DNA of 33,733 bases from Bacteroidales bacterium. GTDB lineage: Bacteria; Bacteroidota; Bacteroidia; Bacteroidales; FEN-979. Both the position numbers and the translations under genes were made by a program. The notes under the pieces are model-generated. The model worked only from the letters and a program-made list of their open reading frames with translations, was not told the origin of the DNA and did not search any database. Where the stretch lies: NCBI GenBank assembly GCA_030681475.1, contig JAUXWT010000111.1, positions 1-33,733 of the forward strand, given 5' to 3'. Positions 1 to 33,733 of this stretch are shown in pieces (within the stretch, counting starts at the first letter, position 1; the number at the start of each line of letters is the position of its first letter).

Positions 1-1
1 T

Positions 2-39
2 GGGTTCATTCAGATTGGAAAATCAATCTGACCCGAACC
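2..39. other. Imperfect hairpin near the window start
   Basis: CAGATTG (11-17) and CAATCTG (24-30) form a perfect 7-bp stem with a 6-nt loop. GGGT/ACCC or GGTTC/GAACC can extend it with an internal bulge. No T-run follows on either strand, so it is not a standard terminator. It lies about 100 nt upstream of the first gene and could be a regulatory or RNA-processing structure. Confidence 0.35.
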
Positions 40-140
40 TTTGTTCCAGAATTTTCATTCCGGTATTGTTTAGGGCAGAAATTTTTCTTAACCGGCGAGC
101 CAGATGCCAAAATAAGTCCCTGGGGCACAGGGCAAAACAC

Positions 141-608
141 ATGTCAAAGTCATCATCAGTTCTCAAGCCGACAAACGGTAAATCACAACCCGGCCAGGTC
201 ATGGTTGTCAGGCCAAGTTTCTCTTCTTTTAAACCAGAACCAGCCGAAGAGGCTGCAGTGGATGAAGTTCCTGAACCGGTCGCAGAAGTAAAGCCGGAAC
301 CGGTTGCAGAAATTAAGCCGGAGCCGGTCGCAGTTGTGAAACCTGAATTGTCGCTCCAGGAGAAGATTCTCAAGGTCGAAAACCTCCAGCTCATCATCGA
401 AAAAAGAGCCAAGTTGGTGCAAACCCGCTCTGAACTGGAGCGCTTCCAGATTTCATCCAACGACTTCAACTGCTCCATGCGGCTAAATGATTCAGATGGG
501 AATGTCTTCACCACCAGCTTCACCCCTGGAGTTAAAAAGGTGATTGATTTCCTGAAGTTATCATTTGATTCAAGCATTTCGGAAGCTGAAGAGAAGATTA
601 ACTTCTGA
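141..608 (+). CDS. Phage protein with Lys-Pro-Glu-Pro repeats, unknown function
   Basis: This is a 155-aa protein of unknown function. The frame is open from position 15, but the ATG at 141 (start MSKSSSVLK) is the more likely start because the upstream residues do not look like phage protein sequence. Around residues 48-72 there are three degenerate repeats of the KPEPVAE type, a low-complexity Pro/Glu/Val linker. A charged, probably helical stretch follows (about 75-105), then a small C-terminal domain. The linker-plus-domain arrangement would suit a scaffold, decoration or DNA-packaging accessory protein, but nothing identifies which. A strong terminator lies directly downstream, so this is the last gene of an upstream transcription unit that starts outside the window. 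Confidence 0.6.
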   Translation: MSKSSSVLKPTNGKSQPGQVMVVRPSFSSFKPEPAEEAAVDEVPEPVAEVKPEPVAEIKPEPVAVVKPELSLQEKILKVENLQLIIEKRAKLVQTRSELERFQISSNDFNCSMRLNDSDGNVFTTSFTPGVKKVIDFLKLSFDSSISEAEEKINF

Positions 609-614
609 ATCTTC

Positions 615-650
615 GGGAGTTCCGCCATTGGGGGCGGAACTCCCATTTTT
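615..650 (+). terminator. Strong rho-independent terminator
   Basis: A perfect 12-bp GC-rich stem (615-626 with 633-644, GGGAGTTCCGCC and its complement) and a 6-nt loop are followed by ATTTTT. It begins 6 bp after the stop of the preceding phage gene and closes that transcription unit just before the R-M insertion. Confidence 0.9.
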
Positions 651-946
651 AATGATCGTAAAGGCAATAGTAAAATGGTCTGAATTTTATTCGCCTGATA
701 TTCTGAATAATAGCAAATTTGTTGAAAAATATTCCACTTTTCTGTATTACCTTTTGCTTATTTTCTGATTAAGCATAAAAACAATGTAATGAAAAGACAT
801 GGTTGACAAATTGGTCAGAAACCCGGAATCATTGCTGGTCAATATTAATAAAGGATTTCTATCATTACAGACGTCAGCCGTCCAATTTGGACAATAAACG
901 ATTTCGGTTGTGTCTATTGAGATGTTGGGTGTAAGGGAGTAGAATT
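651..946 (+). other. AT-rich leader of the R-M operon
   Basis: This 296-bp stretch has no clear gene. It contains a possible 32-codon ORF (799-897, start MVDKLVRNPE), which I cannot support further, and the two related near-palindromes listed separately. No exact TAnnTTTG promoter box was found; ACCTTTTG near 750 is the closest. The composition is as AT-rich as the R-M genes and unlike the phage genes on either side, so it probably arrived with them. Confidence 0.5.
804..892. promoter_or_regulatory. Two related near-palindromes, candidate operators
   Basis: Site A (804-817) is TGACAAATTGGTCA, a near-palindrome with 12 of 14 positions symmetric. Site B (880-892) is GTCCAATTTGGAC, with perfect 6-bp arms around a central T. 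The reverse complement of A and site B share G(A/T)CCAATTTG. Site centres are about 75 bp apart, and B ends about 55 bp before the methyltransferase start. The R-M operon encodes a small winged-helix protein, so paired operators for autoregulation are plausible. This is inference from sequence symmetry only. Confidence 0.35.
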
Positions 947-2308
947 GTGACCGTTCAAAAATTTGTAGAAAATATGACAGAATTCTTTGTAAATTTGGTA
1001 AAAATTAAAGCGTTGAAAACCCATCATAAAATAATTAATGGCGATAGTAGACAAATGACGGAATTGCCTGATAATTCAGTACATTTAGCAATAACTTCAC
1101 CACCTTATTGGCAACTTAAAGATTACGGGACAGATAATCAAATTGGTTTTCACGACAGTTACGAAAGTTACATTAATAACCTAAATTTGGTTTGGAAAGA
1201 GTGCTACCGCACTCTTCACAATGGTTGCCGTCTTTGCGTTAATATTGGCGACCAATTTGCCAGAGCAGTTTATTACGGTCGTTATAAGGTAATTCCAATA
1301 CGGGAAGAAATTATTAAGTTCTGCGAAAACATCGGTTTTGACTATATGGGTGCCATCATTTGGCAAAAAGTCACAACATCAAATACTACTGGTGGCGGTG
1401 TGCAAATGGGGTCGTATCCATACCCTAGAAATGGAATTTTAAAACTAGATTATGAATTTATTTTAGTTTTTAAAAAATTAGGTGATGCCCCTAAACATCA
1501 AAAAGAACAAAAAGAGCTTTCTAAAATGACCGCTGAGGAGTGGAATACTTTTTTTGCAGGACATTGGAATTTTGCGGGAGCAAGACAGAACGGACATATT
1601 GCCATGTTTCCTGAAGAATTGCCTAGACGATTAATTAAAATGTTTTCATTTGTTGGCGAATTTGTTCTGGACCCTTTTGCAGGTAGCGGAACAACGGCGT
1701 TGGCGGCTAAAAATCTTGACAGAAATTCCGTTGGTTTTGAAATTAACCCTGAATTTATTCCATTCATTAAAGAGAAATTAGAAGTTCATCAAAAGGACAT
1801 AAATGGGACAACGTATGAATTTGTGATGCAACAGCATGCCCAAATTGATTTTGAAAATGCAATTAAAAATCTCCCTTACGTATTCAAAGACCCTCACGTT
1901 CTTGACAAAAAAATTGATGTAAAGAAATTGCAATTTGGTTCTAAAATTGACAAAAACAGTTCCACGACAAGAGAAGTTTTTTATACTGTTAAAGAAGTAA
2001 TTAGCCCCGAAATGATTCGTTTAAGCAACGATCTTACCATAAGACTTATGGGAATCAAAGAGGACCCGATTGCCAATGGGAAAGCAACCACATTCCTTAC
2101 TGACAAAACAAAAGGGAAGCGGGTTTTCCTTAAATATGATAGTGTAAAGCACGACAAAGAAAATAACTTACTTTGCTATCTGTATCTAGAGAATAAAACT
2201 TTTATCAATGCCCATCTTATCAAAAATGGTTTGGTACAAGTGGATTGTGATATTGACTTTAAGCACAAAAATAAATTTTTAAATCTTCAAAAAGAAGCAT
2301 GCCGATAA
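947..2308 (+). CDS. DNA (cytosine-N4-type) methyltransferase with C-terminal SNase-like domain
   Basis: This 453-aa protein is the modification enzyme of an R-M operon. Motif IV, TSPPYW (residues 50-55), precedes motif I, DPFAGSGTT (242-250), which is the beta-class order; SPPYW is typical of enzymes making N4-methylcytosine. Residues about 345-452 resemble the staphylococcal nuclease/TNase fold: an LTIRLMGI strand with R366 where the first catalytic Arg lies, and a YLYLENKTFINAHLIKNG stretch typical of the family. The usual YGR arginine is replaced (KENNLL, 404-409) and the DTPE motif is altered, so this domain is probably inactive as a nuclease and may bind DNA. The start is GTG at 947; the in-frame ATG at 974 is a credible alternative. 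It overlaps the next gene by 10 bp. Confidence 0.85.
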   Translation: MTVQKFVENMTEFFVNLVKIKALKTHHKIINGDSRQMTELPDNSVHLAITSPPYWQLKDYGTDNQIGFHDSYESYINNLNLVWKECYRTLHNGCRLCVNIGDQFARAVYYGRYKVIPIREEIIKFCENIGFDYMGAIIWQKVTTSNTTGGGVQMGSYPYPRNGILKLDYEFILVFKKLGDAPKHQKEQKELSKMTAEEWNTFFAGHWNFAGARQNGHIAMFPEELPRRLIKMFSFVGEFVLDPFAGSGTTALAAKNLDRNSVGFEINPEFIPFIKEKLEVHQKDINGTTYEFVMQQHAQIDFENAIKNLPYVFKDPHVLDKKIDVKKLQFGSKIDKNSSTTREVFYTVKEVISPEMIRLSNDLTIRLMGIKEDPIANGKATTFLTDKTKGKRVFLKYDSVKHDKENNLLCYLYLENKTFINAHLIKNGLVQVDCDIDFKHKNKFLNLQKEACR

Positions 2309-2664
2309 ATTATACCCAAGCACAGAGACAAGCATTATTAGCCACTTTAGGAAATGGACGACAAAATGCCATTGTAGCAAGAATATTAGCCCAACTTTTA
2401 GGTTATCCGGTAGGTGGTAACCAAGTTCAATTAAGAGGTCTGATTAAAGAATGTATTGAAGTTGATGGCGATTTAATAGGTGCTACAACAGGAAGACCAG
2501 CAGGCTTCTTTATCATTACAAGTATTAATGAATTAGAAACTTATTTAGACAGTTTAGAAAATCGGACAAGAAGTGATAATGAGAGACGAACAGCCTTAAT
2601 CATGAGTTGGAATAATCAACCAAACATCCCTAACACAATTAAACAAACCCTTACAATACAATAA
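2299..2664 (+). CDS. Small winged-helix protein of the R-M operon
   Basis: A 121-aa protein lies between the methyltransferase (10-bp overlap) and the endonuclease (stop and start share one base, TAATG), so the three genes are translationally coupled. Residues about 25-55 form a likely helix-turn-helix (RILAQLLGYPVGGNQVQLRG), followed by a wing-like GATTGRPAGFFII stretch (about 61-73) and a C-terminal charged helix with SDNERRTALIMSW. The overall pattern resembles winged-helix domains found in phage and plasmid DNA-binding proteins. It could be a controller protein of the R-M system or an accessory DNA-recognition subunit of the endonuclease. It does not look like the classical Xre-type C proteins of type II systems. 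Confidence 0.65.
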   Translation: MPINYTQAQRQALLATLGNGRQNAIVARILAQLLGYPVGGNQVQLRGLIKECIEVDGDLIGATTGRPAGFFIITSINELETYLDSLENRTRSDNERRTALIMSWNNQPNIPNTIKQTLTIQ

Positions 2665-3368
2665 TGGCTAAAGAATGGATTACTGAATCACATGGTGAAG
2701 GCTTAAAATTTAAGCACGAGACACTTTTGAACTATGGTTTAAATAGATGGGGATTAAACAAAGCATATAGCGTTGGTGCTTTATCCGAATTAATCAGAAG
2801 TTGTGCCCCTAATGAGTTTAAAGAATGGGAGGAGTTTTATTTTACAAAAGGAAAACAGAAAAAGAAAAACGGAATACGGATAACACGAGAATACATTACT
2901 GGGCTTGGTCAAACTCTTTATATCAAGTTATCCGAAATTGTTCAAAGTGAATTAGCATCCATTACCGAAGAAGAGTGTATTGAATATGCTTATAACCTTG
3001 TTCTCCGCAGAACTTATGATGGATACAGAACTGAAATTGATACTATTTATGGCCAATTAGAAGGTTCTTTAGAACGCAAAATAGAACCAGCACCTGATAT
3101 TTGGGACAGGACCTATAGCGTGGATTTTTTTATAAAAGTTGGAGAGAAATTTATTGGTATTCAAATCAAGCCAATCGCATCAGGTCAAGCATTAAACCAA
3201 TATCAATGGATAGAAATGCACAAAGTAAATCACGCTAAATTTGAAAAGGAGTTTGGAGGAAAAGTTTTTTTTGTTTACTCAACAAAAGGTGCCACTGGGA
3301 AAAAGAAAATTTACAATATTGAAGTAATTGAAGACCTAAGGGCAGAAATTATTCGACTTTCAAAGTGA
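2664..3368 (+). CDS. Type II restriction endonuclease, MjaI-like
   Basis: This 234-aa protein is the third gene of the R-M operon and the likely restriction enzyme. Its overall character, including YSVDFFIKVGEKFIGIQIKP near residues 151-170, resembles the MjaI endonuclease family, whose founding member cuts CTAG; I recognise this from memory, not from a search. The candidate PD-(D/E)xK centre is D154 with Q167-I-K169, so Gln replaces the usual acidic residue. The C-terminus (about 200-234) is Lys-rich. It is AT-rich like its two partners. The MjaI assignment is moderately supported, and the CTAG specificity is inference from family membership plus the CTAG pattern of the window. Confidence 0.7.
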   Translation: MAKEWITESHGEGLKFKHETLLNYGLNRWGLNKAYSVGALSELIRSCAPNEFKEWEEFYFTKGKQKKKNGIRITREYITGLGQTLYIKLSEIVQSELASITEEECIEYAYNLVLRRTYDGYRTEIDTIYGQLEGSLERKIEPAPDIWDRTYSVDFFIKVGEKFIGIQIKPIASGQALNQYQWIEMHKVNHAKFEKEFGGKVFFVYSTKGATGKKKIYNIEVIEDLRAEIIRLSK

Positions 3369-3579
3369 CGACTAAGGTTCCACATTCCGCCAATAGCCTG
3401 CAACTTCAATTATCGAAACAGTTAAAGTTTCAGCGTTTCTGATTTGAATAACCTTATATGTAATTTGGCTGGAAAGCACAATGAAATTTGCAACTAAAAG
3501 CTATACACAAGACTTGTAATTCTCGAAAATTTCCCTGCCAATAATCCACGTCAAAACAACCTTAAACCTTTAAAGTGAG

Positions 3580-3604
3580 TCCTGAGAAGTCAGGATTTTT
3601 TTTT
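3580..3604 (+). terminator. Rho-independent terminator closing the R-M operon
   Basis: TCCTGA (3580-3585) pairs with TCAGGA (3590-3595) around a GAAG loop and is followed by nine T. It lies 211 bp after the endonuclease stop and 25 bp before the first phage promoter element, so it insulates the phage genes from R-M transcription. Confidence 0.85.
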
Positions 3605-3629
3605 ACCATAAAGGCTCTTGAAAATATAT

Positions 3630-3665
3630 TGTCCTTTATTATCCATGCCCGCCGTCGTATCCTTG
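3630..3665 (+). promoter_or_regulatory. Phage promoter element, copy 1
   Basis: TGTCCTTTATT (3630-3640), 17 bp, then TATCCTTG (3658-3665), then 5 bp to the ATG at 3671. The second box differs from the Bacteroidetes -7 consensus TAnnTTTG at one position. TTTA within the 11-mer sits 19 bp from it, matching the usual -33 TTTG spacing. It drives the 114-aa protein/portal/connector unit. Confidence 0.7.
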
Positions 3666-3670
3666 CGGTC

Positions 3671-4015
3671 ATGAATTCAACCTATATCCAATTAAGTGCA
3701 GCGCTTGACCTGATGGACCAGCTTGACGGTGAGGGCAAGCCGGTAAACTTTCATGTCAAATTCGTTACCGCAGACCGGATCAGGCGCAGCGGTGGAGAAA
3801 TCATTGAAATTCAGAGTGGAAGGAAATGCGTAGGGAAGCGTAGCGGAAAGACCGTTTTCGATTCGCGTAAAAAGGCAGATGAGAATCCATCCATTTCCAG
3901 GCAGCCGAACCACTGGGTGAATTCAACCAGAAACATTCTTCTTCCAAATGGCGGTATTCGCAAAGTCCATATCCGCCTGATTATCGAATTCAACAATCAA
4001 AAAGTATTTTTCTGA
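3671..4015 (+). CDS. Small phage protein upstream of the portal, unknown function
   Basis: A 114-aa basic protein. I chose the ATG at 3671 (start MNSTYIQLSA) because it follows the promoter element by 5 bp and because the longer frame would read through a terminator. The stop overlaps the portal start by one base (TGATG), so the two are translationally coupled. The middle is rich in Arg, Lys and Gly and the end has the pattern NSTRNILLPNG then RKVHIRLIIEFN. I know of similar small genes next to portal genes in Bacteroidetes prophages but no function. A DNA-packaging or neck role would fit the position and charge. Confidence 0.7.
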   Translation: MNSTYIQLSAALDLMDQLDGEGKPVNFHVKFVTADRIRRSGGEIIEIQSGRKCVGKRSGKTVFDSRKKADENPSISRQPNHWVNSTRNILLPNGGIRKVHIRLIIEFNNQKVFF

Positions 4016-5340
4016 TGGAAAGGATCATTATAAGCGGAGATTACGCCATCCTGCCGGGTGCCAAAACTTTTGTGTCAACTTCATCTACGGGTGCTGATTC
4101 CGGGAAACCTAAAGTGGTACCTCCTTATGACCTTTCCTCTGCCGAATGGTCTGACTGGGGGCCATCGAATCTCTTTCCCCAGGAAGTGCTTGCTGAATTG
4201 GATAAAAATTCAGTAGCGCTCAGGGCGCTTGATAAACGTAAGCGTGTCCATTTCGGAAGAGGAATTGTCTGTTATCGTGAAAAAACTGATCAGTCCGGAG
4301 CCGTTGCAAGGGAAACTGTCTCGGATCCTGAAGTGGTGGAATTCTTCCGGATCAATCAAATCAATCTTGTATGGCCTGATCTGATCATGGGACTTGAAAC
4401 ATTTGCCAATGGCTGGCTTGAGTTTATAACCAATAAAGGCAGGGATAAAATAAACAGGGTATTTGTTAAGGATCCTGCATACTGCAGGCTCTCGAAGATG
4501 GACCTCAATAACAGAATCCCTAATATTTATTATTGCGCCCAATGGGAAAATAACCCAAGTTTCGATAATGTCCTGGTCGCAAAACTGCCGCTGTTTAATC
4601 CTGACATATACGATGGTGTTAAGTATCGTGATGGCCAGTTCGCCCTTCATGTTTTCTACCGGTCCTTCAATAAATCCTATTACCACCTACCGCTTTGGAA
4701 TTCTGTTCGGGCAAACAAATGGATGAATATCGCAAACAGCGTTCCTGTGCTGAAGTCTGCCATCATGAAGAACCAAATGACCATCAAGTATCATATCCAG
4801 ATACCCGATGATTATTTCACCGCCCGGTTCCCTTCTCCGGATTTCACGAAAGAGCAGCGCGAAGCAAAACGGTTAGAGGTTCTTACAGATATGAACGCAT
4901 TCCTGGCCGACGTTGAAAATTCCGGAAAGGCTTTTGTCAGTTACGCTTTTTACTCAAAGGTTAAACAGGACTACCTCACCGGCTGGAAAATCGAAGTTAT
5001 ACAGAACAGGCTTGACAACTCTGCTTATCTTCCCGATAGTCAGGCTGCCAATTCTGAAATACTTTTCGCAATAGGAGTGGATCCCTGTTTGATCGGCGCC
5101 GGAAACCCTGGAGGAAAACTCGGGGCCGGTAGTGGATCCGATAAGCGTGAAGCGTATTGGATGCTCAATGCCGACATGGGAACAGACCGAGCAGTTAGTC
5201 TCTCTCCATTGTATTTCATTCGTGATTTCAACAAATGGGATCCTGCAATTCAGTTTGATTATGTCACGGTTGACACTTCTCAAACCCAGGATCAACACCC
5301 GACCAAGACTGCCAAACGTATAGACCAAACACAGGCCTGA
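4015..5340 (+). CDS. Phage portal protein-like
   Basis: This 441-aa protein probably forms the dodecameric portal ring through which DNA enters the head and to which the tail attaches. The clearest signature is near residues 340-380: ANSEILFAIGVDPCLIG, a Gly-rich GNPGGKLGAGSGSDKREAYW loop and an acidic helix. This matches the segment of phage portals in which a hydrophobic helix precedes the clip and crown (often written AIGVP...LLG). Length is within the range of HK97-type portals (about 400-500 aa). It is followed after 3 bp by the connector-like gene. No protease or capsid gene follows, which is the usual order, so the head genes must be elsewhere. Confidence 0.7.
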   Translation: MERIIISGDYAILPGAKTFVSTSSTGADSGKPKVVPPYDLSSAEWSDWGPSNLFPQEVLAELDKNSVALRALDKRKRVHFGRGIVCYREKTDQSGAVARETVSDPEVVEFFRINQINLVWPDLIMGLETFANGWLEFITNKGRDKINRVFVKDPAYCRLSKMDLNNRIPNIYYCAQWENNPSFDNVLVAKLPLFNPDIYDGVKYRDGQFALHVFYRSFNKSYYHLPLWNSVRANKWMNIANSVPVLKSAIMKNQMTIKYHIQIPDDYFTARFPSPDFTKEQREAKRLEVLTDMNAFLADVENSGKAFVSYAFYSKVKQDYLTGWKIEVIQNRLDNSAYLPDSQAANSEILFAIGVDPCLIGAGNPGGKLGAGSGSDKREAYWMLNADMGTDRAVSLSPLYFIRDFNKWDPAIQFDYVTVDTSQTQDQHPTKTAKRIDQTQA

Positions 5341-5343
5341 ACC

Positions 5344-6351
5344 ATGCTGATTTCAACCATTGCCCAGATCAGGACAGCATCGTCTGTCAACATTTCAAAC
5401 TCGTTTGATAACTGGTATCCCTACCTGCTGGATGCTGAAGAAATTTTCATCATTCCCACGTTGGGCCGTCCGGTCTATGATTATCTGAATGCCATGGTCT
5501 TTCCTAAAGGTCCATTGGTTGAACAACTCGATGGATATGTTTCGATCCCCGATATTCTCCTTGCGAAAGTTCACCGGGCTATCGCCCTTTATGCCCTTTA
5601 TCTTGGTGTTGATGAAATGGCGGTGAGCATCTCCGGGGCAGGAATCCAGGTGATCCAAAGCGATACCCATAAACCGGCTCCCCAGTACCAGATCATGAAT
5701 GTCAAAGAAACATTCCTTTCCCGGGCACACAGGCAAATGGATGGTATCCTTGAGTTCCTTGCCGCAAACGGTGAAACATTTCAGTCCGTTCAGCTTCCAA
5801 AAAGCCCTTATTTCATCCGCAGCGCTGCAGAATTTCAGCTTCATGCCGACATTCACAGCTCGCGCAGGGTATTCCTCTCCCTGATGCCCGTCATTGGAAG
5901 CATTGAGAAAAAATATATCAAGCCCACGCTCTCGGCGCTTCAGTTTGATGATCTCAAACAGAAAATCCAATCCGGTGAAGACCTTTCGCCGGATGATCAG
6001 TCGCTGCTCGACCTTGTCATCCCTGCCCTGGTACATTTAACGATGGCCCGGGCGCTGCTTGAAATTTCCATCGATACGCTTGATTGGGGTATTTTCAACA
6101 ATGCCTCCAACACCTTTGTCAATGTCCAGAACAAGGAAAGGGCAAACAAGGAAAGAATTTCAGCCATGCATGAGGCAAACCGGCTCGACGGTGAAGCTGA
6201 ACTCAAAATGCTTCAGGAATACCTGGACAACAATGCAAGCGCTGATAAATATCCTCTCTATTTTGCATCAAACCGGTATGTAGGACCGATAAACGCCGTA
6301 AAAAGAAGCGATTTTCCCAATTCATCCACCAATTCAATCTTTGTCGCATGA
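5344..6351 (+). CDS. DUF6712-like protein, probable head-tail connector
   Basis: A 335-aa protein that I match from memory to the DUF6712 family of Bacteroidetes prophages. It lies 3 bp after the portal, the usual place for a head-tail adaptor. It appears to contain two copies of one helical domain. Near residue 8, AQIRTASSVNISNSF...LDAEEIFIIPTLGRPVYDYL resembles, near residue 162, AEFQLHADIHSSRRVF...GSIEKKYIKPTLSALQFDDL. Each is followed by a helix rich in Ala and Leu (HRAIALYALYL, HLTMARALLEI). Internal doubling of a gp6-type connector domain would explain the length, about twice that of a typical connector. Its stop overlaps the next start (ATGA). Confidence 0.65.
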   Translation: MLISTIAQIRTASSVNISNSFDNWYPYLLDAEEIFIIPTLGRPVYDYLNAMVFPKGPLVEQLDGYVSIPDILLAKVHRAIALYALYLGVDEMAVSISGAGIQVIQSDTHKPAPQYQIMNVKETFLSRAHRQMDGILEFLAANGETFQSVQLPKSPYFIRSAAEFQLHADIHSSRRVFLSLMPVIGSIEKKYIKPTLSALQFDDLKQKIQSGEDLSPDDQSLLDLVIPALVHLTMARALLEISIDTLDWGIFNNASNTFVNVQNKERANKERISAMHEANRLDGEAELKMLQEYLDNNASADKYPLYFASNRYVGPINAVKRSDFPNSSTNSIFVA

Positions 6352-6647
6352 TCCAAAACTTCGTTCTGATCGTAGGCTTGATTTTTTCAGCCATCGCTCT
6401 TCTTGGAGGTCTTGTAACAGTATGGGTAAATACTAATGTTAAGATCGCCAAACTCGAAACAACCGTGACCCTGAAAATCGCTGCAATTGAAATGTCAATG
6501 GCAGCCTACATTAAAACCAATTCTGAAAATCTTTGTGCCTCATTTGCTGCCAATAAAGAAGACCATCATCAATTTTCATTGGATATGAAAGAATTAAGAA
6601 CATCCATTCACACAATTGATTTAAACATTCAATCACTCGCAAAATGA
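6348..6647 (+). CDS. Small single-pass membrane protein with coiled coil
   Basis: A 99-aa protein with one N-terminal membrane segment (about 4-27, VLIVGLIFSAIALLGGLVTVWV) followed by a heptad-like helical region up to the C-terminus. It overlaps the connector gene upstream and the lipoprotein gene downstream by 4 bp each (ATGA). An N-in membrane anchor with a periplasmic coiled coil next to a lipoprotein is the layout of an inner-membrane spanin or lysis-accessory protein, so it may act together with the next gene. No family was recognised. Confidence 0.65.
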   Translation: MIQNFVLIVGLIFSAIALLGGLVTVWVNTNVKIAKLETTVTLKIAAIEMSMAAYIKTNSENLCASFAANKEDHHQFSLDMKELRTSIHTIDLNIQSLAK

Positions 6648-7246
6648 AACATTTAATTTTCGCCATTGCTCTTCTGGCCATACTCAGCAGTTGCAACGTA
6701 CAGAAACACATGACCCGGGAAAAGGTCACGGCTTCTTCTCAAATACAAACCAGGGAAGCCATGGCTTCATTGTTAAAAAGAGATGTAAATAAAGAATCCA
6801 CAAGCATCACCGAGAAACGCACTACTGAAACCGTTGATACAACTTTTTCAGTTCCCGGCTCCACGCTCCAGGCACATAAATCGCTTGCCGAGCTTCTTTC
6901 AGAAGGAGTCTTTCAGCTTGAATCCACCTCAATGAAAGCCACTATGCTTGTTGATTCCGCTTCTGGTAACATCACCTTTTCTGTGATTGAAAAGCCCAGG
7001 ACATTCCCTCACAAATTCAACCGTGTTACCGTTACCCGCGAAGAATCAAAAAAAACTGTTAATGAAACTGAAAATCACAATACGACAAACAACCTGCAGA
7101 AAACCGCCAATTCTGAAACAAGTTCAGACATGGCTGTAACGGATGTCAAACGGTCATTCCCATGGCGGTTCATGACGCTTATCGCCATCGGCTTAGGTCT
7201 TATTGTCTACTTTGCTTATAGGATTATTCGCAAGCGAATCTTATAA
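6644..7246 (+). CDS. Lipoprotein with C-terminal membrane segment, u-spanin candidate
   Basis: This 200-aa protein has a lipoprotein signal peptide (MKHLIFAIALLAILSSC, lipobox LSSC with C17) and a C-terminal membrane segment (about 175-194, FMTLIAIGLGLIVYFAYRII) ending in a basic RKRIL tail. Everything between is Ser/Thr/Glu/Lys-rich and probably periplasmic. Anchorage in the outer membrane by lipid and in the inner membrane by a C-terminal helix is the topology of unimolecular spanins such as T1 gp11, which fuse the two membranes at the last step of lysis. It is longer than T1 gp11 and far from the endolysin and holin-like genes. The role is inferred from topology only; a structural or surface lipoprotein is the alternative. 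Confidence 0.6.
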   Translation: MKHLIFAIALLAILSSCNVQKHMTREKVTASSQIQTREAMASLLKRDVNKESTSITEKRTTETVDTTFSVPGSTLQAHKSLAELLSEGVFQLESTSMKATMLVDSASGNITFSVIEKPRTFPHKFNRVTVTREESKKTVNETENHNTTNNLQKTANSETSSDMAVTDVKRSFPWRFMTLIAIGLGLIVYFAYRIIRKRIL

Positions 7247-7253
7247 ATACCAC

Positions 7254-8066
7254 ATGCACCAAGTCCAAATAAATGATGTTAAGCGTTCCCTTCCTTCCTC
7301 ATGGAACGAATTAACACGCAAACAATTGATCATGGTAAGCCGTTCATTCAACAACAAATTAACTGCTGTTGAATTCAAGGTACAGCTTCTTTTCAGGTTC
7401 CTGCGAATTGGTAACCGTTTATGGAAATCTATTCCTGCAGATGAAATGCATGGGCTTTCCATCTCACTTAATTATTTGCTTGAAAAGGTTTCATTAACCA
7501 ACGCACTCATTTCTTCCATCCGGATCAAACGCTTCCCTTGGGTCCGGTATTATGGCCCCTCTGATGCGATGGAAACAAGCACCTTTGGTGAATTCACTAA
7601 AGCACAGGTTCGGTATGAAGAATACGACCTTACCCATGACACAGCAAAACTTGATGAACTTGTAGCTGTTTTATTTCGCAGAAAAAAATCTTTCTGGTTC
7701 ATTCGCAGACACTTCTGTGAATCAACTGATCCAAGAGTCCGGTTCATTGACCGTACGCTGCCGATTCGAGCAAAGAAGCTCGCATCGTTGCCTCACGAAT
7801 TAAAATACTCCATTTTCCTATTCTTCTCCGGAGTCTACGGGTCATTACCTGATAAATTTCCTCATGTATATCGCCACAAATCATCATCCGCAAATGATAA
7901 ATCCACTGGTTGGGCCACCCTTATCATTTCCCTGGCTGATGGTAAAACAGACGATGAAAGCCTTGATCGCATTATGAATTCCAATCTTTATAATGTATTC
8001 CTTGGCCTTGAACAAAAAGCCATCGAATATTTTGAATTCATTAAAAAATACCCGCCCAATGACTGA
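7254..8066 (+). CDS. Phage protein of unknown function, conserved-looking N-terminus
   Basis: A 270-aa protein starting at the ATG at 7254 (MHQVQINDVK). The frame is open from 7203, but that start lies inside the preceding gene. The N-terminal pattern QINDVKRSLPSSWNELTRKQLIMV is of a type seen at this position in Bacteroidetes prophages; I do not know a function. The rest is mostly helical, with an aromatic and basic patch (RRKKSFWFIRRHF, about 141-153). It overlaps the next gene by 8 bp. Being two genes before the tape-measure cluster it could be a tail-assembly chaperone or neck protein, which I cannot decide. Confidence 0.65.
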   Translation: MHQVQINDVKRSLPSSWNELTRKQLIMVSRSFNNKLTAVEFKVQLLFRFLRIGNRLWKSIPADEMHGLSISLNYLLEKVSLTNALISSIRIKRFPWVRYYGPSDAMETSTFGEFTKAQVRYEEYDLTHDTAKLDELVAVLFRRKKSFWFIRRHFCESTDPRVRFIDRTLPIRAKKLASLPHELKYSIFLFFSGVYGSLPDKFPHVYRHKSSSANDKSTGWATLIISLADGKTDDESLDRIMNSNLYNVFLGLEQKAIEYFEFIKKYPPND

Positions 8067-8577
8067 TGTACGAGCATACCTGAGATACTTTCAAAACCTT
8101 GCCCAATGGCATAATGACCTCCATGACTTTTATGTTATGGATATTAACGAACCGCTGCAGGCTCTTCGGGGATCCATGCAATTCCCTGCACTGATCATGA
8201 ATTCTCTCTCCGGGAGTTTTGTCGCTCCGAACCTCGATAATACCCTTGATGAAGTTAAAGGGGGATTCCTGGTACTTGGCCGCCTGGATAATGTCGATGA
8301 CTTTTCCGGCGAAATGCTCCTTCTTCAACACATGAAACAAATCGGTCAGTCTATTTTTTCAAGAATGAACCATGACCTGCTCACTTGCGAACCCCGCGCC
8401 CTCAAAGCCATTCTTGGCTTTAATATCAACTCCGTTTCATACCAGATGGTTGACGGCATTTTTGACAATTGCTTCGGTTTCCTATTTTCATTTCGCATCC
8501 ATACAAAACTTGATCTTTCCTACAATCCGCTTCAATGGTCTGTAAACAACCCGAAAGATGAAGGGTTTGAATACTAA
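8059..8577 (+). CDS. Phage protein of unknown function, possible tail completion protein
   Basis: A 172-aa protein starting at the ATG at 8059, which overlaps the upstream gene by 8 bp; the open frame from 7993 is not needed. It begins with a helical MTDVRAYLRYFQNLAQWHNDL and continues with a mixed alpha/beta pattern ending in a conserved-looking LDLSYNPLQW. Size and position fit a tail-terminator or neck protein, but no motif proves it. It is the last gene of the first phage transcription unit: a promoter element begins 4 bp after its stop. Confidence 0.6.
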   Translation: MTDVRAYLRYFQNLAQWHNDLHDFYVMDINEPLQALRGSMQFPALIMNSLSGSFVAPNLDNTLDEVKGGFLVLGRLDNVDDFSGEMLLLQHMKQIGQSIFSRMNHDLLTCEPRALKAILGFNINSVSYQMVDGIFDNCFGFLFSFRIHTKLDLSYNPLQWSVNNPKDEGFEY

Positions 8578-8581
8578 AGGC

Positions 8582-8617
8582 TGTCCTTTATTTTTGATCC
8601 TGGCATCGTTTTCTTTG
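8582..8617 (+). promoter_or_regulatory. Phage promoter element, copy 2
   Basis: TGTCCTTTATT (8582-8592), 17 bp, then TTTCTTTG (8610-8617, one mismatch to TAnnTTTG), then 4 bp to the ATG at 8622. The preceding AAAGG can also pair with CCTTT of the element, but copies 1 and 3 lack this, so a hairpin is not the conserved feature. It drives the tape-measure unit. Confidence 0.7.
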
Positions 8618-8621
8618 CTCC

Positions 8622-9050
8622 ATGGAGAAAAGAAAACCTTCCACCTTTCAAATTGCCGATTCCTGGGCCTTTTACACCATCAAGATCTGGAAGGAAAAAC
8701 TCCAGAAACTTCGCATCGGACAGACCGGAGGGCTTGAAACCTCCTTTCTCAAAGAAATAATCGGGACCCCGGCAGGCGATGTTATCGCCATCCGTTTTGC
8801 ATTTCTCTATTATGGCAAGTTCGTTGATATGGGAGTGGGTAGAGGAACTAAAATAGGAGGGGTAGCCGAAAACCGCACTTCCCGCGCCCTTGAGGGAAAG
8901 ATGCTTGGTAATAGAAGAAAGCCGAAGAAATGGTATGGAAAAACCTTTTACGCGGAAGTCGCTACGCTCAAAGAAATCCTTGCAAAAGAATATGGACACA
9001 AGGGCGCTCTTGTGATCGCTGAAAATATTGGTGATAATTCAATAAAATAA
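8622..9050 (+). CDS. Phage morphogenesis protein, HK97 gp10-like
   Basis: A 142-aa basic protein directly before the tape-measure gene (3 bp apart). The central FLYYGKFVDMGVGRGTKIGG (about 64-83) followed by RKPKKWYGKTFYAEVATL resembles tail-completion and morphogenesis proteins, in which a short strand, a Gly-rich loop and a C-terminal Lys/Arg-rich segment are typical. The start is ATG at 8622, 4 bp after promoter box 2 and 44 bp after the preceding stop. The predicted transcript would have almost no leader. The function is inferred from pattern and position. Confidence 0.6.
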   Translation: MEKRKPSTFQIADSWAFYTIKIWKEKLQKLRIGQTGGLETSFLKEIIGTPAGDVIAIRFAFLYYGKFVDMGVGRGTKIGGVAENRTSRALEGKMLGNRRKPKKWYGKTFYAEVATLKEILAKEYGHKGALVIAENIGDNSIK

Positions 9051-9053
9051 ACG

Positions 9054-12000
9054 ATGGCTCAAAGTGAAATCGCCAGGGCAGAAGTTATTCTGAACGGCCA
9101 AAAAGCTAATGCAACGCTCAAGGAACTTGAAAACGCTACCAAGGCTCTCAATGCGGAGCTTCGCAAACTTCCCACCAATTCTGCTGAATTCACAAAGAAA
9201 ACAGAAGAATTTCAAAAAGTTAAAAACCGTCTTTCCGAAGTAAAACAGGAGATCATGGGCACACAGAGCGCCATGGGAAAGTTTGCGGACTGGACAAACA
9301 AATACCTCCAAAGCATTGCCCTCATTGGCGCCGCCTTTGCCGGCGCGAGCCTGGCCATCAAGGGCATGGTTGACAGTGCCGGGAAACTCAGCGACTCGCT
9401 GGCCAATATCCGCAAGACCACCGGCATGACTGCCGATGAAGTCTCCCGTTTGAATTCAGAGTTCAAAAAAATAGACACGCGCACCTCCCGTCAGGAATTG
9501 CGCGAAATCGCCAATGTCGCCGGCCAGCTTGGGATTGAGAAAAAGTCAATCTTCGATTTTACTGAAGCCATCGACAAGCTGAATGTTGCCCTGGGCGATG
9601 AGATCATCGGCGGTGCAGAAGCTGTCGCATCCATCATGGGGACCCTGCGCAATGTCCTTACCGACATGAGAACCAAAGATGTCTCAGATGATCTTCTCCG
9701 CCTTGGTAATGCGATCAATGATCTCAGCGCTGCCGGCTTTGCCACGGCGCCGGTGCTTACCGACTTTGCCAACCGCATTGGTGGTGTGGGGATCAACCTT
9801 GGCCTTTCATCCGATGAAGTGCTTGGGCTTAGTGCAACGATGCAGGAATTGGCGATCTCTACCGAGCGCGGTGGAACAGCCATGGTCAAGATTCTGGCTA
9901 AAATGACAACCAATACAGATGAATTCGCAAAAGTGGCCGGCTTGCCGCTTGAAGAATTCACGAAACTGGTGAATACCGATCTGTACAACGCATTCTTCAA
10001 GGTACTCGAAGGGTCAAGAAGGTCAGGGGAGGGGGCAACCTATCTGGGAAGAATGATCAAAGAGATGGAAATATCGGGTATCGGTGCCGCCGAAGTGTTT
10101 TCCAAACTTGGCAATAATACCGCCATGCTGACTGAAAAGGTCAACATGGCCGGGGCATCCTTACAAAACACAAACGGTGTGATGGCCGAATTCAACATCA
10201 AAAACACCACCCTTGGTGCCACGCTCGATAAACTTGGCAAAGAGTTTAACAGCCTGATGGCTTCTGCCACGCTGATTTCGATTCTTAAATCAGGTGTTGA
10301 TGTTGCAGTTGATCTTGTGGCCTGGCTCAAGGTCCTGCCAAAAACGATCAAAGACAATATCGTTGCCCTGACATTGCTTTCCGGAGCCGTTCTTATCTGG
10401 ATTGCGGCGGCTACCCGTAGTATGCAAATCTCTGCTTTGAACATCCTTCTGATGAAGGAAGGCATACTACTCAGAATCAAAGATGCTGTTGTTCTTGAAG
10501 CGCTCATTATCAAAGAGCGTCTTTATGCTTTCGCTAAATCGCAGGGAACCATTGCCACTAAAATAGCAACGGTTGCCCAGTGGGCATGGAATGCCGCCAT
10601 GACCGCCAACCCCATTGGCGTAGTCATAGCCGCTGTTACAGCTCTTGTGGCTGCTTTGAAGTATTATGAAACTGCCAGCCGTTCTGCAATCAACAATGAA
10701 GCTGTTAAAATATCTTCCATGAACCGCATGGAAGCCATCAATAAATTGCTTTCTTCTTCCTATGATGCCCTGAATGGCAGCATCCGGACCCTTAATCAGC
10801 TTTCAATACAGGAGAAAGCCGACCTGAAAACAAAAATTGCTGATTCCATTAAGCTTGCGGAAGTAGAATTGGCAATGATGCAGGCACGCCAGCAAAAGGT
10901 TAAGCAAGACAACTCCAAAGCAACCCCGCTTCAGCAGGTTTGGAACTATGTTAAAAGTTCTTCCGCTGCTGATGGCACTGCAATGAACATGGCTGATGGC
11001 CTTAACAATGGAGCCAAGGCAGCCAAAGAACTCGACTCCGGAGTTAAAGAACTTCGCACAAATCTTGACAGGCTGAAAGAAACTCAAAAAGAAGTTCTTG
11101 CCATTACCAATGCTGAATCGGTGGCCGATTCTATTCATGGCAAATCCCTGGACAATCTTGAAGAGAAATTAAACAAGCTTCAGATTGCCCGTAAAAATAC
11201 AATTGCCGGAAGCGAAGATTACATCCGCATCCAGAACAAAATAAAAGAGGTTCAAAAAGAAATTGCGGTTTTTGATACAAGCGATAAAACCTCAGACGAA
11301 GAAAAGAAAAGATTAGCCAAAGAAGCGCTCAAAACAACGTATGAGAAACTTGGTGAAGAAATAAAGAAATATGTCGCTCTGCTCCAGCAGCAGGTTATCG
11401 CTGATCCTAAACAGGCCGCTATCACGGCAGAAAGAATAAAATCGCTGCAAAAGGAAAAAGAGAAAGTTGATGCCCTTGTTGAATCCCTGGTCGATTTAAA
11501 AAAAGCAGGTAAAACAAGCTATGAAAAGATCAATGAAGAAATAAAGAAATTCAATGCCCTTTTGCAGGATCAGGTCATCAACGATCCCGCCCAGGCTGCC
11601 GTAACCGCCGAAAGAATTAAGAAACTCAACGAAGAAAAGAAAGCCGTTGATGAACTGGTTGCATCCCTCACTCAGCCCGATGATCTTACTGATTGGATGG
11701 ATAAGTATTTCAACGACCGGCCCATGTCAGATAAAGAAACATGGGATGTCACCACCGGAGGACTCCTTGGCAGTTTTGACAGCCCCGACGATGGATCAGA
11801 AGATCCTAAAATGAAAGAAGAAAGAGAAAGTTATGAAGCAAATAAATGGGCCAAAGATGCCGAAAAAGTAGTTGGTTATGTCAGCATGGTCAAGGATACG
11901 CTTGGCTCCCTGGATGATTGGTACTCAAGCAGGGAAAATATGGAGCTTGCCCGGGATCAGGCGCTCAATGAAAAAAAAGAGAAAAACTTAAAAGGAAGGC

Positions 12001-12686
12001 TCAAGGCCGGACTGATCACCCAGAAACAATATGATGAAGCCACGGCAAAAAATGATGCCGCGCTGGCCGCCAAAAAACGTAAAATAGAACATGATCAGGC
12101 TGTTCGGGCAAAAGCGATGGCAGTTTTACAAGCCGGTATCAATGTTGCCCTTGGAATTACATCTGCACTTTCCACTATCCCGGCAGGATTCGCCCTGGCT
12201 ATCGTTACCGGGATCCTTGGCGCGATCCAGATCGCTGCCATCCTTGCTGCACCGGTTCCGCAAGCTGCCAAAGGCCGTTACAATGTAACCGGCAGGGATG
12301 ATGGCCGCCTTTATAATAACGTGCCCTGGGTAGGTCCGGCTTCAACCGGTCTTTACAGCACACCTACGCTCATCTCTGAAGCCGGTCCCGAATATGTCAT
12401 TGATGCCAAAACCACCAAAAACCTTCAGATGAATTACCCTGGCGTAATTGATGCCATCAACTTCGCCCGGGTACCGCAGTTCGCTTCAGGAAGCTACCCG
12501 CAGTCAGGTAATTCACCTTCGGCCATTTCTCAAAATCAAGGCTCCTTTGAGAATGGGCTGCTCAGTGCGCTGAATGAATTCAACACCCATGCCCGAAATG
12601 GCATCCGCACCTTTTTGGTTTATGATGATGTCCGTGATTCGGCCAGCACCATCAATGATATTGAAAACGATGTAAAATCCATCTGA
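9054..12686 (+). CDS. Phage tail tape measure protein
   Basis: This 1,210-aa protein sets tail length and helps DNA delivery. The N-terminus is coiled coil (1-75), followed by a hydrophobic segment (about 86-105) and the FRNLRKTTGMTADEV-type start of the tape-measure domain, here IRKTTGMTADEVSRLNSEF. A central hydrophobic region lies near 440-455 and around 515-535. Residues 760-819 and 820-877 are a tandem 60-aa repeat. Near the end come a long Ala/Gly/Ile-rich membrane-like segment (about 1022-1068) and a Gly/Pro-rich AAKGRYNVTGRDDGRLY tail with ISEAGPEYVIDA, common in tape measures. With the usual rule of about 1.5 angstrom per residue the tail would be near 180 nm. Confidence 0.92.
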   Translation: MAQSEIARAEVILNGQKANATLKELENATKALNAELRKLPTNSAEFTKKTEEFQKVKNRLSEVKQEIMGTQSAMGKFADWTNKYLQSIALIGAAFAGASLAIKGMVDSAGKLSDSLANIRKTTGMTADEVSRLNSEFKKIDTRTSRQELREIANVAGQLGIEKKSIFDFTEAIDKLNVALGDEIIGGAEAVASIMGTLRNVLTDMRTKDVSDDLLRLGNAINDLSAAGFATAPVLTDFANRIGGVGINLGLSSDEVLGLSATMQELAISTERGGTAMVKILAKMTTNTDEFAKVAGLPLEEFTKLVNTDLYNAFFKVLEGSRRSGEGATYLGRMIKEMEISGIGAAEVFSKLGNNTAMLTEKVNMAGASLQNTNGVMAEFNIKNTTLGATLDKLGKEFNSLMASATLISILKSGVDVAVDLVAWLKVLPKTIKDNIVALTLLSGAVLIWIAAATRSMQISALNILLMKEGILLRIKDAVVLEALIIKERLYAFAKSQGTIATKIATVAQWAWNAAMTANPIGVVIAAVTALVAALKYYETASRSAINNEAVKISSMNRMEAINKLLSSSYDALNGSIRTLNQLSIQEKADLKTKIADSIKLAEVELAMMQARQQKVKQDNSKATPLQQVWNYVKSSSAADGTAMNMADGLNNGAKAAKELDSGVKELRTNLDRLKETQKEVLAITNAESVADSIHGKSLDNLEEKLNKLQIARKNTIAGSEDYIRIQNKIKEVQKEIAVFDTSDKTSDEEKKRLAKEALKTTYEKLGEEIKKYVALLQQQVIADPKQAAITAERIKSLQKEKEKVDALVESLVDLKKAGKTSYEKINEEIKKFNALLQDQVINDPAQAAVTAERIKKLNEEKKAVDELVASLTQPDDLTDWMDKYFNDRPMSDKETWDVTTGGLLGSFDSPDDGSEDPKMKEERESYEANKWAKDAEKVVGYVSMVKDTLGSLDDWYSSRENMELARDQALNEKKEKNLKGRLKAGLITQKQYDEATAKNDAALAAKKRKIEHDQAVRAKAMAVLQAGINVALGITSALSTIPAGFALAIVTGILGAIQIAAILAAPVPQAAKGRYNVTGRDDGRLYNNVPWVGPASTGLYSTPTLISEAGPEYVIDAKTTKNLQMNYPGVIDAINFARVPQFASGSYPQSGNSPSAISQNQGSFENGLLSALNEFNTHARNGIRTFLVYDDVRDSASTINDIENDVKSI
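11331..11690 (+). repeat. Tandem 180-bp repeat inside the tape-measure gene
   Basis: Two diverged copies start at 11331 and 11511, exactly 180 bp apart. In protein they read KT(T/S)YEK..(E)EIKK..ALLQ.QVI.DP.QAA.TAERIK.L..EK..VD.LV.SL, about 60 residues each. The second copy ends near 11682-11690. The offset preserves frame and heptad phase, consistent with unequal exchange that lengthens the tail. Confidence 0.85.
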
Positions 12687-12687
12687 T

Positions 12688-14322
12688 ATGCTGAACCTTT
12701 TTGTCAATGAAACTTCGCTTGATCTGAGTGCCGACATTTCAATTACTTTGAAATTTTCGTCTCCCATCTTCAACACCATCGGTGATTATACTTATCCCTT
12801 CAAGCTCCCTGCTACACCCCTCAATGTTTCAATCCTTGGATTCAAACATCGCATTGAGAAAATCTCAGACCCTTACCAGGTATTCGATGCCTGCCTGCAG
12901 TGGAATGGTGTGCTTCTGCTAAAAGGTACGCTTAGGATCATCAAGGCTCAGTCGGATTTTTATGAGGCAACGCTTTTCATGGATAAAGGAGATTTCACTT
13001 ACCGTCGCAAAAACATGACTCTTCAGGATGTTGACTTTGGAGAGATGACATGGACAGGAGAAACGCTTAAAATTGACTATTTCAATGATTGCCGTGGTCA
13101 TGTTTTTCCTGAACGCAATTTCGGGTTCCCTCAGATCCACAACCCTTCCTATTTTGAAGAACCCCCACTTGATCAGTCAAATAATTATTTCAACTATTAT
13201 CTTACCGGAACCATGTATTACTTCGGCTCTGATGACCCCAGAACTATCCTGGTTCCCATGCTTTACCTCAGATTCGTACTCGACAGGCTTTTTCAGAAAC
13301 TTGAATTCAACCTTGATGATTCATTTTTTACTCCTGATCCTGACTTCAATTCCCTTGCGCTATTTAACTCCGTTGATGCCAACTGTACACTCACTGGTCC
13401 CTTTAATTATGATAAGCTGAAAGTCTTTCTCAGCTATCATGTACCGGTAATTTCTGTCAACGAATTCCTCACCGGCCTTGAAAATTTCTTCAACATTCGC
13501 TTTTTTGTCAACAATATAACCAAGACCGTAAAGCTTGTTTCCGTTGACAAAATCGTTAAATCAACTGATGCAATTGAGTTTTCCAGGAATGTTTCCGATA
13601 TCTATACCGAGCTTGGAGATCCTGTTACCGGCTTCCATTTGAAAATGAATATGGAATCCGATGATGAATTTTGGACCTTGTTGAAATCACAACAGGATTA
13701 TTCACTTGATAAAATAAAGCCTCCCGTAGATTCAGCTTCCAATCTTTCTCCCTGGCCGGGTAGCCAGAACCTTGACTTTCGATGGGTTCGCGATGAGAAC
13801 CGTTATTATATGATGTATAACCGCCTTTGGATTGTCTCGCCTTTTCCCATTGGCAACCTGTTTTCTGAATTCATCTATCGTGAGTCTGCAAAAACGATTG
13901 AAACAAAGGCTTCTACCCTTATGAATCAAACCCTTGCACCTTATGATTGCGTTATTGGCACCGCTCAGAGTTCATGGGATACAATTTCTCCTAAACTGTT
14001 TTTTATGAACCTTCATCCCTGGTCCGGAATCGGAACCAGAGACGAGCGCGTTTATGCCTCTAACTCTTTGAATACTAAATCACTCTTTTTTTCGGGTGAG
14101 AACGGGCTTTTTGCTAAGTATTTCAAGGCATTTTGTGATTTTCAAATGAGTTCTAAACAGGTCAAGTTCGTTAAGCAAATGTCATTGCTTGACATCAACG
14201 AACTTGATTTTTCACGCAAATACATGATTAACGGGGATTCCTACCTCTTGTCAGACGTACAGGTTACTATTTCCAACGCCGGACTTAAACCGGCAACTAT
14301 ACGCGGCTTCACTTCTGTTTAG
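12688..14322 (+). CDS. Tail-tip/baseplate hub-like protein
   Basis: A 544-aa protein 1 bp after the tape measure, the usual place for a distal-tail or hub protein. The N-terminal motif LNLFVNETSLDLS...ITLKFSSPIFN then GDYTYPFKLPATPLN is of a type I recognise from Bacteroidetes phage tail-tip genes. Many aromatic residues and alternating strands suggest a beta-rich fold throughout. There is no enzyme motif. It is the last gene of the second phage transcription unit; a promoter element begins just after its stop. Hub rather than Dit is a guess from its length. Confidence 0.65.
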   Translation: MLNLFVNETSLDLSADISITLKFSSPIFNTIGDYTYPFKLPATPLNVSILGFKHRIEKISDPYQVFDACLQWNGVLLLKGTLRIIKAQSDFYEATLFMDKGDFTYRRKNMTLQDVDFGEMTWTGETLKIDYFNDCRGHVFPERNFGFPQIHNPSYFEEPPLDQSNNYFNYYLTGTMYYFGSDDPRTILVPMLYLRFVLDRLFQKLEFNLDDSFFTPDPDFNSLALFNSVDANCTLTGPFNYDKLKVFLSYHVPVISVNEFLTGLENFFNIRFFVNNITKTVKLVSVDKIVKSTDAIEFSRNVSDIYTELGDPVTGFHLKMNMESDDEFWTLLKSQQDYSLDKIKPPVDSASNLSPWPGSQNLDFRWVRDENRYYMMYNRLWIVSPFPIGNLFSEFIYRESAKTIETKASTLMNQTLAPYDCVIGTAQSSWDTISPKLFFMNLHPWSGIGTRDERVYASNSLNTKSLFFSGENGLFAKYFKAFCDFQMSSKQVKFVKQMSLLDINELDFSRKYMINGDSYLLSDVQVTISNAGLKPATIRGFTSV

Positions 14323-14323
14323 T

Positions 14324-14359
14324 TGTCCTTTATTGTCACTGCATATTGATTTAGTATTG
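14324..14359 (+). promoter_or_regulatory. Phage promoter element, copy 3
   Basis: TGTCCTTTATT (14324-14334), 17 bp, then TAGTATTG (14352-14359, one mismatch to TAnnTTTG), then 4 bp to the ATG at 14364. The element begins 1 bp after the preceding stop. It drives the tail-tip, fibre and lysis unit. Confidence 0.7.
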
Positions 14360-14363
14360 AACC

Positions 14364-15926
14364 ATGATAAACATTGTCACCACTCCTGAAGAAACCTTTT
14401 TTGCCGGCAACCCCGCTCTCTTTCGCATACATTCGGACAATATGCTCTCCAGTCAAGGTACAAACTGTCATTTTTACCTTGTTGTTTCTGCTGCAGATAC
14501 AGTGGCCGGCCATGATCTGATTTTTCAGTTCCCGGACCGTACAATTACATTTCTCACTGCTTTGGTACCTGATGATTCCGGCCTGCAGATCCCCACCGCC
14601 CTTAATTCCGCAAACTGGGCAACCTGGGCGCAATCACTCTACGACTGCCTTTGCTCAAACTTCTATATCTGCTCACGGTTTCAGGTCACAATAGCCGATG
14701 CAGGACCCTCCAACAGAATCATTTTCCTTTCTGCTTACGAAAAAGGAACCGCCTCAAGTGCCATCGTAACATCGCGCTTAATAACCGTTACGCTTTATGA
14801 TTATGTTGCCGGAGCCAATCCTGTTCAGCGAAATAACTTTTCAATCGTTGCCGGGATCTGGGACAGCAATAATAAACAGCTTGCCCAGGATGTTAAACCG
14901 GTCAATGCCATTGGCGATGCAACATTTAACTTTTCAGAATACCTGAGCGTTCTCCTTCAAAATGATGTACAGCCCCGGTTTACATGGCCATTCGATCCAT
15001 CCAGGCTGTATCAGTTTTTTCAGAATTATGTTTTACCGTTTTATGCCGGGTTTGCTGAGCGATATGATGGCATCGTCAGAAAATTAACCTTTGACACAAC
15101 CCGTCACGCGATCCCCGGGGGCCTGAACCGGGAAACGATGGTTGCTTACAATTCCTTCAGCCAGTCTTTTTTCCAGGTTCCGGAAAATCAGCTCAGTTTC
15201 ATGACCTGGGCGCCGGCGAGCAAAATGACCAGTAAAACCTCTCCCGAACTGCTTTTCTTCCTGATTTCTTCAAAACCTTCGTTTGATATGCTTCTCCTTG
15301 CCGTCATCGTTACATTCGATGATGGAGATGTTGACAGTTTCTCAATAAACATCAGCGAAATAAACCCGAATGCAGTAATTGAATTGTCAGTAGGGTATGA
15401 GCACCTTCAGCTTGAATTGCGCTTCCCGGGGCACACGATCTCTTCATGGCAGGTTTTCCTTGCTCATCAGGACCTTCATATAGAAACAGAGCGAAAAACA
15501 TTTGTTCTCGATAATAGATTCTACGAGTCAGAGCGCGTTTTCATCTTTCAGAACAGCTTTGGCCGCGCTTATGACGTTGTTCGCTTTACCGGAACCGGCT
15601 CAACGAACATTGATGTTGACTTCTCAACATCTTCGTCAGAAACCATCGGCAATTATACCAGCTTCAATGCACCGGTGAGCAAGTTCCGCACTTCGGAAAT
15701 GCAGAAAATGAAATGCAATTCCGGATGGATTTCGCGCGAAACAAAAGATTATCTGCGTGAGCTGCTGCTCTCGCAACAGGTTTTTGAATACAGAGAAAAA
15801 TCACTGTTCCCGCTTATCATCACCAATGATATGATCAAGGAATTCTTCAAAGATGATGAATATCTCTACGATTTAGAGATTGATTATGACAGGGCATACA
15901 GGGATTTTTTTTTTCAAAGTTCATAA
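14364..15926 (+). CDS. Tail-tip structural protein, unknown specific role
   Basis: A 520-aa protein, the first gene of the third phage transcription unit. It starts at the ATG 4 bp after promoter box 3. The sequence is beta-rich with an N-terminal ETFFAGNPALFRIHS segment and many short strands, typical of tail-tip or baseplate-wedge proteins. No catalytic motif is seen. The stop overlaps a 20-codon ORF by one base (TAATG). Its position between the hub-like protein and the fibre suggests that it links the tail tube to the fibre, but this is positional inference. Confidence 0.6.
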   Translation: MINIVTTPEETFFAGNPALFRIHSDNMLSSQGTNCHFYLVVSAADTVAGHDLIFQFPDRTITFLTALVPDDSGLQIPTALNSANWATWAQSLYDCLCSNFYICSRFQVTIADAGPSNRIIFLSAYEKGTASSAIVTSRLITVTLYDYVAGANPVQRNNFSIVAGIWDSNNKQLAQDVKPVNAIGDATFNFSEYLSVLLQNDVQPRFTWPFDPSRLYQFFQNYVLPFYAGFAERYDGIVRKLTFDTTRHAIPGGLNRETMVAYNSFSQSFFQVPENQLSFMTWAPASKMTSKTSPELLFFLISSKPSFDMLLLAVIVTFDDGDVDSFSINISEINPNAVIELSVGYEHLQLELRFPGHTISSWQVFLAHQDLHIETERKTFVLDNRFYESERVFIFQNSFGRAYDVVRFTGTGSTNIDVDFSTSSSETIGNYTSFNAPVSKFRTSEMQKMKCNSGWISRETKDYLRELLLSQQVFEYREKSLFPLIITNDMIKEFFKDDEYLYDLEIDYDRAYRDFFFQSS

Positions 15927-15988
15927 TGAGACTTTTTGTTATATCTGATCGTGAATATTCAGATGATTACGATGACCAATACAGTTAG
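15926..15988 (+). CDS. 20-aa translationally coupled mini-ORF
   Basis: The ATG at 15926 shares one base with the preceding stop (TAATG) and the stop at 15986-15988 lies 3 bp before the next ATG at 15992. The peptide is MRLFVISDREYSDDYDDQYS, with an acidic end. It would fill an otherwise empty gap exactly, which favours a real coupled gene or a translation-coupling leader. No similarity is known to me. Confidence 0.35.
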   Translation: MRLFVISDREYSDDYDDQYS

Positions 15989-15991
15989 ATC

Positions 15992-16360
15992 ATGACCTAC
16001 GCGGATGTTTTGGCGGTAATAAAATATGCTTTGTCACAGAGGCCTTCAGGTCAAAAAGTCCTTGTCTCTTCGCATGAAGCTGCCGAAATTAAAATTCTTG
16101 ATTATATCCAGCAGACCATTGGGCTGATTCCTTCTTTAACCGAAGCTCAGGTTACAACCGTTGCAGATACTCAGATTCAGCTCATTTGGCCGGTTCCATT
16201 TCCAAACAGCCTTTACACTTTTACCATAAATGGTTTTTCTGCCCAGGGCGGTCCCGCTGAAGTGATCCTTATAAATAAGAATCCCGGATACCTCACCATC
16301 AAAACATGGGTGGCAGCATCCGTTTATGCCATTGCCTTGCCTCACAATGCGAATCCTTAA
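15992..16360 (+). CDS. Small tail-associated protein, unknown function
   Basis: A 122-aa protein between the tail-tip gene and the fibre. The N-terminus is helical (VLAVIKYALSQRPSGQKVLVS), and the rest looks like a small beta sandwich (residues 50-120, with TFTINGFSAQGGPAEVILINKNPGYLTIKTW). This arrangement would suit a fibre-attachment or tail-tip accessory protein. It ends 11 bp before the fibre start. No family is recognised. Confidence 0.6.
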   Translation: MTYADVLAVIKYALSQRPSGQKVLVSSHEAAEIKILDYIQQTIGLIPSLTEAQVTTVADTQIQLIWPVPFPNSLYTFTINGFSAQGGPAEVILINKNPGYLTIKTWVAASVYAIALPHNANP

Positions 16361-16371
16361 AACCCGATAAA

Positions 16372-18762
16372 ATGAAAAATCTCTTCCTTTCACTAGCTCT
16401 TATTTTAATCTCCGTGGTTGGATGCTCGCAATCCACCACTTTTAAATCCATTTCATTCGTAGATGGAGGCTCCATCTCCCAATGTGCCTTTGCGCCTACA
16501 AACCTGACATTCAACAATGTCAACTATGTATCTTTCCCTGGCTTTGGAACTACAGGCACAACAGCCGCTTATGGCAACCATACTCACGCAGATACAAGTC
16601 CGTGGACTGTAGTTGGTAATGATATTCATAATTCCAATTCCGGAATGGTCGCCATCGGCATAACCACCGGCTATTCAGGAAACGTACACAAACTCTATGT
16701 AGTAGGTGGTTTGCTATCCAATAGCAACGCTACAGGAAGTGCAACCCCTCTTTATGGTATCATGAGTGTAAACGGCTCCATGACACCCGCAATTAAAGGC
16801 CGTTCTTATGCTGTCTCTGGAAACAATTCTGTCATTGAAGCTGAAGCTATTAATTCTTGCAGAGGGATTAACATATTAACTCAAGCTGGCACAGGGTTAT
16901 ATGTCAAACCAAATACCGGCTATGCAGCCATTTTTGAAACCGGAAATGTCGGCATTGGTGTTACTGCGCCTGTTCAAAAACTTGAAGTCAACGGCCAGGT
17001 AAATGCTACTAATGGCCTTTTTGGGAGTGTACTGCTTACTGGCAGCGAAATCAGAACGGCAGGAACTGATATTACCCTTCGAGCCGGAACCAATGGTAAT
17101 GCAGTTCAAGGAATTAATTTTCAAACCAATCCTGGTACTGGCGTGGTTCCCCGGGCAGTGATCCTTGCCAATGGTAATATGGGTGTCGGGCTTACAAATC
17201 CCGGGCAAAAACTTGAGGTTTCCGGCACAACTAAAACAACCGCCCTGATGGTCAACGGTTACAATGTCTCTGTTACCGATAATTGCTCCCTGCCTCAAAG
17301 CTTGTCAGGTGCTGTTACCGCTGTCACTGCAACCAGTCCGATTGTTTCAACCGGGGGTACTACGCCAAATATTTCCATTCCTAAAGCCGGCCATTTACAG
17401 TATCAGGATGGTTATTTGTCCTGGGATGATTTTAGCTATTTTGAAGGGAAAGTCAATGTTGTTTATGGTTCTGCACCATTGAGTTCATCCGGAGGAGTTT
17501 CACCGACAATCTCCATCTCTAAAGCCGGCAAAACGACAGATGGTTATCTATCCGCTGCAGACTGGAATACTTTTAATGATAAGATCCCCGGCATTTGGGA
17601 AGATATATCTCCGGATATTTACTATGATAAAGGCAATGTTGGAATTCTCACGACTTTACCACAAACCGCCCTTGATGTAAATGGTGTAATTACAGCAAAT
17701 GGCGGGAATTCAGATGATTGGAACTCAAAATTAAATAATGTATTAGTTAATGACGGTGATATAATTATAGGAATATCGCCGCCAGGCGAGCAACCCATAC
17801 CTACCGTTCTTTCCAGAGGTAGTTCCGGACAGGTATTAACCATCCAAACAGGATCATCTCTACCCGGCACCCATGGGCTTGAATGGAAAACTCCAACAAC
17901 AAGCCAATGGATTATCAACGGTTCCAACATCTACTATCCATCAGGGAATGTAGGTATAGGCACAACCACCACCACAAATACAATCAATTTTGATGGAACT
18001 GCTGCAAGGAAAATATCAGTAATCCAAAACACTACATCTGCCGTTAATGGTTCTTCGTTGACATTGGAGGCTGGAAGTACATTAACCGGAAATTCTAATA
18101 AGGCAGGGGGAAATATTATTCTGAATGCAGGCACAAGTACTGGAAATCAAAAGTCTAGTTTATCTGTAAACTTATCGCCACAAGGAACAGGAGGCACTGC
18201 AACGAATAACTTGCAAGAGGTTATGGTATTAGACGGAAACGGGAATTTTAACATCAGGTCAAATTATATCTACAATCCCCAATTTGTTGTTACATCATCA
18301 AATAATGAACCCGGTTCGGGGTCTTATTTCAATTTTCAGAGGTCATTAAACACATGGCAAAGTCCCGTAAGGGTTAATCCCTGGACAACAGTTGGCACTT
18401 TTGTGTTTCGCCCGTTTCACCGTGGAGCCTATACAAATACGGCAAATTTCAATTCGCAGGTCACAGATACGACAGGAGTGACCCCCTCGACTATTATGAC
18501 ATTCCAAACAACTAACACCGCAACTGCAAATAATAACTTCATTTTCTACCACAACGGGTACTTCTCAATATCTCCTGCATCATGGAATGCTCCAACAACA
18601 TTTCTTGATATCGTTGGAGATAAAATGAGATTGAGAAATTCTAAAACTCCGGCATCAGCAACAGCATCAGGGAACGCAGGGGATATATGTTGGGATGCTA
18701 ATTTCATTTATATCTGTACGGCAACAAATACATGGAAACGGGTAGCAATATCTACATGGTAA
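16372..18762 (+). CDS. Phage tail-fibre-like protein with lipoprotein-type signal
   Basis: A 796-aa fibre-like protein. I chose the ATG at 16372, 11 bp after the preceding stop; the frame is open further upstream but only inside the previous gene. It begins MKNLFLSLALILISVVGCSQS, a good lipoprotein signal with lipobox VVGC, which is odd for a virion protein. Repeats of NVGIG(T/V)...LEVNG/LDVNG type occur near residues 193, 278, 425 and 525. A second repeat, SPIVSTGGTTPNISI...DGYL, occurs twice near 323-390. Both are common in tail fibres and surface adhesins. The C-terminus (AGDICWDANFIYICTATNTWKRV) is a typical fibre end. The 3' half is more AT-rich than the rest, which suggests exchange of the receptor-binding part. 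Confidence 0.7.
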   Translation: MKNLFLSLALILISVVGCSQSTTFKSISFVDGGSISQCAFAPTNLTFNNVNYVSFPGFGTTGTTAAYGNHTHADTSPWTVVGNDIHNSNSGMVAIGITTGYSGNVHKLYVVGGLLSNSNATGSATPLYGIMSVNGSMTPAIKGRSYAVSGNNSVIEAEAINSCRGINILTQAGTGLYVKPNTGYAAIFETGNVGIGVTAPVQKLEVNGQVNATNGLFGSVLLTGSEIRTAGTDITLRAGTNGNAVQGINFQTNPGTGVVPRAVILANGNMGVGLTNPGQKLEVSGTTKTTALMVNGYNVSVTDNCSLPQSLSGAVTAVTATSPIVSTGGTTPNISIPKAGHLQYQDGYLSWDDFSYFEGKVNVVYGSAPLSSSGGVSPTISISKAGKTTDGYLSAADWNTFNDKIPGIWEDISPDIYYDKGNVGILTTLPQTALDVNGVITANGGNSDDWNSKLNNVLVNDGDIIIGISPPGEQPIPTVLSRGSSGQVLTIQTGSSLPGTHGLEWKTPTTSQWIINGSNIYYPSGNVGIGTTTTTNTINFDGTAARKISVIQNTTSAVNGSSLTLEAGSTLTGNSNKAGGNIILNAGTSTGNQKSSLSVNLSPQGTGGTATNNLQEVMVLDGNGNFNIRSNYIYNPQFVVTSSNNEPGSGSYFNFQRSLNTWQSPVRVNPWTTVGTFVFRPFHRGAYTNTANFNSQVTDTTGVTPSTIMTFQTTNTATANNNFIFYHNGYFSISPASWNAPTTFLDIVGDKMRLRNSKTPASATASGNAGDICWDANFIYICTATNTWKRVAISTW

Positions 18763-18831
18763 AAACAATGATCTATACTGATGCAACATGGACTTATTCA
18801 ACATCAGCGACATAAATAACAACCTTGTAAG

Positions 18832-19257
18832 ATGATCCTAAAAAATGATTTTTCCCTTGTAACTATGACTCGTTCCGATACGGCCAAGCGAAAAGGTTAC
18901 AATGAACAATGGGTTCCGCCTGATTACGTTTGTAACAACCTTGCAGCTTTGTTTCAGCACTTGCTTTTACCTTTGGTGAACAACCTCCCAGGCGATATTC
19001 ATGTTACCGGGGCCTACCGGTGCAGTCGCCTTAATGTTGCAGTTGGTTCCAAACCAACTTCACAGCATCTTACCGGCCAGGCAGCAGACATTGAATACTG
19101 GGAAAATGGAATCGAAAAAAACAAAATAATTATTGATACTGTACTCAGGTTAAACCTTCCCTTTGATCAGATGATCAATGAGAATAACCTTTCCTGGGTA
19201 CACTTGAGTTACAGTCATGTGAAAGCTCGTAAACAATTTTTTAAACTTCCAAAATGA
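18832..19257 (+). CDS. Endolysin, M15-type D-Ala-D-Ala carboxypeptidase-like
   Basis: This 141-aa zinc peptidase probably cuts peptidoglycan stem peptides at lysis. The signature is SQHLTGQAADIE, giving the SxHxxGxAxD motif with H79 and D86 as zinc ligands, and WVHLS with H124 as the third. Upstream, VTGAYRCSRLN matches the family's arginine-containing strand. There is no signal peptide, so release would need the holin. The gene lies 69 bp after the fibre and overlaps the holin-like gene by 4 bp (ATGA). The length is typical of stand-alone Peptidase_M15_3-type phage enzymes. Confidence 0.88.
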   Translation: MILKNDFSLVTMTRSDTAKRKGYNEQWVPPDYVCNNLAALFQHLLLPLVNNLPGDIHVTGAYRCSRLNVAVGSKPTSQHLTGQAADIEYWENGIEKNKIIIDTVLRLNLPFDQMINENNLSWVHLSYSHVKARKQFFKLPK

Positions 19258-19505
19258 AACAATTTTTTATATGGTTTGCCGGCTTCTTTGAAGACCAGGC
19301 AGGCGCCGCCAGCAGGAAAGCTGCAGCCGGTTACTGGGGTTTGCTGATGCTCACCTACATGATTTTTAAAAGCGTGAATGGAGTTGTGATCAGTATGGAA
19401 ATATTCGTGATGGTGATTTCGTTCACCGGGGGTATGTTTGGCCTGATGCTTTTAGAGAGGTTCGCGCAACAATTACCTCCAGGAAAAGAAGAACCAAAAG
19501 CATAA
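19254..19505 (+). CDS. Holin-like small membrane protein
   Basis: An 83-aa protein translationally coupled to the endolysin (4-bp overlap). It has two hydrophobic segments, about 27-39 and 47-67, separated by a short loop (KSVNGVVI). The C-terminus is charged (LPPGKEEPKA) and the N-terminus is amphipathic. A two-helix hairpin next to an endolysin is the layout of class II holins. The family is not recognised, so the call rests on topology and position. It is the last plus-strand gene of the prophage. Confidence 0.65.
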   Translation: MKQFFIWFAGFFEDQAGAASRKAAAGYWGLLMLTYMIFKSVNGVVISMEIFVMVISFTGGMFGLMLLERFAQQLPPGKEEPKA

Positions 19506-19513
19506 TAATAGAA

Positions 19514-20131
19514 TCAACTTTTCAAACTTCTTTTGTACAAAGTTTCCTTTAATGTTTTTAGTTGTTCCCGGATTTTAAGTTGAGTTAGCGGCTCACAGCG
19601 AACAATCTCTCCGCCATTAGGTAAAGGATTCCAGCCAAAGCCATCAATTGTCTCTCGAGATCGTTTGATTCGTGTAACAACAAGCTCCAAACTTCTAACT
19701 TCTGCAAAGGATTCACGATGACGTTGTAACGCTTGCATGCATTTTGCGATTGTTATAAGGCTCTCGGCAATATTCCCAATTTGTGCGACAATTCTGCCAT
19801 GATCCCATTCTATAACGATTTTATCCATAAGTCGTTCAACTTCAGAAAAGGATTGACGTATTCTTTTTTCGTTATCATCCTGGTGACTGTTCATATTGAA
19901 ATAGAACCAGTTTGTTTTATAATGACGGTAAAGTTCGATTGAGATATCGTTATATATGATCAGCGCATCATTAAGCTCTTCATTAATCCTAATTTGAAAT
20001 GTGATAGCATGTTTTTGGTTTTTAAAAGAAATTTCCGTTTTACTTCCAATTATAACGCGCCAGCGGTTCTCGTCAATTTTAATACTATGACCATCAGGAG
20101 GTATTATATTCTTGAATTCTATTTTTTTCAT
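19514..20131 (-). CDS. Reverse-strand cargo gene at the prophage end, unknown function
   Basis: A 205-aa protein read against all other phage genes. Its stop is 8 bp from the holin-like stop, so the two converge. The N-terminal half looks beta-rich (FKNIIPPDGHSIKIDENRWRV...) and the C-terminal half helical (EVERLMDKIVIEWDHGRIVAQIG). No signal, membrane segment or motif was recognised. A separate reverse-strand gene at the end of the late region is often a cargo gene expressed from the prophage, for example for superinfection exclusion or host benefit. That is only a positional idea here. A TACATTTG box (20267-20274, minus) may be its promoter. Confidence 0.65.
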   Translation of the reverse strand: MKKIEFKNIIPPDGHSIKIDENRWRVIIGSKTEISFKNQKHAITFQIRINEELNDALIIYNDISIELYRHYKTNWFYFNMNSHQDDNEKRIRQSFSEVERLMDKIVIEWDHGRIVAQIGNIAESLITIAKCMQALQRHRESFAEVRSLELVVTRIKRSRETIDGFGWNPLPNGGEIVRCEPLTQLKIREQLKTLKETLYKRSLKS

Positions 20132-20266
20132 GTGAAAATGCAGCTAATTGATGAATATTCAGATATAATTGATAACCAAATAAATAAACTGTTTATAGGA
20201 GGTTAACCGGAGGTTATACTCCCGTTATTCTTAGTTGATTATCAATAAAATATAAGAACTATGCTG

Positions 20267-20274
20267 CAAATGTA
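20267..20274 (-). promoter_or_regulatory. Putative promoter of the reverse-strand cargo gene
   Basis: The minus strand reads TACATTTG, a full match to the Bacteroidetes -7 box TAnnTTTG. No clear TTTG -33 box was found. The start of transcription would be near 20259, with a leader of about 130 nt. Confidence 0.3.
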
Positions 20275-20377
20275 AGGAATAAAGCCGGAGTACAGACACT
20301 TTTGAAAAATATAACTAACTGAATATCAACATTTGTTATGTTATAATTTGTCCTATAATTAATATTATGTTAAGTAG

Positions 20378-20426
20378 AAAATATAAAAATATCAGGAGAT
20401 TCCAAGTCTGATTGTCCTCCCCTGAT
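20378..20426 (-). terminator. Putative terminator of the TPR gene
   Basis: On the minus strand ATCAGG (20421-20426) and further AG pair with CTCCTGAT (20391-20398) across a 20-nt loop with a small bulge, followed by ATTTTTATATTTT. It begins 15 bp after the TPR stop. The loop is long, so this is a moderate call. Confidence 0.45.
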
Positions 20427-20440
20427 TCTATTATCCCACC

Positions 20441-21628
20441 CTATTTCTGCTGGATGGCATCGATTTTTGCATCAATGGCCGCAACCTTATCACGCTGATT
20501 AGTCCGGGCGTAGATCTGCTTCAACGTGTATAATGTGTTTATATCATCGGGTTGCAGTTCAGTCGCTTTTTCAAGAAAGGGCAATGCTTTTTCGAGTAAG
20601 CCATCTGCCTCTGATTTAAGCTTGTCATATTGGGCAGTAGCTTCAAGCGGCAACCTGTTTGCTTCATCGTTTATTGTAGCAGCTTTATTCACATACAATG
20701 CACCAAGATTATAGTTTCCTTCAAAATATTCAGGGTTCAAACGGATTGAATTCAAATACGCCATAATGGCATCCTCAAAAGCCTTTTTGCGTTCAACCTG
20801 AGCATTTGAACTATCATTGGATATATTGTCATAGATCGTTCCCAGGGCAAATGAGACTGAAAAGTTAGTCGAATCCTTTGCCATAGCGACCTTTAAATTG
20901 CTTAAAGCCTTGGCAGTATTGTTAAATGTAAGATATATATTTGTCTCCGCCAGGAATAACCGAAGATCATCCGGGTAATCCTGCTGGCCCATCCGCACAT
21001 ATTTTAACGCATTTGCGGAGTCTTTTGCCTGACGATATATGTCAGATAATGTGATAAATACAATAGGTGATTTATAGTCTGCCTTCAATAATTTTATATA
21101 GTACTGTTTCGCCAATTCCGTTTCATTGGCCAACGAGGCACATGTCGCAGCATTTAAGATGGAGATCGTATCAGGAACATTCGCCAATTCTATTACCTCT
21201 GCAGCTTTGGCAAAATTAATCATCGCATCCTTATATTGTTGATTGTTGTAATTCTCGACAGCCTCATTATAATAATTGTTGCGCTGCCAGTTCAACTTGG
21301 CAAAAATATCGTCGTAGTACTCCTGCTTAGGATCAAATTCAATGGCATTCTTATACGATTCCAACGCTTTTGCTATAGGATCGGGATCAAGTGTTTTAAA
21401 TTTTTCATCTTTTGAATTGGATATTTCGAGGTAAATGTTTCCCCTGAGAAACCACGATTTGGCATCCTGGGCGGTACTGGCATCCAGCACACATTGATCG
21501 ATTGCTTCCTTGGCCTTATCTAACTTCCCTGATTTCAGATAATTAGATGCGGTTTGTCGAACATTTTTCTGTCCGAAGGCAAGGGTAATGGAGGTTACCA
21601 ATACCAGAACTAAGGCTATTTTTTTCAT
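20441..21628 (-). CDS. Secreted tetratricopeptide-repeat protein
   Basis: A 395-aa exported protein. The ATG at 21628 (MKKIALVLVLVTSITLAFGQ) is preferred over the one 8 codons upstream because it starts a clean Sec signal peptide, with cleavage probably after AFG (residue 20). The rest consists of tetratricopeptide repeats, visible as W/L/G/Y/A/P spacing: WFLRGNIYLEIS, ALESYKNAIEFDP, AMAKDSTNFSVSFALGTIYD, YFEGNYNLGALYV and a final LEKATELQPDDINTLYTLKQIY. Such proteins act as periplasmic scaffolds. It follows gyrA on the same strand after 89 bp with its own predicted promoter. It is a host gene; its partner is unknown. Confidence 0.8.
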   Translation of the reverse strand: MKKIALVLVLVTSITLAFGQKNVRQTASNYLKSGKLDKAKEAIDQCVLDASTAQDAKSWFLRGNIYLEISNSKDEKFKTLDPDPIAKALESYKNAIEFDPKQEYYDDIFAKLNWQRNNYYNEAVENYNNQQYKDAMINFAKAAEVIELANVPDTISILNAATCASLANETELAKQYYIKLLKADYKSPIVFITLSDIYRQAKDSANALKYVRMGQQDYPDDLRLFLAETNIYLTFNNTAKALSNLKVAMAKDSTNFSVSFALGTIYDNISNDSSNAQVERKKAFEDAIMAYLNSIRLNPEYFEGNYNLGALYVNKAATINDEANRLPLEATAQYDKLKSEADGLLEKALPFLEKATELQPDDINTLYTLKQIYARTNQRDKVAAIDAKIDAIQQK

Positions 21629-21672
21629 GGTTTTGAAAGTTGAATGATACAACTGAGTTGGTTTTGAGACTA

Positions 21673-21706
21673 CAAAGTTAAAAAATACAAACTGATTTAA
21701 TGCAAA
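21673..21706 (-). promoter_or_regulatory. Putative promoter of the TPR gene
   Basis: The minus strand has TAACTTTG (21673-21680), a full TAnnTTTG match, with TTTG (21703-21706) 22 bp upstream. That is slightly longer than the usual 19-21 bp spacing. The leader would be about 40 nt. Confidence 0.5.
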
Positions 21707-21717
21707 TTACACGTAAA

Positions 21718-24300
21718 TTAATTGGAATCCTCACCTTCACCTGTTTCATCATTCACAACTGGTTGATCTGGTTGATCGTGGATAATTTCATCCTTGCTGT
21801 CAACGGTTTCAGCTATCACTTCGTCGATAACATCTTCCGCATCTTCGACATCAACTTTGGCGACAGCAGCGATAGAATCACCCTCATCGATCTTTATTAA
21901 ACGAACTCCCTGTGTCGCACGGCCCATCACCCGAAGATTTGCCACTGCCATGCGGATGATAACGCCGGAACGGTTGATAATCATCAGGTCATCATTATCT
22001 GTTACTTCCTTCACAGCAATTACATCGCCTGTTTTTTCAGTAATATTCAATGTTTTTACGCCTTTTCCACCACGGTTTGTTATGCGGTAATCATCAATGT
22101 TCGATCGTTTCCCATAACCTTTTTCAGACACGACCAGAACTTCACATTTCTTATCCAACGGAATACAGATCATCCCAATAACCTCATCTTTGGCTCCGGA
22201 GATAGAAATTCCGCGAACACCTGCAGCATTTCTTCCCATCGGCCTGACCGTCTTTTCGTTAAACCTGATGGCACGGCCTGATTTTAAAGCCATAACGACT
22301 TCGTCGGCCCCCTGGGTCAACTTTGCCTCAAGTAACTGGTCGCCTTCGTTGATGGTGATGGCGTTGATCCCGTTCTGGCGCGGACGGGAATATGCTTCGA
22401 GGGATGTCTTTTTAATCGTGCCTTTCTTGGTGGCTAAGATGATAAAGTTTGAGGTGATATACTCCTCGTCCTTCAGATCTTTTACATTGATGAAAGCCCT
22501 GACTTTGTCATCAGGTTCAATATTGACCAGGTTCTGAATCGCTCTTCCCTTGGAAGTCTTTCCACCTTCAGGAATTTCGTAAACCCTGAGCCAATAACAT
22601 TTACCTTTTTCTGTAAAGAACAACAGGTAATTGTGGTTTGTGGCTACAAACAGATGTTCCAGGAAATCCTCATCCCTGATTTCTGTTCCTTTAACGCCTC
22701 GCCCTCCCCTATTCTGCACCCGGTATTCTGATAGGGGAGTCCGCTTGATATATCCCATATGGGAAATGGTGATGACAACATTTTCATCAGGAATTGTATC
22801 TTCGATCCTGAAATCGGTGGCAGAATATACAATTTGTGAACGTGGTTCATCCCCGTATTTTTCTTTGATCTCAGCCAGGTCTGCCTTGATTAAATCCATT
22901 CTCAGGGTCTCATCCGCCAATATACTATTCAGATAATCAATCAGTTTCATCAATTCGGCATACTCTGCCTTAATCTTGTCACGCTCCAACCCGGTAAGAC
23001 GCTGCAAACGCATATCCAGAATGGCCTTAGCCTGGATTTCACTCAATCCGAAACTTTCCATTAACCCGGCTCTCGCTTCGTCCGGAGTTTGCGATGCCCT
23101 GATCAACGCAATCACTGCATCGAGGTTATCGAGGGCAATGAGCAAACCTTCAAGAATATGTGCTCTTTTAAGCGCTTCCGACAGGTCAAATTTAGTCCGC
23201 CGGATAATTACTTCATGCCGGTGTTCAACATAATGGACGATCATATCCTTTAAATTCAACATCATAGGCCGGCCCTTCACAAGGGCTATATTATTGACAT
23301 TGAATGATGTCTGGAGTGCGGTCATCTGAAATAACTTGTTCAGTATCACGTTGGTAATGGCTTCCCGTTTGAGTTCATAAACAATTCGAACCCCGTTGCG
23401 GTCAGATTCATCACGGATATCGGAAATACCTTCAATCTTCTTGTCATTCACAAGATCGGCAGTCTTTTTGATCATTTCTGCCTTGTTTACCTGAAAAGGC
23501 ACGGAGTTGACAATGATCCGTTCCCGTCCATGGTCATCCTCTTCAATTTTTGTCTCTCCACGTATCACGATCCGCCCCCGGCCGGTCTCGAAAGCATCTT
23601 TAACGCCTTCATATCCATAGATAATTCCTCCGGTTGGAAAATCAGGCGCTTTGATAAATTGCATCAATTCGGCGATCGTTATGTCCCTGTTATCAATATA
23701 GGCAATGATCCCGTCGACGACTTCGCTCAGGTTATGTGGCGCCATGTTTGTGGCCATACCCACGGCAATTCCTGATGCACCGTTTATCAATAGGTTCGGG
23801 ATGCGCGAAGGCATTACTGTCGGCTCCTTCAGCGTATCATCAAAGTTTAACTGGTAATCGACGGTGTCTTTTTCAATATCCGCGACCATCTCTTCAGCAA
23901 TCTTTTGAAGACGCGCTTCAGTATACCTCATGGCGGCCGGATTGTCGCCGTCCATCGAACCAAAGTTCCCCTGTCCGTCAACCAGCGGGTAACGTAAACT
24001 CCATTCCTGGGCCATCCTGACCATGGCATCATAAACAGATGTATCGCCATGCGGATGGAACTTTCCAAGAACCTCCCCTACTATTCTTGCCGATTTTTTA
24101 TACGCCCGGTTGGAAAGAACCCCCAATTCATACATGCCGAATAACACGCGCCTGTGAACCGGCTTTAAACCATCTCTCACATCGGGCAAAGCCCGCTGAA
24201 CAATCACCGACATTGCATAATCAATGTAGGCGGTCTTCATCTGGTTTTCAATATTAACCTGAACTATTTTTTCTCCCGATTCAATATCCTCTTTTTCCAT
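21718..24300 (-). CDS. gyrA: DNA gyrase subunit A
   Basis: This 860-aa protein is the DNA-cleaving subunit of gyrase, which introduces negative supercoils with GyrB. The catalytic tyrosine is Y126 in [10 protein letters not shown]. The quinolone-determining region reads [17 protein letters not shown], with T87 at the E. coli Ser83 position and D91 at Asp87, neither a typical resistance change. The GyrA box QNRGGRG is at 529-535, confirming gyrase rather than topoisomerase IV. The C-terminal tail (about 815-860) is strongly acidic, as in many gyrases. It is divergent from clpC, with 258 bp between the start codons. This is a host housekeeping gene. Confidence 0.97.
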
Positions 24301-24558
24301 AATTTATTTAACTGATATTCAGATATATAATATAATATTATTTAGAATACGAAGATAGTGAAAATACCGTTTCGTATCACGTGCAACCTGACAATTATTT
24401 TGGTGTCTTACTAACATGGGAATGTTAATAAATAAAGACCATTTAACATTAAAAGACGGATTTCAATCGTACTTTTGGATGGTTTGACAATTTAACCGTT
24501 TGAAAGAATGGTTCGATTTTTGTCGGATTGATATTGATTTACTGTAACAGTGTATTTT
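24301..24558. promoter_or_regulatory. Divergent gyrA/clpC promoter region
   Basis: An AT-rich spacer. For clpC there is a TACTTTTG box on the plus strand (24470-24477), a full TAnnTTTG match that would give a leader of about 75 nt; the -33 box is not clear. A second motif, GATTTTTG near 24516, is weaker. No TAnnTTTG box was found for gyrA. The stretch near 24315-24345 is very TA-rich. Confidence 0.4.
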
Positions 24559-27105
24559 ATGGAAGCAAAATTTTCTCAACGTGTCAAAGACGTTTTAATA
24601 TACAGCCGGGAAGAAGCGCAAAGGTTAGGAAACGATTACATTGGTCTCGAACACCTCCTGCTTGGAATTATCAGGGAAGGTGATGGCCTTGCGATAAGGA
24701 TCATGCGCAATCTGCGTATTGATCTGGCGGAAGTCAGGAAAAAAGTTGAACAGGCGGTTTCCAGCCATAAGGAAAAACATGCCGGCGGCGAAAACCTGCC
24801 ACTGATTAAACAAGCTGAACGTGCCCTGAAGATCACCTACCTGGAAGCAAAGCTGTTCAACAGCGATTTGATTGGCACCGAACATCTGCTGTTGGCTATT
24901 CTCAAAGATGAAAATAACCTCGTCACAAAAACCCTTCAAGGCTTTGGTGTGAACTATGATACCGTTCAGGATGAACTGAAAGCAATTCTGTCGAGCACAA
25001 GCGACGAGCCACACTTTGACCCACAGGATATCCTGCCCAAAGATGAGGAGGATGAAGACCCGGAAGAGGGCGGAAAGAGTTTCAGCGGGAGCCCAAAAAA
25101 GCCCCAGGATTCAAAGTCAAAAACACCCGTTCTTGATAATTTTGGCAGGGATATCACCAAAGCCGCCGAAGAGGATCGCCTTGATCCCATTGTTGGCCGT
25201 GACAAAGAATTACAGCGCATTGCTCAGATATTGAGCCGCCGAAAAAAAAATAACCCGATCCTGATCGGAGAACCCGGTGTTGGAAAATCAGCCATTGCAG
25301 AAGGGCTGGCCCTCAGGATCGTGCAACGTAAAGTGGCCAGGTCGTTGTTCAATAAACGCCTGGTATCTCTCGACTTAGCTTCACTTGTTGCCGGTACAAA
25401 ATACCGTGGCCAGTTTGAAGAACGGATGAAAGCCGTCCTTAATGAATTGGAAAAAAATCCGAATATCATTGTTTTTATAGATGAAATCCATACTATTGTC
25501 GGCGCCGGGAATGCATCGGGATCTCTGGATGCCTCTAACATGTTTAAACCGGCATTGGCACGTGGAGACATTCAATGCATCGGGGCAACTACCCTGGATG
25601 AGTATCGCCAGTACATTGAAAAGGATGGAGCGCTTGAACGAAGGTTCCAGAAGGTCCTTGTTGACCCGACTTCAGCAGATGAAACGATTGAAATTCTGCA
25701 AAATATTAAGGAAAAATACGAGGACCACCACCTGGTAACTTATACCGACGATGCCATTAAGGCATGCGTTTCCCTTACCAACCGCTACATAACAGACCGG
25801 TACCTTCCCGACAAGGCCATTGATGCGCTTGACGAGGCCGGCGCCAGGGTTCACATCTCAAATATCAACGTTCCCAACGAAATAATTGAAGTGGAGAACC
25901 AGATTGAAGAGACCAGAAAACATAAGATGCTGGCCATAAACAGCCAGAAATTTGAAGAAGCCGCTGATTTGCGTGATACAGAGCGTAAGCTGCAGGACAG
26001 CCTTGAACGTGAAAAAAAGATATGGGAAGAGAGCGCCAAACTGAACCGGCAAACGGTTGCTGAAGATAACGTGGCCGAAGTTGTAGCCATGATGACAGGG
26101 ATACCGGTGCAGCGCATTGCAAAAAATGAGAGTGATCGCCTGATCAATATGGAAGGCGAACTGGAAAACTCAGTGATCGGTCAGAATGAAGCCATTAAAA
26201 AGGTGGTTAGAGCAATCCGTCGCAACCGGGCCGGTCTGAAGGACCCCAACAAACCAATCGGGACCTTTATTTTTCTTGGCCCTACCGGTGTCGGGAAAAC
26301 GCATCTTGCAAAAGTGTTGTCAAAATATTTGTTTGACACGGAAGATGCGCTGGTACGGATCGATATGAGTGAGTACATGGAGAAGTTTGCTGTTTCACGG
26401 CTCATTGGCGCCCCTCCGGGATATGTCGGATATGAAGAGGGTGGACAATTGACCGAAAAAATCCGCCGTCGCCCTTACTCTGTTGTATTATTGGATGAAA
26501 TAGAAAAAGCGCATCCCGACGTTTTTCATTTATTGCTTCAGGTACTGGATGACGGCATGTTAACGGATAGTTTTGGCCGCAGGGTTGACTTTAAGAATAC
26601 CATCGTGATCATGACGTCAAATATCGGCTCCCGTCAGCTTAAAGATTTTGGACAGGGCGTCGGCTTTGCAACTTCAGCAAAACAGGCCGCCAGTAATGAC
26701 TATGCACGCGGCGTGATTGAAAATGCCCTTAAGAAGGCCTTTGCCCCTGAATTTATCAACAGAATTGATGACGTTGTCATCTTTGATGCACTTGAACGGG
26801 AAGATATTCACAAGATCATTGACATTGAACTGCAGCATCTGTTCAAAAGGACCAAAGACCTTGGATACAGCATCGTTATCACCGATGCGGCAAAAGATTA
26901 TATAGCAGAAAAAGGTTGGGACGTCCAGTTTGGCGCCAGGCCGCTGAAACGTGCGATCCAGAAATATGTTGAAGATACCCTGGCCGAAGAGATCATTAAA
27001 ACCAAACTTACTGAAAATGATCTGATAACCGTGGACTATATTCCTCAGAAAGATGAAATGGTCATCATTGTATCAAATCCCGAAAAAACCGAACCGGTTA
27101 AATAG
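24559..27105 (+). CDS. clpC: ATP-dependent Clp protease ATP-binding subunit ClpC
   Basis: This 848-aa AAA+ unfoldase feeds proteins to ClpP. The frame is open from a GTG at 24550, but the ATG at 24559 (MEAKFSQRVKDVLIYSREEA) is the family start. Domains in order: double Clp N repeat (1-145), an acidic linker (about 150-185), first AAA domain with Walker A GEPGVGKS (237-244) and Walker B VFIDEIH (about 305-311), a UVR-type coiled middle region (KFEEAADLRDTE, which distinguishes ClpC from ClpB), then the second AAA domain with GPTGVGKT and LLDEIEKAH. It converges on the acyl-CoA dehydrogenase with an 18-bp gap. Confidence 0.95.
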   Translation: MEAKFSQRVKDVLIYSREEAQRLGNDYIGLEHLLLGIIREGDGLAIRIMRNLRIDLAEVRKKVEQAVSSHKEKHAGGENLPLIKQAERALKITYLEAKLFNSDLIGTEHLLLAILKDENNLVTKTLQGFGVNYDTVQDELKAILSSTSDEPHFDPQDILPKDEEDEDPEEGGKSFSGSPKKPQDSKSKTPVLDNFGRDITKAAEEDRLDPIVGRDKELQRIAQILSRRKKNNPILIGEPGVGKSAIAEGLALRIVQRKVARSLFNKRLVSLDLASLVAGTKYRGQFEERMKAVLNELEKNPNIIVFIDEIHTIVGAGNASGSLDASNMFKPALARGDIQCIGATTLDEYRQYIEKDGALERRFQKVLVDPTSADETIEILQNIKEKYEDHHLVTYTDDAIKACVSLTNRYITDRYLPDKAIDALDEAGARVHISNINVPNEIIEVENQIEETRKHKMLAINSQKFEEAADLRDTERKLQDSLEREKKIWEESAKLNRQTVAEDNVAEVVAMMTGIPVQRIAKNESDRLINMEGELENSVIGQNEAIKKVVRAIRRNRAGLKDPNKPIGTFIFLGPTGVGKTHLAKVLSKYLFDTEDALVRIDMSEYMEKFAVSRLIGAPPGYVGYEEGGQLTEKIRRRPYSVVLLDEIEKAHPDVFHLLLQVLDDGMLTDSFGRRVDFKNTIVIMTSNIGSRQLKDFGQGVGFATSAKQAASNDYARGVIENALKKAFAPEFINRIDDVVIFDALEREDIHKIIDIELQHLFKRTKDLGYSIVITDAAKDYIAEKGWDVQFGARPLKRAIQKYVEDTLAEEIIKTKLTENDLITVDYIPQKDEMVIIVSNPEKTEPVK

Positions 27106-27123
27106 TCCCCGGTACCAGGAAGG

Positions 27124-28908
27124 TTACATCTTATAGCAATTGTCCTCGATCAACCTGTTGGCAATTTTACGGCGTGCATTTTTAACATTTACGCCGGGTA
27201 CCTGTGTGAGGCTTTCAACAACAGATCTATAGGTGCCGTTAAGTCCGGGGGAAGTAAATGAATTTGTTGCATCTGCAGCGGATTTCCTGATCTTATCACC
27301 GGCATTATATATAAATACATCCAGCATCGAACGGTAAATACTTTCAGGATCAATCTCTTTGATCGTTTCCATTTTCTGGATCCTTAACACCATGGATTCT
27401 GCGATATAAACATCAATGATCATATCCGCAAGGTTGTTCAGTATCTCTTGTTCCTGGATAAAATCTTTGTTGAACTGCATTGATGCTCCCTGCATCACAA
27501 TAAGAATGAGGTTCTTAAAGTTTTTTATTATCCTCAGTTTTTCCTCAAAATAGGTCTCATCAGTTTTGGTACTTGCCTTGACTGAATCAAGATTTGCAAA
27601 AAGGGCGCCCGCTTTGCCGAACAGATCAAAGTCGCCTTTCATGGCTCTTTTCATGGCTGTATCGACAAGCAATAACCTGTTGATCTCATTGGTTCCTTCA
27701 AAGATCCTGTTGATGCGTGAATCACGATATCCGCGTTCAACAGCCATTTCTGCAGAATATCCCATCCCTCCATGTACCTGAACTGCCTCATCGATCACAA
27801 AATCAAGAACTTCTGATCCATACACTTTTAAAATGGCTGCCTCAACCGCATAATGTCCGATCCCCTCTACCGAAGCCCTTCCTTTGTCTATGCCGGTGGC
27901 TGCCAGCATTTCAATTTTATCTTCAATGTCCTTGCTTATCCTGTATATTGCACATTCAAGGGCAAACGTTCTTATGACCTGCTCGGCAAGTTTATGCTTG
28001 ATGGCCCCAAATGTCGAAATCAATACATTAAATTGTTTGCGCTCGTTGGCATATTTTACCGAATCGGTTATTGCTTTTTTTGAAGCTCCCAGCACATTTG
28101 CGCCAAGTTTAATTCGTCCCATGTGAAGAATGTTCAGCGCAATTCTGAACCCCTCTCCCCGGCTGCCAAGCAGATTTTCAACCGGCACTTTTACATCATT
28201 ATAGAATATCTGGGCAGTGGAAGATCCCTTGATACCCATTTTATGCTCATCGGGACTGATCACTACACCCGGAAAGTTCTTTTCCACGATAAAGGCGCTG
28301 AGTACCCGGTCCTTGTCAATTTTTGCAAAAACCACTTGTGTATCGGCAAAGGAAGCATTGGTGATCCACATTTTCTGACCGTTCAGAATATAATGACTCC
28401 CGTCTTCCGACAAAATGGCAGACGTTTTTCCAGAATTGGCATCACTCCCTGCGCCAGGCTCAGTCAAACAATAGGCGCCGATCAAATCACCCGTTGCAAG
28501 ACGGGTCACATAACGTTGGCGCTGTTCTTCGTTGCCATAATACATGATCGGTAAGGTGCCAATACCGGTATGTGCCATAAATGCGACGGAAAATGAGTGA
28601 CCGGCTCCAATCTTTTCAGCAGCAAGCATTTGGGTTACAAACGATTGACCAAATCCACCATATTCTTCCGGAAGGGAGATTCCCATCAGGCCAAGTTCTC
28701 CGGCTTTCTTCAGGGTGCTCTTCATGAGGTTGGTATCCGGGGAATCAATCTGGTCGATATTCGGATAGAGTTCAGCCTCAAGGAAATCCTGGATGGTTTG
28801 GGCAATCATTTTTTGCTCTTCATCGAATTGTTCAGGTATGAAAATGTCTTTTGCATCAACTTCATCAACGAGAAACTCACCGCTTTTCAGTACTTTTCTT
28901 TTCTCCAT
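27124..28908 (-). CDS. Acyl-CoA dehydrogenase with long C-terminal extension
   Basis: This 594-aa flavoenzyme oxidises acyl-CoA to the 2-enoyl-CoA and passes electrons to ETF. The FAD/substrate segment is AYCLTEPGAGSD (145-156), the second signature QVHGGMGY (377-384), and the catalytic base is E404 in RIFEGTNEI. After the core (to about 420) there is an extension of about 170 residues, as in VLCAD/ACAD9-type enzymes. It is the last gene of the etf operon, 23 bp after the CCG Fe-S protein gene. This makes it the obvious electron donor for the pathway. Chain-length preference cannot be read from the sequence. Confidence 0.93.
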   Translation of the reverse strand: MEKRKVLKSGEFLVDEVDAKDIFIPEQFDEEQKMIAQTIQDFLEAELYPNIDQIDSPDTNLMKSTLKKAGELGLMGISLPEEYGGFGQSFVTQMLAAEKIGAGHSFSVAFMAHTGIGTLPIMYYGNEEQRQRYVTRLATGDLIGAYCLTEPGAGSDANSGKTSAILSEDGSHYILNGQKMWITNASFADTQVVFAKIDKDRVLSAFIVEKNFPGVVISPDEHKMGIKGSSTAQIFYNDVKVPVENLLGSRGEGFRIALNILHMGRIKLGANVLGASKKAITDSVKYANERKQFNVLISTFGAIKHKLAEQVIRTFALECAIYRISKDIEDKIEMLAATGIDKGRASVEGIGHYAVEAAILKVYGSEVLDFVIDEAVQVHGGMGYSAEMAVERGYRDSRINRIFEGTNEINRLLLVDTAMKRAMKGDFDLFGKAGALFANLDSVKASTKTDETYFEEKLRIIKNFKNLILIVMQGASMQFNKDFIQEQEILNNLADMIIDVYIAESMVLRIQKMETIKEIDPESIYRSMLDVFIYNAGDKIRKSAADATNSFTSPGLNGTYRSVVESLTQVPGVNVKNARRKIANRLIEDNCYKM

Positions 28909-28931
28909 TACAATTATTTTAGTTATACAGT

Positions 28932-29726
28932 TTAAATATTTAACGATTGAACGATTAATTCAGCAATATCCAAATTTTTCACATCTTCTTCCCGATTCTT
29001 GTATTTAATCCCATCTGTAAGCATGGTCATGCAGAACGGACAAGCTGTGGCAATAACCTTCGCACCTGTCTGAAGCGCCTCCTCGGTACGTTCAATAAAG
29101 ACCTCCTTATCGCCTTTTTCCGCTTCTTTGAACATTTGTGCGCCACCAGCGCCGCAACATAAGGCGAAACTCCTGTTCCGCTTCATTTCCACAATGTTGG
29201 TGGTGAGTTTTTTTAAAATAGAACGGGGTTCAAAATAGATATCATTGGCCCGGCCAAGGTAACAAGGGTCATGATATGTAACACTTACATTTGACAATGC
29301 CTGCGGATCAAGAATGAGTTGTCCTGATAAAATCATATGGTCAAGGAATTGCAGGTAATTGATCACTTCGAAACCGGCCCCGAGATCCGGATATTCATTT
29401 TTAAATATGTTGTAGCAGTGCGGACAGATGGTTAACACTTTCCTGATGTCATATTTCTTGAATAGCGCAATGTTCTGAAAAGCCTGCATCTGGTAAAGCA
29501 TCTCATTTCCGGCACGGCGGGCAGGATCGCCGGTACAGGATTCTTCTTTGCCAAGTACAGCATAACTCACATTCAGGAAGGCTAAAATCTTGACAAAGTC
29601 CTTTGTCACTTTTTGGTAACGGTCATCGAATGCACCCGCACATCCTACCCAAAACAGGAATTCCGCTTGCTTTCCACGTGCGTGCAAATCGGCCATCACA
29701 GGTACTTCAACTTTACGAATTTCCAT
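28932..29726 (-). CDS. CCG-domain Fe-S oxidoreductase, probable ETF:menaquinone oxidoreductase half
   Basis: This 264-aa protein has two cysteine-rich (CCG, HdrB/HdrD-type) domains. The second is canonical: C155, CCG at 190-192 (FALCCGAGG) and CPFC at 229-232. The first has C29, a single C64 (ESCTGDPARR), C101 and C104. Such domains bind 4Fe-4S clusters of the noncubane type. The gene follows the NarI-like/ferredoxin gene by 14 bp. Together the pair matches the domains of EMO, the membrane ETF:(methyl)menaquinone oxidoreductase, here split in two. EMO is described in syntrophic bacteria; its presence in this organism is inferred from domains and operon. Confidence 0.8.
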   Translation of the reverse strand: MEIRKVEVPVMADLHARGKQAEFLFWVGCAGAFDDRYQKVTKDFVKILAFLNVSYAVLGKEESCTGDPARRAGNEMLYQMQAFQNIALFKKYDIRKVLTICPHCYNIFKNEYPDLGAGFEVINYLQFLDHMILSGQLILDPQALSNVSVTYHDPCYLGRANDIYFEPRSILKKLTTNIVEMKRNRSFALCCGAGGAQMFKEAEKGDKEVFIERTEEALQTGAKVIATACPFCMTMLTDGIKYKNREEDVKNLDIAELIVQSLNI

Positions 29727-29740
29727 TGGTACTGAACTGA

Positions 29741-31060
29741 TTAAGCAATACGTAATTCAATATTTTGTGCCCACAGCAGACGGTCTTCCATTGAAAATTG
29801 CCAGGGGGCCCCATTGTTCTCAATGTTGGTGAATACAGCCTTGATCCCGCCAGGCGCCGAAGCCTCTTCCAATACAAGGTACCGGCGCATATCGACAATT
29901 AAAATCGGGTGGTTGATGTTGATCGGACACTCCCTGGCACAGGCGTTACATGTTGTACAAGCCCATAGCTCCTCCTCAGAAATAAAGTCCCTAACCAATG
30001 ATTTATGATCAGAAAATAATCGTCCGTTTTTTATCAATCCCGGCCCTTTTTCTTTCATCCTTGCCCGCACGTCCATGATTATTTTTCGGGGTGACAAGCG
30101 CTTGCCGGTTAGGTTTGCCGGACAAACCGATGTACATCTGCCGCATTCGGTACAGGCCAGGGAATCGAGGTAATTTTTCCAGGTTACATCCTCTGCATCC
30201 TTAATGCCAAAGCGTTCAACGGGAACATCAGTTGATTCAGCAGACAAGGAAGCGTTTGGATCAAGCATCATTTGCACTTCCTTCATAACGCTGTCCATAT
30301 TCGGCAATTTACCAAGTGGTTCCAGGCGGGAAAGGAAAACATTGGGAACCGACATGAATACATGAAAATGCTTTGAATATGGCAGGATGTTTGCAAATAT
30401 AAAGATGAGCAGGATATGCGACCACCAGGAGATTTCGTAAATTACTCCGAGTCGGGCAGGTTCGACGCCAGCCAGAAATCCGGCCAACAGGCTGCTGACC
30501 GGGTAAATCCCTGCCAAAGATTTGCCTGATTGCTGAATTCCGGCGTAGTACGCCATATTCATACTCAGTAATGACACCATCAGCGCCAGGATCATGACCA
30601 GGGCAAGATTTGCATCCTTGTGCGAGACGGGTTTCATTTCAATACCTTCAAACCGTTTGATGTGAAAGAACAGGCGACGGGAAATAAATATGATGATGGA
30701 AATTCCAACCAGCAATCCAAAGATATCCGCTGATGCGCTGATCAAATTGTAAACGGGGCCAAGAAACTCCAGAAAGCGTTCAGTTCCGAAAAGGCCATCA
30801 AAAATCATCTCAATACTGCCGATGGCGATAACACAAAATCCCCAGAAAACCAGGGCATGAAAAAAGCCCATGACCGGTTGGCGGAAAATTTTTGTCTGGC
30901 CGATGGCCACATCCATCATCACCCATAGCCGTTTACCGAGATCGCGTACCGGAAATGCAGGTTTTGTAAATTTAAAATAGTTGATGAAACGGTAAGTCGT
31001 GAAACCAAAGAAGCCAATCGTGACAAGCAGTGCGAGCGTGAAAACGAGTTGTTTGACCAT
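29741..31060 (-). CDS. NarI-like membrane protein with two ferredoxin clusters
   Basis: This 439-aa protein is the membrane half of the proposed split EMO. It has about five to six membrane helices (roughly 5-28, 66-88, 112-128, 150-175 and 208-228) of NarI-type. Likely heme b ligands are H68 (GFFHALVFWG), H215 (SWWSHIL) and H231 or H233. Two 4Fe-4S motifs follow: C303/C306/C309/C313 and C368/C371/C374/C378. Electrons would pass from ETF via the Fe-S clusters and heme to menaquinone. The gene starts 7 bp after the etfA stop. A fused CCG domain is absent and is supplied by the next gene. Confidence 0.85.
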   Translation of the reverse strand: MVKQLVFTLALLVTIGFFGFTTYRFINYFKFTKPAFPVRDLGKRLWVMMDVAIGQTKIFRQPVMGFFHALVFWGFCVIAIGSIEMIFDGLFGTERFLEFLGPVYNLISASADIFGLLVGISIIIFISRRLFFHIKRFEGIEMKPVSHKDANLALVMILALMVSLLSMNMAYYAGIQQSGKSLAGIYPVSSLLAGFLAGVEPARLGVIYEISWWSHILLIFIFANILPYSKHFHVFMSVPNVFLSRLEPLGKLPNMDSVMKEVQMMLDPNASLSAESTDVPVERFGIKDAEDVTWKNYLDSLACTECGRCTSVCPANLTGKRLSPRKIIMDVRARMKEKGPGLIKNGRLFSDHKSLVRDFISEEELWACTTCNACARECPININHPILIVDMRRYLVLEEASAPGGIKAVFTNIENNGAPWQFSMEDRLLWAQNIELRIA

Positions 31061-31067
31061 GGCTGGT

Positions 31068-32039
31068 TTATTTCCCCTTTATATCTTTTACTGCCTCCAC
31101 GAGTTTTGGAAGTACCTTGCTGGCATCTCCGATGATGCCATATTGAGCGGCAGCAAAAATCGGGGCATCCTTATCTGTATTGATGGCCACAATATATTTT
31201 GAAGAACTTACACCGGCGAGGTGTTGGGTCGCACCTGAAATTCCGATCGCTATATAGAGGTTGGGTGCAATTATTTTTCCTGTTTGACCGGTATGCTCCT
31301 CATGAGGCCGCCATCCCTCATCAGAAACGGGACGTGAACATGCTGTAGCGGCGCCAAGTAATTCAGCCAATTCCACCATCGGACCCCAGTTATCTGCAGA
31401 TTTCATTCCCCGGCCACCAGAAACAACTATTTCGGCGTCGGTCAACAGGATTTTACCGGTTTGCTTCTGAACTTCATTTACTCTGGTCTTGACCGTTTCC
31501 GGGTTCCACTCAATCGGCACAGTTGTAACCACACCCTTGTTCTCAGTTTCAATGACCTCGGATGAATTTTGTGCCAGTGTTAAAATTTTAACGTCGGATT
31601 TAATGATCAGGTTGCTGAACGCATTGCCTGAATATACCTTTTTGAATACGGTGAAAGGACTGGTGCTGAGTGGTAATTTGCTAACACCTGAACCGAGACC
31701 AGCTTTCAACTTTACAGACAAACGGGGGGCAATGGCTTTTCCCGTGGTATTGTTGGAAAGTAAAACAATTTTTGCATCTTCCAGTGCAGCAAATCCAGCA
31801 ATGATCGCTGAGTAAGCCTGACCATCAAAAACGTTGATCTTGTCGTTAACGGCGCTGATTATACGAACAGCCCCATATTTTCCGAGTTTTTCCAATTCGG
31901 TGTTTTCAACTTTACCAACAGATAACACCACAATTTCGGTTTTCAGCATTTCTGCCAACTTAGCGCCATAGGAGACGAGCTCAAAACTCAATTTTTTGAA
32001 TTTCCCATCCCAATTCTCAACAAAAATTAAAACTGACAT
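31068..32039 (-). CDS. etfA: Electron transfer flavoprotein subunit alpha
   Basis: This 323-aa subunit carries the FAD that shuttles electrons from acyl-CoA dehydrogenase to the membrane. The FAD-binding C-terminal domain has SGGRG (207-211), GQTGK (251-255), GISGATQH (266-273) and NTDKDAPIF (287-295). The N-terminal half is the usual adenine-nucleotide alpha-hydrolase-like fold. The neighbours, split-EMO and a single acyl-CoA dehydrogenase, suggest a non-bifurcating ETF, though this cannot be shown from sequence by eye. It follows etfB by 28 bp. Confidence 0.95.
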
Positions 32040-32067
32040 AATTCGGTTTTGGTTTTAGCGGTTCAGA

Positions 32068-32817
32068 TTAAATAATTTTAGCTTCATTTTGCAGTAATTC
32101 AATAAGTTGCTTTGGATTTTCGGGATCAACAAACTTGCATACTGCACGGGGTTTCGGCATTTCGTATCTCTGCACCTCTGTTAATGGCTCAACTGCAACC
32201 GGTTCGACCACTTTAAGCGGTTTTGTGCGGGCCATCATAATTCCACGCATGGCTGCAATTCGGGGTTCTTTTGCAATTCCCTTCTGAACGATGGCAACAA
32301 CCGGCGTTGGTACTGTGACAATTTCTTTTCCACCGTCTATTTCACGGGTGATTATGATTTGTCCGTTCTCAATTTTTACACTGGAGACGGAGGATACCGA
32401 TGGATATTCTAAAAATTCAGCCAGCATCCCTCCTACCGTGGAACCATTGAAATCACTTGATTCAATGCCACAAAGAATCAAGTCATAGGGTTCACTCTTT
32501 AAAACATTTGCCAATTGGGCGGCTACGAAGTAGGCATCGGCGGGTTCGGCATTGATCCTGATGGCATCATCTGCGCCGATAGCCAGCGCCTTACGGATTG
32601 TAGGCTCGGCACTGATCAGTCCGACATGTGCAACGGTAACAGTCTGAATGCCGCTGGAGGGATCATCCTTCAATTCGAGCGCCCTGGTCAGAGATAATTC
32701 GTCCCATGGGTTAATGACCCATTGAATTCCTGCTGTATCCAATTTTGTAAAGTCATCGATGAATTTGACTTTTGTTGTCGTATCAGGAACATTGCTCATG
32801 CAAATTAAGACCTTCAT
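32068..32817 (-). CDS. etfB: Electron transfer flavoprotein subunit beta
   Basis: This 249-aa subunit, the first gene of the operon, pairs with EtfA. It has the family start MKVLICMSNVPDTTTKV, the central ILCGIESSDFNGSTVGGMLAE nucleotide-binding loop (about 113-133) and the PTPVVAIVQKGIAKEPRIAAMRG segment (170-190) typical of EtfB. A predicted promoter (32861-32868) precedes it by about 44 bp. The C-terminal arm that wraps EtfA is present. Confidence 0.95.
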   Translation of the reverse strand: MKVLICMSNVPDTTTKVKFIDDFTKLDTAGIQWVINPWDELSLTRALELKDDPSSGIQTVTVAHVGLISAEPTIRKALAIGADDAIRINAEPADAYFVAAQLANVLKSEPYDLILCGIESSDFNGSTVGGMLAEFLEYPSVSSVSSVKIENGQIIITREIDGGKEIVTVPTPVVAIVQKGIAKEPRIAAMRGIMMARTKPLKVVEPVAVEPLTEVQRYEMPKPRAVCKFVDPENPKQLIELLQNEAKII

Positions 32818-32860
32818 TGTATAAGTAGTTGGTTAAGAATAAACTGGACTGTGTGGGGTG

Positions 32861-32868
32861 CAAAGATA
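32861..32868 (-). promoter_or_regulatory. Putative promoter of the etf operon
   Basis: The minus strand reads TATCTTTG, a full match to TAnnTTTG, with the start codon about 44 bp downstream. No clear TTTG -33 box lies at the usual distance. Confidence 0.45.
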
Positions 32869-33065
32869 AAAAAAAGGAGGTAAAGAATGGCTATAAATTA
32901 TCCTCATCATCAGGGCAAACGCATGAACAGTATTTTCCCCTCCCTGGGTGTTTCTGTGCAAACGATGACAGCCACATGTAAGAATATCGGCATGTAGCCT
33001 ACTATCAGGGATTATCTGATAAAGAGGAAGTCATCGGCGAGGGGTGTATTATATATGGGTGTTTA
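32869..33065. other. Intergenic region between etf operon and IS remnants
   Basis: No gene was found. The part next to the transposase (about 33000-33065) is probably the non-coding end of the ISAs1-type element. I could not identify its terminal repeat because the other end is not in the window. Confidence 0.4.
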
Positions 33066-33602
33066 TTATTTGTTAACAATTATTTGAGCTAAGATTATCA
33101 ACGCATAGTTGTCGTCCCAACCAGCCTGCTTGCGTCTGACTTTTAAGCTGGCCTTTGCGGTTTTATCGTTTTTAATGGCATTTAAAGCCACACGTCTCAT
33201 AATAGAAAGATTTTCAGCGCCATTCCCTGTTCGTACCCGGCATTGGTCTTCGTTAAAGGTCACATCCAATACCCAGTGCAGGCTGTTCTCAATGGCCCAA
33301 TGTTTACGGATAGCGCGGTTCATCTGCTTGGCATTGCCAGAGAGGCTGCTGATGTAATACCTGGTTTCCCGTGTTTCAATACCGTTCTTTATGACTGTTG
33401 CCTTGACCTGGGCAATACTTTTGAGGTTGTCCCAACTTTGTGGTTCAATGAGCCACTGTAAGTTGGTTATGGTTTTACAATGCCGGGTTTCAATTCTTCC
33501 ATGTCCTTTGTCATATTCAATGTCTTCATCGTATGTATAATGTGCAAACTCGGGTTGTTCTGTCTTATTGAAAAACTCTTCAACTTCCTTGGCTAGTGTC
33601 AA
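33066..33602 (-). pseudogene. ISAs1-family transposase, C-terminal fragment
   Basis: The 178 residues match the C-terminal half of ISAs1-type transposases: HGRIETRHCKTI (34-45), then HWAIENSLHWVLDVTFNEDQCR (101-122) with E105 as the probable catalytic Glu, then RRVALNAIK. Full-length members are near 370 aa, so the N-terminal half with the first two catalytic Asp residues is missing. The only start is a TTG at 33602. Immediately upstream the sequence changes to the end of an IS630-type element, which probably inserted into this gene. The native ISAs1 sequence likely ends near 33595. Confidence 0.8.
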
Positions 33603-33733
33603 GACAAATTAATTATGAAACGTAATAATTTGATAGTTTTTTGTCAGCTTTATATCGCGTAAAACTCCAATTGATTTTTCTTTTATCAGCATTGTTTGCA
33701 TTACACCAAATAAGGGTCTGTCTTTCAAGTTCA
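33595..33733 (-). mobile_element. IS630-family element, partial (continues past the window)
   Basis: A frame from 33732 to 33613 encodes the last 39 residues of a transposase (start ELERQTLIWCNANN). KINWSFTRYKADKKLSNYY matches the KINW-FTT-DARIKL-RLYP ending of IS630/Tc1-type transposases. The element probably ends at the TA at 33594-33595, followed outward by GTGTCAAGACAAATT, which may be the terminal repeat. The rest lies beyond the window. Confidence 0.6.
33613..33732 (-). CDS. IS630-family transposase, C-terminal end (partial)
   Basis: The last 39 codons plus stop (TAA at 33613-33615) of a minus-strand transposase that enters the window from the right. The identity rests on the KINWSFT...ADKKL pattern, the conserved tail of IS630-type DDE enzymes. 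The catalytic residues are outside the window. Confidence 0.6.
   Translation of the reverse strand, partial: ELERQTLIWCNANNADKRKINWSFTRYKADKKLSNYYVS

Follow-up and report, generated by a model that had tools for sequence, protein, structure and literature searches.

Gene content of the window and three identical upstream elements

The window analysed here, a stretch of 33,733 nucleotides from a Bacteroidales contig (JAUXWT010000111.1), carries portal, tape measure and tail-region genes of a phage on the forward strand (Table 1). In long contigs of relatives, the primase, protease, capsid and terminase genes are followed by a variable gene block and then by the portal operon, and the window thus contains one half of an ordinary prophage. 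A gene transfer agent or a tail-only element, considered because the window seemed to be without capsid and terminase, was ruled out by this gene order.

Table 1 Predicted promoters and neighboring genes in the window
Feature	Position	Strand	Remarks
Promoter A (predicted)	3630..3671	+	box TGTCCTTTATT 3630-3640; spacer 3641-3657 (17 bp); -7 box TATCCTTG 3658-3665; 5 bp; ATG 3671; predicted +1 at or adjoining this ATG; site shared by relatives, where it precedes the orthologous gene
Small pre-portal gene	3671..4015	+	first after promoter A; has homologues in Leef_1 and Mea-Yong924-1; in viral contigs its family is preceded by the box
Portal protein gene, operon A	4015..5340	+	34-35% identity to the portals annotated in Polaribacter phage Leef_1 and Microcystis phage Mae-Yong924-2; PHROG portal match weak
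Head-tail adaptor-like gene (DUF6712), operon A	5344..6351	+	the orthologue found in two related prophages has a match to the adaptor annotated in Leef_1
Promoter B (predicted)	8582..8622	+	box TGTCCTTTATT 8582-8592; 17 bp; -7 box TTTCTTTG 8610-8617; 4 bp; predicted +1 = ATG 8622
Gene in neck-gene position	8622..9050	+	directly 5' of tape measure; Leef_1 and Ingeline_1 have the same gene order
Tail tape measure protein	9054..12686	+	phrog_25337, E 3e-71
Conserved tail-region gene	12688..14322	+	stop codon 1 nt 5' of promoter C
Promoter C (predicted)	14324..14364	+	box TGTCCTTTATT 14324-14334; 17 bp; -7 box TAGTATTG 14352-14359; 4 bp; predicted +1 = ATG 14364
Tail-region gene	14364..15926	+	first gene after promoter C

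The 11-mer TGTCCTTTATT has three exact matches in the window, all on the forward strand and exactly where an earlier note on this DNA had placed them. Dinucleotide shuffles gave a mean of 0.03 exact matches, and none of 100 reached three, in agreement with the note's view that chance was very unlikely. Only the exact copies stand out, as 19 matches were found with up to two mismatches and about 15 were expected. Each copy is followed by 17 bp, T(A/T)nnnTTG, 4-5 bp and an ATG, which is the fixed geometry described earlier. The second box has one mismatch to the Bacteroidota -7 box TAnnTTTG at all three sites, also as described, at -8 in A and C and at -11 in B. The elements had been called always intergenic, and this holds for B and C, which lie behind stops at 8577 and 14322; site A lies within a longer GTG-initiated ORF (3575-4015), yet the homologue alignments begin at ATG 3671.

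Conservation in the host family and in other phages

In the 4.24 Mb genome that contains the window, the 11-mer alone is not enriched (11 exact copies versus 14 of the reversed word), and the two-box pattern occurs six times versus none for the controls. Across 43 genomes of the family, the two-box pattern was found 49 times and the reversed pattern four times. There are 35 distinct family sites, 34 with a spacing of 17 bp and 32 with an ATG 4-5 nt downstream; at these 32 the next gene is orthologous to the one that follows site C (17) or site A (15), and the remaining three have neither an ATG nor such an orthologous gene. A separate search that allowed up to three mismatches gave 37 sites, versus about one for permuted boxes. 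Sites orthologous to B have the -7 box TTTCTTTG, TTCCTTTG or similar. The earlier note had held that lack of conservation in related prophages would refute its proposal of a phage-specific promoter class; the element is conserved there and precedes structural phage genes shared with those prophages, which supports the proposal.

We also profiled 28 gene ends homologous to the site C locus (the window included), which were chosen by homology and not by motif. The exact 8-mer TGTCCTTT lies 0-5 nt past the stop in 19 of them and is absent from nine, which counts against the promoter reading. The box is all-or-none at these ends. Across phages the conserved part is this 8-mer, at -40 to -33; the last three letters of the 11-mer vary, and the spacer between the boxes has no conservation.

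Among the matches listed for viral contigs, TGTCCTTT-N20-TAnnnTTG-N4-ATG precedes an ORF (at least 60 codons, or at least 30 where the contig end cuts the ORF) at 113 of 121 sites, representing at least 26 protein clusters, versus 2 of 20 listed sites for the reversed-box control. The 66 viral loci gathered by tape-measure similarity held only one site with up to three mismatches. In general, motif-bearing phages have several copies each, upstream of structural operons and in the late direction. TGTCC(C/T)TT was counted on the late and the other strand, respectively, in Leef_1 (7 and 0), BT-TP2, G025 and G018 (5 and 0 each), Ingeline_1 (7 and 1), the Riemerella prophage (7 and 2), G013 and MT835542 (4 and 1 each), the window (3 and 1) and Mea-Yong924-1 (4 and 2). 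Counted alone, the box is no commoner in each phage genome than in shuffles; what stands out is strand, geometry and place. Leef_1 and Mea-Yong924-1 have one strict two-box site each, their other sites having poorer -7 boxes, and no box with matching geometry was found upstream of the head genes of the G013, G025 and G018 prophages.

Relation to the host promoter and boxes of other lineages

None of the three window sites matches the -7 box TAnnTTTG in full, and 44 of the 81 non-redundant sites of the wider class do. The earlier note had placed TTTA at the usual -33 spacing: its TTT does overlap the -33 place, but the TTTG expected 19-21 bp upstream is itself not matched, with TTTA at all three window sites and G at -32 in 7 of 81. 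In 189 kb of host DNA used for comparison there were six strict TTTG/TAnnTTTG pairs, five with an ATG 14-44 nt downstream, which are too few for statistics.

Two other phages have a different box at this position, TGTCACAA in laban6-1 and TGTCTTAA in 6H. The words counted were ATGTCACAA (five copies in laban6-1) and CATGTCTTAA (four copies in 6H), all on the late strand and 19-20 bp from a -7-like box; they were spotted by eye before counting, and more than 1000 other words of the same length equal those counts in each genome. The spacing in 6H is mostly 19, and several -7 boxes are degenerate in both phages. A count of the most frequent TGTCnnnn words of these two genomes, made before that of the longer words, was uninformative. 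The box differs between lineages on similar hosts (TGTCCTTT, TGTCACAA and TGTCTTAA, two of the three from Flavobacterium phages), which argues for its being read by a putative phage protein, alongside the host -7 box. Together with the all-or-none box and the unconserved spacer, this supports the earlier suggestion of a phage activator site, although the site would be the 8-mer TGTCCTTT and not TGTCC alone.

A candidate activator protein

The candidate late factor is a conserved protein of 154-193 aa whose C-terminus is HTH-like; its gene usually lies immediately upstream of the head genes (in Mea-Yong924-1 it adjoins the primase). The protein was detected in all phages counted as motif-bearing (9 of 9 in one count and 8 of 8 in another) and in laban6-1 and 6H, and was not found in phi10:1, B40-8 and 11b. 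Terminase, portal, adaptor and integrase are conserved along with it, and the candidate is thus not distinguished by co-occurrence. TGTCC(C/T)TT lies within 130 nt past the candidate's stop at 16 of 26 loci, versus 40 of the 640 ATG-initiated ORFs of 100 aa or more that these loci contain; the other 10 loci have no box behind the candidate gene. The BT-TP2 copy is recorded as 'transcriptional regulator', with no basis given in the record. No Pfam match exceeded the curated cut-off, and one of the eight members searched against PHROG had a match, to phrog_21888 of 'unknown function'. Fold searches gave no confident solved structural relative, and the Leef_1 homologue alone passed E 0.001 in the viral library; two protein searches of candidate members against the phage collection returned Leef_1 itself or nothing.

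The LuxR/GerE-like phrog_10300 protein is present in Leef_1, Ingeline_1, Mea-Yong924-1 and laban6-1, and its C-terminus in one phage weakly matches sigma region 4. It was rejected as the common factor because a full homologue is lacking from the primase region of prophages G013 and G025 (G013 has a weak HTH-only match about 15 kb upstream of the primase) and laban6-1 carries it without TGTCCTTT promoters.

Start codon position

The available text of a Flavobacterium johnsoniae study sets the -7 box from T-12 to G-5 and deems candidates 4 or 5 nt from the start site probable promoters (PMC6847099), and that of a Flavobacterium psychrophilum study likewise gives -12 to -5 (PMC9723704). As the start codon follows the -7 box by 4-5 nt at all three window sites, this geometry puts the ATG at +1, and messages of this phage lineage should be leaderless. 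The coincidence of ATG and expected transcription start was not remarked in the earlier note. Host leaders are mostly longer; in the parts of the sources available, leaderless messages make up 5.5% in F. psychrophilum (PMC9723704), and leaders below 10 nt make up 3.7% in B. thetaiotaomicron. The leaderless spacing does not recur in BT-TP2, laban6-1 and 6H, indicating that the design is not general, and BT-TP2 and one MT835542 site have the same two boxes 15-21 nt upstream of the ATG.

Proposed mechanism and alternatives

The elements are likely three late promoters of a prophage from a broad Bacteroidota siphophage group, served by a host sigma factor and a phage activator and with a leaderless start. 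Promoter activity, start site, timing and phage factor, as we infer them from sequence, would combine as follows. Host RNA polymerase with the primary sigma factor would contact the -7 box TAnnnTTG at -12 to -5, and a phage-encoded protein, for which the 154-193 aa protein is the best candidate, would contact TGTCCTTT in place of the host -33 element. Late in the infection this protein may bring polymerase to the genes for portal, neck/tape measure and tail, and in this lineage transcription would begin at the A of the ATG. A wider scenario is more tentative, being slightly less probable than not: one ancestral two-part promoter, TGTCnnnn-N19/20-TAnnnTTG, may drive late genes across a phylum-wide set of Bacteroidota phages, the downstream half of its upstream box having diversified alongside a novel family of phage-encoded activators. 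Each lineage would then have a private late code on the shared host sigma box, and leaderless late mRNAs, a form rare in the hosts, would be made by many of these phages.

A phage-encoded sigma factor that displaces the host sigma and reads both boxes could account for their fixed spacing, and for T at -8 in only 46 of the 81 non-redundant sites when the available text of PMC6847099 has T-8 nearly invariant in the host box. We consider it unlikely, given that the -7 box keeps the host letters TA and TTG and that no shared sigma was found among the motif phages in phrog_10300 and the part of the phage proteins searched for sigma domains. Several Bacteroidota genera, including Bacteroides and Riemerella, have prophages with the 8-mer, as they might if the box were a host signal borrowed by phages and read by a host alternative sigma or activator. 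This is less likely still, as the pattern is at chance level in 394 other genomes of the phylum (three matches versus two for controls; two of the three lie before genes of host type, the third before no ORF) and Flavobacterium phages have different boxes in the same place.

The least probable reading, and a very improbable one, has the element working on RNA, in processing or in translation initiation of internal operon genes. The sites adjoin start codons and often directly follow stop codons, as such an element would, but the box with TAATATTG also lies about 11 nt upstream of a tRNA-Met gene, and the box spacing is constant while the ATG distance varies in BT-TP2 and MT835542. Judging from this placement, the element is not a translation signal. 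The unconserved stretch between the boxes, and a T run before many sites that may be a putative upstream terminator, also fit promoters better than an RNA element.

Among open-licence papers, judged largely by titles and abstract openings, we found no description of the TGTCCTTT box or of a late promoter for these phages. The passages found on late transcription in Bacteroidota phages concern crAss-like phages, and the main text of a review of those phages is without the word promoter. Late-gene switching is poorly known in Bacteroidota phages, including those of gut Bacteroides. The analysis yields a candidate activator that can be named, cultured phages for testing and a sequence rule by which structural operons can be recognized in dozens of uncultured phages. 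If correct, the mechanism may also be a source of naturally leaderless mRNAs, in a phylum without Shine-Dalgarno sites, and of promoters that stay silent unless the host is infected.

Comparison with known systems

The predicted promoters share with the Bacteroidota primary sigma promoter (sigma-ABfr, TTTG / TAnnTTTG) the letters and position of the -7 box and, at the usual spacing, the -33 place overlapped by the TTT of the phage box. They differ in the fixed TGTCC extension to -40, the tolerant -8, their use by phage genes and, in this lineage, the start codon at +1. Middle promoters of T4 combine a MotA box with the host -10. As there, a phage activator box would replace the upstream core element at a fixed spacing from a host-type downstream box; the letters and position of the box differ, and the genes that follow here are structural, so the promoters are probably late, unlike those of T4. 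Late activators encoded ahead of late operons include lambda Q, RinA/ArpU, Mu C and P2 Ogr. The candidate gene similarly lies, as a rule, just before the head genes, and one box serves several dispersed promoters, but the candidate has no Pfam match above cut-off and the box no visible dyad. Leaderless promoters with a -10 region adjoining the ORF are presented in the available text of PMC12340547 as a general way of expressing genes in Deinococcus-Thermus; the core promoter likewise sets the start at the start codon there, whereas the case presented here concerns another phylum and phage genes.

Three copies of the element in the window prophage

The window represents the latter half of a prophage. 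Relatives with sufficiently long contigs show primase, protease, major capsid protein and terminase genes in the first half (the primase was not seen in the prophage of G018, whose fetched part begins further on). The interval between terminase and portal is a variable block, in the window including an MjaI-type restriction enzyme (Pfam RE_MjaI match) and an ORF that we take to resemble a DNA methyltransferase; the same slot of relatives presumably holds other methylase-like and Vsr-like ORFs.

The window contains three copies of the 11-mer TGTCCTTTATT (sites A, B and C), with 0.03 copies expected by chance for the 11-mer alone. Behind every copy come 17 bp, then T(A/T)nnnTTG and, after another 4-5 bp, an ATG. 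The earlier note had described three exact copies at a fixed distance before phage genes, and this description holds. Across the whole 4.24 Mb genome the word is not enriched (11 copies vs 14 for the reversed word), and the evidence is therefore carried by geometry and place. The genes behind site A form the pre-portal/portal/adaptor operon, site B precedes the gene ahead of the tape measure, and site C precedes the gene that comes after a conserved tail-region gene.

Very often the box lies directly before members of one family of small pre-portal proteins. A similar small protein with a box is encoded in the Bacteroides xylanisolvens XB1A prophage, apparently downstream of the tape measure.

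Positions of the elements and neighboring features
Feature	Locus	Position	Strand	Remark
Site A	window	3630	+	ATG at 3671
Site B	window	8582	+	ATG at 8622
Site C	window	14324	+	ATG at 14364
Variable block genes	window	947-3368		DNA methyltransferase-like ORF (presumed), small ORF, MjaI-family restriction enzyme; between terminase and portal
Small pre-portal protein	window	3671-4015
One ORF	window	33066-33602	-	presumably resembles a truncated transposase
Phage tRNA-Met gene	L308	5804-5877	-	immediately downstream of a TGTCC promoter; also downstream of the candidate reader gene
Inverted repeat	L383 (Leef_1)	about 30000-30036		GGGACAAA ... TTTGTCCC; right behind the candidate reader gene

Conservation in related prophages

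The gene ahead of site C has a match in 24 of the 61 genomes searched. An exact copy of the conserved 8-mer box within the 11-mer, TGTCCTTT, lies 0-5 nt past the stop of this gene at 19 of 28 homologous gene ends (the window included; from 30 returned loci, leaving out two truncated ones and matches without loci). At the remaining nine, the closest match in a stretch of about 130 nt has 2-3 mismatches.

A scan of 43 related genomes returned 49 sites of the two-box pattern in 21 genomes vs 4 for the reversed pattern. The spacing was 17 in 34 of 35 distinct sites, and an ATG followed after 4 nt at 20 sites and after 5 nt at 12, whereas 3 had none. Of the 32 ATG-bearing sites, 17 stand before an orthologue of the gene behind site C and 15 before one of the gene behind site A. 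Neither orthologue follows the other three, which may be host promoters or chance. When up to three mismatches were allowed, 505 kb of prophage-bearing DNA held 37 sites vs about 1 for permuted boxes, most of them at the three orthologous places. The conservation in related prophages that the earlier note proposed to look for was thus found. No geometry-matching TGTCCTTT promoter was present ahead of the protease and capsid genes in the prophages of G013, G025 and G018.

One genome (G000) contains four or more related prophages or parts of prophages, on contigs C13, C43, C64 and C76 (fragments C48, C99). Site C was detected on C64 and C76 and site A on C48 and C99; C43 has a B-type site and a homologous gene end without site C.

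Occurrence in named phages and beyond the family

In the Cellulophaga phage Ingeline_1, TGTCCTTTTAA-N17-TAATATTG lies ahead of the pre-portal gene and of the gene preceding the tape measure, in the positions that sites A and B occupy in the window. Leef_1 (Polaribacter) has boxes at the same places, and Mea-Yong924-1 before the pre-portal gene, both with poorer -7 boxes. Strict two-box sites number one each in Leef_1 and Mea-Yong924-1 and three each in BT-TP2 (B. thetaiotaomicron) and the human faecal phage MT835542. The -7 box is 15-21 nt from the ATG in BT-TP2 and at one MT835542 site, meaning that the leaderless arrangement can be separated from the promoter itself.

Among 395 phylum genomes, TGTCCTTT-N20-TAnnnTTG-N4-ATG was found in four, including the one holding the window. 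The other three occurrences do not exceed chance (2 controls); two of them lie ahead of host-type genes and the third has no ORF behind it. The strict pattern is therefore not a host signal, and prophages carrying it are absent from most genomes.

The reversed box gave 23 stretches in viral contigs. Among the matches listed, 113 of the 121 deduplicated sites precede an ORF (at least 60 codons, or at least 30 where the contig end cuts it) vs 2 of 20 controls, and the 113 proteins fall into 26 clusters; the 4-nt ATG distance in this set was imposed by the search and is not independent evidence. The 35 family sites and a further 85-site set are unbiased in this respect. In the latter, 24 sites have an ATG 4-6 nt on and an ORF (22 at 4 nt; three of the 24 are loci of the window's own genome), and the 61 without them are mostly chance. 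A stricter pattern returned 55 stretches in named genomes, 40 of them ahead of an ORF that is 60 codons or longer, including Bacteroides xylanisolvens XB1A, Bacteroides sp. GM023, Caecibacteroides pullorum, B. timonensis and Riemerella columbipharyngis; occurrences such as those in Pseudoalteromonas, Mycobacterium and Enterococcus look like chance. Counting against breadth, tape-measure similarity brought up 66 viral loci, and only one of them contains a site when three mismatches are tolerated.

In two viral contigs (L174, L315), a gene encoding MIDVYYPYF..., which we take to resemble a capsule or glycosyltransferase gene, has its own copy of the box.

Predicted start site and nature of the element

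According to two studies, the -7 box of Bacteroidota spans -12 to -5 (PMC6847099; PMC9723704), and for F. johnsoniae a box-to-start distance of 4 or 5 nt was taken to mark a candidate as a probable promoter (PMC6847099). Given this position and a box-to-ATG distance of 4-5 nt, the predicted +1 is the A of the ATG, and TGTCCTTT covers -40 to -33 on the published scale. Hosts rarely start transcription at the start codon: published values are 5.5% leaderless in F. psychrophilum (PMC9723704) and 3.7% of leaders under 10 nt in B. thetaiotaomicron.

An RNA signal would be the alternative to a promoter. The spacer is unconserved across phages, its letters being common only to closely related sites within the family, and at locus L308 the box and TAATATTG lie about 11 nt ahead of a tRNA-Met gene; both features point to a promoter. 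A T run often lies upstream, as if the sites were placed after a putative terminator. The phage promoter class suggested earlier is well supported at the sequence level as a conserved class ahead of structural genes of Bacteroidota phages, and no description of it was found in the literature searched.

A candidate reader protein

The candidate reader is a conserved phage protein. An iterated profile built from three prophage proteins retrieved 26 relatives among 13,637 ORFs (154-193 aa in 24 aligned members). Most are annotated as hypothetical; the BT-TP2 copy is called 'transcriptional regulator', the record stating no basis. The gene is usually directly upstream of the protease and capsid genes, and in Mea-Yong924-1 it follows the primase. 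The structure of one member, predicted with confidence (pLDDT 86.9, 12-sequence alignment), ends in HTH-like helices, and a fold search among solved structures gave no good match. Behind the Leef_1 copy is an inverted repeat, perhaps a terminator or operator.

TGTCC(C/T)TT occurs within 130 nt past the candidate stop in 16 of 26 loci vs 40 of 640 ORFs of the same loci (those 16 included). In a 14-phage table the protein is present in all nine phages scored as motif-bearing, plus laban6-1 and 6H; no copy was detected in B40-8, in 11b or in the first 50 of the 53.7 kb of phi10:1. The 43 related genomes comprise 15 with motif and candidate, four with the motif only, four with the candidate only and 20 with neither (G008 and G031, whose sole match lacks an ATG, were not scored as motif-bearing). 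Terminase, portal, adaptor and integrase are as universal, and co-occurrence of this kind is to be expected for every gene of the phage. That the candidate itself reads the box is plausible, though it falls just short of probable.

Comparison with Duneviridae phages

The -7 box retains host letters, yet at -8 it admits A and C besides T (T 46, A 22, C 13, G 0 in 81 non-redundant sites, whose invariant letters were fixed by the search). The upstream box can be compared in laban6-1 and 6H, Duneviridae phages of Flavobacterium that share core genes. ATGTCACAA occurs five times in laban6-1 (0.57 expected) and CATGTCTTAA four times in 6H (0.2 expected), all on the late strand; these boxes were picked by eye before counting and more than 1000 other words of equal length are as frequent, so it is the positions of the boxes that carry weight. 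In both phages they lie ahead of the pre-portal gene, ahead of the protease gene and where the candidate gene ends; in laban6-1 the tape measure is likewise preceded by the box. A -7-like box lies 19-20 bp from the upstream box, and the ATG 14-33 nt further. Because phages of one host genus carry different boxes at one position, a phage-encoded reader fits better than a host reader, and we strongly infer that a phage-encoded factor activates this promoter class.
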